Of a DNA stretch of 64,000 nucleotides, positions 1 through 64,000 are shown piece after piece. Source of the stretch: Ligustrum vulgare (taxonomy: Eukaryota > Streptophyta > Magnoliopsida > Lamiales > Oleaceae); assembly GCA_963555705.1 (NCBI GenBank), contig OY743189.1, positions 637,501 through 701,500 on the forward strand, read 5' to 3'. The notes beneath the pieces are model-generated. The model was not told the DNA's origin, searched no databases, and saw nothing but the letters and a program-made list of their open reading frames with translations. A program made the translations under genes and the position numbers. Positions within the stretch are counted from its first letter, which is position 1; each line of letters begins with the position of its first letter.

Positions 1-325
1 AATCAAATGCCCCAAAACAATCCATCCATGAACTATAAAGTGAAACTTCTCCTAGTTAAGCACAAGGTTGGCTTCTTCACATCTTTGTAACACCAACTTT
101 AAGTTACCTAAACAATCAGTGAACGAGAACCCAAATACTGAGAAATCATCCATGTATACCTCAATGATATTTTCCACCATGTCAGAAAAGATGGACCCCA
201 TGCACATCTAAAAAGTAAAAAGTACCTGGAGCATTACACAATCTAAATGGCATTCTTCTATTTGCAAAGGTGTCATAAGGACAGGTGAAAGTAGTGGATT
301 AAGCATAGCCCTAAGAATGATACCC
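1..325 (-). pseudogene. Ty3/Gypsy reverse transcriptase fragment (Athila-like)
   Basis: Read on the minus strand, this stretch encodes part of a Ty3/Gypsy reverse transcriptase. The catalytic block VYMDDFSVFG is at about 127-162, with YMDDF at 142-156. Upstream of it is the conserved FANRRMPFRLCNAPGTF block at about 230-275. The YMDD aspartates bind the catalytic metals in the active enzyme. The fragment enters from outside the window and is followed at higher coordinates by plus-oriented LTR-type sequence, so it is a truncated relic of a separate element. Its motif style fits the Athila clade, but the clade assignment is an inference. Confidence 0.8.
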
Positions 326-627
326 AAGATTAGATTGAAAATAATATTTTTGGGGGTGATGCGTCTCACGAGAAGGAAAGTGATATTTGAATAATACTGG
401 TCGGGTTTGAATTAAATGATGATTTTTTTAATTTTTTGCATAAATCTTCACACACGTTCAGCACTTTGCATTGGATTAGTATAAGTTGATTTTAGCAATG
501 CAAATTTGAATTTATTTATGGTTTCAACATAGCAATTCCAATCCTGGGATCAAAGGCAGGTCATCTAATTTGTTTAGGTTAAGCTATATTTTGTTTGAGG
601 ACAAACATATTCTAGTTAGGGGATGTT
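326..627 (+). other. 3' non-coding tail of an Athila-like element, ending in a polypurine tract
   Basis: There is no coding signal here. The stretch ends in a TTGTTTGAGGAC block and a purine-rich AGTTAGGGGATG tract, directly before an LTR start. The same arrangement, with a GAGGAC block, a G-rich tract and then an LTR, is found at 34590-34631 (plus) and at 8837-8880 (minus). I therefore read it as the end of the interior region of a plus-oriented Athila-like element. Confidence 0.55.
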
Positions 628-1045
628 TGATAAGTATATTTTGTACACTTATCTAGATCGTTCATTAAATTAGAGAATTTCTTATTGATTTTGATGAGTT
701 ATGGCTTAAATTCATTATTTTGCTTCTTATGAGAAATTCGATGTCATATGGTGGAATTTGGAAAAGGGAACAAAAAATGGTAAAAATAGATGAAATCTCA
801 AGTATAGGGATCGAAATAAAAACAGTCAAAAGATTATTTGAGGAGGATTAAAGAGTGTTGGAAGCCAATTGGGAGCAAAGGAAAGTCAAATGACTCAAAA
901 AGGAACGAAAAAAGATTAAAATTCACATTCTTAGAAATTTAGAGATCAAATTGCAATTTGGCTACAAAACCATATATCATGCGTGATCCCTTGCTTAAGA
1001 AAGACCTTGGAATGAACCATGTATAGCAAAAAAAAAGGTCTGGGC
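628..1045 (+). mobile_element. Partial Athila-like LTR (5' part)
   Basis: The LTR start TGATAAGTATATTTTGTACA follows the polypurine tract. Its first 25 bases can fold on themselves (GATAAGT.../...ACTTATC), as at the other Athila-like LTR starts in the window. The 3' boundary is not clear. Recognisable LTR sequence fades near 1045, where a reverse-oriented LTR takes over. Confidence 0.5.
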
Positions 1046-1074
1046 AAGGTGCGTAAAATCATAAACTAGTGACC

Positions 1075-1972
1075 AATTAATTCGAGCATTAAAAGCAATA
1101 GTAAAATCAATACATGAAATCAAAACACCAACTTGAGAATTGAAATTAAAACTAGAAAAAATAAATCTACTTCATGAATCCCGATTAACAATTTAGCTAC
1201 TTATATGAATTGAAAGAAAAACATGAATATAACCCGAGTTTGTAAGGAATTGAAGCCAAACATCATCTTGCACCAAGATTCTGCCCAAGCTTTATGATCT
1301 TCACACAAACCCTAGCATTCTCCCCTTTGAATCCCCAAAAGTTTGGATGAATTTGATGGAATTATTTTGGAAGAGATGGAGTTTTTGATCTAGTCTTCGT
1401 GCCTCCAATCTTGTTCTCCCAAATAATTGTTCAAATTAGGTTAAATAAAGAGAATTTTAGGGGGGGATCAGGTTTTCAGGCCTAGTCCGGCCCAATCAGA
1501 ATCACGCGCGACTGCGCGGTAGAAGTTTATGTGGCCGCACGATTAGCGTATTTTCATTCTGTCCATTTAAACAAAGGAATCGCGACCGCGTGATATCAAG
1601 TTATGCAGTGGTGCGGTTATACAAAATTTTTACAATTTCCAACTTATTCGTTTCGTTTAAGTTGTTCCTTTTTTAATTGCGGGGCAGATCCTTCATCATG
1701 TGATAAGGCAATTTGATCCCTGAATTTTTTATTTCTTCTGATTCTCTTCTTTCTTCTTTTGATATATTCAATTCAGCCCTCGAATTTCTTCCATCTTCCA
1801 CTTTAGCTCTAATTTGCACCTCAATTCACATGTATTTGCTTCAATTCTCTTGATTTTTGGGATAAAACATGAAATAATTATAAATAGCAACAACTAAGTA
1901 TAACTTATTCAAGGAAAATAACAAAAAATCCTAATTTTGACAGACAAATAAGTGCATAAAATACACTTATCA
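1075..1972 (-). mobile_element. Athila-like LTR, reverse orientation
   Basis: On the minus strand this LTR starts with TGATAAGTGTATTTTATGCA at 1972 and runs leftwards. It carries decayed versions of the CGGTCGCACG palindromic motif seen in the other LTRs, at 1500-1620. Interior-type 3' non-coding sequence adjoins it at 1973-2465. The far end near 1075 is approximate because no partner copy or TSD was found. Confidence 0.55.
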
Positions 1973-2465
1973 AACCTTGTAAACTAGAATATTTGTTGGT
2001 CTTCGAACAAACTAAAATAAAACATTCAAAACGATTGAATAAAAAATATTATTTAATTGTTAATTTATTTACAATATTTCCTCAGGTTTGAATTAGAAAA
2101 GCACTCTAGAAAAGAAAACTAAACAACATAGAAATTATTTCTACTTATCTTATGCTTGACTTTTCAAGTGTGTGTGAAAAGCCAAAATCAAACACATAAT
2201 TGCATAAAACTATACCTAACATAGTTTGACTTATCATGCATAAGTAAACCCGAATCCCAGGTGGTCAAACAATGATTTCTTTTGATTTTCTTACAACTCT
2301 TAAGCTTTTCTCTCATATCCCGAGGTTCCTTCTGTTCATGTGGTTTCTAAATATTTATTCATAGCATTCTTCCACAAGATGCATTTAGAACAAGATACAA
2401 GCATGCATAACAGAATGACTGGTAATCGATTCCCAATTTCACACCTAAAATTTCCAAAGTTCTAG
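1973..2465 (-). other. 3' non-coding tail of a minus-strand Athila-like element
   Basis: This block is non-coding. It matches in reverse the 3' tails at 34100-34630 (plus) and 8838-9350 (minus). Shared landmarks are the 'ccgaatccca.gtggtcaa' block (about 2250), the 'tctctcatatcccgagg' block (about 2310) and the terminal 'cccaatttcacac' block (about 2433). It is cut at 2465 by the truncated start of the LTR at 2466. Confidence 0.55.
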
Positions 2466-3610
2466 ATGAAGGGCTCAATAAATTTGGGAGAAATCAGAAG
2501 TTCAGGGGCTAAATTGCAACAATCGAAAGTTGGAGGACTTGCTGCACAATTAAAAGATAGGGACCAACTTGTAGCACTTCAAAAGATGAAAATTACATCT
2601 TTCCGTGCGGTCTCACGGTATTACAGAATATCGTACGATTGCACGATATTACAGAATACCGTGCGGTCGCACGATCAATTTCTGGGCCGTCTGGTGGACT
2701 TTGCACGATTTTCAGCATAATACTTCCCCAAGTCACCTAAATTCTGAGGCAACCAATTTATACATGACTTGAGGCACGGAATTAAAGGTTCCCAATTATC
2801 ATATTTCATGCCAAAACGTTGTCAAATTGTTGGGTGATCCATTGAAGGCCAAATTCTAAGATTGAAGAACAAGGATCAAGGAGATTAATGGGGTGACTTC
2901 TATTCATATTTCTTGTGAATTATCTTTAATCATGTTTCTAGGCTAGATTTCTTGTGTTAGGATTATGATGAAGTTTTAATTATTGATTCCATGTTTTGAC
3001 TTATTATTTAATTTACGCAGTTTATGTGTTTGATGCAATTAAATAATGCTTTCATTATTATGCAATTGTTTGGTCAGTTTTTGCGTGATTGCCTTAATGT
3101 TTTTCTATGTTCGAAAGATTAGGAATTCATTAGATGTCATTTAATTGTTACAAAATTCGATAGGGGATAGAAATATACCCCTATGCTTTGTGTCATCCTT
3201 GAGATTGTTCATGGATCCTTTAATACTTTTCTATTTGTTTAATTGTCATAGAAATATAGTCCATTTTCATTTAGAAAAAGGTTTTTATACATCGCTCGAA
3301 AGGGGACTTAAATAATTTTAGGAACATGGATATTCAAAACCCATGAATTGTATTCAAATGATTTGGTCAATATACGGACAATTAGATTAAAATAGATTAA
3401 TAATTCTAACACGCTTGTTTTTTCATAGTTTTAAATCAAGGTTTCTTATTTTATTTAGCTTAGTTTTTAAAACAAGATTCTCAAATTCAAAGCTTTTCTC
3501 GTTCAGGTTAAGGTTAATAGTTTAAAATACAATTTACAACAGTCCTCATGGGATCAATACTTGAACTCACGTCCATTATATTACTTCTGCCTTGTGGTTT
3601 AGCAAACAAG
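2466..3610 (+). mobile_element. Element 1: 5' LTR (5'-truncated)
   Basis: This LTR aligns by eye with 34850-36541, the 3' LTR of the same element. Shared blocks include 'gggctaaattgcaacaatcg', the CGGTCGCACG palindromes at 2605-2680 and the final 'cacttgtggttta'-like end. Compared with the 3' LTR it lacks about the first 200 bases, and it lacks the 485-bp internal duplication seen there. A tRNA-Asp-type PBS follows at 3615, which fixes the orientation and shows this is the 5' LTR. The 84-residue open frame at 2466-2720 has no recognisable domain and is LTR sequence. Confidence 0.75.
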
Positions 3611-3614
3611 TTTT

Positions 3615-3632
3615 TGACACCGCTGTCGGGGA
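3615..3632 (+). other. Element 1: degenerate primer binding site (tRNA-Asp)
   Basis: TGACACCGCTGTCGGGGA matches TGGCGCCGTTGCCGGGGA, the complement of the plant tRNA-Asp 3' end used by Athila elements, at 14 of 18 positions. All four mismatches are transitions, as expected of a decayed copy. Confidence 0.75.
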
Positions 3633-3891
3633 ATGTGATTTAAATTTATTTTTAGATTACTTTCACTAATTCGGACTTTTTACTTGCTTATTTTTGTTTT
3701 TATTATATTCTACGATTTTAATTTCTAGTTTTAGTTTAGTCACTAGTTTCGTTGTTTTTCTTTTAGTTGTGTATGTTATGTTTGAAAAATAGGAATCTTT
3801 TCGAAGTTGACCAGGAAATAGAACGTGTGTTACATCGTAGGTTAACAGAATCCAAAGAGCTAGATAAACAGAAAAACAAAAAGAGGAACAA

Positions 3892-4777
3892 ATGGCAAAC
3901 AATCTGACTTTACCTGGTGTTGAGCCAAAAAAAGAGGGGAATAGACTTGTAGGAGATTTCATGACACCACAAATTGCCCAAAACCAATCAAGCATAGTTT
4001 ATCCACCTTTTGGCCTTGCAAACTTCTAATTAAAGACCAACGTGATAAACATGTTTCCAAATAGACATCAATTCTATGGCAAACCTGATGAAAGTCCACA
4101 TGCACATGTGTCTAAATTTTTAGACATGTGTGAACATTTTAAATATCACGGTGTGTCAAATGACTCCATGACACTTAGGTTATTTCCATACACCTTAAGA
4201 GATAGGGCAATAGATTGGTTAGACTCCATCCTCCTGCAATTATAACAACTTGGAATTATTTGGCCCAAAAATTTTGCACAAAATCATGCCCCCAGCCAAA
4301 GTCGCTAGACTCAGACATGATATAACAATTTTTCAACAACAAGAGTCTGAGTTATTTGATGAAACATGGAACAGGTTTATGCTTAGAAAGTGCCCTCAAC
4401 ATGGACTACCAAAAAATGAGCAGGTAAGGTACTTATACATTGGCTTGCTCCCTCAATACAAAAGTCTTATTGATTCATCATCTAATGGATCAATAACTAC
4501 CCAGAATCTTGATGGAGCACTTGAATTTTTTGATAGAATAGCCAATACCAATGTAATGTGGGCATCTGAGAGAACTATCCTAAAGATACCAGCAGGAGTC
4601 TATGAAGTGGTTAGTGTGTCAGTACTATCTGCAAAAATAGACTCGGTGGTGAATTTCATACAAACCAACCATTCAGTGAAAAATGTAGTAACTGGATACG
4701 AGGAATGTGGGGCTAATCATAGTACATCAAATTGTCCAATTCTAGCTAGTCAAGCTGAACAAGTAGACTATATATAG
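3892..4777 (+). pseudogene. gag: Element 1: Athila-like gag, broken
   Basis: The protein is the capsid/nucleocapsid precursor of an Athila-type Ty3/Gypsy retrotransposon. The likely start is ATG 3892 (MANN...), shared with the gag of Element 2. An in-frame TAA near 4027 interrupts it. A frameshift near 4240-4300 then separates the two long pieces, 4042-4245 and 4250-4777. Recognisable gag blocks are the FLDMCEHFKYHGVS capsid segment, RLFPYTLRDRAIDWL, the ETWNRFMLRKCPQHGLP segment and a final zinc knuckle (ECGANHSTSNC, about 4702-4734) whose first Cys has become Tyr. The match to the Athila gag pattern is strong, and the copy cannot make a full protein. Confidence 0.85.
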
Positions 4778-5401
4778 GGGGGATACCACCAAAATAATCC
4801 ATATTCCAACACTTAAATCTTGGTAGGCGATGTCACCTAACTTTTCATGGAGGGATAATCAAAATGGAATAGCTCAGTGAGGCCCTCCACAGCAGGTAGT
4901 GGAGAAGAAACCTCAACTTGAGGAGATGGTCATGAAATTGATGGAGAGGACTGAGCAGTAGATGAGTGTATGAACCACCTACTCCTTTTCCCCAAAGATT
5001 GAAGGGTTGGAATGAGAAACAAGGAGTAAATGCAATAACTACACTTAGTGGAGTTCAATTGCCTGAGGTTCATGTCTAAAAATCAGTTGAAAAGAAGGAG
5101 GAACATGTTGAGGCACCTGAGAAGCCATCTGATGAGAAGAAAGAGGGGCATGAGGTGAAATTGATAATAAAGCCTCATGAGTCCCCTATCTCATTTCCAC
5201 AAAGGTTGAAAAAGACCAAGGAGGACCATCAGTTTTAACAAATTTCTAGAAATGCTCAGAAAATTGCATATCAATATTCCCTTCATTGATGCAATTAGGA
5301 AAATTCCAAGCTATTCTAAGTTCTTAAAGGACATGATTTCCAAAAAGAGGAAGCTTGAGGAGTTCGAGACAATATCCTAAACCGAGCAATGCTGAACAAT
5401 T
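4778..5401 (+). pseudogene. Element 1: gag C-terminal and gag-protease linker, many stops
   Basis: Short peptides in shifting frames continue the Athila gag-protease linker: NPYSNT and HPNFSW-like blocks (about 4795-4860), TTLSGVQLPEV (about 5040-5075) and PISFPQRLKK (about 5185-5215). The same blocks occur in the minus-strand element at 19223-19800. Multiple stops and frameshifts are present. Confidence 0.7.
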
Positions 5402-5858
5402 TTGAAAAAGCTGAAGCCTCCAAAGCTAAAGGACCCGGGGAGTTTTTCAATACCTTGCATCATAGGAGATTTAAAATTCAACAAAATTTTATGTAAACTT
5501 GGTGCAATTATAAACCTAATGCCCCTATCTATCTATCTACAAGAAACTAGGAATAGGAGACCGCAAACCCACATCACTCATATTACAACTAGCTGATCGC
5601 TGTATCCGACATCCATATGGAATTGTTGAAGATATGCTAGTAAAAGTGGACAAGTTCATTTTTCCAATTGATTTTGTAATTTTGGATATGGAAGAGGACA
5701 ACAAGATGCCTTTAATTCTGGGTCGACCTTTCCTGGCTACTGGAAGATGCTTGATAGATGTGGAAGAAGGGGATGTGATATTTAGAGTAGAAGATGAGCA
5801 TGTCATATTTAACATGGTCCAAACAGAGAATAAGAATCTACTTCTTGAAAAATGCTAA
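5402..5858 (+). pseudogene. Element 1: Athila-like aspartic protease, frameshifted
   Basis: The two pieces encode a retropepsin-type protease domain that would cut the polyprotein. The first piece (5402-5596) reads [16 protein letters not shown] then [15 protein letters not shown]. The second (5634-5858) reads EDMLVKVDKFIFP and then PLILGRPFLATGR. The usual CDLGA active-site Asp is Lys here, so catalysis is lost. The break between the pieces lies in a run of TATC repeats at about 5524-5540. The run has one more 4-base unit than the frame allows, which fits replication slippage. Element 2 retains the Asp (LIDSGARIS) in the equivalent domain. Confidence 0.85.
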
Positions 5859-7367
5859 AGAATAGAGATGGAACCACTACTTCACCAAGGGAATGAGGAG
5901 ATTTTGGGCATAGGGTCAAAGCGAATGACGGGGGGTCAACATCACATTTCATACCACCTTGAGGAAGTTTTTTGAAAAGTCTAGCTCTAGACTTTAAATG
6001 AAGCGCTTGTTGGGAGGCAACCCAACGTTTTAAACCTTCTTCTTTAGTTGATCTCTTTATTTGCTTTTGAGTTATTTATTTGTTTTATAGTTGTTTTGTT
6101 GCTTGACTTTACATTTTAGGAGTACTAGTGTGTTAGAATGCATATATTGACTTGTTATGTGCTTTAAGTATCTCTAGTATTCTATTTTGCATGTTTTAAG
6201 CATTAGGTGTAATTCTTAGCTTTCATTGCATTTCTAATTGTTTAGTTGCTTTGCATTGTATTTTAGGATCACTAGCATGCTTAGAACTCACATTTTAACA
6301 TGTTAATTGTATTGAATATTTCATTACCCCTATTTTACATGTTTTAGCAATTTTAGGATTTACTTGCTTTCTATTTGTTTTACTGTTTATCATCACAACC
6401 TTCAACATGATCATCTAGCTTAGAACATATAGACATAGTTTAGAAGTTGGTTGCATGCATTAGGAGGCACTTAGGGGTCGAAAACTGGATCAAAAACTCA
6501 AAAAGTGAAAATATTGAGGCCACTGTCAGTTTACACCGTGTGGTCGCATGGTCACAAGCTGGACAGATGAAATAGATTGCTTTATAATTTGTAAATCTTT
6601 CATTTTAACCACTTTAAACCAGATCTTCTTCCCCGGAATCATCATACATTGAGTCCCCATCCACTCCCCATTGTTTGTGCATCATCTCAACTCAAATTCA
6701 TGCCTTGCATTGCATCCAAAACATTCAAAAGTTATGGATTCCTACACAATATCACAAAATCATGCATAATCCTTGTGTTCTTTATTCTTTTTGTGAAATG
6801 TGAATCGTGTATGAATGGAGATGGGTTTAGGTTAGTTGAGTGGGGTATTGAATTTTGAATTTATAGGTGAAAATCTTTGGCTTGATTCTTGAATCCAACT
6901 CTATGTTCTATATTGATTTATTCATATGCACATAAGGTGTTTGATTTAATGTCATAATGAATGTTTTGATGAGTTTTTGAAATCTTTTTTAATGATCACC
7001 TTCATCACAAATTATACATCATTTGTGCATCATTCTATCATTGTTTAAACTTATTTAAACCATGAAACTCAACTTGAACATCATTGCAATACATAACACC
7101 TCATTGCAAGGCCACTGCAGGCACCATCACCACAACCCACAATTTCAGCTTCACTGCACCTACTTTGTCAAATCTTTTCATGACACAAATGAACTCCAAA
7201 TGTGATAAATTTTTGATATGTTGTAGACCATGTTATGTAATTTCATATGCCTAGGACATGTTTCAGAACTTTTCACTTTTTTGAGGTAATGTCAAGAGCT
7301 GAAAGCCAGTGGTCGATCATTTATTAAAACTTCCAAAAATTTTCTAAGTCCCAGTTTGGGTGTGTTG
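5859..7367 (+). other. Element 1: non-coding region after protease, with conserved hairpin
   Basis: I find no reverse transcriptase or integrase in this 1.5 kb. A conserved hairpin follows the protease (GTTGGG-AGGCAA-CCCAAC, 6009-6026, preceded by AGCGCT). The rest is AT-rich and non-coding, with one CGGTCGCA motif at about 6540. The short open frame at 6649-6858 has no recognisable domain. The stretch ends where the LTR of Element 2 begins. Confidence 0.6.
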
Positions 7368-8837
7368 TGTTAGTGTAAATCCCGCAAGTGCACGGAATTG
7401 TCGAAAAGTAATAATTGTGATGAGTTGAAAGTTATCGTTCCCACGAGGAATAAGGTCTAGTCATAATTATCAGTTTATTGTCTATCCAATTAAGTGAAAC
7501 AAGAAATAAAAAGATGGTTTGTTTGTATATTCTAACTAAGAAATTGCAATGAATGATAAATAAAATAAATAAAAATGTTGGGGAGTACAATATGAATGAG
7601 AAGCATGTATTGGAATCTGAATCTACTTGTTACTTGTTAATATCTATCTCAATTCAATAATTTTGTAGTTTAAATCATTCATGCGTTTCTTGACAATCGA
7701 TAATTCACATGCAATTAATTTTCTTTTCTAAAACAAATTAAATCTATCCTAAACATGAAACGAATCTATTCCTAGTCCGAATACGATTGTTTAGAACGCA
7801 TTAAATCACACAATTATCCATTAGATTGCACATGCCATAGTGTTATTCCTAACATCTAGTGTTTATGTGTTGATCATGCAATGTTCAAACCTATTGTGAC
7901 TTTTTCAAGACTACAACAAGCAACAATATATTTAATTGGTGGTCAATCAATCAAATAATAAAAATAAAGTATGCAAGATCAATCAAGACAACTCAAGAAA
8001 TACCTAAATTACTCGTTCTTGAATTGAAACAAATAAATAACAAGTTTCATCTTCATCCAATACATAAAAGAGATTAACCTAGCATATTAATTGATGAATA
8101 ATCAATGAAAGAATCAGTAGACATCACCTGATTGAATGCACAAAAGGAATTTGAATTTTTGTATGATTGTATTCTGCCCCTTTTCCACAAAAACTCCACC
8201 ACCAGCCTTTATTTTATTCTTCCAGCCGTCCATTTCTTAATTCCCAGTCGGTGCACTACCTCTCTCAAATTTTAATTGCCCAGCCGAGCACTTCTTTTTA
8301 ATCCACCAAGAAGTCTCCTCTAATTCCACCAATATTGCAATATATGTATATGTTTTCTCCCCAATTCAAACTTTCCATGCACTCATGTAGTGTCCTCTCT
8401 TTTTCCCTAATGCATCAGCCTTCCATGTATAATTGTATTCTGCCCACACTTCTTGTAGCCAAAGGAGTCCTTTTTTAATTAGTCTCCAAGCCCAATTCTA
8501 ATTAGGTGGTAGGTTTTGCATTAAGATCTCAATTTTCCTAAATAATTCAAGTTGGTCATTGAGTCTCTTCAATTTGCAATTAAGTCATTGGCATCTTTGT
8601 TCTTCATTTCGTCCCCCTTCTCGTTTGTGAATTGTTTGCAATTTAGCCCTCGAATTTTGAAGTTCGCCCTTTTTGTACGGTTTTCGTCCATTTTCTTTGT
8701 TTTGCCTCCAAACGCATCCAAAATTCAATTTTTCCTAAAATAAATAAAATCAACACATAATTAGCAATATCATATCCTAAAACACTTACAATTGTCTAAA
8801 TTCAAAGCCAAAATAAGTACGAAAAACGCACTTATCA
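7368..8837 (-). mobile_element. Element 2: 3' LTR (minus strand)
   Basis: On the minus strand this 1470-bp LTR starts at 8837 with TGATAAGTGCG, directly after the G-rich tract AAGTTTGGGGG, and ends near 7368. It aligns with 21012-32910 once the two insertions there are removed. Shared blocks include 'gagttatcgttcccacga' near the inner end and 'ttcatttcgt', 'gcaatttag' and 'tttttgtacggttttcg' further out. The open frame at 8552-8743 is part of the LTR. Confidence 0.8.
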
Positions 8838-9727
8838 AAACCCCCAAACTTAAACTCACGTTTGTCCTCGAATAAGATAGAATAAAACTAATGAATCAAA
8901 ATAGCAAAGCACAAATATTTGTGTCATGTCAACATATTTACCATATGCCTCAATAATCCTAATCAATTTGTACTTCAGCAAGAGTTATGATTAATAAATC
9001 AAAATAATTCTAGTTATCTCATGCCAGATTTTCAAGTGTGTGTATGAATAGCCAATGTGAAACTCTTACTCATGCAATGATATACTTAAAACTGTGTAGC
9101 TCATTATGAAATATCAAGCCCGAATCCCATGTGGTCAACCATATTTATCTAATGATTTCCTTTCAACGCTCATAGATGATCACAACTTACTATTTTTCTC
9201 TCACATCCCCTGGTTTTTATCTATGGTGGTTTCTTAGTATTTTCTTTGCTTTTTCCACACAAGATAGTTAAAATTAGAAATATGCACACACAACAAATCA
9301 AAAATAAGAAATTCCCAATTTCACACCCTTTATTTCCACAGTTATAGTCAACAAAACTTGTACCAAACAAAATTTTCTTTTCATTTTATGGACGACTTTT
9401 TTCTTTCTTTTTTTATCATGTCCTTATCTCTTACCATCTTTGTGCAATTCTTTTCTCATTCGCTTTTTAGGTTGGTGACTCCCAAGCCAGAAGACTTTAG
9501 GTCAGTGACTCCTAAGTCAGACAACTTTAGGGCATCAAATTTGAAAGACCCCTCAGACTTAATTACTCGAGTCACACAGTTGACATCGAAAAGTTAAAGA
9601 TGTTTTATTTTCTTGTGTGTAAGTCCACTCTCTATACTTGCTTTCTAATTTATCCTTGTAGCGAGCTTTAGGGTGGTGACTCCCAAACCAGACGACTTCA
9701 GGGCACCAGGTTTGAAAGACCCTCAGA
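8838..9727 (-). other. Element 2: 3' non-coding region with tandem repeats
   Basis: This region is non-coding. It matches in reverse the tail of Element 1 (33700-34630). It holds two copies of a repeat of about 180 bp: one at about 9470-9600, and a second that starts at about 9655 and is interrupted by the Copia insertion at 9733. Each copy contains 'ggtgactccc', then 'gacgactt.agggca' and 'ctcagacttaattactcgag'. Two related copies occur at 33715-34020. Confidence 0.6.
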
Positions 9728-9732
9728 CTTAA
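9728..9732. repeat. TSD of the Copia element, left copy (CTTAA)
   Basis: CTTAA here and at 17325-17329 brackets the Copia element. The empty site can be read from the uninterrupted repeat copy at 9546-9566, which reads 'cagacttaattactcgagtc'. Confidence 0.9.
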
Positions 9733-10098
9733 TGTAAGGTTTCGATACATACATGCACAGCGGAAATTAAACAAACACGAAACCATAGCCCGGATTAACC
9801 TTGCACTTAGATAGAATTTGTGATTAGAATAATACCTTTAATGAATCTCTAGAATCTGATGTTGTTGTAGTATAGATCTTTACCACAGCCGTCCAATTGT
9901 CCAGCCTCTAATGGTGATCCACACAGCAAGTCACAATCTGGATTATTGTGCTAGCAATCAAGAAAACAACTCTCTATTTTTCTCTACAATAGAGAAGTAC
10001 TTATAGGAATAACCTAAACCTAATTAGGTTAAAAATTGTGGACTTGGGCCAACCCAAGTCCGGCCCAACTAATTGGACTTGGACATATTATTCCAACA
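9733..10098 (-). mobile_element. Copia element: 3' LTR
   Basis: This 366-bp LTR (minus-strand ends TGTTGGAATA...CCTTACA) is nearly identical to 16959-17324. I count about five substitutions and no indel. On the minus strand the polypurine tract AAGTGGGAGAT lies at 10099-10109, directly before this LTR, so this is the 3' copy. Confidence 0.93.
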
Positions 10099-13000
10099 AT
10101 CTCCCACTTGTACAAGATCCAATTCCAGATGTTAAATTCTTGCCTTTTGTGTGTGACCCATCAGGTTCCATTCACGATGGCAAACGTCGTGTTATTATTA
10201 TTATTCCAATCTGATTGGAATAAGATGAATTTAAATCTCTATTTCTAATTCATCATCGACTCACCAAGATCGATTAATTCACGTCGCCGTCCTAGATTGA
10301 CATCTAGCAATGTGTCAAGGCAATCCATGTGAAAGGAAAAGTCATGTGGCATGACAAGACCAGTTCATGTGCGGTTACCATGGAAATACGATCCCTTCAT
10401 CAATATAACCCAATTGGTTAAGAGATATGGATAGCGTCAATCTCATTTCAACCAATTATGTTATTCACTTCTTATCTTAGTTGATCTTGTTATGACTGAA
10501 AACACCTTTTCAACTCATAACATCACCCCGGCCGAGGAATTTACATCAACTTAAGTGAGTGAAATACAGGTTATAATCTCCTACTACCCAGGAGTGACGA
10601 ATCCTTATATTGGACATACACAACCTTCATATGACTCTCACTATACCCGTACGACGTCATCCTGATGACTCCCTCTCAAGAGCCAACATCAACGCTCGCC
10701 AAAGCATAGTAATCCTCATACAAGATTCTATGACGTCCTCAAGTCAAAGGACCAAATCCACAACCGCGCATTAGAGATTCACCACTGACGCTTGGATAGT
10801 TATCCATGTGGAATCTCTAGGTGGGTCATCCAATGCTTTGTTCATCTAACAATGTATCCACGTGTTCATTCGAATGTCCCTCTACATTCTAGCTTGTGAG
10901 ATAAGCTACTTTCTTTATAAGAAAGAAATGCAACACATGCTAGTCTAACTGCAACAACAATATCTGTATCTTGTTGTTACTTCGACTAGGGACAATTTTA
11001 GAATAAGATATTAATGACTTGTATCTCACAGTCACAACACCTTGTGACTTACAAGTTAATTAAACTTACTCTACGGACTCTATTATCTAAATAATGAGTT
11101 AAACTCAATTTAATAATAGATCTGCCTTTATTGTAACAATGATAATATGTGTTATGCTATCTCAACTATTGGATTTAGAGCATAACACTGACATTCTCCC
11201 ACTCGATCCAATAACTCATGTATCTTATACATAACGAGTTCATGTGACAATCACATTCCCGTTGGGATAGTGGATTTACAGGTGGATCTTAGACATGTGA
11301 CTCTTCACATATTCAACCTTTGCAAGGTTAGTGGGCGTGAATTCTATTTTTTCTACAATCTTCGAATAAGATAGTAGCCCCTAAATACATACTTAGATCA
11401 TCAATGAGACTCAGTTCCCTCGCTTGCGCGATGGCTTCATTGTCGTCACAGTACTCATTACTGGAGCTACAATGCTAGGAACGGTTATAGTTCACTAATG
11501 AACTTAACGATCGATATTGCTTCACAAGCACTTATGTATTTGGTCTCGGTTGTATAGTTAGCAGTCTTTATTGTTTGAACCATTTCAAACTGACCACACC
11601 ACTACTATGAGTTAATTAACAATTAGATTGAATATTTCCTTCATCCCTTCCCGGACTGAAGGATGGTATCTTTGTACCTAAAGACTGTAAGTCTACATTT
11701 CTCCTCATGTCTTCTGTATTCTTAGTACTTCTCAAGTTCTCAATAATACAAAAGGTGTTGTACATAGTGTGGCGTTTAAGAAGATCTTATTGTCAAACAA
11801 TCAAGTATCTTCTCCACATCATTCTTTCTCAATACGTGTTCTAAACACCATTTTGAAAAGATGAACCCCAAAACTTTTGGGATAGAATCCTACATTGGAT
11901 TCACTCATGCTAACCCCATTAGCATTACATCTATGTCTGTGGATTGAGAAATCAAAACAACCTTCCTAATCTATCTCTATAGATTCTGGTTTCCAAAGTA
12001 AAGGTTTTATTTCTCAAATCTATCATGGAGAAATTCAAAAATAATTGAACTTTCATTTTAAACGTTAGAGACTCAACTTCTGATCAATAATATGTCATCT
12101 ACATATGGTATCAGAAACATTGAATACTCCCACTAACCTTTTATATACACACATGATTAATCTGCAATTTTGATAAAATCAAACATTTTGATTATCTCAT
12201 CAAAATTAAGATTCCAGCTCCGTGAGGCTTTCTTTGATCTACAATAGATATTTGTAGCTAATATATTATGTTTAAGGATTCAAAAATCCCATAGTTACAT
12301 CATGTTGCTACTGCAAGCAGAATTCGAATTGATTCAGAGTAAACGTATTTACAGCCTATGGGTCTTACCCATTTTAGTAGAATCAAATAAGTTCCAAAAC
12401 TTATTTTTATCTCGAATTCAATGGTTTCCTGCCATCTCGTATAGTCAACACTTGACTTAGCTACTATGTAAATATAGGTTCATTATCCTTGATGACTAAT
12501 ACAATATTAGCAATCAGGGATGTGTAACTCAATGGAGTACGCGTGATCCTAATGTCTTTACATGGAGCTAGTGCGTTCTTAGTCGTCACCACGTCCTAAG
12601 TAATGATTGTGTCCCAAGCATCGATTTGTGCCTTATCCAATGCAAACACATATTCGAGCTTATTTAATCGGTTAAGTATATGTGTAATCATGAACTCTTT
12701 CATGCTCTAAACTTACTCCCACTGTCTTCTCTTAGATGAACTATTTCTCCAAGACATTGACAAAATTCGAGATAGACTTTCTTTGTCGATAGGAATGTAG
12801 AAATAATATCCAAACATCTTTTGGATATTCCTCAAATATACATATTGGACTAAGATTATTACTTATCCAAATCTGGTACACTTCTAATAAGTATTGAGGT
12901 CTAAATCTTAACGCGAGAAAGATTAGACCTTTTAAATCCATATCTTATATGGACCTTCATCAACCGATTATCATGGAACACGACTAAGTGTGTAATATAA

Positions 13001-14240
13001 AGTTTTTAGTGCAAAGCTCCAAAAACTGTTTTGGAGATTTTTGCGTGGCTTCATCAATGATTGCATCAATTACAATCTTTGTCCTTTCAGATTCGCCATT
13101 GTGCTGAGGCGTATGTGAAAGAGTTATCTATGCGAATATTATGTTCTCATAACATAATCTTGAAGTCAATCACTTTAAAATATTCTTCACTTTGATCAAA
13201 TCTATGTGCTTAGAATATTTTGCTCATTTTGGTACTCTAATTTATATTTGTATTATTTGAACATTTCAAAGTTACAGATTTAAACTTTATTATAGATAAC
13301 AATGACAATCATGGTTATCTAATGATTAAAGACCACTCTGACATATGCCCACTTACATCCAAATGTAACAGGCCCAGTGGATCAACCATCCCACATTTTC
13401 CTTTTCAAAGAAAATTGACTTATCAATTTACCTCCAAGGTGAGATATACATATATCTCTATTAATTGAATAAGTCAAGTGTCAGATTTAAGTGTGACTTC
13501 TTCTTTGCCAATATTCAGAATGTAGACTGTTTGTTTTTTACCTCACTTCCATAATATCCCATTTAAGTTATCGAATAACTATTATTCTTAATTAAAGAGA
13601 ATAATCACTTCATGTCCAAACATGAAGTGGAAGTGTCGTTCTTCATAAGAACTGTAATTAACAATTGTCTAATTTTAAACTGAGAAGGCAAAAATAGGTA
13701 ATAGCTTCTTAAGCTGTTCAAACAACATTTGCTTTATTACCTACAAATAGGCACATCACCATTTTTCACAATTATTCTACTTTTAGCCATTGCAAATTAT
13801 CGGTATCTAATACTCGATTAGGTGAGTAGATTATTTAACCTCTATCAAATAGAAAACTGAAGTAGAAGATTCACCAAACTTCTCACTTCTTTAGTTTGGT
13901 TAAAGAAGCCTCGCAATTATAAATTTAGTGTCCTATTATTGGCATGTTCGAGAAGAGTATTCTCGATCATATTATGTTTTGAGATCATTTCTCAAAGGAC
14001 GACATCAATTTAAGGATTTTAGTCTAATGAACTTATAGAGTATCAATTATACTCCATAAGTTCAAGTAACAACTCAAATTTTAAAACTCATACAATAACA
14101 ATAATAATTACAATAGAATCACATATTATCATGTTTAAATCAATTTAATAAGGTCTTTTATTAAATCGATTGCTCCCACTGTTTTACTTGAATTAATGAC
14201 CCTCAACATTAATTTCGTAGAATCCTGTTAGATTCACAGT
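10099..14240 (-). pseudogene. Copia element: decayed integrase, reverse transcriptase and RNase H
   Basis: The minus strand shows a Ty1/Copia pol order with no intact frame. From 3' to 5' of the element these are: an RNase H block reading CDDNEAIAQARE (about 11405-11460) with TTEAEYI-like remains at about 11520-11560; the reverse transcriptase catalytic box PYVDDIL at 12088-12108; and an integrase block resembling the TPQ.NG..ER motif at about 13070-13115. Stops and frameshifts are frequent, and the longest open frame is about 66 codons. The interior was already unable to supply its own proteins, despite the young LTR pair. Confidence 0.75.
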
Positions 14241-14840
14241 AGGCTAGGATCCCGTTTATTACATTAGAACCTTGAGTGACTCAACAAGCTCTAAATAAAA
14301 CATTCAGGTAGATACTCTTATCAATCACATCTCCATGTGACTCCTAGATCATCAAGTAGACAACTCTTTGTCGCATATATCTTATGTATTTACTTGACTG
14401 TGCCTCCAAAATCTCATCTCCTTGAGTGACTCAACAAAAGATAGATTTCGGTTAAATTCTACCCATTGTTCAAAAACATCTTATGTTTCATAGTGATAAA
14501 CACACCTTCCCACTTGCAGTCTTGAGTGACTCAACAAACCGCATCGAGGGTGGATTCTGGTTTTTCACTATAACAACGGAAGGCACTTTGCATTAACCAA
14601 TTAATACGAATTTAATAAATTGCTTCCAAAATTATATCACTTTCGATTGATTCAAGAAATGATATTGTTTTGGTTAAGTCTGACCCATTGTTCAGAAGTA
14701 TCTAATACTTCATAATGAGAAACATATCTACCAGCGAGTAGCCTTGAGTGATTCAACAAGCTGACATCGATAGTAAACTCTGATTTTTCATTATAACAAT
14801 GGAAATCATATGACTTAATATAATATTAAGTGAGGGGTTT
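14241..14840 (-). repeat. Copia element: divergent repeats with TTGAGTGACTCAA palindromes
   Basis: The odd palindrome TTGAGTGACTCAA (six-base arms around a central G) occurs at 14272, 14422 and 14522, with a one-base variant at 14744. Around the last two, about 130 bp is duplicated with divergence: 14455-14585 against 14685-14810. Shared blocks include 'cccattgttca', 'tcataatgagaaaca'-like and 'tttttca.tataacaa.gga'. Confidence 0.6.
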
Positions 14841-15019
14841 GTCTCATCATTCCTATGTATATTAACTAACATCCACCATGCAATTAATCATACATACAAT
14901 ATTATTATGGATGATTATGGACGATATCTATCTAGTCTTCTCGAGCCATGAAGAAGACTAGTTGGTCAATTCCTAGGGGACATTGCATTCGATCATCGAA
15001 TGCTAAATGCAATAATCTC

Positions 15020-15215
15020 CATCTGCTGCTGCAACCTGTATCCTATACTAGTTGTCTTCTTGTGGCCAGCTCCAACCTGTATCCTATACTAGTTGGCTCG
15101 CAGGCCTGTATCAAAGGACGCGCAGGTCCATATCTACAAACTAGAGCTCGCAGGCCCAAATAAATTAAATAATAGGCACGCAGGCCTAATTAAATAATAA
15201 TAGGCTCGCAGGCCC
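15020..15215 (-). repeat. Copia element: GCTCGCAGGCC short-repeat cluster
   Basis: GGCTCGCAGGCC-like units recur five times between about 15095 and 15212, about 22-35 bp apart (variants cgcgcaggtcc and gcacgcaggcc). The string 'caacctgtatcctatactag' is present twice, at about 15031 and 15073. No coding frame explains the cluster. Confidence 0.6.
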
Positions 15216-15399
15216 AACCAACAAAGCAGAATAAATTAACCATACATTCAACCATTCACATCGGTCGAGTCCATAATCATCCACTAAATACACATTCATC
15301 ATATAAATGTATTATAATATAATATCTAATATTATATGAACAAATTTCAAGTTTCTAGCAATTTAGGTCGTCTAAACTAATTTAGATAAAATGGATCGG

Positions 15400-15960
15400 A
15401 ATAATAATAATTAATTAATTAATCAAATTAATTAATTAACTTTAGTTAGTGGGTCTTATTTAAGTAAAATCATATTTTAATCAAATACCAAATTAGATTC
15501 CAACTCTAATTCCAAAAGGGACAAATTAAATTAACATCTTAATTTAGCATAAAACTCCTAAAAGAAAATAAAATTTAATTTAGTAATTAATTAATCAAAT
15601 TAATCAATTACATTAATTGACGGGTTTATTTAAATAAAATCAAATTTTAATTAAATACTAAATTAGAGTCCAACTCCAATTTCAAGATTATAGGGCTAAT
15701 TGAATTTAATTTGATAATTAATTAATCAATTATCAAAATTTAATTAAAATCAAATTTTAATTAAATGCATATTGGAGTCCAACTCCAATATCAAGGTTTT
15801 CAGGGCAATTGAGTTTCAATTTAATAATTAATTAATCAAATTAATCAATTATCAAATTAATTTAATCAAAATCAAATTTTAATTAAACATTAAATTAGAG
15901 TCCAACTCTAATTATAATATCAGGGTAAATTGAATTAATATTTGGATTTAGGATAACACT
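15400..15960 (-). repeat. Copia element: AT-rich tandem repeats with a covarying hairpin
   Basis: Four divergent units of about 110-180 bp each contain the string AATCAAATTTTAATTAAA, or a relative of it, followed by a short palindrome of the type TTAGAGTCCAACTCTAA. Palindromes lie at about 15493, 15664, 15771 and 15893. In the third unit both arms have changed together (TTGGAGT..ACTCCAA), which keeps the pairing. Confidence 0.65.
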
Positions 15961-16259
15961 CCTAAATAAAATAAAATTCAATTTAGGTCAAAGTTACTAA
16001 ATCTGGTTTAAAATCATGAGTTTAAATTATAAATTTTAATTGGGTCAAGATTGAAAATCTGGTCAAAATTGAAATTTTTGTCAAACAATTCATAATCAAT
16101 TTTGAAAACTATTTTAAATAAAACTTTAAAACCAATTTTAATGAATTTGCAAAATGACCCAAAAAGGAATTTACAGAATAGGCCCTTATCATTAATCGGA
16201 TTAACAAATCAGCCCTTGTTAAAATTGCACTTTGACCCTTATTCAACAATTACATATAG

Positions 16260-16775
16260 GGGCTTAAAATTTTGAAAATTTCAGTAGTGCCCCCGACATA
16301 AATCTGAACCCTAATGCAACATTTGCAAACAGGGGCTTGTACTTCCAAAATTTGCACAACAGGCCCCTGCCCCAAAAATCCAAAACCCTAATCCGAAATT
16401 GCAAACCAACCCTTACAATTTCCAAAATTGCATTAGAGGCCCCCGCCCCCAAATCTCTGAAAACCCGTCTCTGTCTCCTCTCCCTTGCCCTCGAGCGGTG
16501 CGGCGCGACGCGCCGTCGGCGTCGCATCCTCTATGCCGCGTCGCCGACGCGACGCGGCGCTCTCCCTGAGATTTGCTGTCGCGAACAGCAGTGCTGTTCG
16601 CGACAGCAGTAGCTGCTGCGCGCAGCGGCGATTTCGCCGCTGCGTGACTTTGCTTCTGCTGCGACTGTGTAGCGACGACACTCGCCGCTGCTGTGCGCAG
16701 CGCTGCGTCGCAGCAGCGGCGACGATCGCCGCTGCCATGCGCAGCTGGCGGCACCGCCTCTCCAGCTATTTTTCG
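16260..16775 (-). other. Copia element: GC-rich, hairpin-dense 5' leader
   Basis: This block sits about 200 bases inside the PBS on the minus strand, in the 5' leader or gag-start zone. It is far richer in G and C than anything near it. It contains perfect inverted repeats at 16575-16607 (16-base arms, one-base loop), 16621-16644 (11-base arms, TT loop) and 16682-16722 (12-base arms), with a 12-base self-palindrome inside the last loop. Several overlapping Arg/Ala-rich open frames exist on both strands, but they follow the base composition. I see no protein domain. Confidence 0.7.
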
Positions 16776-16944
16776 ATCTGATTTTTCCAATTCCATTTTC
16801 CGACCAAAAATATATTCTTCTCCAAATCAGATTTAGAAATTGAAAAAATAATTTTCTTAAAAGCCAGAAACAAGAAAAATTAATATTTATTCAATCATAT
16901 TGAATCATCAATGAATTAAACAAATTCTAACAAGTAACAAGGTA

Positions 16945-16957
16945 GGCTCTGATACCA
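16945..16957 (-). other. Copia element: primer binding site (initiator tRNA-Met)
   Basis: On the minus strand, TGGTATCAGAGCC lies one base inside the LTR. It matches the complement of the initiator tRNA-Met 3' end used by many plant Copia and Gypsy elements, and it fixes the element on the minus strand. Confidence 0.92.
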
Positions 16958-16958
16958 C

Positions 16959-17324
16959 TGTAAGGTTTCGATACATACATGCACAGCGGAAATTAAACAA
17001 ACACGAAACCATAGCCCGGATCAACCTTGCACTTAGATAGAATTTGTGATTAGAATAATACCTTTAATGAATCGCTAGAATCTGATGTTGTTGTAGTATA
17101 GATCTTTACCACAGCCGTCCAATTGTCCAGCCTCTAATGGTGATCCACACAGCAAGTCACAATCTGGATTATTGTGCTAGCAATCAAGAAAACAACTCTC
17201 TATTTCTCTCTACAATAGAGAAGTACTTATAGGAATAACCTAAACCTAATTAGGTTAAAGATTGTGGACTTGGGCCAACCCAAGTCCGGCCTAACTAATT
17301 GGACTTGGACATATTATTCCAACA
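16959..17324 (-). mobile_element. Copia element: 5' LTR
   Basis: This is the 366-bp partner of 9733-10098. It is followed at 17325-17329 by the second CTTAA TSD and preceded on the inner side by the PBS. About five differences in 366 bp separate the LTRs, so the insertion is relatively young. Confidence 0.93.
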
Positions 17325-17329
17325 CTTAA

Positions 17330-17797
17330 TTACTCGAGTCAAAAAGACATTTGAAGAGTAGAATAAGACCTTCAGCATTGTTATGTTTTTATGCTAGTTA
17401 TGGTTTATACCCATTGACCAAACTGCTTTAACTAAAGTGCAAAATCAAGAACCACGGACCTTCAACCCATAAAAACATGCATATTTTAACTATTCTACCT
17501 GCAAACTTGCATTTTGAGCAAATTTGGTTCTAATTTGGGGATGGGATATCCAATGATCTAAGTTAAGGGATTTCAGGTCATTCATAAGTTCAAATTGCAT
17601 AAAATTTCCCCCACATTTGTTAAACAAATCCCTACAAAAGTAATAATCCAACAATGGTTATGTGCGCGTGAAGACGAAATATGGCAAGTAATAACTAGTT
17701 CAAAAAATCATGTTTTCATATTGTCCAAAATTCAAGCCAAAGGAAAATTTGATCCATACTATATCCTAGGCAATACACATGTCAACAAAATTTTCAA

Positions 17798-17834
<37 letters not shown>

Positions 17835-18192
17835 TCTCTGTGTTTTTTTCCTTTTTTATTTTTTTTATGCATGTTGAATAAAAAAAAATGAAAAATGGAC
17901 TAGAAAATTGAATTACCCACCCTCAAACTTAAAATATACATTGTCCTCAAAGTATCAAATCAAGCACATAAAAAGTATAACTGGAGGAAAGGTTAAAGGA
18001 ATTCCCTGGTTAATCTGAATGTGGTGGTGAAGACATGCATTCTTAAAGTTCCTTGAACATCTTCTTGTTAAAGAATTGGTCCTAGCAAGGCAAAAATGAA
18101 AATCAAGCATTAGATATGTTATTAGATGAAGATGCAAAAATAAATATAAAACAAAAAAAAAATCCGTATAAAGCTGAATAAATAAAAGAAAA
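17330..18192 (-). other. Element 2: non-coding region between protease and 3' tail, with (CT)n run
   Basis: The region continues the interrupted repeat of Element 2. It holds a CT dinucleotide microsatellite at about 17801-17832, and no polymerase motif was found. The open frame at 17595-17891 is driven partly by the CT run and shows no domain. Confidence 0.5.
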
Positions 18193-18220
18193 TTGGGTTG
18201 CCTCCCAACAAGCGCTTGTT
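18193..18220 (-). other. Element 2: conserved post-protease hairpin
   Basis: On the minus strand the string AGCGCTTGTTGGGAGGCAAC, continuing with CCAA, lies about 60 bases beyond the protease remains. GTTGGG and CCCAA can pair around AGGCAA. The same string is at 6002-6025 in Element 1, about 145 bases after its protease. Confidence 0.6.
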
Positions 18221-18280
18221 TATAGTCATTAGCTTGACTTTGAATTTTTGGCTACTCATAGTGGCTTGAAAAGAGAGTTT

Positions 18281-18993
18281 TCAGCCCTGTACTTTGCAGA
18301 CATTCTCTTGATCATCCTTTAGCCTCCACACTATCAAATTGGCATTTTTATCCCTTGCAATCAGTTCACCATATCCATTATCTTTTTTTCTGGTCATGTG
18401 AAATTTCCAGTCTTCCTCTTCTTTTAGGTCAATCCTTTTGCATTCCTTGAGATGTGAAGGTTGTTTGAGTGCACTATTTATGCTGAAGCTTTGTTGTTTT
18501 TCCTCCACTCTCGGGATTATTTCATTCTTTTCAAAATCCATTAAAGCTCGTCCGGTTGCTAGAAATGATCTTCTTAGGGTCACCGGGATGTTCGACCTTC
18601 TTCTATATCCAAAATGATGAAATCAGCTGGAAAGGTCTGATCTCCAACTTTGATGAGCATATCTTCAATCACTCCATAAGGGTGCTTGAGTGTTCTATCA
18701 GCCAACTGCAGGATTATTGAAGTTGCTTTAGGATCCTCCAATCCTAATTTCCTATAAATAGACAGTGGCATTAAGCTAATTCTTGCTCCAGAATCAATTA
18801 AAGGATTTAAATTGTGTGAATTTCCTATGAAGCAAGGTAAAGTGTGACTACCAGAATCTTTTAGTTTAGGAGGGAGCTTATGCTTTAGGATTGCACTATA
18901 TTCTTCTATCAATGCCACTTCTTTATCTTTTGGCAACTTCCTCTTTTTTGTCAACCTCTCTTTCAGAAACTTAGCATAATTTGGCATTTCCAT
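18281..18993 (-). pseudogene. Element 2: Athila-like aspartic protease, frameshifted
   Basis: This is a retropepsin-type protease on the minus strand. The first piece (18993-18580) contains KLPPKLKDSGS, the active-site block LIDSGARISLMPLSIY with its Asp intact, LQLADRTLKHPYGVIEDMLI and FPADFIILDIEEG. A frameshift near 18585 then moves to the second piece (18583-18281), with RRSFLATGRALMDFE. Beyond this the frame continues for about 80 residues without a recognised domain and stops. No reverse transcriptase follows, so the element was probably non-autonomous or lost pol before its later insertions. Confidence 0.85.
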
Positions 18994-19222
18994 TATGACA
19001 TCAATGAATGGAATGTTGATATGTAGTTGTCTGAGGGCATCAAAAATTTTTTAATTAATTTTCAAATTTAGTATTCTGCAACCTTTGAGGAAATGGGACA
19101 TGGGGTGTGTGTTGATTAACAGGAATGGGTGTCTTACCTCGTGGAATGTTTGATTGCTCTACTTGATTTGCATTTGTTGATTCTTCAGACTGAATAACCT
19201 GTTCCTTGCCCATTTGAGTTAC

Positions 19223-20757
19223 TTAATCCCCATCAGTTTTTTTCTTCTTCATAGTGATCTCTGGCAACTGAACTCCACTCCTTGTAGTAATAGCATGAAG
19301 TTGTTCATCCTTTGGCTTCTTTCGAAGCCTTTGGGGGAATGGAATAGGCGGTATGTATGCTTTAACAAGTGGTGCAGCTGTAATTGAAGGTGTCTCAATA
19401 ACTGTGTGATTCAATGTTTCAACTGCAAATACATGTTCCTTAGGATTTTTCTCTATGTTGCTTGGAAAGGTTCTTTGATTTCTGCTTGTTAATGCCACAG
19501 CCATCTGTCCCATTTAATTTTCCAAATTTTTTATTGCTGCCTGTTGATTTTGGAAGTCAGCTTCTATTTTTACGAGAACTTGTTCGATCTTTGCCATGTA
19601 TTATGCAAACATATCTTCCAATGATGGTTTTCTTAGCTATTGTGTTTGTTGATGTTGGAAACCTGGTGGTTTTGCTTGAAAGTTTCCTTCATGGCCCTGA
19701 CTTTGATTGTTAGACCAAGAGAAATTAGGATGATTCCATCACCCTGGATTATATGTGTTGGAATAGGGTTCATTTTGATACTTTTGAAAATTCTGGGTGT
19801 AGCTGACCTCCTCATGTTGCATTCCATGTGTTGAGACTAAAGGACAGCTAGTTGTAATATGATTTGCCCCACATCCTTCACAAATTGGTGTTGGTTCTTG
19901 CACCATGTGCACAGGTCGAGCTAAATTGTCCAGTTTTTGAAATTACTTCCATTTGAGTTGCCAATTGTGTAACTGCATCGATATTGTGGACACCAGATGT
20001 CTTTCTTGGAATCTCCCTTTCAGTAGGCCACATAGCTGGTTCTCCACAATTCTCTCATATAATTTATGTGCTCAATCAATATCTAATTTCATTACTGATC
20101 CCCCTACTGAAGCATCAAGCATTTTGCGGTATTTAGGATGCAATCCTAAAAAAAAATGTAGAACTGAGCATTTTTAGGAATATCCAGATTTGGACACTTT
20201 CGAAAATAGTCCTTAAATCTCTTCCATGCTTCAGGGTAACCCTCAAGGTCACGTTGTTTGAAAGTCTGAACTTCATTTCTGATTTGGAGAACTGGAGATG
20301 GAGGGAAAATTTTCATGGTGAATTTTTGCACCATGTCATTCCAAGATACAATGCTTCCGGGAGCTAATGAGCGTAGCCATTCCCTTGCATTATCTTTTAA
20401 AGTGTGGGGAAACAAACACATTCGAAAAGCATCTGCTGACATCCCTTCGTGATTGACTACATCGCATAGCATTAAAAAAGGCTTGAATGTGCTCATGCGG
20501 ATTTTCAGTCGCCTTACCAAAAACTTGATGTCTTGATGATTTTGAAATAGGTTAATGACATTGGGTCTAAGATGATAATTTGCCTGCTCGAATGGTGGAT
20601 AAAAAATTGTTTGTTGTACAAGGGCGGCCTCGGGATTTACATAATCCCCAACCAGAGCTTGAGCATTTTCGAGAACTGCTTCTAGTTGAATTTGCACTTC
20701 TTGCTCAAGAGAAGTAAGTGGCAATTGATTTTGATTAGGATTTTGATTATTTGCCAT
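19223..20757 (-). pseudogene. gag: Element 2: Athila-like gag, frameshifted
   Basis: The gag starts at ATG 20757 (MANNQ...), about 230 bases inside the PBS. The intact first 203 codons (to 20146) include FYPPFEQANY, RMCLFPHTLKDNAREWLRS, FTMKIFPPSP and AWKRFKDYFRKCPN, all typical of Athila capsid. After a frameshift near 20150 the sequence continues through a CEGCGANHITTSC zinc knuckle (about 19865-19905), then YSNTYNPG and HPNFSWSNN blocks (about 19710-19770) broken by a TGA. The last readable piece is 19513-19223, with PFPQRLRKKP and TTRSGVQLPE. It matches Element 1 gag block by block. Confidence 0.88.
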
Positions 20758-20987
20758 ATCCCTGCTTTCTCTTTGTTCTCTTCTACGTTATCTAAATTTT
20801 CTTTCTATTTCAGGATCTACTAGTAATAAGGCTCGTTAAAACCTAGCATATACTACTCAATGACCAATATGAAGAGAAAAATAAGAAACTATGAATAACA
20901 AAAACAAAATTAAAATTAAAACTAAAACTAAAAATTTAAAATTTAATTGAATTAAAGGTAAACTAATAATTACACTAAATCCGTTAT

Positions 20988-21005
20988 TTCCCGGCAACGG
21001 CGCCA
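20988..21005 (-). other. Element 2: primer binding site (tRNA-Asp)
   Basis: On the minus strand, TGGCGCCGTTGCCGGGAA matches the tRNA-Asp-type Athila PBS at 17 of 18 positions. It lies six bases inside the LTR end and proves the minus orientation. Confidence 0.93.
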
Positions 21006-21989
21006 AAAACTTGTTCGTGTGAATCCCACAAGCGCACGGGATCATTAACAAGTAATAATTGTGATGAGTTGAGAGTTATCGTTCCCACGAGGAATAAGGT
21101 CTAGTCCTAATTATCAGTTTATCGTCGATCCAATTAAGTGAAACTATAAATAAAAAGATGGTTTGTTTGTATATTTTAACTAAAAAATTGCAATGAATAA
21201 TAAATAAAATAAATAAAAATGTTGGGGAGTAAAATACGAATGAGAAGCATGAATTGGAATCCGAATCCACTTGTTACTATCGATCTCAATTCAACAATTT
21301 TGTAGTTTAAATCATTCATGCGTTTCTTGACAATCGATAATTCACATGCAATTAATTTTCTTTTCCAAGACAAATTAAATCTATCCTAAACATGAAACGA
21401 ATATATTCCAAGTCCGAATACGAATGTTTAGAATGCATTAAATCACATAATTATCATTAGATTGCACATGTCATAGTGTTATTCCTAACATCTAGTGTTC
21501 ATGTGTTGATCATGCAATGTTCAAACTATTGTGACTTTTCCAAGAATACAACAAGCAACAATAAATTTAATTGGTGGTCAATCAATCAAATAATAACAAT
21601 AAAGCATGCAAGATCAATCAAGACAACACAAGAAATACCTAACGTATACTCGTTCTTGAATTGAAACAAATAAATAACAAGTTTCATCTTCATCCAATAC
21701 ATAAAAGATATTAGCATAGCATATTAATTGATGAATAATCAATGAAAGAATTGGTAGACATCATCCGATTGAATGCACAAAAGGAACTTGAATTTTTGTA
21801 TGATTGTATTCTGCCTTTTTCCACAAAAACTCCGCCACTAGCTTTTATTTTTCTCTTCCAGTCGTCCCTTTCTTAATTCCCAGAAGGTGCACTACCTCTC
21901 TCAAATTTTAATTTCCCATCCGTGCACTTCTTTTCAATCCACCAAGAAGTCTCCTCTAATTCCACCAATATTGGAATATATGTATATGT

Positions 21990-22899
21990 TGTTGGAGGAA
22001 ATTTGTGAATAGTGACGCCAAATAAGTAGAATGAAAATTTGTAAATCCAAGCCGGAAATTGGACAAAGTAACGGCAAGGAAAGTACAAACAAGAAGAAGA
22101 AGAACAGTAAGGACAAAGCCGAGGCAAGAGTTGGACTCTTTGTCCTTAAGTCGAATTTGCCCCGCAACGGTGCCTACGGATTTTGGCAATCGACTCCCAA
22201 GATACAACGGCTACACTTGTGTTTGTAGCACTCCAAAACACAAGTACAACGAACCAAACATTGGCTTATGTACTCCAAGGATGAAATGAAGAAAAATCAA
22301 AATAATAAATGCAATGATTTGATTTTAGAGAGAAGAGAGGATGAGAGATGTTTTGCATATCAAAATTGTGAGGAATAGGACACCCAAAGGGTCCTATTTA
22401 TAGACCATGAAAGGGTGTGGACGAAATGGTTGAGGCCAAACCATGCACCCTTTCCAAACAATGCACCTTTATGAAAAGGTACCTTGTGGCCGGACAACCG
22501 TACGGTCGCACGGTTTTACTCAAAAAACCGGAATTCAATTTGACGTTTGATCGCACGGTTTACTAACCATGCGGTCGCACGGTCAAATATTTTGACTTGA
22601 TTTTCGTCATTTTTCGTAATTTCTCATTCATCTGATATTGGTTTTCGAAATGCCAAATATACCTTTCAATACATGCAGAGAAATCAAAATTCTCTTTGAT
22701 CCAAATATACCCTTCAATACCCCTCGACCCCCGCGACCTGACCGGGTAGGTCGATCCCCGTTTGTGCGCCCTGAAGCGGCGAAGTGGCAAACAATTTTTC
22801 CTAAACGAATTGAGCCGAGCTTTTGAGTATTTATCCGAAGTCGACACGAAGTCACTTCAATCGATTTTCAATTCTCGATTTATTAACCAATATCTAACA
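21990..22899 (+). mobile_element. Solo LTR (910 bp) with TATGT TSD
   Basis: The sequence TGTTGGAGGAAATT...ATATCTAACA interrupts the Element 2 LTR. TATGT is duplicated at 21985-21989 and 22900-22904, and the empty site is visible in the other LTR at about 8346. There is no interior or second LTR, so this is a solo LTR left by recombination. It contains a TATA-like CTATTTATAG at about 22396 and three CGGTCGCACGG-type palindromes at 22500-22580. The orientation is uncertain. The short open frames within it have no domains. Confidence 0.9.
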
Positions 22900-23112
22900 T
22901 ATGTTTTCTCCCCAATTCCAACTTTCCATGCACTCGTGTAGTCTCCTCTCTTTTTCCCTAATGCATCAGCCTTCCATGTATATATGTATTCTGCCCCTAA
23001 TTCTTGTAGACAAACGAGTCCTTCTTTTTTAATTAGTCTCCAATCCCAATTCTAATTAGGTGGTAGGTTTTTCATTAAGACCTCAGTTTTCCTAAATAAT
23101 TCAAGTTGGTCA

Positions 23113-23117
23113 TTGAG
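23113..23117. repeat. TSD of the LOG-carrying element, left copy (TTGAG)
   Basis: TTGAG at 23113-23117 is repeated at 32707-32711. The empty site is readable in the 3' LTR of Element 2 at about 8556 ('ggtcattgagtctcttc'). Confidence 0.95.
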
Positions 23118-26100
23118 TGTAGCGATCAAGATTTTTACGCAATTTTATAATTATTTTAATATTTAGAAAATTGTGTCGCTACTATTTCACTCATTGTTTT
23201 GAAATTAACGCCGCGACGAATTCGTCTAGCCAAGTCAAGAAATATCGAATTTGTTCGATTTTAAATTAAAATCCGAATTTCTAAAATTATGTTATTTTAA
23301 TTATTTATTCAAAGTATTATATTCAAAATCTTTCTAAAATCCAAAATTTGCCCACATGTCTTCTTCTTTACACCAAGACAACAATTCTTTACACAATAAC
23401 ATCATCATTTTTGTACAAATAATTTTACACCTAATTCTACACTATCATATTCTATAGTATCAAATCAATACATATTCTTCCCCATCACAACTCACGTCCC
23501 CTACATTTTTCTTCCTTCTTTATCATTCTTTCCACCTCAATATACCATCATCAAAGCATCTTCATCATTATCATTCATACACCCACAAATTCCCTTCAAT
23601 CACACAAAGTATTTCCAACTCATCTTGACCCAATTTCATCATCAAATCCACATTAAACAATTGTGATATTTTCCACCCTCTCACATTACCTAATTCTCCA
23701 CTATTTTCTTAATTAGCCAGCAAAACATATCATTATTATAAATTCTGATATCCTGCACCACCATTTCAGTCGACCAAGTTGGAGAAGAACCACCAACACT
23801 GCCCTCAACCTCCATCAACCTGATTCAATTCATCGATTCATCACCAAGCCTCCACCTACACCCTCTGCTCAACCAAACAACCACCACCTAGTGTCAATTC
23901 AACAACAAACAACCAAACTGCAATTCCCAATCTTCATATCAAACCACTACCATCACCAAACAAAGTTTCAACAATTCTGCTGCTATCAAACACCCAAATT
24001 CACCAAAGCTGTTGATCCACCATTAACGAAGCAAGTCACCATCGGATTCCACCATTTCCACCACCAGCAATGGTCACTGATTTCAATCAACCAAGACATG
24101 CCCGCACCTGCAACCGCCGCAACCAACCGTTCCATCCAACATCACCACTGTCTAACTCAATTCTTTAACCAAATCAAAACCCAAAAGAAAACCGCAAATT
24201 GAGAAGCTCAATCTTACCTCGATCCGCCGAAAAATCGCGATCTAAAGCCGCGACTTCACCTCGGATTCCAGCCCTAATTTCGCACTCAAAATTAGCAACA
24301 AATCCCTCAAACCAGAACCACTTTCTTGTCGCCGTCCACCGCAACCTTCCGGCGATGTTGCGCCGGTGAACTGTCGGCTGTGACACTGGTTTCTTCCATT
24401 TTCCACCGTCAGTCGCAAACCTCCCTCTCTTTCCTTCGATCTGAAATATGGTAGAGAGAGAAGTGAAAGAATCTGATTTTATTTAATATATTTGATTTTC
24501 GAAACTTTCAACTTTAGTCCCTATAGTTTTAAATGTTTCAAAATCAGTCCCTGATGTTTTAAATTGTTTTAATTCAGTCCCTACTGTTTTAAACTCATCC
24601 ATTTCAGCCTCAAAGCTTTAAAATGATTTACTTTTAAGCCCAAGTTTCAAAAGTATTCATTTTAGTCCCTCAACTATCAAAAGTATCTATTTTAGTCCCT
24701 GAACTTTCAAAAGTATTCATTTTAGTCCCTCAACTTTCAAAACATCAATTTTAGTCCTCAAATTATAATTTATCATTTTGAGCTATATATTCGATATACT
24801 AAAGTGACTTATTGGCTAAGACGAAGCGTACGGAGAATTTAAAGAAATTGAAGTCATTCCCGCTCAACTTTGCACTCGTCGGATTTGAGGTAGACTCTCA
24901 CTTATTAATTGATTTAAATTATGATTTCATATAAATGTCATGTGACTTGTGAAGAGTTATTTTTATGAAAGGAAATGAAAATGTATTTTCATGGAAAGAA
25001 CAATGCGTAGACTCGCACTTATTAATTGATTTAAATTATGATTTCATATGAATGTCATGTGACTTGTGAAAGTCAATTTTTAAGAAAAACAAGTATGTTT
25101 TTATGAAAGGTAAATATACCTTATGTTTTTATGAAAAGTAAGTATACCCTATGTTTTTACGATAATGTTTTATATGTTTTGGATCATTGCTATGCACATA
25201 AGAATTCTTACCACCTAAGTTCGGTAGAATTCTGTGTCTCCATAAGTTTATGAGGATTTACCACCTAAGTTCGGTAAAATTCCTGTCTTTCCATATGTTT
25301 ATGAGGATTTACCACCTAAGTTCGGTAAAATTCCTGTCGCGTATGTTTATGAGGATTTAGATCCTATCTTATGTTATGATGGAAATGATCCCTATGAATT
25401 TCATGAATTATGTTTTGGTATACTTACTGTTATTATGATTTTACTACATAAGAATTCTTACCACCTAAGTTCGGTAAAATTCTTATGTTTATGAGGATTT
25501 CGATTTTATCCTATGTTATGATGAAAACTTACTGTTATTATGATTTTACTGCATAAGAATTCTTGCCACCTAAGTTCGGTAAAGTTCTTGTGTCTCTCTA
25601 TGTTTATGAGGATTTCAATCCTATCTTATGTTATGCTTTCAAAAGAAATTATGCTTGGCATAATTAAAATGTTTTTATAAGTATATGGTTTTCAAAGAGC
25701 TGTTTTCAAAGAGCTATTTTCAAAGAGCCTATGATTTGCAAAATATGTCCCGTGCTGTAATGCACAATATGAGTTTTATCAAGAGCTGTTTTATAAAGAA
25801 GCTCTATCAATGCCCGTTTTATAAAGAGCCGGGATTTATGTGTTTAATCATCTTATAAATTAAATTAATTTGCGATGAGTCTACTGAGTATTTCCCCCAT
25901 GAAATACTCACCCTACTTTTTAACAGTTTTGCAGATTTCGGAGACGGTGGCGAGCGATGAATGATGGTGGCAATAATCGTTAAACAGTTGAAAGTTTGAC
26001 GTTAATGGTTTCCGTATTTTCCAAACAATCGAATAATTTAGAGAAGTTCATTTATTTGAGAAATTATGACATTGGCAATTTCTTTACAAAATTAATGGTT

Positions 26101-26271
26101 CGATTTACTATTTCAAATGGTTTCATAAATGTTTCAATTTTATCGGCCATTACAGTTTATTTAATGTTGCCAAAAATGAATTTCAATTATTTCTTCCGCA
26201 AAAATATTATTCGAAAAATTTAGACAGAAAATGACGTAGTGAATCGGGTATACGGAACTCGGGGCGCTACA
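23118..26271 (+). mobile_element. LOG-carrying LTR retrotransposon: 5' LTR (3154 bp)
   Basis: The LTR reads TGTAGCGATC...GGGGCGCTACA, is flanked by the TTGAG TSD, and is repeated at 29553-32706 at exactly the same length. I noticed one substitution (about 25590 against 32025). Its landmarks are a CCA/ATC-rich block at 23460-24200, a run of AGTCCCT repeats at 24510-24760, five CCACCTAAGTTCGGT hairpin units at 25209-25585, and GAGCTxTTTTCAAA-type repeats at 25690-25830. The 103-, 70- and 75-codon open frames recur in both LTRs, have no domain and are not called as genes. Confidence 0.96.
25203..25590 (+). repeat. Hairpin repeat array inside the 3154-bp LTR
   Basis: Five units of the form TTACCACCTAAGTTCGGTAA occur at about 25209, 25258, 25309, 25459 and 25563. 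Each is usually framed by GAATTC-like and AATTC blocks, so that GAATTcTTACC can pair with GGTAAaATTC. Most units end in 'tgtttatgaggat'. The whole array is present again in the other LTR at about 31638-32025. Confidence 0.85.
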
Positions 26272-26274
26272 AGT

Positions 26275-26286
26275 TGGTATCAGAGC
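26275..26286 (+). other. LOG-carrying element: primer binding site (initiator tRNA-Met)
   Basis: TGGTATCAGAGC lies three bases after the 5' LTR end. It matches the initiator tRNA-Met PBS and places the element on the plus strand, opposite to its two cargo reading frames. Confidence 0.93.
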
Positions 26287-27094
26287 TAGTCTGCGTTTCT
26301 GTAGACTGGTAAAATTTTCAAAAAGAATTTTAAGAAATATTTTCCATTATAAGATTTTTATTGATGAAGATTGCCACTGCCATCATTCGTTCCACCAACT
26401 CCGAGGTAAAGAAGTTTATGATGTTTAAAGTTATTTCAGTATTTCGAATACTCATTTTATTGATTTATGAGAAAGAATGAAGAGTATTTCGGATACTTAT
26501 GATTTATGAGAAATAAGAATGTATTTCTTCGAAAATAATGATGTTGTTATGCTTTGTCATAACTTATATGCTTTAATGTATGATTATGAGAAATTTTTTA
26601 AAGAAAACGAGTGTTGAGCATAATGGGAATAATATGATTTTATTGAGAATTAAGTAATGGATATTATGTTGAGTTAATTTATTATGCCTCTATGTTGAAG
26701 AGAAATTTATTATGAAGTTTGGCTTTGTGAATAAATTTTGGGAATATGATTTATGGCATATATTTATAAGTATGAGTAACTTTTGAGCCAATTAAGGTAT
26801 GGAAGGAAGTAATATTGTGATATTGAAAAATATGATTTGAAATTTCTATGTTGAGGAATTATGAATTGAATTATGGGATATTTTGATGATATTGAAGTGT
26901 TGGAATCGTTTTCAATATTTTTAGATCGTTGTGATCAAATGTGGAGTTATTTATTATTGTGAGTTATGAAGTATGCTTATGGTTTGGATAAGTCCAAATT
27001 ACAAGGGAGACTCTATCCAGAATTTTATCATTTGGAATTAAGAGCATAATATGATAAGCATCCACTAAAGGAATTAAGGTTAGACATGCAAGAT
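26287..27094 (+). other. LOG-carrying element: AT-rich non-coding leader
   Basis: About 800 bases of AT-rich sequence rich in ATGATTTATGAGAA-like strings. No gag is seen where one would be expected. The change to sequence of more balanced composition at about 27095 is my estimate of the cargo boundary. Confidence 0.5.
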
Positions 27095-27244
27095 CATTTA
27101 CATCACAAACGAGATTTAGTAGATGATAGCAGAGATTTTATTATTTTCTCATAAGGAGAACACACAAGAGTCACACTGGAAAGGAAATACATGAAACACA
27201 CGAAAGCATAAGAGAAAAACATGGAAAGATCCTCAGAATGAGAG

Positions 27245-27451
27245 ATGTGTTTCCGGAGTAGCCGTATCCTACCACCTCTGATCTTTTGAGGAAATAAAGA
27301 AACCTTCAAAGAGGTGTGTTTCGAGAGTAAGAATACTCCGTAATCTACCACCTGGAACCTTTGAGGTACACACAAGATTTAAACATTAAGGAAATCCTAG
27401 TAAATGGAGGGGTGTCTCGAGAGTGAGAATACTCCGTACTCTACCCCCACC
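27245..27451 (-). repeat. Three hairpin-forming repeats downstream of LOG
   Basis: Related units lie at about 27245-27277, 27311-27353 and 27407-27451. The last two share GTGTxTCGAGAGTxAGAATA, then CTCCGTAxTCTACC, and the first is a more diverged relative. GAGTA and TACTC can pair around a four-base loop in the last two. On the LOG strand they fall 12-220 bases after the stop codon, so they would be in its 3' untranslated region. The ACCACCT string also occurs in the LTR hairpin array, so an origin in the element is possible. Confidence 0.65.
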
Positions 27452-27462
27452 TATTCTAAGAT

Positions 27463-28116
27463 TCACAGAGTTAAGTTTACATTAACCGGACTCCATTTTC
27501 GCTTGATTCCCCTTCCTTGTGACCAATCTATCTTAACCCCTGCTGGATCTTGTATTGAGATATATGACTGCAGCTTATCCAGTAGTTCATCAATAGTAGG
27601 AGCAGAAATAAGAAGCCTTCTGGAAAATGGAGAGATGAATCCCTGTTCCACAGCATAATCAAGAAAGGTTAACAAACCATAAAAGAAATTGTTAACATTC
27701 AGAAGCCCAATAGGCTTAGTATGGAGATCTAGTTGAGCCCATGAGGTAATGTTAAAAATTTCTTCTAAGGTACCAAAACCTCCGGGCATGGCTATAAAGG
27801 CATCAGAACCATATAGCATACAAGTTATGCGTTCATGGATGGATAAGGTTTGAACTTCATGCCCTCGTGTTTTGCCTGCAACATCTACCAAAGGGACAGG
27901 TATGACACCGATTACTTTTGATTTCTCTGCAAGAGCAGATTGGGAAACACAACCCATTAGACCACTGCTACCACCCCCATATACAAGAGTGATACCTTTT
28001 TCCCCCAGTTTCTTTCCAAGATCTACGGCCGCTTCTAGATAACCGAAGCCTTTCCCCACTTTTGATCCACAAAATACACAAATAGTTTTGATTTGTCGAA
28101 GTTTTGATGCTTCCAT
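27463..28116 (-). CDS. LOG-like: LOG-family cytokinin riboside 5'-monophosphate phosphoribohydrolase, intronless, inside an LTR retrotransposon
   Basis: LOG enzymes release active free-base cytokinins from their nucleoside monophosphates by removing ribose 5'-phosphate, usually in the cytosol and nucleus. The 217-residue protein spans the usual LOG length and starts at ATG 28116. It shows CVFCGS (13-18), VYGGGSSGLMG (45-55), the conserved Arg in the HERI block (96), SDAFIAMPGGFGTLEE (104-119; family signature PGGxGTxxE intact), WAQLDLHTKPIGLLNV (126-141), and EQGFISP with SAPTIDELL near the end. Plant LOG genes normally have several introns. This copy has none, so it probably derives from mRNA or from an intronless donor. 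It lies antisense to the retrotransposon, 300 bp downstream of the Cys-rich reading frame, with a TATA-like box at about 28191. All signature residues are present, so activity is plausible but untested. Confidence 0.93.
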   Translation of the reverse strand: MEASKLRQIKTICVFCGSKVGKGFGYLEAAVDLGKKLGEKGITLVYGGGSSGLMGCVSQSALAEKSKVIGVIPVPLVDVAGKTRGHEVQTLSIHERITCMLYGSDAFIAMPGGFGTLEEIFNITSWAQLDLHTKPIGLLNVNNFFYGLLTFLDYAVEQGFISPFSRRLLISAPTIDELLDKLQSYISIQDPAGVKIDWSQGRGIKRKWSPVNVNLTL

Positions 28117-28190
28117 CTTTGATAGTATAGAAGGGAAAACTTACGAAGAAGATGTGATTTTGGGATGCCTGAACTATGAAATATGTTTGG

Positions 28191-28200
28191 CTATTTAAAG
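28191..28200 (-). promoter_or_regulatory. TATA-like box upstream of the LOG-like gene
   Basis: On the minus strand, CTTTAAATAG lies about 75 bases before the LOG ATG, which would leave a leader of roughly 45 nt. The same TTTAAATAG string precedes the Cys-rich frame at 29001-29009. The promoter role is inferred from position and sequence only. Confidence 0.45.
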
Positions 28201-28416
28201 CCGGAAAAATTTACTGTTTTTGATTGATTCTGAAAAAGTAAAGATTTACTTTTGACAAAATCAGCCCACTTTTGAATATTTTTATCGTATCGAGGCTGTC
28301 ACCTTTCGGCGATTTAATATTTTATTTCCAGCTTTATCAAAACTCGAGAAAAGGAAAATATATTTTATTTTCAAAACGCGTGAAAGAAAGCAGCAAAATA
28401 TTTTAAAAGATTTACC

Positions 28417-28968
28417 TTATAACATTGCTGAACTGCCAGAAGCCTCATTTTGTAAAACAGACTGGCAAACAGGATCTTTTGCTATTATATTTTGGAGACT
28501 ATAACGATTTTTGTCCTCGTTAAACTGAGCGTATAAGGAGAGAAGTTCACGTTGTACATAACCACTTGGGTGCGTCTCAAGAGTCAGTCGAATATCATCC
28601 AAAGACTCCTTACTCAGTCCACCCTTTATGAATTCGATTTTATCATCCCGATTTGTAGAAGAATATCCTACTGATTTGCAACGCGTATTACAGTTCCAAC
28701 GAGCACATTTGTAGCAACCACCCAGTCTTTTTGCTCTTCGTTTCTTTGCAAACGTGCTTTTGCCTAAACCAGGCATGTGCTTTGGAAATGTTGATGGTAA
28801 TTCACCAGATAGTCGAACCTTTGCTTCTATCAACCAGCGAACATCTTCTGGAATATCATGAGCCATTAGCAACCTCAATCTTTCGAGCCTTATTCTATAG
28901 ATCTTTCTCAGATCATTCATAGGAAGACTGGAATAATACTTGCGAATGTTAGAAAGAATGATATCCAT
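28417..28968 (-). CDS. Basic Cys-rich protein, resembling plant-virus nucleic-acid-binding proteins
   Basis: This is an intact 183-codon frame if the first ATG, at 28968, is used. The frame is open five codons further upstream, but without an ATG. The N-terminal third is rich in Arg and Leu and probably helical. Residues 68-81 run GKSTFAKKRRAKRL, a nuclear-localisation-like basic stretch. It leads straight into a Cys cluster (Cys 85, 88, 93, 97; C-x2-C-x4-C-x3-C), then KIEFIKGG. This order is the layout of the small Cys-rich nucleic-acid-binding, silencing-related proteins of carlaviruses and their relatives, but the Cys spacing is not the same and the protein is longer. It could instead be a host or element-derived zinc-knuckle protein. 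It shares strand and spacing with LOG, suggesting both came as one cassette. The function is unknown. Confidence 0.6.
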   Translation of the reverse strand: MDIILSNIRKYYSSLPMNDLRKIYRIRLERLRLLMAHDIPEDVRWLIEAKVRLSGELPSTFPKHMPGLGKSTFAKKRRAKRLGGCYKCARWNCNTRCKSVGYSSTNRDDKIEFIKGGLSKESLDDIRLTLETHPSGYVQRELLSLYAQFNEDKNRYSLQNIIAKDPVCQSVLQNEASGSSAML

Positions 28969-29000
28969 TGTTTGATGATTCAACCTCTTCTCAGCATGAA

Positions 29001-29010
29001 CTATTTAAAA
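29001..29010 (-). promoter_or_regulatory. TATA-like box upstream of the Cys-rich frame
   Basis: On the minus strand, TTTTAAATAG lies 33 bases before the ATG at 28968. If it sets transcription about 30 bases downstream, the leader would be only a few bases long. The alternative is that translation starts at a later Met. It shares TTTAAATAG with the box before LOG. Confidence 0.4.
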
Positions 29011-29055
29011 GCGCAAAGGATCTGAGTGAATCCGCGTGATGTTGTGACCAGCAAG

Positions 29056-29552
29056 AAAGCGCAGGATTATTTTAATGAAAAGAGGAGACAAGAAGTAATG
29101 CGCTGTTAAATTTTATCGATAAAGGAGATTTGATTGGAGATTTGGAATATTTTCTTGGATTATGGGTACTGATATTTTGTTTTAATAATGATAATCTTGG
29201 TTTAATGTGATGATACGTGGAAAGTAAAATGAGTACCGTATTGAATCAGAATTCATACGTATATACAAGTGAAAGAAATATTTTGCAGGAAATGTGGTGA
29301 CATTTAAGTATAGAATCTTAGTTTTGGGAGATATTTGTTTACTGAATTTTGAGTTACAAATATTGGAAAGATAAGTTGATGATATTATGTTGATATGTTT
29401 GGGTATATTACGTAGAGAAAATATTCAGGTAATTCTTTGATTATTTTGAGAATATTCGATGATAAGAAGAAGAGATTTTGATTAAGTATTCAGAAATTAT
29501 AAGACCAAGTAAGTTTAATTTCGAGGACGAAATTATTTTAAGAGGGTAAGAT
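29056..29552 (+). other. LOG-carrying element: 3' interior with GAGGACGAAATT block and polypurine tract
   Basis: AT-rich, non-coding sequence. It ends in TTTCGAGGACGAAATTATTT, then the polypurine tract AAGAGGGTAAGA, directly before the 3' LTR. The GAGGACGAAATT end is characteristic of Tekay/Del-type Ty3/Gypsy elements and is also found at 41450-41479 in the three-LTR array. That suggests the parental family even though gag and pol are missing. Confidence 0.65.
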
Positions 29553-32500
29553 TGTAGCGATCAAGATTTTTACGCAATTTTATAATTATTTTAATATTTA
29601 GAAAATTGTGTCGCTACTATTTCACTCATTGTTTTGAAATTAACGCCGCGACGAATTCGTCTAGCCAAGTCAAGAAATATCGAATTTGTTCGATTTTAAA
29701 TTAAAATCCGAATTTCTAAAATTATGTTATTTTAATTATTTATTCAAAGTATTATATTCAAAATCTTTCTAAAATCCAAAATTTGCCCACATGTCTTCTT
29801 CTTTACACCAAGACAACAATTCTTTACACAATAACATCATCATTTTTGTACAAATAATTTTACACCTAATTCTACACTATCATATTCTATAGTATCAAAT
29901 CAATACATATTCTTCCCCATCACAACTCACGTCCCCTACATTTTTCTTCCTTCTTTATCATTCTTTCCACCTCAATATACCATCATCAAAGCATCTTCAT
30001 CATTATCATTCATACACCCACAAATTCCCTTCAATCACACAAAGTATTTCCAACTCATCTTGACCCAATTTCATCATCAAATCCACATTAAACAATTGTG
30101 ATATTTTCCACCCTCTCACATTACCTAATTCTCCACTATTTTCTTAATTAGCCAGCAAAACATATCATTATTATAAATTCTGATATCCTGCACCACCATT
30201 TCAGTCGACCAAGTTGGAGAAGAACCACCAACACTGCCCTCAACCTCCATCAACCTGATTCAATTCATCGATTCATCACCAAGCCTCCACCTACACCCTC
30301 TGCTCAACCAAACAACCACCACCTAGTGTCAATTCAACAACAAACAACCAAACTGCAATTCCCAATCTTCATATCAAACCACTACCATCACCAAACAAAG
30401 TTTCAACAATTCTGCTGCTATCAAACACCCAAATTCACCAAAGCTGTTGATCCACCATTAACGAAGCAAGTCACCATCGGATTCCACCATTTCCACCACC
30501 AGCAATGGTCACTGATTTCAATCAACCAAGACATGCCCGCACCTGCAACCGCCGCAACCAACCGTTCCATCCAACATCACCACTGTCTAACTCAATTCTT
30601 TAACCAAATCAAAACCCAAAAGAAAACCGCAAATTGAGAAGCTCAATCTTACCTCGATCCGCCGAAAAATCGCGATCTAAAGCCGCGACTTCACCTCGGA
30701 TTCCAGCCCTAATTTCGCACTCAAAATTAGCAACAAATCCCTCAAACCAGAACCACTTTCTTGTCGCCGTCCACCGCAACCTTCCGGCGATGTTGCGCCG
30801 GTGAACTGTCGGCTGTGACACTGGTTTCTTCCATTTTCCACCGTCAGTCGCAAACCTCCCTCTCTTTCCTTCGATCTGAAATATGGTAGAGAGAGAAGTG
30901 AAAGAATCTGATTTTATTTAATATATTTGATTTTCGAAACTTTCAACTTTAGTCCCTATAGTTTTAAATGTTTCAAAATCAGTCCCTGATGTTTTAAATT
31001 GTTTTAATTCAGTCCCTACTGTTTTAAACTCATCCATTTCAGCCTCAAAGCTTTAAAATGATTTACTTTTAAGCCCAAGTTTCAAAAGTATTCATTTTAG
31101 TCCCTCAACTATCAAAAGTATCTATTTTAGTCCCTGAACTTTCAAAAGTATTCATTTTAGTCCCTCAACTTTCAAAACATCAATTTTAGTCCTCAAATTA
31201 TAATTTATCATTTTGAGCTATATATTCGATATACTAAAGTGACTTATTGGCTAAGACGAAGCGTACGGAGAATTTAAAGAAATTGAAGTCATTCCCGCTC
31301 AACTTTGCACTCGTCGGATTTGAGGTAGACTCTCACTTATTAATTGATTTAAATTATGATTTCATATAAATGTCATGTGACTTGTGAAGAGTTATTTTTA
31401 TGAAAGGAAATGAAAATGTATTTTCATGGAAAGAACAATGCGTAGACTCGCACTTATTAATTGATTTAAATTATGATTTCATATGAATGTCATGTGACTT
31501 GTGAAAGTCAATTTTTAAGAAAAACAAGTATGTTTTTATGAAAGGTAAATATACCTTATGTTTTTATGAAAAGTAAGTATACCCTATGTTTTTACGATAA
31601 TGTTTTATATGTTTTGGATCATTGCTATGCACATAAGAATTCTTACCACCTAAGTTCGGTAGAATTCTGTGTCTCCATAAGTTTATGAGGATTTACCACC
31701 TAAGTTCGGTAAAATTCCTGTCTTTCCATATGTTTATGAGGATTTACCACCTAAGTTCGGTAAAATTCCTGTCGCGTATGTTTATGAGGATTTAGATCCT
31801 ATCTTATGTTATGATGGAAATGATCCCTATGAATTTCATGAATTATGTTTTGGTATACTTACTGTTATTATGATTTTACTACATAAGAATTCTTACCACC
31901 TAAGTTCGGTAAAATTCTTATGTTTATGAGGATTTCGATTTTATCCTATGTTATGATGAAAACTTACTGTTATTATGATTTTACTGCATAAGAATTCTTG
32001 CCACCTAAGTTCGGTAAAGTTCTTTTGTCTCTCTATGTTTATGAGGATTTCAATCCTATCTTATGTTATGCTTTCAAAAGAAATTATGCTTGGCATAATT
32101 AAAATGTTTTTATAAGTATATGGTTTTCAAAGAGCTGTTTTCAAAGAGCTATTTTCAAAGAGCCTATGATTTGCAAAATATGTCCCGTGCTGTAATGCAC
32201 AATATGAGTTTTATCAAGAGCTGTTTTATAAAGAAGCTCTATCAATGCCCGTTTTATAAAGAGCCGGGATTTATGTGTTTAATCATCTTATAAATTAAAT
32301 TAATTTGCGATGAGTCTACTGAGTATTTCCCCCATGAAATACTCACCCTACTTTTTAACAGTTTTGCAGATTTCGGAGACGGTGGCGAGCGATGAATGAT
32401 GGTGGCAATAATCGTTAAACAGTTGAAAGTTTGACGTTAATGGTTTCCGTATTTTCCAAACAATCGAATAATTTAGAGAAGTTCATTTATTTGAGAAATT

Positions 32501-32706
32501 ATGACATTGGCAATTTCTTTACAAAATTAATGGTTCGATTTACTATTTCAAATGGTTTCATAAATGTTTCAATTTTATCGGCCATTACAGTTTATTTAAT
32601 GTTGCCAAAAATGAATTTCAATTATTTCTTCCGCAAAAATATTATTCGAAAAATTTAGACAGAAAATGACGTAGTGAATCGGGTATACGGAACTCGGGGC
32701 GCTACA
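29553..32706 (+). mobile_element. LOG-carrying LTR retrotransposon: 3' LTR (3154 bp)
   Basis: This is the exact-length partner of 23118-26271, followed by the TTGAG TSD. Near identity over 3.15 kb shows a very recent insertion, or less likely recent gene conversion. Total element length is 9589 bp. Confidence 0.96.
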
Positions 32707-32910
32707 TTGAGTCTCTTCAATTTGCAATTAAGTCATTGGCATCTTTGTTCTTCATTTCGTTCCCCGTCTCATTTGTGAATTGTTTGCAATTTAGTCCTCG
32801 AGTTTTGAAGTTCGCCCTTTTTGTACGGTTTTCGTCCATTTTCTTCATATTGCCTCCAAAAGCATCCAAAATTCAATTTTTCCTAAAATAAATAAAATCA
32901 ACACATAATT

Positions 32911-34630
32911 CGTGTTTTGTTGATATGTTTTAGTTCCTACATGATATTTATGCTTCTAATGAAAATTATTTCTTGTTTGCAAGGAACATATCATTATGGG
33001 ACACCTTGAGCCAAACTTGGAAAAGAAAGAAAGAGATCACTTCATTCAACCAAGCATTCAAGTCAAAGCTTTAAAGTGGAAGATCATCTCTCCAAACCCG
33101 AAAGTACATAAACCCTCCTTGTTATTCCGTGTTTATTTTATTTAATTGCTCTGAATACGTTGAGGACATTACATATTTCTAGTTTTCGGGGTGGGAATCT
33201 TATTCATATGCTTTTATCTACACATTCATTTGATTTTGGGGTAGAAAATTCTTAAAATTTTGAAAAATCATAAAAATCGAAAAAATTTGAAAATTTTTGT
33301 TGATTTATTTATTGCTTATGATATGATTTGAGTTGACTTTTGTACTTTAGTTAGAAAATTGGACAACTTGTGAACTTAATTTTTCTTAACTTTCATCCAT
33401 GTAAGACTTTGCTAAAACTTGAGCAGATAGCCACTTTCGAATAATAACTTGTGTAGGGGATGCTTGATACATGTAGGGTAAACTTGTGCAATTTGAATAT
33501 AGAATTGACTGAAAAATCTCAAACCTTAAGAATTTAGATCCCAACCTGAACTTTAGAACCATGGGGGTGGACAGGGTAGTATAAGTAGGCATTAATGGAT
33601 TGAGGGTTTGACGTTCTTGATTTTGCATCTTTGGCTTAGGAGGTTTTAATCAACAGGTATAAACCATAACCAGCATAAAAATAGAAAAATGTTGAAGATC
33701 TTATTTTACTCTTCAAATGCCTTTTTGACTTGAGTAATTAAATCTGAGGGGTTCTCTGAGCCTGGTACCCTAAACTCAATTGAGTTGGTAGCTATCGACC
33801 TAAAGCTTGATGCAGGGGTCAATTAGAAAGAAAGTACGGAGAGTGGACTTACACATAAGACGCTAAAAACATCTTTAACTTTTTTGTTTAAGCCTTTATG
33901 ACTGAGGTATTTAAGTCTGATGGGTTCTTTGAACTTGGTGTCCTAAAGTCGTCTGGCTTGGGAGTCACCGACCTAAAGCTTGCTACAAGGGTCATATATA
34001 AAGCAAGTATGAAATGTTTTGCACAAAGATGGTAAAAGAAATGGACATGAAAAGAAAAAGTCGTCCCAGTAAGAAAAAAAAAATGAAAGAAAATAGTATA
34101 AGCCTTGTTAATTGAAATTTCTAACGTTGGAGTGTGAGATTGGGAATGGATTACTTTTGGTTTGTTGTGTTTTCTTATCTAATCCTAACTTCCTTGTGAG
34201 GAAAATGCATTAAATAAATGATTAGAAGCCATAGAAATATAAAAGACCTCGGGATATAAGAGAAAAGAAGTAAGGTTGTGATCATCCATAAGAGCGGAAC
34301 GAAAATCAAAAGAAAATCATTGTTGACCACATGGGATTTGAGCTTATTTCTGCATGGCTAATCACACAGTGTCAAGTATATTTTTACATGAGTTTGCATT
34401 TGATTTTTGACTATTCACACACACACAATGAAGTCGAGCATTTGATGAATGAAAATATTTTATGTTGTTCATATTTCTTTGCTAAAGTGTTTGATCAAAT
34501 TGGATTGTTGAAACGCATGGTAAATAAGTCGACAAAAATAAAATCATATTTTTTTTATTATTTGCATTTTTATTTTTATAGTTAAGTTTTATTTTGTTCG
34601 AGGACGAACAATAGTTCTAGTTTGGGGGTG
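32911..34630 (+). other. Element 1: 3' non-coding region
   Basis: This is the non-coding tail of Element 1, resuming after Element 2. At 33240-33300 it has the AAATTTTGAAAAATCATAAA run typical of Athila tails. Two copies of the roughly 180-bp repeat follow (about 33715-33880 and 33890-34050). It then has blocks shared with 8838-9350 and 1973-2465, and ends with TTGTTCGAGGACGAAC and a G-rich tract. The open frames at 33386-33628 (minus) and 34331-34585 have no recognised domain. Confidence 0.6.
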
Positions 34631-36541
34631 TTAATAAGTATATTTTATACACTTACTTATATCCTATAGTAGGATTTTATTTATTTATTTAAGAAAATTT
34701 GCTATTTATTTAGTTAGTATTTGTATATTTTCAGGAATAACCCAAAAGTCGAAAAAACAATGGAATTGAAGCCAAAATCAAGCAATTGGATTATAAAAGA
34801 GTCAAAGTGTGCAAATGAAGAGTGGATGAAGTAGATCAAGGACTCAATTGGAATAATATTTGAAGAAGAAATCAAATTTGGAAGAAATCAGAAGTTCAGG
34901 GGCTAAATTGCAACAATCGAAAGTTGGAGAACTTGTTGTGCAATTAAAAGATAGGGATCAACTTGTAGCACTTCAAAAGATGAAAATTGGATCTTTTCGA
35001 ATAACCGTTCGGTCGCACCAATTAAAGGCGCACGGTCGCACGACCCACTCTGCAGGAAATTGAGACCGATTTTGTAATACCGTCGCATGGTTTATAACTG
35101 TGCGGTAGCACGGTCAATTTCTTGACCGTCTGGTGGGCGTTTTGCGCCAATTTCAGCATACTTCTTCCCCAAGTAACCTAAAGTTCGAGGCAACCTATAT
35201 ATACATGACTTGAGGGATGAAATTAAAGGTTCCTAATTGTCATATTTCATGTCAAAATGCTGTCAAATTGTTGGGGGATCCATTGAAGGCCAAATTCAAG
35301 ATTGAAGAACAACGATCAAGAAGATGAACGTGGTGACTTCTATTCATATTTCTTGTGAATTATCTTTAATCATATTTCTTGTGTTAGGATTATGATGAAA
35401 TTTTATTTATTGGTTCCATATTTTGACATATTATTTAATTTACGCAGTTTATGAGTTTGATGCAATTAAATAATGTTTTTATTATTATGCAATTATTTGG
35501 CCATCTTTTGCATGATTGACTTGATGTTTTTCTATGTTCGAAAAAGTTGGAATTCATTAGATATTATTTAATTGTCACAAAGTCATATAGGGGATAGAAA
35601 TACACCCATATGCTTTGTGTCATCCTTGAGAGTGTTCATGGATCCTTTAATGCTTTTCTATTTGTTTAATTGTCATAAAAATATAGTCAATTTATATTTA
35701 AAAAAAGTTTTTTATGCATCGCTCGAAAGGGGACTTAAATAATTTTCAAATTGCTGGGGGGGTCCATTGAAGGCCAAATTCAAGATTGAAGAACAAGGGT
35801 CAAGAAGATGAACGTGGTGACTTCTATTCATATTTCTTGTGAATTATCTTTAATCATATTTCTAGGCTATATTTCTTGTATTAGGATTATGATGAAATTT
35901 TAATTATTGGTTCCATATTTTGACATATTATTTAATTTACGCAGTTTATGGGTTTGATGCAATTAAATAATATTTTTATTATTATGCAATTATTTGGCCA
36001 TCTTTTGCATGATTGACTTGATGTTTTTCTATGTTCGAAAAAGTTGGAATTCATTAGATATTATTTAATTGTCACAAAGTCATATGGGGGATAGAAATAC
36101 ACTCATATGCTTTGTGTCATCCTTGAGAGTGTTCATGGATCCTTTAATGCTTTTCTATTTGTTTAATTGTCATAAAAATGTAGTCAATTTGTATTTAAAA
36201 AAAGTTTTTTATGCATCGCTCGAAAGGGGACTTAAATAATTTTAGGAACCGGGATATTCAAAACTCGTGAATTGTATTTAAATAATTTGGTCAATATATG
36301 GATGATTTGGTAAAAATGGATTCATAATTCTAGCATGCTTTTTTTTCATAGTTTTAAATCAAGGTTTCTTATTTTATTAAGCTTAGTTTTTAAAACAAAA
36401 TTCTCAAATTCAAAGTTTTTCTCGTTCCGATTAAGGTTAATAGTATAAAATACAATTTACAACAATCCTTATGGGATCGATACTTGGACTCACGTCTATT
36501 ATATTACTTATGGGACCCGTGCACTTGTGGTTTAGTGAATA
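34631..36541 (+). mobile_element. Element 1: 3' LTR with internal duplication
   Basis: The LTR follows the polypurine tract TTTGGGGG and aligns with 2466-3610. A segment of about 485 bp (about 35267-35748) is repeated in tandem at about 35749-36237 with scattered differences. The 5' LTR holds one copy only. CGGTCGCACG palindromes are at 35005-35130. Confidence 0.75.
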
Positions 36542-36998
36542 GTCGACATGTGTCTAGATTTCTAATTCCACTATTTTTAACCTGTTAAGCAAGATGAATC
36601 AATATACTCATCTATGATGCAAAACATAAATCTTGTACGCAAACTAACATCAAGTTTCACACGAACATGCATAAGTCAATCTTAACATGCAAAATTTTCA
36701 CCATTCATAGCTTAACCACTTAGTTCCAATATATTTATCATTGCTAGCAAGGTAATCTGACCCAAACAAGCACACAAAAGCATTAAGAAAGCTAAAAATA
36801 ACATAAGCACACAAAAGCATTAAGAAAGCTAAAAATAACATTCTCGTTCTTGTTTTTCAGAAACACGTAACATGCATGCAAAAAGCAATAAAATAATGAA
36901 AACAATCTATACAATTCACACCCTAAACTTAACAAATGCTTTATCCTCAATGTATCAAAACACAACATAAAATGCAAAGGTGGGGACAATGAAGGGAA
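36542..36998. other. Unassigned AT-rich spacer with a 36-bp tandem duplication
   Basis: I see no gene. A unit of about 36 bp containing 'cacacaaaagcattaagaaa' is present twice in tandem at about 36770-36841. The minus-strand open frame at 36792-36989 is partly made of this duplication. Confidence 0.5.
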
Positions 36999-37006
36999 CT
37001 AAGGAC

Positions 37007-37581
37007 CAGGGACGGTTTCGGGGGGGGGGGGGGCTGGACTGGGCTGTAGTCAAGCCCAGATCCAGCCCAGATCCAATAATGCTGAAGAATTTTTTTTTTT
37101 TTTTTACAGATCAGTCCGGTATTGATTGAGTCCAGTCTGGTATCAATTAAACTTTACAGCCCATGAGGCCAAATTCCTTACATAATATGAATCATATACA
37201 TAGCAGCCCAAATATAACTTGAAATAATTTTTGTTCGTCATTAGGCCCTCGTTTGACCCCCATTATTTCAATTTAAAATTTGGGTTTTGGAAATCTAATA
37301 GTTAAAAAGTGGTTTGAAAAGTAAAAAATTGTAGGATTGACTTTTTTAGATGGTTAAGATTGATTACTGTAGAAAAAATTTGTAAAAAAAATGAGAAATA
37401 ATGGGCTCAAACAAGGGCTAGATGAGTTCAAATATAACTTTATTAGTGTCTTGGTGAGTTTTTTTATAGCATATATTATTTTGACGGGTCTTTCTACTAT
37501 ATAAATTTCATATAAAAGTAATATACCCCCCTCCAAGTTCAGTTTCAGCCCCCCATGAAAAAATTCCTGGATCCGTCCCTG
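37007..37581. mobile_element. Non-autonomous hAT-type element (575 bp)
   Basis: The terminal repeats CAGGGACGG / CCGTCCCTG are flanked by the 8-bp TSD CTAAGGAC (36999-37006 and 37582-37589). A G run at about 37020-37033 and an imperfect hairpin (CTGGACTGGGCT pairing with AGCCCAGATCCAG, 37034-37066) lie just inside the left end. There is no transposase. The 174-bp MITE at 37245-37418 is nested inside. Confidence 0.9.
37245..37418. mobile_element. PIF/Harbinger-type MITE (174 bp), copy 1
   Basis: The inverted ends GCCCTCGTTTGACCCCCATT and, in reverse complement, GCCCTTGTTTGAGCCCATTA are flanked by a 3-bp TAG duplication (37242-37244, 37419-37421). It has the same length and end sequences as 60857-61030. 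Confidence 0.8.
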
Positions 37582-37589
37582 CTAAGGAC

Positions 37590-38301
37590 TCCCTTAATCA
37601 ATGAGAAGATGGTAGTAGGTGTGCCAAAATCACCCTAGTATATCATGTGTCTCTCTAGAAATCTGTAGTGACTCCATTGACATTTCATATGCTTGACCGA
37701 TTCGACTTTGCATGCTTTCCATTAACTTTACTTGTCTGTCAAGCCTCTGGGAGATCAAGTCAATCGTCATGCACAATCTAGGGAGAGTGATCCACATCCT
37801 ACCGATGTCACCTCACATAACTACCTTCGTGGGTCTCTATAGCTTGTGCCCTCAACTCCAAAGCCCTCAATGTATACTACATGGTATGAATTTCCTCGAT
37901 GTTCTCTATGATAAAAGAGAACACATGTCTCATGATTTGTGGATCTAAGGCATGCTTTGGATTCTCATGATGGTTCATGTCATCTTTATCTTTTTCTCCC
38001 TCAGGGTCGACTGTTGGTGGTGGTGCTGCCTACTCTATCTTAGTTTACGCTATGAGATGGCCGCTGTCTTTGCATCTATTGATACACTCTGTCTCGCAAC
38101 CTGCTCTCCAGGTAGGAGTCTTATCGCATAAGAACGACATAAACCACTTATAAGGCTAGGGAAAATCAAGGAATGCTTGTGGTCTGATCTTGCTGCTAAT
38201 CTACAAACAAGAGTATACATGTAGATCGATCTTGAATCTATGTGACAACTCATACAGTAACTCGGTCCTGGTATGTTTGAGTGTAGTGTAGTGTGATGGG
38301 A
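37590..38301 (-). pseudogene. Remnant of a plant transposon protein, probably Athila-type
   Basis: On the minus strand at about 38060-38275 a readable stretch (LYELSHRFKIDLHVY, then SLIFPSLISGLCRSYAI) resembles the 'putative plant transposon protein' domain often found with Athila-like elements. The stretch at lower coordinates has short, broken frames. The three-LTR array inserted at its upstream side (38307). This is a family-level resemblance only. Confidence 0.4.
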
Positions 38302-38306
38302 GGTGG
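38302..38306. repeat. TSD of the three-LTR array, left copy (GGTGG)
   Basis: GGTGG at 38302-38306 and again at 46308-46312 brackets the whole 8001-bp array, so it entered as one insertion. Confidence 0.9.
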
Positions 38307-40062
38307 TGTAATAACCCGAATTTTACTAATCAAAAAGTCAAAGAATTAACTAGTCAAAGTCGAATTTTCAAATGATCAAGTCAAATAAAGACCTTATTTT
38401 GAATAAATGATTTTTATGGGCTCTATTTTACAGTTATAAGTATTTAAAGGACATAAATGAGATAAATTAGAACATTAAGGATTTAATTGTCAATTGATAG
38501 AATTAAGGGACTAAATGTTATGTAATATGAAGGTTTGGTGACTTGGCATGTAATATTACCATATTTTAACCCCTAAAATTGGTATTAGAACCCATTTTTC
38601 AGGGAATTTTCGGGAGAGGCAAAGAAAGAGAGAGAGTTCGAGAGACCGAAAAAAAAAAAAAAGAGGAGCCGACGACGTCATGGGCTACAAGAGTTCAATT
38701 TCTTCTTCTTCATGAGGTAAAGGAGATGATGTGGAGATTTAAAGAGGCCTATCAGCTGTGCTAGATTTCAATCAATAACTCTGTGAGTGGAAAAGTTATT
38801 CTTTTAAAAACTTAAAAGAATTCACGTTATTCAAGTTTTCTATTCACAATGATTTTCTACAAGTTACAAATAATTTTTAAATTACTTGCTTTTAGCATGA
38901 TTATCAAAACAAATGTTTTAAAATTAAGTTTGTTTATCATGATAACTCTTTTTACCATGTATTACGAGCATGATTGGTTAAGTTGAGTACGTATGATTTC
39001 AAAATCACCAGAAGTACCCGATGTGGTTGTCTGTTCTTGTGTTAGTGCACGGAGGGGGCCTTGGGCCCGTGTACTAGCGGATATTATTTGAGATCTTAAG
39101 GCTCTGTCACGGAGGGGGCCTATGGCCCGTGTTCAGATGATCTTAAGATCCACTCTTATGCACGGAGGGGGCCTATGGCCAGTGTGTAAGGGTGCATATA
39201 TGAGGTCTTTGGGACCCACTTTTGTACCCAGAGGGTCTTTGGGCCGGGTACGGAGGTGCTTAGCAGTCTACGCGCGTATGACTAGATACAGATTTCAGAT
39301 GATTTAGTTGGGTACCTTTGGTGTGATTTTCTTATGTATTACAGTTTATCAGTTATGCTACAGATGATTATTCCACGATCTTTATGATTATCCTTAGCAT
39401 GTATGATTTTGTTTAAAGTGGCAAAAACTTATGAAATAAATTATGTTTTCATAAATGGTTTATAAAATACTTTTATTTCAGAAATTCCACTCACTGAGTC
39501 ACAAGCTCATGTTTTTCCCCACCTTTACAGTATAGGAAGAAAAATAAGAGTTTCAGCAGCATCGAAGGAGCCTTCCCAGCTCTGGAGGAGCTTCGTAACA
39601 TTGTCATTTTTAGGAGTTACTTTGGTAAGCTCTTAGGATACATATTCTAGGAAGATGCATTGGAATATGCAGTTATTCTATATAAGTAATATACTTTATC
39701 AGGAATGTGTCTGATGATGATGTATTTTGGATCATGTATATATAAAGAAGTGAGTTAAGAATTTTAGTTATTATATTATGTCAATTGTCTTGGTTGGAAG
39801 ATTTGAAAAGTGATATAGTTATTTATGATTGCATGTTTGAGGATTTGCTATTGTTTTACAGGTTGATTAAGTCAAAATTATAGAGTAGACTTTGTCAAAA
39901 TGTTATAAATTTCTATGGGATCAAAATTATGAAAAAGGAAATATTGAAAGTCAAAAGAAAGTCAAGTTTGCCTTGGTGGTGGGTCCAACATCTAGTTGTG
40001 ACTTGCCATCGGCACACGTCACGTTTCAGGTCCAGTGGAGTGATCGGGGACGGGTCGTGACA
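38307..40062 (+). mobile_element. Three-LTR array: LTR 1 (1756 bp)
   Basis: The LTR reads TGTAATAACCCG...GGGTCGTGACA and is followed by a PBS at 40065. It contains four GGAGGGGGCC-type hairpin repeats at 39045-39250 and an A14 run at about 38649. The small open frames (for example 39122-39307) recur in all copies, lack domains and are LTR sequence. Confidence 0.93.
39045..39255 (+). repeat. CACGGAGGGGGCC hairpin repeats in the LTR
   Basis: Four units (about 39049, 39109, 39160 and 39228) share a CGGAGGGGGCC..GGCC.GTGT plan with inverted GGCC/GGCC and CACGG/CGTG arms. They lie in a similar relative position to the CCACCTAAGTTCGGT hairpins of the 3154-bp LTR. They recur at 42228-42435 and 45413-45620. 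Confidence 0.75.
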
Positions 40063-41479
40063 AATGGTATCAGAGCATGGTTAAGTTGGGAGAGGTAAAA
40101 TATGAAGGGAAGGAGCTTGGAAATAATTGGATATGCAATTTTGATTCTTTGGGATGTTCAAAAGGGAGATATGATAAATTTAAGAATATAATCATTTTGT
40201 GATCTTATTAGAATCTGTGAGATTCAATATTTGAGGTCATGTGGTATGTCAACGATTATGTAACCAGATGAGAATGTTATAAGTATATATTTGATTGTGT
40301 AATGATATATTTGGGTTTCGAAATGAATTAGTTGTTCTATGACCATTTATGGGATTTTTGCATGTATTTGGAGGAAATGTCTTGTATACATCTTGGGTTA
40401 TGTTGTATATATATATTTTCAAGGATAAATATTGGTTAATTTTTTGATATATGCCTAGATGGTGACAATTACAAGAGAGAACCATGATTGAATAAAGAAG
40501 ATAAATGATTCTAGTATCATTGGAAATTTATGAAAAGTGATTTTTATATGGTTTATGGTGGATGATATGTGTTATATATTTGGTTATTTATATGATATAT
40601 GATTGTCTGGGGAAAATGCCAGCTATTATTAATGGAAGATTTATTTGAAGTTGAGATTTTAGTATATATGAAATCTTATGTATGTTGATATATGATAGTT
40701 CATGTGATAAATATGATGACTATTATTTTATGATATGATTAAATTTCGAGGTCATACGATATGGTAATAGAAAGTTAAGTAATGGTATGAGTGTTCTATA
40801 GAAAAATAGTGTGATGATATACTTCAGTTATTGAGTTAATTAATCTTCTCTTGATCATATATTGGGTTAGTGTGAAATAGGACTTATGATTGGGAAGTCC
40901 CATTTTTAGTCATAAGATAAGAGGAATTTATTGAAATTTTTGGGTGATGCAGTTCTGGTTATGTATTGTCGGTTATACTTTAGATATGAGTAAAGTATTT
41001 TATTCTTATTAAGATTTATTTTCCATGGGATATGCATAGAGTGAAGTTTTGGGAGAACATTGAAAGTTGCATCTTGAACTTTAAATTAGGAAGTATTGAG
41101 TTTTTCTTAAATTTGATAAACTGAAAAATTGAGAACGTTGGGTTTTAATGTTATTAATGAGATAGCAAAAGGCTTATTTGGTGTTAAAGGAATGTAATCA
41201 CTAATGATAAAGCTTAGTAAGAGGGTATCAGATTTAAACTATGTCCTAAGGTCACTAACATTGTTCAAGTAAGATCGACTTAAAACAGTTGATAAGAGTT
41301 TGACTTAAGAATTGAAGTAAGATAGGAAAGATTGGGATCTATGTCCAGTTAAAGGTTCTGGGAGAATTATTTTGATGAAAAAGCTAATATGATTAAGTGG
41401 GTCATATATGTGTTTGATTTATTCGTATGCTCATAGCTTAAGGAAATTTCAAGGACGAAATTCTTTGAAGGGGTGAGAT
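40063..41479 (+). mobile_element. Three-LTR array: interior 1 (1417 bp, non-coding)
   Basis: The interior starts with the PBS TGGTATCAGAGC (40065-40076, initiator tRNA-Met) and ends with CAAGGACGAAATTC and a polypurine tract GAAGGGGTGAGA at 41467-41478. There is no gag or pol, and no open frame longer than about 80 codons. This makes the family a non-autonomous Gypsy derivative. Confidence 0.85.
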
Positions 41480-43246
41480 TGTAATAACCCGAATTTTACT
41501 AGTAAAAAAGTCAAAGAATTAACTAGTCAAAGTCGAATTTTCAAATGGTCAAGTCAAATAAGGACCTTATTTTGAATAAATGATTTTTATGGGCTCTATT
41601 TTACAGTTATAAGTATTTAAAGGACATAAATGAGATAAATTAGAACATTAAGGATTTAATTGTCAATTGATAGAATTAAGGGACTAAATGTTATGTAATA
41701 TGAAGGTTTGGTGACTTGGCATGTAATATTACCATATTTTAACCCCTAAAATTGGTATTAGAACCCATTTTTCAGGGAATTTTCGGGAGAGGCAAAGAAA
41801 GAGAGAGAGTTCGAGAGACCGAAAAAAAAAAGAAAAAAAAAAAAAAGAGGAGCCGACGACGTCATGGGCTACAAGAGTTCAATTTCTTCTTCTTCATGAG
41901 GTAAAGGAGATGATGTGGAGATTTAAAGAGGCCTATCAGCTGTGCTAGATTTCAATCAATAACTCTGTGAGTGGAAAAGTTATTCTTTTAAAAACTTAAA
42001 AGAATTCACGTTATTCAAGTTTTCTATTCACAATGATTTTCTACAAGTTACAAATAATTTTTAAATTACTTGCTTTTAGCATGATTATCAAAACAAATGT
42101 TTTAAAATTAAGTTTGTTTATCATGATAACTCTTTTTACCATGTATTACGAGCATGATTGGTTAAGTTGAGTACGTATGATTTCAAAATCACCAGAAGTA
42201 CCCGATGTGGTTGTCTGTTCTTGTGTTAGTGCACGGAGGGGGCCTTGGGCCCGTGTACTAGCGGATATTATTTGAGATCTTAAGGCTCTGTCACGGAGGG
42301 GGCCTATGGCCCGTGTTCAGATGATCTTAAGATCCACTCTTATGCACGGAGGGGGCCTATGGCCAGTGTGTAAGGGTGCATATATGAGGTCTTTGGGACC
42401 CACTTTTGTACCCAGAGGGTCTTTGGGCCGGGTACGGAGGTGCTTAGCAGTCTACGCGCGTATGACTAGATACAGATTTCAGATGATTTAGTTGGGTACC
42501 TTTGGTGTGATTTTCTTATGTATTACAGTTTATCAGTTATGCTACAGATGATTATTCCACGATCTTTATGATTATCCTTAGCATGTATGATTTTGTTTAA
42601 AGTGGCAAAAACTTATGAAATAAATTATGTTTTCATAAATGGTTTATAAAATACTTTTATTTCAGAAATTCCACTCACTGAGTCACAAGCTCATGTTTTT
42701 CCCCACCTTTACAGTATAGGAAGAAAAATAAGAGTTTCAGCAGCATCGAAGGAGCCTTCCCAGCTCTGGAGGAGCTTCGTAACATTGTCATTTTTAGGAG
42801 TTACTTTGGTAAGCTCTTAGGATACATATTCTAGGAAGATGCATTGGAATATGCAGTTATTCTATATAAGTAATATACTTTATCAGGAATGTGTCTGATG
42901 ATGATGTATTTTGGATCATGTATATATAAAGAAGTGAGTTAAGAATTTTAGTTATTATATTATGTCAATTGTCTTGGTTGGAAGATTTGAAAAGTGATAT
43001 AGTTATTTATGATTGCATGTTTGAGGATTTGCTATTGTTTTACAGGTTGATTAAGTCAAAATTATAGAGTAGACTTTGTCAAAATGTTATAAATTTCTAT
43101 GGGATCAAAATTATGAAAAAGGAAATATTGAAAGTCAAAAGAAAGTCAAGTTTGCCTTGGTGGTGGGTCCAACATCTAGTTGTGACTTGCCATCGGCACA
43201 CGTCACGTTTCAGGTCCAGTGGAGTGATCGGGGACGGGTCGTGACA
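41480..43246 (+). mobile_element. Three-LTR array: LTR 2 (1767 bp, chimeric)
   Basis: It is 11 bp longer than LTR 1, fully explained by the A-rich run (A10-G-A14 against A14). At its 5' end it shares the LTR 3 variants (ACTAGTAAAAAAG, AATGGTCAAG, AATAAGGACC and the G inside the A run). At its 3' end it shares the LTR 1 variants ('cactgagtca', 'cagctctggaggagc'). It is therefore a recombinant of the two. Confidence 0.9.
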
Positions 43247-44663
43247 AATGGTATCAGAGCATGGTTAAGTTGGGAGAGGTAAAATATGAAGGGAAGGAGC
43301 TTGGAAATAATTGGATATGCAATTTTGATTCTTTGGGATGTTCAAAAGGGAGATATGATAAATTTAAGAATATAATCATTTTGTGATCTTATTAGAATCT
43401 GTGAGATTCAATATTTGAGGTCATGTGGTATGTCAACGATTATGTAACCAGATGAGAATGTTATAAGTATATATTTGATTGTGTAATGATATATTTGGGT
43501 TTCGAAATGAATTAGTTGTTCTATGACCATTTATGGGATTTTTGCATGTATTTGGAGGAAATGTCTTGTATACATCTTGGGTTATGTTGTATATATATAT
43601 TTTCAAGGATAAATATTGGTTAATTTTTTGATATATGCCTAGATGGTGACAATTACAAGAGAGAACCATGATTGAATAAAGAAGATAAATGATTCTAGTA
43701 TCATTGGAAATTTATGAAAAGTGATTTTTATATGGTTTATGGTGGATGATATGTGTTATATATTTGGTTATTTATATGATATATGATTGTCTGGGGAAAA
43801 TGCCAGCTATTATTAATGGAAGATTTATTTGAAGTTGAGATTTTAGTATATATGAAATCTTATGTATGTTGATATATGATAGTTCATGTGATAAATATGA
43901 TGACTATTATTTTATGATATGATTAAATTTCGAGGTCATACGATATGGTAATAGAAAGTTAAGTAATGGTATGAGTGTTCTATAGAAAAATAGTGTGATG
44001 ATATACTTCAGTTATTGAGTTAATTAATCTTCTCTTGATCATATATTGGGTTAGTGTGAAATAGGACTTATGATTGGGAAGTCCCATTTTTAGTCATAAG
44101 ATAAGAGGAATTTATTGAAATTTTTGGGTGATGCAGTTCTGGTTATGTATTGTCGGTTATACTTTAGATATGAGTAAAGTATTTTATTCTTATTAAGATT
44201 TATTTTCCATGGGATATGCATAGAGTGAAGTTTTGGGAGAACATTGAAAGTTGCATCTTGAACTTTAAATTAGGAAGTATTGAGTTTTTCTTAAATTTGA
44301 TAAACTGAAAAATTGAGAACGTTGGGTTTTAATGTTATTAATGAGATAGCAAAAGGCTTATTTGGTGTTAAAGGAATGTAATCACTAATGATAAAGCTTA
44401 GTAAGAGGGTATCAGATTTAAACTATGTCCTAAGGTCACTAACATTGTTCAAGTAAGATCGACTTAAAACAGTTGATAAGAGTTTGACTTAAGAATTGAA
44501 GTAAGATAGGAAAGATTGGGATCTATGTCCAGTTAAAGGTTCTGGGAGAATTATTTTGATGAAAAAGCTAATATGATTAAGTGGGTCATATATGTGTTTG
44601 ATTTATTCGTATGCTCATAGCTTAAGGAAATTTCAAGGACGAAATTCTTTGAAGGGGTGAGAT
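43247..44663 (+). mobile_element. Three-LTR array: interior 2 (1417 bp, non-coding)
   Basis: It has the same length as interior 1 and I noticed no difference in sequence. The PBS is at 43249-43260 and the polypurine tract at 44651-44662. The duplication is therefore recent. Confidence 0.88.
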
Positions 44664-46307
44664 TGTAATAACCCGAATTTTACTAGTAAAAAAGTCAAAG
44701 AATTAACTAGTCAAAGTCGAATTTTCAAATGGTCAAGTCAAATAAGGACCTTATTTTGAATAAATGATTTTTATGGGCTCTATTTTACAGTTATAAGTAT
44801 TTAAAGGACATAAATGAGATAAATTAGAACATTAAGGATTTAATTGTCAATTGATAGAATTAAGGGACTAAATGTTATGTAATATGAAGGTTTGGTGACT
44901 TGGCATGTAATATTACCATATTTTAACCCCTAAAATTGGTATTAGAACCCATTTTTCAGGGAATTTTCGGGAGAGGCAAAGAAAGAGAGAGAGTTCGAGA
45001 GACCGAAAAAAAAAAAGAAAAAAAAAAAAAAGAGGAGCCGACGACGTCATGGGCTACAAGAGTTCAATTTCTTCTTCTTCATGAGGTAAAGGAGATGATG
45101 TGGAGATTTAAAGAGGCCTATCAGCTGTGCTAGATTTCAATCAATAACTCTGTGAGTGGAAAAGTTATTCTTTTAAAAACTTAAAAGAATTCACGTTATT
45201 CAAGTTTTCTATTCACAATGATTTTCTACAAGTTACAAATAATTTTTAAATTACTTGCTTTTAGCATGATTATCAAAACAAATGTTTTAAAATTAAGTTT
45301 GTTTATCATGATAACTCTTTTTACCATGTATTACGAGCATGATTGGTTAAGTTGAGTACGTATGATTTCAAAATCACCAGAAGTACCCGATGTGGTTGTC
45401 TGTTCTTGTGTTAGTGCACGGAGGGGGCCTTGGGCCCGTGTACTAGCGGATATTATTTGAGATCTTAAGGCTCTGTCACGGAGGGGGCCTATGGCCCGTG
45501 TTCAGATGATCTTAAGATCCACTCTTATGCACGGAGGGGGCCTATGGCCAGTGTGTAAGGGTGCATATATGAGGTCTTTGGGACCCACTTTTGTACCCAG
45601 AGGGTCTTTGGGCCGGGTACGGAGGTGCTTAGCAGTCTACGCGCGTATGACTAGATACAGATTTCAGATGATTTAGTTGGGTACCTTTGGTGTGATTTTC
45701 TTATGTATTACAGTTTATCAGTTATGCTACAGATGATTATTCCACGATCTTTATGATTATCCTTAGCATGTATGATTTTGTTTAAAGTGGCAAAAACTTA
45801 TGAAATAAATTATGTTTTCATAAATGGTTTATAAAATACTTTTATTTCAGAAATTCCACTCATTGAGTCACAAGCTCATGTTTTTCCCCACCTTTACAGT
45901 ATAGGAAGAAAAATAAGAGTTTCAGCAGCATCGAAGGAGCCTTCCCAGCTTTCGATAAGTAATATACTTTATCAGGAATGTGTCTGATGATGATGTATTT
46001 TGGATCATGCATATATAAAGAAGTGAGTTAAGAATTTTAGTTATTATATTATGTCAATTGTCTTGGTTGGAAGATTTGAAAAGTGATATAGTTATTTATG
46101 ATTATATGTTTGAGGATTTGCTATTGTTTTACAGGTTGATTAAGTCAAAGTTATAGAGGAGACTTTGTCAAAATTTTATAAATTTCTATGGGATCAAAAT
46201 TATGAAAAAAGGAAATACTGAAAGTCGAAAGAAAGTCAAGTTGTCACTTGTCATCGGCACACGTCACGTTTCAGGTCCAGTAGAATGATCGGGGACGGGT
46301 CGTGACA
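44664..46307 (+). mobile_element. Three-LTR array: LTR 3 (1644 bp, with deletion)
   Basis: This is the outer 3' LTR, followed by the GGTGG TSD. It has a deletion of about 95 bp at about 45950 (after 'ttcccagctt'), a shorter form of the stretch around 46230, and scattered substitutions. It is the most diverged of the three. Confidence 0.9.
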
Positions 46308-46312
46308 GGTGG

Positions 46313-46719
46313 GGCCAATGTTTTGAATGATAAACATCAGCAAAATAATCAGAGAGTTTGTTAACTAATTATACTCGAAGTCTAGAATGGGCAATGGAAA
46401 TGGACTGTTCCACCATACAAGTATTGTACTACTTTTTGAATGTTCCGGGCCAAAGATGCTTGGACAATGTTCTTCCTATTTATGCCACACAGTAGTGATC
46501 GATTACCTCTGGAGTGAACATAGTCCTTTGTTACGATTTTTAAACCCAGAATCACAAATAAACCACAAAAAACTCAAAGATCAACATAAAGAAAACATAA
46601 AACTTTATTAATCAAAAGATAAAATTCATAAACTCAAAGTTTATACAAAACCTGAATCAAATATGAGAATCTCGAACTCCATATCTCGCACAAATTTAAC
46701 ACAAAGAACCACAAAGTAT
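46313..46719. other. Unassigned sequence between the LTR array and a hAT-type element
   Basis: I see no domain in any frame. The 74-codon open frame at 46387-46611 has no recognised motif. The sequence may be the continuation of the transposon-protein relic on the other side of the array. Confidence 0.4.
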
Positions 46720-46727
46720 TACAGACT

Positions 46728-47440
46728 CACGGGCGGACCAAGGTGGGGCATTGTGGGGCATGTGCCCCACTAAAAAAATATGATTTTTCTCTTCTTTTTT
46801 TTTTAATTTTTTTTAATTTTTTTTAATTTTTTTTATTTATATAAAGAAACTAGAATTTGAGGTTTTAGTTTGTTAAAAATTTGTGTTTAAAAACATTTTT
46901 TTTATGTTTTCAATGTAAAATATGTGATTGAAAAGTAGAGAGAGAAAATTAGTGAAGTTAAAAAGTGATTTGAAAAATTGTATTGTTTAAAAATATGTTT
47001 TTTTTTATAGTTTGTCAAACAGAGGTTAAATTATGTACTTTTGTTTAGAGTTTATACTTTTAAATTAATATTTTGTGCTATTGATCTCTTTTAAAATTTA
47101 CATTTGAGGATTGAATATATTTTTACAATTGTTTATTTGTTTGTTTGTTTGTATCAGTTATAGATAAATAAAATTGTAATAAAATTTCAAATATATCTTC
47201 ATTTTTCGTAACATTTATACAACTTTGATTGTAGTGATTGCTATTTGTTGAATATCTATTTACAATTGTTTATTTGATTGTTTGCATTAGTTATGAATAG
47301 ATATTTGAAACGTAAATCTGCATTTTATAAATACTCTTCCTAAAAAAAAAATTCGGGGCAGCACTCCCGTATGCTCCACCATGAATAATAAAAATCCATT
47401 TTTATGTCCCACTAAGATAAAACGTCTGCATCTGCCATTG
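46728..47440. mobile_element. Non-autonomous hAT-type element (713 bp)
   Basis: TACAGACT is duplicated at 46720-46727 and 47441-47448 (8 bp). The ends CACGGGCGGACC and, in reverse complement, CAATGGCAGATG match in part. A near-perfect palindrome GTGGGGCA-TG-TGCCCCAC lies just inside the left end (about 46754-46771). The interior is AT-rich and non-coding. Confidence 0.8.
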
Positions 47441-47448
47441 TACAGACT

Positions 47449-48150
47449 TATTATTTGTAATTTACACTAAGAAAATCTGGTTTACACAAAGGACCAGAGA
47501 AGAAATTAAAGCACTCAGATGAAGCTAAATAATAGACCAAACGTGTATCAACCCTTATCAACTGGGCTGGACAGTGTTGATCATCACAACAGTTCCCACG
47601 GCTATGCTTTAGGAAGTTTGTTATCACCGACTAGGCCTCAACTCGATTTTAATGAGGTAGGCTACTTCAAGTTGGACTGATTCACCAGACATGTGGGCCA
47701 GTATTATGATTTGGACTTCAGCTTTAATTCATAAGGTTTGGGCTCAGTCTGCTGGACTACTTCACTCGGACATCACAATTTGGTCTAATTGCATTACCAT
47801 TCTCCACGTCAATTGGGTCAAGAGTGCTTGCAAAAATACAATAAACCAGTATCAAAATTCTACTAAGTTTAAAAAGATTAAGGCATCTTTAAACATAGAA
47901 ATTGGAATCACCTTTGTACTGGCATCTACAGGATTCAACTGAGTTGGAATTTTAACAAGTTTAACGATACCTTTTTTTAGTTATATCTCTAATAAAATGA
48001 AATTTCAAATTAATTTTTTTTTTATCTATTGTAAAAGACATGATTCTTACACAAATGTAAAGTACTAAGACTGTCATTAAAAATTTCAACTTCAGAATTA
48101 TTAATGCAGCCTATTTCACTTAGACCTTTAAGCTACATATATTTTTTTAC
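47449..48150. other. Unassigned sequence
   Basis: I see no convincing domain. An 83-codon open frame at 47691-47942 lacks motifs. The right end merges into the Copia relic, so part may be the 3' end of that element. Confidence 0.35.
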
Positions 48151-49419
48151 AGCATTTGTGGCTGCAATATATTCAGCCTCAAGGACAATGCAACCAAATT
48201 TTGTAACTGAGCTTTCCAACTAATTAATGCAAGAATTATGTAAAGTATAGAAGTACGCAGAAGTGGATTTTTTGTTATCAACATTGCCAGTAAAATTTGA
48301 GTCTACAAAATCTTTTAATTTAAAGTCAATTTTGGATTTTGAAAACATCAAACTTAGTTTTACAAAACCTTTGCAGTATTTAAGCAAAGATTTCATGGCT
48401 TCCCAATGTATTTCACAAGGGTTGTTCATAAATCTACTCAAACCACACAGAAAATGCAATGTCCGACCTAGTAAAAACCATCAGATACATCACTGAACCT
48501 ATTGCTTTATAATAAGGTACATTATGCATTCTATATTCTTCTTCATCAAATTTAGGTTAATGATCAATAGACAATTTGAAAGGAGCAGGCAGAGGTAATG
48601 AAACAACTTTATAATCACACAAATTGAATCTTTTCAAACTTTTTCAATGTAATGCTTTTGATTCAGAAATAACTTCTCAGATTCCTTATTTCTAGTCCAT
48701 ACCTAAAATTCTCTTAGCATGCCCTAAATATTTCATTTTAAACTCAAATTGTAACTATGCTTAAGAGAATTAATGTCATGCATACTAGGATAAGCTTTAA
48801 GCATGTCATCAACATACAAAAGAAAGTACATGTAATCAGTTACACAAACTTTGAAGTAAAAATAAAAATCATATTAGCACTTTTTGAAATTTAGACTTTG
48901 TATATAGGAGTCAAACCTCTTATACCATTATCTTCGAGTCTTTTTCAAACCATATAAGGATTGTTTAGGAAAACACACTAGGTTAGATTTACCTCCTTTT
49001 TCTAAAACTTTAGGTTGATGCATGTAAATAGTTTATCTAAAATACCATATAAGAAAGCAGTTTTAACATCCATTTGTTCAATTTCAAAATCAAATTGAGC
49101 AACCGAAGTAAAAAGAATTTTGATGGGTGCATGCTTCACCACAGGTGAAAAAATTTCATCATAATCTATTCCTTCCTTATGTGAAAAATCTTTGGCTACA
49201 AGTCTAGCCTTATACCTATGTTTTATGTCTTTAGACTCACTTTCCTTAATTTTATAAATCCATTTGATGTCAATTATTCTCTTATTCTTAGGCCTATTTA
49301 CTAAGATTCAAGTACCATTTTTAATAAGAGAATTCATTTTATCTTGCATTTCTACAAGCCACAATTTAGAATCAGTTGAAGAAATAGTTTTTACAAATGA
49401 TTCAAGTTCAGTATGCATG
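48150..49419 (-). pseudogene. Copia reverse transcriptase-RNase H relic
   Basis: The minus strand reads a Ty1/Copia pol in broken frames. From 49400 downwards: KWIYKIKESESKDIKHRYKA, RLVAKDFSHKEGIDYDEIFS, EIEQMDVKTAFLYG (about 49250-49040), then the catalytic box YFLLYVDDML (about 48845-48795). The last long piece is an RNase H lead-in (48459-48220) with LSRFMNNPCEIHWEAMK and DFVDSNFTGNVDNKKSTSAY. Stops are frequent. It is a different lineage from the Copia element at 9733. It is truncated at 49420, where an LTR begins. Confidence 0.88.
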
Positions 49420-52208
49420 TAATGCCTCGAAAAATTCATACCTTGAATAAGAGGATTTTATTATTTTTAGTCTCTCATTTGAATGAACCTTCATGGGAAT
49501 TTAGAGCCGAAATTCCGCTATCCGTGACATTAGGACTTAGATTAAGATTATTATATTAGTGATACCATAATTTGGGACTCAATTAGAGTAATTTGATAAG
49601 TAAAGATTAAACTAAAAATTAGAAATCCTTAGAAATTATGAGTTCGCCATCACTATGAACATGACTTTGAGAGCATTTTTATACGGTCTAAGTTAGAATC
49701 TAGCTCATGCATGTTATGCTACCATGTAATTCATAATATTTTCTAAACATTGATATTAGATTCGATCATAATTTAGGTTGATAAGTGCCTCAAATAACGA
49801 GCCAAAGTCATGCAAGAGTAAGGGGCAAATGCTGAAAATTTTTCTAAGTATGGAAGTTGTCCGAACAGCCAAGTTTGAACGCGTGCCACGACTCGTGGAA
49901 TTAACCAACTCCCTTGCATGTGTATACGTTACGAAGTTCGTAGCATGCACTTTGCAATGGTATAAAGAACGACCTAATCGAACTTCATTTAGACCTTCAA
50001 AGATCGCCTCAAAGTGGATTGCTTGAAGAGAGAAATCTACATAATTTCCTATTAAAATAATTGGAACTTATGCCACTTGGTACACAATCACTTTTTAGAT
50101 CACTTCGCTTTATTATATGTTCAAATAACTTTTAAACTAATGTTTTATAATTCATAAGTGAATTTTCAAGTTTTGAGCTTACCAAAACTTCCCCTAACTC
50201 ACCCATCCCTATAAATATGTGTGACCTTTCATTTTCTCCACTTTTCACTCCTCTCTCACTCACGAAACCAGCTGAGAAATATTGGAAAAACTTGAGACAA
50301 ATCCGATCTTCAATCAAGGTAATGTGGAAACCAAGATTTCAAAAATCTTTTGGAAATGTATTCCTCTTCTTCGATCCCCTCATGTGAGAAAACTGGATTC
50401 ACTAGAAAAATTCCTCACTATGATATTCAAAAATTTCAATAAGAAGGAAGTGGTTGAATTTGAAATTTTAAGGACAAATTCTACCCAGATCGGAGGTTGC
50501 CAGTAACACGGATTTGTAAGAAAAGATTTGGATTTCAAAGTTTTGAGTTACTGATAACGTTCGTTAGCAGTAAGCTTCGATAATTCAACCAGTTTTGTAG
50601 AGTTATGGGACATATTTTTTTGAATATTAATTTTCCTAAACATTTACTTTATTTAACCCTTGAAAACCATGATTTTCAAGTTTTAATCACAAGGAGCAAC
50701 CCTTTTCAAACCGTGAGTAAAGCAAAAATGTTTCTTTTGTTTAATTCTTCAAATTCATATGCTATAATATGTGAATCATCTTATTTAGTGAGTAGAAAAT
50801 CTGAATCTTGAAAGTATGAAGATTTTGATATCTAGAGGAGTAACTGGGAATTTATTACGGATTGTTATGCATAATTTTTTAGAATTTGAGCTCTCTATGT
50901 TGAATATGCTATTATAAGGAATTTAAATTTTACATGAGAATGAGAACTAATTTTAGAAGCTGAAAAATAGATACGAACCGTGTACAAGTAGCATAAAAGG
51001 TGTAGAAACATTGCATGTGTGAAAGGTGTAAGTAACATGGAAATTTTTATATGAATAAATTTGAAAATAAGAAAAAGGAAATGTACGTGGACGGTTTAGG
51101 AAAAGTTGATGTTGAATAAGTGTTGAATTAAGTGACTTATACTGTGTTGAACTTGTATTGTTTAAATTAAAGAAGTCTCTTGTGGAAATGTAATTGCAAT
51201 AGTAACTTTTATGATATGCTGATAATGGTTGTCATGTTGAGAAATTGATAAAGGAAAAAATTTGATAATGTGATGATTTGATTGAATTACTTCTTGATCT
51301 TGCTAACTCCTATATAATTAATCAAAGTCTTATAAAGAAAAGATTAAGGCTTGAAGTTTTGGAATGGAAATAAAGGTAAGCACTCCACTGGTTGTAGTAG
51401 GCATTTTATATTTTGATAGTTAATGCTATTCATAACCCGTATGCATTGTGAAGAATAGTGACGGAATGAAATCTTATTAGTAGAACGGGTATGTGATATG
51501 GAAGAATTTAAAACTATAAAGATGAGAAATTTGCATGGGGCTTAAAGTCCTGATTTTATTATAATAAAATGAAAATTTAAACTTCATGATATGTGTTAGT
51601 GCCTCAACGATATATTTCTATGAGCTAGTAAGGTATGAAATATTCACGATTTATGATCTAATTATTGCATCATATCGTTACATTCATGGTCATTAAGCAT
51701 ATTGAAAAGAAAATGTGTTTTAAAAGTAATGATCATGAAAAGATTAAGAATGTCCCTATTTAGATTATACAGCAAGGGATCAAGTCCCTAAATGAATGGA
51801 GGACACAGAAGAAAGTTGTCCATAAGGTCTTATGCACCTTCCAAGGTCGATGCCTCACGGCCATAGGGACGAGCCCCTATCGAGCTTGATGGTTCAAATG
51901 AATGGAGCTTTGGCTCATAATGAGTTAACTCAGGAGTGTAAACACTCTTGTGACCTCGTGCTTAGCAAAGCACATATATATGGTACGATGTGTAATCCTA
52001 ATAGTGGAAGGGCCCAAAAATGTAAAAAAAGAATGAAAGTGAAGAATATATCAATAATTATTGCATGTCACTTGCCAAGAAAGGATGAAAAGGAAAGGAA
52101 CGAAAAGTACATTCCATTCCATGCATACCTTCTCATTCATCTATATATATTGATGATTGAAATCATTGTATGAATTTATTTGGTGACTAATTTGACCTTA
52201 TGAAGTAC
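49420..52208 (+). mobile_element. Gypsy-type LTR region
   Basis: The sequence starts with TGTAATGCCTCGAAAAATTC, a common opening of plant Ty3/Gypsy LTRs, and cuts into the Copia relic. It holds hairpin-like repeats in its 3' half (about 51760-51960), where other LTRs of the window have theirs. Its end is not defined, because a Helitron end abuts at 52209. The 50-110-codon open frames within it (for example 51832-52173) have no domain. It may be the 5' LTR of the collapsed Gypsy at 54530, but the partner is not proven. Confidence 0.5.
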
Positions 52209-53245
52209 TAGAGTTTCACTCGTGCAATGCACGACATCATGTCGAAACATATAATTGCGAGTTCAATATTTTCTAATTTTTTTTTAATTATATGTCAAAC
52301 ATGTGTATAATGAAATAGATAGAAAAATAATAAAAGGATACTGTAATTAATAGAGTTGCAATGTTTTCACTATAAATTTTGAAAAACTTTTATATAAACT
52401 ACATTCGTAGTTGAGTTGTTCTATTTCCATCTTTGTCGCAAGTAATCATCTTCAAACCACTACGATTCGTCAATCTAGAGACTGGAAAGTACAACTGTCC
52501 ATGGTTAAAAACTGACTTCTTTAAATAAAGATCAACCTTGAAAAGTAATTTCCCTTTACTCTTGCTGATATTCATAGCATACGAAGATACTAACTGGAAT
52601 TGTCGCCTCTTGAACTTGAAAGACAATCTTGTATGTGTTTGATTGAAAAGATGAAAAATGGATGGTAAGAAAATATTTTCTAGGAATTAATTTTCCTAGA
52701 AAATATTTTCCTAAAAAATGTCAATTGGAAGTGTCGGGTGAAAAAGTAGGAAATTTGCAAATAAAACAAAAGTTAGCTATTTCAATTAAAAAAAAATTAT
52801 TATTATTTTTTATTTTTCACTCATTTTTACTTGATAATAGTAATCAAACGTGACGAAAAATATGTTTTCCACATAAGGAAAATGTTTTCTCACCAAATAG
52901 GTAAGAAAATATTTTGTTGAGAAAATATTTTTAAGGCAAATGAGTTAAGTGTGTTTTAATTGGTTGTACCTTGAAAAATATTTTTCAAGGTAAATTTTTC
53001 AATCAAACGTCATACAAATACAAAAGGGGGAAATCATTTTTCATGATTTGACATTTTCTGGCAAATGACAGTGAATCAAATACATCCTAAATTTTGTTAG
53101 TGCATCCTCGAAATAAAAGAATTTGTACCTTGCAAGATTGCTATCCAGAAATTTTACTTCAACAACTTGATTTTCAAGTTTTGTAACAATTAATCTTGTA
53201 CCATTACATATCCCTCCAAAGTGATCAACATTCCGCAACAATATA
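52209..53245 (-). pseudogene. Helitron relic: 3' end and C-terminal helicase of RepHel
   Basis: Helitrons replicate by a rolling-circle mechanism using a Rep/helicase protein. On the minus strand 53241-53120 reads LRNVDHFGGICNGTRLIVTK, and 52626-52399 reads FKFKRRQFQLVSSYAMNISK, VFNHGQLYFPVSRLTNRSGL. Both are conserved C-terminal blocks of the PIF1-like helicase. The two parts are separated by a MITE. Near the lower end a short hairpin (TCGTGC-ATT-GCACGA, about 52226-52240) is followed by CTCTAGT at 52209-52215, as expected of a Helitron 3' end. The N-terminal part is missing or unrecognisable. Confidence 0.75.
52631..53015. mobile_element. MITE inside the Helitron helicase (about 385 bp)
   Basis: The ends GTATGTGTTTGATTGAAAAG and, in reverse complement, GTATGACGTTTGATTGAAAA form terminal inverted repeats and separate two helicase blocks. 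A strong hairpin with 18-base arms and a 6-base loop lies at 52669-52710. The TSD is not clear. Confidence 0.7.
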
Positions 53246-54529
53246 AAGATATAATCATTACATAATAAATTTGAAAATATTTTTTCTTTGTACTAACAAA
53301 AAAGGAGAAAACTTTTGCAACAAAATTACATGAACTATTTAATTTAAAAAATAAATAATAAAAAATTAGTAAACATAAAAAATTCAATAAACCTAGGCAC
53401 ATATAGTAGGGGGCCGAATGTACCGTATAACAACATGTAATATACAAATGTAATAGACGTACATACATTTATAATTCGTTCAAAATTAAAATTTCTCATT
53501 AAAAAAGGATACAAAGTACAAACAACGGTAAAAAATAATATGAAAAAGTTGTAAATTAAAATAGCATAAAGATTTAATCATTAAATAATAAGTTTGAAAA
53601 TAATTTTTGTTTTTACTTAAAAGAAAGGGAAAATAATTTTAAAAATATACATTCAATTATTGCTACAAAAATTACTTTAATTATTTAATTTAAAAATATT
53701 TTAGAAAGTAAAAAATTTAATAAGAAAAGGTAAATATAGTAGTGGTTCAAATATAATCCAAATGTAATCTTAAATAGTTAACACATAAATTAACCAAATA
53801 GTTAATCATATTGTAATCAAACATTTATTAACCAAATAAATATTAATCAAATAGTTAATAATATTGTATTAACATACTATGTATGTATTTATACTGAACC
53901 ATTAAATATTAATCAAATAGTTAATTATATTGTAGTCAAACATTTATTAACCAAATATAGTTAATATAAAGATTTAATCATTACATAATAAGCCCCTGTT
54001 TGGTATTCATTAAAAAGAAAAAAGAAAAAGATTTTATTATAGTATTCAATTTTAATTACACATTTCAATATTAAAAATAACATCTAGAAAAGTGTTGCTA
54101 CAAAAATTACTTTATTTAATTTAAAAATTTAATAAACTTAGGTTAATATAGTAGTGGTTTGAAAATAATTCAAATGCACACTTAAATAGTCAAGCATTCA
54201 TTAACCAAATATATATTTATCAAATAATTAATCATATTGTAGTCAAACGTTAATTAACCAAAAGTTAACCAAATTGTATTCACATTGAACCACTAAATAT
54301 TAAACAAATAATTAAATCACATTGTGTTCACACCAAATTACTTTCTTACTTTTATATATATATATATATAGAATATAGATATAGATTCTAATTTTAGATG
54401 CTAATGAGTGATTTTATAGCTTATATATTTTCAGATTTAGATTATACTCACATTTTCAATTTGTTAATTGAAATTTGGATAATATATATGTAAATTTTAG
54501 TACCCAATCATTTGAACAAAAGTTCAAGG
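53246..54529. repeat. AT-rich repeat-like region
   Basis: No gene. Units such as 'aatcaaatagttaat.atatt' and 'caaacatttattaaccaaat' recur with divergence between about 53770 and 54310. A TA run sits at about 54353-54370. A one-sided end resembling the 174-bp MITE ('taagcccctgtttgg') is at about 53990. Part may be degraded Helitron interior. Confidence 0.45.
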
Positions 54530-55670
54530 GTGGTAATGCTAAGGGCTGGAATAACAAAAGTCAAAAAAAGAGAAGTGACCAAGAAAATACTTAGAATAAT
54601 CAACCGAACAAGCAACAGAAAAAGACATGCCTGTAGTGTGGCAAAGGACACCTTGGAGAGCGCCTTCAAGAAAGGGGTTATACAATAAATGTGGGAAGTT
54701 TGGACATCTTACCAATGAATCTTGGGCTGTTTGCTATATCTATACAGCAAAAAGCTGGGCATCTAGCTAAGGATTTTAGAGAGAAAACAATGACTACTCA
54801 AGTACGGGTCTATACCATGTCTAAGTGTGGAGCTAAAGATACATCAATCGTAGGGTCAGGTACTTAATATTTACCACTGGATATTTTTGTAAATTAATAC
54901 GATGCATATATATAGATATACATTCTGTAGTTTTAGGGACTATTCGTATGTGTAAACTATTTCCTACCATTCTGCTCTATTCCGGGCCTACCCATTTATT
55001 TTTTAGTCCCACATTTGTTGAAAAGTTGAGTTATCCATCTCTGCAACTGGAGACCCAATCACGATTGTCAACACCGTCCGAAGCAGTGTTGAACTCAACG
55101 TACGTATTGAACAAATTCCAATCGCTCGAGAATAACTAGATGTGTTTATAGACAACCTTTAAGATTTACCACACAAAAGGAAGATTGAATTCGTCATTAA
55201 CTTGGTGCCTGGAGCAGCCCTAATATCTAAGGGCTTGGGTTGGAAATCATTCCTAAAGGAAAGTTAGATTATCTCACAAACATGTCTTTGGGACCAAAAT
55301 TTCTTTGGAAAATCAAAGCATTGTAACTTTGAGCACCCCCATATATTGAGAAATTCTTATTGAGTTGACTAAGAGAAAGTTTTGATTTTATTATCACTAC
55401 GAAGGGTGCCCTTGGGCATATTAGTAGATTGGTGGTCCCTAAAAATAGGAAGTTGAAGCAAGAGGTTATTAAAGAAGTTGTTAGAATTTGCTGCAGACGA
55501 TATTTCCCTTTTGAATGTAGCTTTCATGAAATGAGTTATGAGATTCAGGAAGCAAGGAAAGTTGAATCAACCTTTTGTTTACCAACATTATTTTATTATT
55601 TTATTCTACGAGTATTAAATCGAAGAAGCATTTCATACTTAAAAAAAAAATACGGCAAAACATAGTATAA
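54530..55670 (+). pseudogene. Collapsed Ty3/Gypsy polyprotein (gag knuckles, protease, RT start, integrase zinc region)
   Basis: Three decayed CCHC-type knuckles are readable at about 54630-54780 (YNKCGKFGHLTNESW is the clearest). A protease remnant follows at 54948-55139 (ILLYSGPTHLFF.PTFVEKL), where the usual DSGATH has lost its Asp. The RT lead-in (KIEFVINLVPGAALISK) lies at about 55180-55230. After a deletion of most of RT and RNase H, the integrase zinc-region lead-in (RLVVPKNRKLKQEVIKE) starts at about 55425. The order is that of a Tekay/Del-type element. No part is functional. Confidence 0.75.
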
Positions 55671-55699
55671 GCATAAAAGTGCATTTGTGCCAAGTGTTA

Positions 55700-56586
55700 A
55701 TCTAAATGATTAATTAATTAATTAAAAAATAATGCAGATTTCTCATTTCGAGTCACCGTGTTATCATTCTACAACTGGTACCATTCATTAAAAAATGGCT
55801 ACTCAACTGTAATTCTACACTTAGAAATTTTTTAGATTTTCAGCATTCCAACCATCTCCTATACACAACTTCAACTCGACTTTTGAAGTACTTCCCGACC
55901 TCAAACGACATCAAACTTGTCATCAATACGTAGATCTAAAAATGAACTATAAGATGGTGTAATATGCATTGGCTAGAATTCAATACATATTACACAAAAT
56001 GGTCATAAACTCACTACTTATGAAATGACCAAAATTGTAATTAATAGGAGTTTCTAAATTTCCAACTTACTCTCTACTTATGAAATTCAGTTCAATTGGG
56101 ACCAACATTATTCCTAACTTTGTTTCATGTCTATATTATAATCAATGTTTTCATAACCGGATCGGGCATCGACCCGGCCGAGAGTCTGGGTCAAGGGTTG
56201 GAGGGTCAACCCGGAGTAGACTCGGGGTCGACCAGGCATTAATTAATATTAAAAAAATATTTAAAAAATCAAAAAAATAAAATAAAATAAAATCCGGGTC
56301 AACCCAGGTCCGGGTCGGCCGGGTTTCCCGGGTCAACCCGGGTCGTTGACCGAGTTTGACCAAACCGGGTTTTTAATGTGACCCGACCCGATTTTTGGGC
56401 CGGGTCGCGGGTTTCGGGTCGACCCGGTCGGGCCGGGCCGGATTTGACAACATTGATTATAATTCATACAAATTTCTGTACATTTTTTTTCTAATTTCTT
56501 TATTAATACCCAGAAATTATCCTCCTCCTAAAGAGAAATTAAATCAAACTCTCAATATTAGGATATGAAATATTTGGGGTGTTACA
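55700..56586 (-). mobile_element. Partial Gypsy LTR, reverse orientation, split by a MITE
   Basis: On the minus strand the sequence opens at 56586 with TGTAACACCCCAAATATTTC, a typical Gypsy LTR start. It contains the MITE at 56143-56455. The left boundary is uncertain and no partner LTR was found. Confidence 0.5.
56143..56455. mobile_element. GC-rich MITE with ACCCGG-type repeats (313 bp)
   Basis: The ends CAATGTTTTCATAACCGG and, in reverse complement, CAATGTTGTCAAATCCGG form terminal inverted repeats. They are flanked by the 8-bp duplication ATTATAAT (56135-56142, 56456-56463), which is itself palindromic. The interior is dominated by GGGTC/GACCC and CCGGGT repeats, in sharp contrast to the AT-rich surroundings. 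The 8-bp TSD suggests a hAT-type parent. Short open frames in it are composition artefacts. Confidence 0.85.
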
Positions 56587-56588
56587 GC

Positions 56589-58025
56589 TGATAGAATGCA
56601 TAATTGTTGCTTAATTTGTGATATTTCCTTTAAATCTAATGATTTTAAATGCTTAATATTTGGATATTGATCATATTTCATATTTTGTTGACTAGATGAA
56701 GGAGTTAGATCAAATTGGACTTAATATGACAAATTGAGAAAAATGATTTGGAACTCAAAAGTGGGTGGTTATATTTTGAGAAGAAAAATGTCTAACCATT
56801 ACACAATTTTGAAGACAATTTGGGCTGGACGTTATTTTTTATTTGGGCCATAATTTGGACTTCCTATTTGGACCAATTAAGGACATCACAAGACTTAACT
56901 TTGGAAGGAAAAAAAAAAAAAAGCATTAGCAAATTAAAGGGAAAAAAAGACAGATTTTGATTTTTATTGAAGGCGGCAACATTAATTGGAGGCTAGGAAT
57001 CTTTAGTTTTTTGGTAAGCCCATTGACTGGGCTGAATTTAGGAGGGCAGTAACTTGGAAAAAAGAAGTGACCTTGGGGAATTACAAAGGGAAACAACAGA
57101 TTTTGGAGAACACAACTGGAGTGGCGGAATTGAAGGAGTCGACCACACGTTTTCAGCTCATCTTCATTTTAGAGTTTGACTTTCATGATTTTTATTTTAG
57201 TTTTTATTTTCCAAATGTTAATGAGTAGCAAAATTTATTATTCCAGTTCAAGGATAATCGAAGTGTTGATTTTTCAAGAATTGTGAGATCTAATTAATTT
57301 CATTGTTCTTTTATCTCTTTTCTATTTGTATATCTTTTGTTTGCATTGAAATTGTTATTTTGATTAATTAATACAAAGTGCACGTTGTTTTAATTGTCAA
57401 AACTATACTTAGCCAATTAGGAATCTAAATCCGTAATTATTTAGAGTTCTAATACAAGTGACAAATAACATAGTTGATTATAGATAGATTTTTGACTCAT
57501 GTTGTGAAGATATATAACCTAGCTCAAATGAATCACACCTTTGAATTTGTTGGTTAGAATTGGTAGTTTCTCTAGAGATTAATGCTACTGGTAAATTAAA
57601 TCCTAAGATCGTTTCTAGGGTTGTTTATTGATTAAGGAAATAATCAACGAGCGTCTCTTGATTATCGAGATAGTAAGGAGAGATAGGTTGTTAGATCGTA
57701 TCAATAACCATAACCAATTTAAAAAATGAGTAAAGGATTTTATTTTTGTATCCATGATCAATTCTATGAATCAGTACTAAGATTATATCTTGGGCTGGAT
57801 AATTATTTAATTTGATAATTTCATCACTTTAATTCCGTAATTGTTTATTTATAAATTTATTTCACATTCAAAATTCAAATCCCCCCATTTTTTAATTTAT
57901 TGTTTTAATTTCTTGATGAATTAAATCTAACCAATCCCTATGGATTCGACCTTACTCACCACTATTACAATTTATTTTTATAAGAGTAAGAAAATATTAT
58001 TATTTATTGGATTCGACACCCATCA
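56589..58025 (+). mobile_element. Candidate Athila/Tat-type LTR (possibly solo)
   Basis: The stretch starts TGATAGAATGCATAATTG and ends ...GGATTCGACACCCATCA, and the 'ccctatggattcgacctta' block near its end is common in Athila/Tat LTRs. Flanking pentamers ACAGC and ACAAC match at four of five positions. No PBS follows. The boundaries are tentative. Confidence 0.4.
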
Positions 58026-58215
58026 ACAACCACCGTCACAACCACAACCACCATCTCCACCTCTACATGCACAACACCTCTTGTCGGAGAGAAACAAATC
58101 TGAGAAGGTAATTGCATCGATATCTCCTCCACTGCTACCTTCACAGTTACCAATGACGAGCAAATTTCCCCAATGTTAATGAGCGGCATTGATTTACCTT
58201 TGTTACTTGTGAATT
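58026..58215. other. CCA-rich non-coding tract
   Basis: A Pro/His/Gln-rich open frame (57940-58179) arises from CAACCACC-type sequence. It starts in the preceding LTR-like region and shows no domain. Confidence 0.4.
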
Positions 58216-58910
58216 TCAACATATGAACTATGAAATATGACCTTAAAGTGCGACATGTGACCTGAGCTATGAATTGTGTCCTGTGACTTGTGGTCTTAAC
58301 TATTAAGTGTGAGCAATTCTCTTATGTCTATGACTTGTTAAATTTGACATGTGACCTATGGAATATGACTTGTGATCTCTGAATTGTTAACATTTTAACT
58401 TTGACATGTGACCTAAAAGTGCGACATTTGACCTATAAACAAATGATATGTGAACAGCACACTTGGATTTCTGACCTATTGACATTGATATATAACCTTT
58501 AATGGTGACTTTTGACATGTAAACAAGATGCTCAAAGAGAAAATAGATATCTTACGAAATGTTACATGTGACCTGAAACATGTAAACATATACATGTGAG
58601 GATGATGCAATGACCTACGACTGGTTCTGCTGTTTCTGTAACCTGTGAACATTGATCTATGACTGTGAATTGTAAACTATGAATTGTCACTTGTGACATA
58701 TGAATTGTGACCTATGAACTTAAATCTGTGATCTACTATCTGCGCAAAAAGAAAGTGTAAACGATGAACAAATGAAATGTGCTTAACATATAAAGTGTGA
58801 CTTGTGACCTGAACAAGTCACTTGTGACCTTAAAACTTGATCTGATATAGCCACCAGTTACTTGTGACTATGTTACAAACATGTGATCTTAAACAATGAA
58901 ATGTGACTGC
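58216..58910. repeat. Degenerate short-period repeat field (TGTGACCTATGAA-like)
   Basis: About 700 bases are built from variants of 'catgtgacctatgaa', 'cttgtgacct' and 'tgtgaac', with at least ten recognisable units and irregular spacing. No gene is visible. It looks like an old minisatellite. Confidence 0.65.
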
Positions 58911-59642
58911 CGCAGCCACCACCTTCGACAACACCTCCACCGACCACCATCACCACACCGCCACCTCCTTCTATACCCACAACCGCCACCACTGTCTCGA
59001 CACTTGGTGGAGCCCCTAGAAGCATCGCCAGTGGTGATGATATGAATGAGGATCAAAAGGAACCTGCAAAGCAATGGGATGAGAAGGAGAGAGAGGATCA
59101 ATAAAAGGCAATTGGAAGCTACACCTAAAAATTATGGTTACTCTCCTACATATCCGCTTCCCTTTAACTAACACCCTTGTGCTAATGACCACACCGAATT
59201 GGTGGTAGTTTTTTGTCGATAAGTTCAATTGTTGAATCAAGTTGAGGGAGTTAAAGGTGTCCATCGCACCCCCAATCCACAATCCACCAACACCAAAACC
59301 ATATTTCCCTACTTCCCTTGTTATCTTCATCATTTGTAGGAAAGCGTCACCAACGCTATTGCCACCACAACACAGCCACCAACTCACCACCGCCACCATC
59401 CGCATTGACAACCACCGAACTACAACCACAGCACCACTAAACCATCACCATCACCACCGCACACTGCACAACCACTAATCACCGAACCCACCGCAATTGT
59501 ACAATGACAAACCACAAATTTTGGCAAATTCATCCATGGACTCCGAGAAGCTGCTTTTGCTAGAGGGCATTGGAGTTTGCCGACAAGAGTTCGTCGTGTA
59601 CACCTGCACATGTTGTGAAGCTTTAGTAGTTGAGGGAGTGGT
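58911..59642. repeat. CCACC/CACCG-rich tract
   Basis: The plus strand is rich in CCACCACC and CAACCACC strings at 58911-59000 and 59240-59510, which produces His/Pro-rich frames on plus and Trp/Gly/Val-rich frames on minus. No domain, start context or conserved block supports a gene. Confidence 0.5.
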
Positions 59643-60128
59643 CAGGGACGGATCTATTTGAGGCCCAGTGGGGGCCATGGCCCCCACTGGGATCTGAAAA
59701 AATTTGAGCCCAGTTTTCGGTTTGGGCCTGTTGGGGGCGGTTAGGCCAAAAAAAAAAAAAAATTGATCTCCCTGTTTCTTTAAAGAAAATGGATTAAAAT
59801 TAGGAAATTTGCAACTGCGAACAATTTAGAATTGATTATTGATGATGTATTGTCATATTTGATATTTCAGATTAATAGATTATGGAGAGATATTTAATAA
59901 AAAGACATCGTCAAGAATATGTTGTTGAAGAGAGTTTAAATAGAGTTAAGAACAATGAGATTGACTCAAATAGAGTTTAGAATTGATTATTGATGATGTA
60001 TTGTCATATTTGCTTCGTCATTTCAATCATTTTGGTTCAAAAAAATTTCGGGAGGGGACCTCCGTCTCCCCCTCACACCATTTGAAAATTTTGGCCCCCA
60101 CTCACTCTAATCTCTAGCTCCGTCCCTG
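59643..60128. mobile_element. Non-autonomous hAT-type element (486 bp)
   Basis: The ends CAGGGACGGATCTA / TAGCTCCGTCCCTG are flanked by GGAGTGGT (59635-59642) and AGAGTGGT (60129-60136), matching at seven of eight positions. A perfect 28-bp palindrome centred on GGCCATGGCC lies just inside the left end (59664-59691). A roughly 30-bp segment ('gattattgatgatgtattgt') is present twice inside (about 59832 and 59984). There is no transposase. Confidence 0.88.
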
Positions 60129-60136
60129 AGAGTGGT

Positions 60137-60853
60137 GTAGGTAGGTTGTCCAAAGAGTTGGTGTTGCGATAGATAGGGGAGGAATCCACGAAGTCTGGTA
60201 GTAGACTTGGGTTGGTAGTTGAGGTAGCACTGCTGTCATGTTGATGGATGTGATGGGTGGAGTTGAGGAGGGTTGTGGCGATGGGGGGAGATGTTTCTCG
60301 AAGGTACCTCTACTATTAGATAGAATGAATCTGGAACATACACTATCTTCAATTTTAGGATGATTGGGGTGGGAAGGTAGGGTGTGGAATTGTTAGATTA
60401 TAATATTATTAATTAATATTTTTAAGATTAATTAGCACTTGATTATTGTACTAAAAACATACAAACTTGCATTTTAAATTGTTGATTTTAAAAATAAGCT
60501 GCTGTAATTTCCACTTAATAAATTCTCTTGGGGCAATCTCCTGATCAATTAACCATGGTCTCGTGGAATTAATCCATATAGTTATTAAAAAAGGGAACTC
60601 AACCAAGACTAGCAGCAATTAATCAAACTGAAGGACCAATCTAGAATTGTGAACTAATTTTCATTTCATTGATTAATACTTTTGCCACAATGCTGGGAAT
60701 TACAAGTAAGAGGATAAACACTAAATTTAAGAATATGTCGTATTTAATTCGCATCTCAAAACTTCTTGTGATTAACAAGTTACAAAAAGCTAAATCTATG
60801 GACTTTATTACACAATTAAATAATAAATCTGTAATTTATTAAATACATTAAAT
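60137..60853. other. Unassigned sequence (GT-rich, then AT-rich)
   Basis: At 60137-60310 the plus strand is GGT/GTGG-rich, like the reverse of the CCA-rich tract on the other side of the hAT-type element. The remainder is AT-rich, with no motif seen. Confidence 0.4.
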
Positions 60854-60856
60854 TAA

Positions 60857-61030
60857 GCCCCGTTTGACCCTCATTATTTGTAAATTAAATTTATTCAACA
60901 TTCAATCTCAACTATCCTTCTTAGTCAAGTCCATTATTTTTGACTTTTCAAACATTTTTTAACCACACATTTTCTAAAAACATTATTTAAAACCACATTA
61001 TTTTTCCAAATAATGGGGCCAAACATAGGC
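60857..61030. mobile_element. PIF/Harbinger-type MITE (174 bp), copy 2
   Basis: The inverted ends GCCCCGTTTGACCCTCATTA and, in reverse complement, GCCTATGTTTGGCCCCATTA are flanked by TAA (60854-60856, 61031-61033). It has the same length as the copy nested at 37245-37418. Confidence 0.8.
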
Positions 61031-61033
61031 TAA

Positions 61034-61200
61034 ATATATCAAAAGTATTGACATCCAAAATGGATTGGACCTAAGGCAGAACATTTGCACCTTCCATACT
61101 CAAATAGATGGTAAAACCGGAGCTTGTGAAATTTACTACATTATTTTATTGTAGATCATGTAACCAGTTGGGAAATAGTACTTTCACGGGCGGAGCTTGC
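61034..61200. other. Short unassigned spacer
   Basis: Nothing recognisable lies between the MITE and the integrase relic. Confidence 0.4.
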
Positions 61201-61640
61201 TTTTAACAACTAAGTTGATAGGCCAACCAGATGTACCGCATTTGAAGTGGTCTATGGATTTCGAGAAGCTGCCCTAAATTTTTCCACTTATATTAAGCAT
61301 TATCACGAAGAAGTAAAGATATGCCTTTCCATCAGCAAAAAGTTTTACACAACTTCAATAAATAGGAAGCTTAAAGATAGACAATTCAGCGAAAGGGTTG
61401 GTCCTTTTGAAGTCCTTAAAAAGGTTTGATGTGAATGCATATGTCATTGATCTGTCCCATAATTTTTCTATTAGCCTCAGGTTTTATGACTTACAAGACT
61501 GGTACTGATGAAGAGAACTTTCCCGCGCCACTAGCTCACAAAGTTGTCCATACCCTTCATATTCGTGTCCCAAATTACACGGTTCCACGAGGTGAGGTTG
61601 CATCTACAACCGGCCAAGGGGGCTACTACTAAAATTTTTT
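61200..61640 (+). pseudogene. Ty3/Gypsy integrase C-terminal relic
   Basis: The plus strand reads TAFEVVYGFREAALNF, then HYHEEVKICLSISKKFY and RQFSERVGPFEVLKKV. After a frameshift near 61430 it continues NAYVIDLSHNFS. These are the end of the integrase core and the C-terminal GPF/Y module of Gypsy integrases, in the normal order. Upstream pol and the following 3' region are missing, and the piece is cut by the Copia LTR at 61834. Confidence 0.8.
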
Positions 61641-61833
61641 AGTAGAGTGAAAAAACCGTCCCAACTTAAAATCGATTTTGTTGCATTCCAGTGCTTACAT
61701 CCAGACTTATTTGCTGCCTACATTCACCAAAACTTTTCGGAGTCAAGTTCTTCATTCATGGGCACAGACAATTTATGAAAATCAAGATGCTGCCCCTTAA
61801 ATCGAGAAAAACGGATTGTTTCCACGCTGTTCG
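61641..61833. other. Unassigned spacer before the Copia LTR
   Basis: There is no clear motif. A 60-codon open frame (61691-61873) runs into the LTR and is not supported. Confidence 0.35.
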
Positions 61834-62370
61834 TGTTGGGTTTGACCAAAAAAATTATGAAATAGAGAATTAGTATTTAATAAGAAAAGAAATGATGGTC
61901 TAATTAAATTAGGAGTATTTTCTTTATATATATAATATTAAGTAGAAAAGAAAAAATAATAATATTGATATTATTATATAAGAAAAATAATAAGAGAATC
62001 TAATTGCAATTAGGTAAGTTTTTCGCATGATTTTAATATATATATATATTGAAAAAGTTACCCCTAGACGTGAAAAGTGAGCGAAGGAAAAGTGTGCACT
62101 GTGCCGTGCGTTGGAGACAGAGTGCAAGAGATTAGAGAAAGAAAGGAAATTACGTTTTTTGTTCTTTCTTTATGTTGAGAAAAGTGGTGAGGTGAGAAAA
62201 ATATTGTAACAAATAATTTATTTTTCTTATCAAAAAAAGTATTTTTCTCCTGTAGTTGTCAGCACTTAGCTGAGCTACGTTAAATTCTTGTTTTCTCTTT
62301 TATCCCAATACTACTTTTTTTTTAGGCTGTGTTGGTTGATTTGTAGTGGAAAAATTGATTTTTCTCAACA
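61834..62370 (+). mobile_element. Copia 5' LTR (537 bp)
   Basis: The sequence TGTTGGGTTTGACC...TTTTTCTCAACA has matching TGTTG/CAACA ends. It is followed at once by a decayed PBS and then a gag start, which identifies it as the 5' LTR of a plus-strand Copia element. Confidence 0.75.
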
Positions 62371-62385
62371 GTGTTATTAGAGCTC
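62371..62385 (+). other. Decayed primer binding site (initiator tRNA-Met)
   Basis: TGTTATTAGAGCTC at 62372-62385 differs from TGGTATCAGAGCTC at two positions and sits one base after the LTR. Confidence 0.65.
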
Positions 62386-62408
62386 AAAGTTTAAACTCTA
62401 AGAATACT

Positions 62409-62596
62409 ATGAAAATGATTACAGGTTCAAAGTTTGTGATGAAGCGATTTGACGGCGGGAAGAATAATTTCAATATTTGTAAATGTACAGCTGGAGATAT
62501 TCTCATTCAAAAAGGACTTTACAAGGCTTTGTAGGGAAAGAGGCCAGAAGCAATGAAAAATGCAAATTGGGAAGAACTATAAGCGAAGACAATCAG
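62409..62596 (+). pseudogene. gag: Copia gag start, broken and truncated
   Basis: From ATG 62409 the frame reads FVMKRFDGGKNNFNI, then GDILIQKGLYKAL, a TAG stop, GKRPEAMKNANWEEL, a second stop, and AKTIS. This is the N-terminal block of Copia gag (FDG.NNF..W....LL.Q.GL..AL pattern). The insertion of an LTR at 62597 cuts it off. Confidence 0.8.
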
Positions 62597-64000
62597 TGTA
62601 GCGCCCCGAGTTCTAAATACCCGGTTCACCACGTCATCGTCTGGTCTAAACTTTAAAATAATATTTTAGCGGAAGAAATAACTGAAAATTCTTTTTTTTT
62701 TTGGGCAACATTAGATAAACGGTAATGGTCGATAAAATTTGAAAATATTTATGAAATAATTCAAAATGATAAATCGAACCATTAATATTACAAAACATTT
62801 GACAATGTCATAAATTCTCAAATAATTGAAAATCTAAAAAATATCCAACGTTTGGAAGATACGGATCATCAAAATAAGATTTTCAATTATTTAACGACTA
62901 TTGCCACAATCGTCCATCATTTGCCACCCACTCCGAAATCTGCAAATATTGTTAAAGTAGAAATGATCATTTCATAGAAATACTTAGTAAACTCATCGCT
63001 AATTAATTAATTTACAATATAATTGAACACATAAACGCAGGCTCTTTAGAAATCATAGGGTGTAGGTAGTCTCTTCTCGTGCATTAAAGCACGTGGCTTC
63101 TCTTTGAAAAATCATAGGCTCTTTAAAATCATCGGGTATGAGTAGTCTCGTCTCGTGCACTTAAGGCACATAAGTTATGCATAACATCATCATTTATCTT
63201 GCAAGATATTATCTTCTTTCTTTTTCATGCATAAAAGTATATAAGTTATGACAAGCATAACAACATAAATATTTTCGAAGAAATATATTCTTGTCTCTTT
63301 TCATAAAAAATGATTTTCACATAAGTCACATAACATACACATTCACATGCAATCATAATTTAAATCAATTAATAGGGGCGAGTCTACCTTAAACTCAACG
63401 AGTGCAAAATCGAGCGGGAATGACTTCAATCCTTTATATCTCCATATGTCTCGTCTAGCCAATTAGAAAAATAAGTTAAATTAGTCTTTTGAAATTCATA
63501 GCTTAAAAAATGATAAATTAAAATTTAGGGACTGAAATTGATGATTTGAAAGTTGGGGACTAAAATGAATACTTTTAAACTTGGGTTGAAGCTCAAAACG
63601 GATATTAAATTGTAGGGATTTAAATAATTGATTTTTAAAATGAAGGAGCTGATTAAAACCATTTAAAAACTTAAGGGCTGAAATGAATAGTTTAAAACCT
63701 AAAAGGACTGATTTAAATACTTTTACAAACTTGGGGCTTAAAACCAAATGAATTGAGTCTGTAGGGACTGTCTTAAAATAATTTAAAACTTCAGGTGCTA
63801 AAATAAATCATTTTAAAATAACAGGGACTAAAATAAATAATTTTAAAAATTGGGGACTAAAATATAATTTTTCAAACTAAAAATATATAACATAATATAC
63901 ACATATATATATCATATCTATCTCTCTCTCTTAATCTGAGAGAGAGCAGGGGGGCGAGGCCCCTCCCCAATCCGACGCCACAGCTGGCGATTGGCAGGCG
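62597..64000 (-). mobile_element. LTR of the same family as the LOG-carrying element, reverse orientation, runs off the window
   Basis: On the minus strand the LTR ends ...GAACTCGGGGCGCTACA at 62597, and it aligns with the 3154-bp LTR through the CACTACGTCATT-like block, the GCACGAGA/GAGCC region (about 63040-63170) and the AGTCCCT-type repeats (63520-63860). No PBS follows on the inner side, so the boundary at 62597 is the outer end of a 3' LTR or of a solo LTR. It is clearly more diverged than the LOG-carrying pair. The minus open frame at 63496-63747 comes from the AGTCCCT-type repeats. Confidence 0.8.

What the first reader, a model, noticed from the sequence alone, without database searches (positions are those of the whole stretch)
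23118..32706. A very young LTR retrotransposon carries an intact LOG cytokinin-activating gene on its antisense strand
Seen: two 3154-bp LTRs with one noticed difference, the TSD TTGAG, a tRNA-Met PBS, a polypurine tract, no gag or pol, and a complete 217-codon intronless LOG frame with PGGFGTLEE intact. Known: LOG enzymes make active cytokinin in one step, and plant LOG genes usually have introns. Inference: a captured or virus-borne LOG is being moved by a non-autonomous Gypsy element and might supply cytokinin activity where it is expressed. Gene capture by LTR elements is known, but I am not aware of a described LOG cargo.
Basis: partly seen in the sequence, partly recalled or inferred. 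Interest (0 to 1): 0.9.

Follow-up and report, generated by a model that had tools for sequence, protein, structure and literature searches.

The report
Retrotransposon carrying viral and cytokinin-enzyme genes
An abundant, recently active plant jumping element carries, read backwards, two intact genes, one related to a plant-virus nucleic-acid-binding protein and one derived from the cytokinin-activating enzyme LOG but with an altered pocket and an added tail, which suggests that plant retrotransposons keep an old virus-like toolkit for acting on their host.

Summary
The element is real: two 3154-bp LTRs with one difference, TSD TTGAG, tRNA-Met-type PBS, no gag-pol, intact antisense LOG frame. 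LOG domains in plant Gypsy elements are on record (PMC9289625); the NABP partner I did not find in print. It is no lone capture: 150 of 150 scored LOG hits here lack stops, NABP is intact in 30 of 30 copies chosen by LOG score, dN/dS 0.20 for NABP and 0.04 for LOG. P0001-like LOGs form one clade apart from 27 host LOGs. Most keep the catalytic Arg/Glu but replace two charged pocket residues; 90 of 121 end in a basic pair plus LxLxL, the EAR consensus, against 0 of 120 host LOGs. A sister family in this genome has NABP-LOG in sense, at one locus behind reverse transcriptase and integrase; its LOGs mostly lost the catalytic residues while tails LDLEL[RK]L persist. Most likely an accessory module acting on host nuclei; cytokinin production is unproven.

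The parts
23113..23117 (.). target-site duplication TTGAG, left copy
23118..26271 (+). 5' LTR, 3154 bp, TGTAGCG...CGCTACA
   Evidence: one mismatch to the 3' LTR
26275..26286 (+). primer-binding site TGGTATCAGAGC (initiator tRNA-Met type, recalled)
27463..28116 (-). LOG-derived ORF, 217 codons; R96 and E119 kept, pocket residues I93 H94 I97 N122 W126, tail GIKRKWSPVNVNLTL
   Evidence: these residues and the tail are identical in the 30 copies aligned, the window's own included
28191..28199 (-). TTTAAATAG, TATA-like, 83 nt before the LOG ATG
   Evidence: invariant in the 30 copies aligned; promoter role inferred
28417..28968 (-). NABP ORF, 183 codons: PF05515 Viral_NABP and PF01623 Carla_C4; KKRR basic patch and CYKCARWNCNTRC
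   Evidence: intact in the 30 copies aligned
29001..29009 (-). TTTAAATAG, TATA-like, 41 nt before the NABP ATG
   Evidence: invariant in the 30 copies aligned; promoter role inferred
29517..29549 (+). reads NFEDEIILRG-stop: taken as a remnant of the end of a Tekay/Del-type chromovirus pol (family recalled, no call names it)
   Evidence: 18-mer exact here; 0.12 matches with up to 3 mismatches expected per window, 7 found; also in L039 and L041
29539..29551 (+). polypurine tract before the 3' LTR
29553..32706 (+). 3' LTR, 3154 bp
32707..32711 (.). target-site duplication TTGAG, right copy

Best explanation
A high-copy, recently active, non-autonomous LTR retrotransposon (chromovirus/Tekay-type ends, lineage recalled) that carries an antisense two-gene accessory module, NABP then LOG-derived protein. 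Shown: both frames intact across the copies sampled and under purifying selection; the pair occurs in two element families of this genome and in three Orobanche gene models; at one locus it lies in sense behind reverse transcriptase and integrase. Inferred: the module lived downstream of pol in Athila-like elements and was taken over, inverted, by the non-autonomous element; each gene is made from its own short promoter; NABP, like related carlavirus proteins, binds nucleic acid in the nucleus and dampens silencing or changes transcription; the LOG-derived protein has become a nuclear nucleotide-binding protein whose tail recruits a TOPLESS-type corepressor, with hydrolase activity perhaps changed in the window family and probably lost in the sister family. 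Together they would help transcription and spread of the element.
For: NABP Pfam matches above cut-offs; Carla_C4 in 34 of 34 and Viral_NABP in 33 of 34 aligned relatives. NABP intact 30/30 in copies chosen by LOG score (window plus L002-L030); dN/dS among copies 0.20 and, against the L031 homologue from another source, 0.285/1.365 = 0.21. LOG dN/dS 0.04 (copies were chosen by LOG score, so biased low); with a host-LOG query 144 of 150 scored hits have no stop. Orobanche models P0019, P0021, P0024 match both NABP and LOG. L050-L058, nine of the ten best hits with the L031-type NABP: NABP then LOG on the same strand; L060 adds RVT_1, RNase H and integrase zinc-binding domains upstream on that strand. 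Tail: basic pair plus terminal LxLxL in 90 of 121 against 0 of 120 host LOGs; shuffles of 117 tails gave mean 2.1, maximum 8, against 89 observed. Tail disordered, core confident in the model. Sister family: Arg position S in 8 of 9, Glu position Q in 8 of 9 (a stop in the ninth), tails ending LDLEL[RK]L in 6 of the 8 printed.
Against: No expression, localisation or binding data. The window protein's own tail is VNVNLTL, not a strict LxLxL, and its cluster is one of 7 of 24 (70% identity) without a strict tail. Copies chosen with a host-LOG query are less tidy: of 8 opened, LOG has a stop in 2, and NABP matches over 175 or 176 residues in 5, in two pieces in 1, and only over its first 73-74 residues in 2. 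Singleton NABP variants show weaker constraint (pN/pS 0.44). Sister-family copies look near-neutral (dN/dS 0.91 and 1.06), so their catalytic losses could belong to a decaying lineage. No virus carrying this NABP was found and the direction of transfer is unknown. The autonomous partner with the same LTR was not found. Pol was seen upstream in 1 of 10 sister-type loci at 1.5 kb flank, and L061, the second opened at 10 kb, showed no match to the L031 pol in about 7 kb upstream.
Confidence: 0.5

Rival explanations
1. The LOG gene is an active cytokinin phosphoribohydrolase: the element raises active cytokinin in cells where it is transcribed and so favours dividing or meristematic cells, with NABP adding growth-promoting transcription as reported for one carlavirus protein.
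For: PGGFGTLEE, R96, E118, E119 and W126 kept in P0001; fold close to AtLOG3 (2a33_B, TM 0.77 on the query, 0.96 on the target); CVB p12 reported as a transcription factor inducing hyperplasia (PMC12172455 passages).
Against: Two of the five residues proposed as the prenyl pocket (Lys100 and Glu125 of CgLOG) are replaced in nearly the whole clade: K in 1 of 117 and E in 0 of 117, against 114 of 114 host LOGs with each. Alanine at the AMP-site and catalytic residues tested in CgLOG gave almost complete loss of activity, S19A excepted. The sister family has mostly lost the catalytic residues.
Confidence: 0.25
2. The antisense region works as RNA: convergent transcripts make double-stranded RNA that regulates the element, and the proteins are incidental.
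For: Antisense promoters and such regulation are discussed for plant antisense extra ORFs (PMC7264820 passages).
Against: Protein-level selection (dN/dS 0.20 and 0.04) and 30/30 intact frames; the module also occurs in sense in another family.
Confidence: 0.07
3. Neutral hitch-hiking cargo: a recent burst from one master copy keeps frames open by youth alone.
For: Copies are young; the sister family evolves near-neutrally.
Against: Excess of synonymous variants: NABP 32 of 60, binomial P 1e-7; LOG 33 of 39, P 2e-15; frames and motifs conserved at about 50-75% protein identity between sources.
Confidence: 0.08

Closest known systems
LOG-domain (YgdH) extra ORFs in plant Ty3/Gypsy elements: Citrus and Populus consensuses in PMC9289625 (abstract, section 12 and passages read); Steinbauerova et al. 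2011, two Athila-like elements with LOGL4 similarity (abstract recalled, paper not held)
   Same: LOG-like ORF in a Gypsy-type element; a sense relative lies behind pol in this genome
   Different: What I read mentions no NABP partner, tail motif, pocket change or antisense non-autonomous high-copy carrier
Antisense aORF elements Grande, RIRE2, Retand (PMC7264820 and PMC11963269, passages read)
   Same: Conserved antisense ORFs of unknown function in Gypsy elements
   Different: The Retand ORFs mostly carry a TRP28 domain; the review finds no similarity of such ORFs to viruses, whereas here a virus-family protein is present
Carlavirus/allexivirus/mandarivirus cysteine-rich NABP (PMC12172455, passages read)
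   Same: Basic patch plus Cys cluster; Pfam Carla_C4 and Viral_NABP
   Different: In retrotransposons, next to pol or LOG; no RNA-virus genome around it
Orchid Gypsy elements with an AlkB domain (PMC9289625)
   Same: Plant Gypsy element that fixed a domain also found in flexiviruses
   Different: Different protein; activity shown in vitro there, not here
EAR-motif effectors such as Jsi1, XopD and PopP2 (PMC8126959, abstract and passages read)
   Same: Short LxLxL or DLNxxP motif in a foreign protein acting on plants
   Different: Here in a transposon protein; TOPLESS binding untested

Membership tests
LONELY GUY phosphoribohydrolase | PGGxGTxxE motif and LOG fold | tested here: met
LONELY GUY phosphoribohydrolase | catalytic Arg and Glu (Arg99, Glu122 of CgLOG) | tested here: met
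   R96 and E119 in P0001; 109 and 116 of 117 in the clade. Not met in the sister family L050-L058: S for Arg in 8 of 9, Q for Glu in 8 of 9 and a stop in one
LONELY GUY phosphoribohydrolase | prenyl-pocket residues Met96, His97, Lys100, Glu125, Trp129 of CgLOG | tested here: not met
   P0001 has I93 H94 I97 N122 W126: two of five kept
LONELY GUY phosphoribohydrolase | cytokinin nucleotide hydrolysis | not testable with these tools
   needs an enzyme assay
Plant host LOG genes | branches within host LOGs | tested here: not met
   65 P0001-like and 27 host LOGs on separate sides, supports 100/97 and 99/98; hosts are AtLOG3-like hits plus AtLOG8 only
Viral NABP (PF05515, PF01623) | score above Pfam cut-offs | tested here: met
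   30.7 against 23 and 27 against 20.9 bits
Viral NABP (PF05515, PF01623) | encoded by an RNA virus | tested here: not met
   lies between LTRs; no relative in the viral contigs scanned
EAR repression motif | LxLxL or DLNxxP | tested here: inconclusive
   strict terminal LxLxL in 91 of 121 of the clade; P0001 itself VNVNLTL, loose match only; TOPLESS binding not testable here
Tekay/Del chromovirus | chromodomain pol | tested here: not met
   no pol ORF in the element; only PBS and a short C-terminal remnant, so descent is inferred and the lineage recalled
Athila-like element with a gene downstream of pol in sense | extra ORF after integrase on the same strand | tested here: met
   in relatives L031 (integrase, NABP) and L060 (RT, RNase H, integrase zinc domain, NABP, LOG), not in the window element; the lineage name Athila is recalled

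The most novel reading that the evidence does not exclude
Plant retrotransposons maintain an ancient mobile counter-defence cassette built from an RNA-virus nucleic-acid-binding protein and a LOG enzyme turned into a corepressor-recruiting nuclear effector, shared between Athila-like and chromovirus-derived elements and kept in both orientations.
Probability: 0.4. Interest if true: 0.92.

Novelty: new variant of a known kind. Interest (0 to 1): 0.78.

Why it matters
The function of the extra ORFs of plant retrotransposons is an open question (PMC7264820). Here two such ORFs belong to recognisable families and give precise, testable predictions: silencing suppression by NABP, TOPLESS binding through the LOG-derived tail, altered substrate or no activity of the LOG pocket. 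If right, plant LTR elements carry virus-like accessory genes, and some plant genes annotated LOG or LOGL (for example the Diospyros and Populus LOGL10 entries, which fall in this clade) may be element genes, which matters for annotation and cytokinin genetics.

Tried and rejected
Rejected: recent retrocopy of a host LOG (tree); assembly artefact. Not supported: a virus-borne pair (viral contigs were scanned with P0002 and the NABP alignment A1 only, not with LOG). Led nowhere: plasmid search; a NABP structure model (mean pLDDT 58.8); LOG in the MAG that holds L031; the related LTR at 62597 onward, which looks solo; a search for the autonomous partner sharing the LTR (not completed); the host's own LOG genes in this genome, none recognised among the 150 scored hits (8 of them opened, all element-type). 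Plant names come from database labels. 'Element-type LOG' means P0001-like hits: an element context was seen for copies of this genome, and a NABP link for three Orobanche models, not for each of the 121. Equal contig lengths of P0015/P0142 (8723) and P0016/P0170 (4511) suggest linkage, but the contigs were not read. The host panel is the 120 best AtLOG3 hits, so other plant LOG subfamilies are hardly sampled; 6 of the 120 have LxLxL somewhere, none at the end.

Full report
OBSERVATION. The element stands as described: LTRs 23118-26271 and 29553-32706, one mismatch in 3154, TSD TTGAG, PBS TGGTATCAGAGC, purine tract, no gag-pol. At recalled plant rates of about 1e-8 per site per year one difference means an age of the order of ten thousand years. 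The LOG frame 27463-28116 (-) is intact.

THE MISSED GENE. A second antisense ORF, 28417-28968, lies upstream of LOG in its transcription sense. It passes Pfam's cut-offs for Viral_NABP (30.7 bits, cut-off 23) and Carla_C4 (27, cut-off 20.9). A protein search gave 346 relatives at E<=10, of which the best 120 were listed; the first is 72% identical over 93% of the query; where a plant is named it is Orobanche, Striga, Populus, Acer or Xanthoceras. Of 34 aligned relatives (window included) all match Carla_C4 and 33 match Viral_NABP. Three Orobanche gene models match NABP and LOG in one protein.

A HIGH-COPY FAMILY. In the window's own genome (1.38 Gb) LOG gave 9408 first-look candidates and NABP 8795; the 150 scored of each are 99-100% identical without stops. 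Candidate numbers are not verified copy counts. Many copies in these lists sit head-to-tail, mostly about 6.2-7.2 kb apart (read by eye). With a host LOG as query, 150 scored hits were about 50% identical to it, 144 without a stop; the 8 opened are element-type, 91-93% identical to P0001, all with a NABP match beside LOG, but LOG has a stop in 2, and NABP is covered over 175 or 176 residues in 5, in two pieces in 1 and over 73-74 residues in 2. Four further copies opened at 10 kb have LTR pairs with 0, 1, 2 and 1 mismatches in the parts compared, besides gap columns in two.

SELECTION. In 30 copies (window plus L002-L030, chosen by LOG score) NABP is intact in 30 and LOG in 30. Mean dN/dS over 431 pairs is 0.20 for NABP and 0.04 for LOG; the LOG figure is biased by the choice of copies, the NABP figure less so. 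Shared NABP variants: 23 synonymous, 14 not; singletons 9 and 14. Against the L031 NABP from another source dN/dS is 0.21, with dS 1.37. TTTAAATAG, 41 nt before NABP and 83 nt before LOG, is invariant in the 30.

LOG CLADE. A tree of 65 P0001-like LOGs, 27 plant host LOGs and 2 bacterial LOGs puts the first two groups on separate sides (100/97 and 99/98). The bacterial root is long and host subfamilies are thinly sampled, so whether the clade arose inside or beside plant LOGs stays open. In 117 against 114 sequences the catalytic Arg and Glu are kept in 109 and 116 of 117, but CgLOG Lys100, present in 114 of 114 hosts, is L, I or M in 114 of 117 and K in 1, and CgLOG Glu125, present in 114 of 114 hosts, is never E. 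These two belong to the five residues proposed to hold the prenyl group; Met96 is kept in 100 of 117, His97 in 37, Trp129 in 108. In that paper alanine at the residues tested nearly abolished activity, S19A excepted (PMC4979012 section 6). The tail is new: terminal LxLxL in 91 of 121, a basic pair in the last 22 residues in 112, both in 90; hosts 0, 6 and 0 of 120; by clusters at 70% identity, 17 of 24 have the strict tail in at least one member. LxLxL or DLNxxP is the EAR consensus that binds TOPLESS corepressors (PMC8126959 passages). The window protein ends VNVNLTL, a weaker form and one of the 7 clusters without the strict tail, identical in the 30 copies. The AlphaFold model has a confident core and a disordered tail 200-217 and matches AtLOG3 best.

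TWO HOMES FOR ONE MODULE. L031, a plant-like contig in a bacterial bin, has an integrase ORF followed by NABP on the same strand. With that NABP as query, nine of the ten best hits in the window's genome (L050-L058) are a different family with LOG after NABP on the same strand; the tenth, L059, resembles the window's NABP and showed no LOG match. L060, 10 kb around L055, shows reverse transcriptase, RNase H, a split integrase with a direct repeat between its parts (a nested insertion, inferred), NABP and LOG in that order and strand. L061, around L053, has no match to the L031 pol in about 7 kb upstream. In this family the catalytic Arg position is S in 8 of 9 and R in L056; the Glu position is Q in 8 of 9 and a stop in L058; G113 is D in 8; tails end LDLEL[RK]L in 6 of the 8 that could be printed, of which L051 and L052 are neighbours and may be one duplicated copy. 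These copies look near-neutral among themselves (dN/dS 0.91 and 1.06), while window against L053 gives 0.16 for NABP and 0.27 for LOG with dS above 1.3; so the losses date to their common source. The window element instead ends in a remnant reading NFEDEIILRG-stop, typical (recalled) of Tekay/Del pol, with a tRNA-Met PBS: the same module sits inverted in another kind of element.

MECHANISM. Shown: pairing, intactness, selection, pocket and tail changes. Inferred: antisense expression from own promoters, NABP acting like flexivirus cysteine-rich proteins (silencing suppressor, in one case transcription factor; PMC12172455 passages), and corepressor recruitment by the LOG-derived tail. Antisense transcription against the element's own RNA would make double-stranded RNA, so a silencing suppressor in the module would make sense; this is conjecture.

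NOVELTY. Extra antisense ORFs and LOG domains in plant Gypsy elements are on record (PMC7264820, PMC9289625; Steinbauerova 2011 recalled). The NABP-LOG module, its tail and pocket, its presence in both orientations, and loss of catalytic residues in one family I did not find in print; the searches were for LOG, lysine-decarboxylase, YgdH, NABP and carlavirus terms with retrotransposons, none for the tail; the library lacks most subscription journals and all preprints.

Noticed in passing
window 38307-45950: Second non-autonomous array: three LTR-like copies of about 1.28 kb with two internal parts, each internal part ending in AATTTCAAGGACGAAATT (41445, 44629), the same pol-end remnant with one change.
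   Followed up: partly
window 62597-64000 and L037 1-1264: A related LTR, 73-79% similar in matched parts, apparently solo, running beyond the window end.
   Followed up: partly
G000, for example C14:29533901-29568724 and C23:10311325-10338630: Head-to-tail arrays of six and five NABP copies at near-constant spacing (6.86 and 6.70 kb), presumably LTR-internal-LTR-internal chains.
   Followed up: no
L038-L041: The internal region is 94-98% identical to the window's while matched LTR pieces range from about 70 to 99% and differ in their middle parts, as if one internal module rode on several LTR variants.
   Followed up: no
window 27240-27460, minus strand: Three imperfect repeats after the LOG stop, GGTGG..TACGG..TA.TC..; by eye a similar string lies between the integrase and NABP in L031 (about 1678-1700). 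Possibly an RNA signal.
   Followed up: no
L031: Plant-like retrotransposon contig inside a Nomurabacteria MAG record: probably contamination.
   Followed up: partly
window 35263-36243: Two tandem copies of about 0.49 kb, 95% alike.
   Followed up: no
window 18580-18993 and 20146-20757, minus: Protease-like (below Pfam cut-off) and gag ORFs of another LTR element.
   Followed up: no
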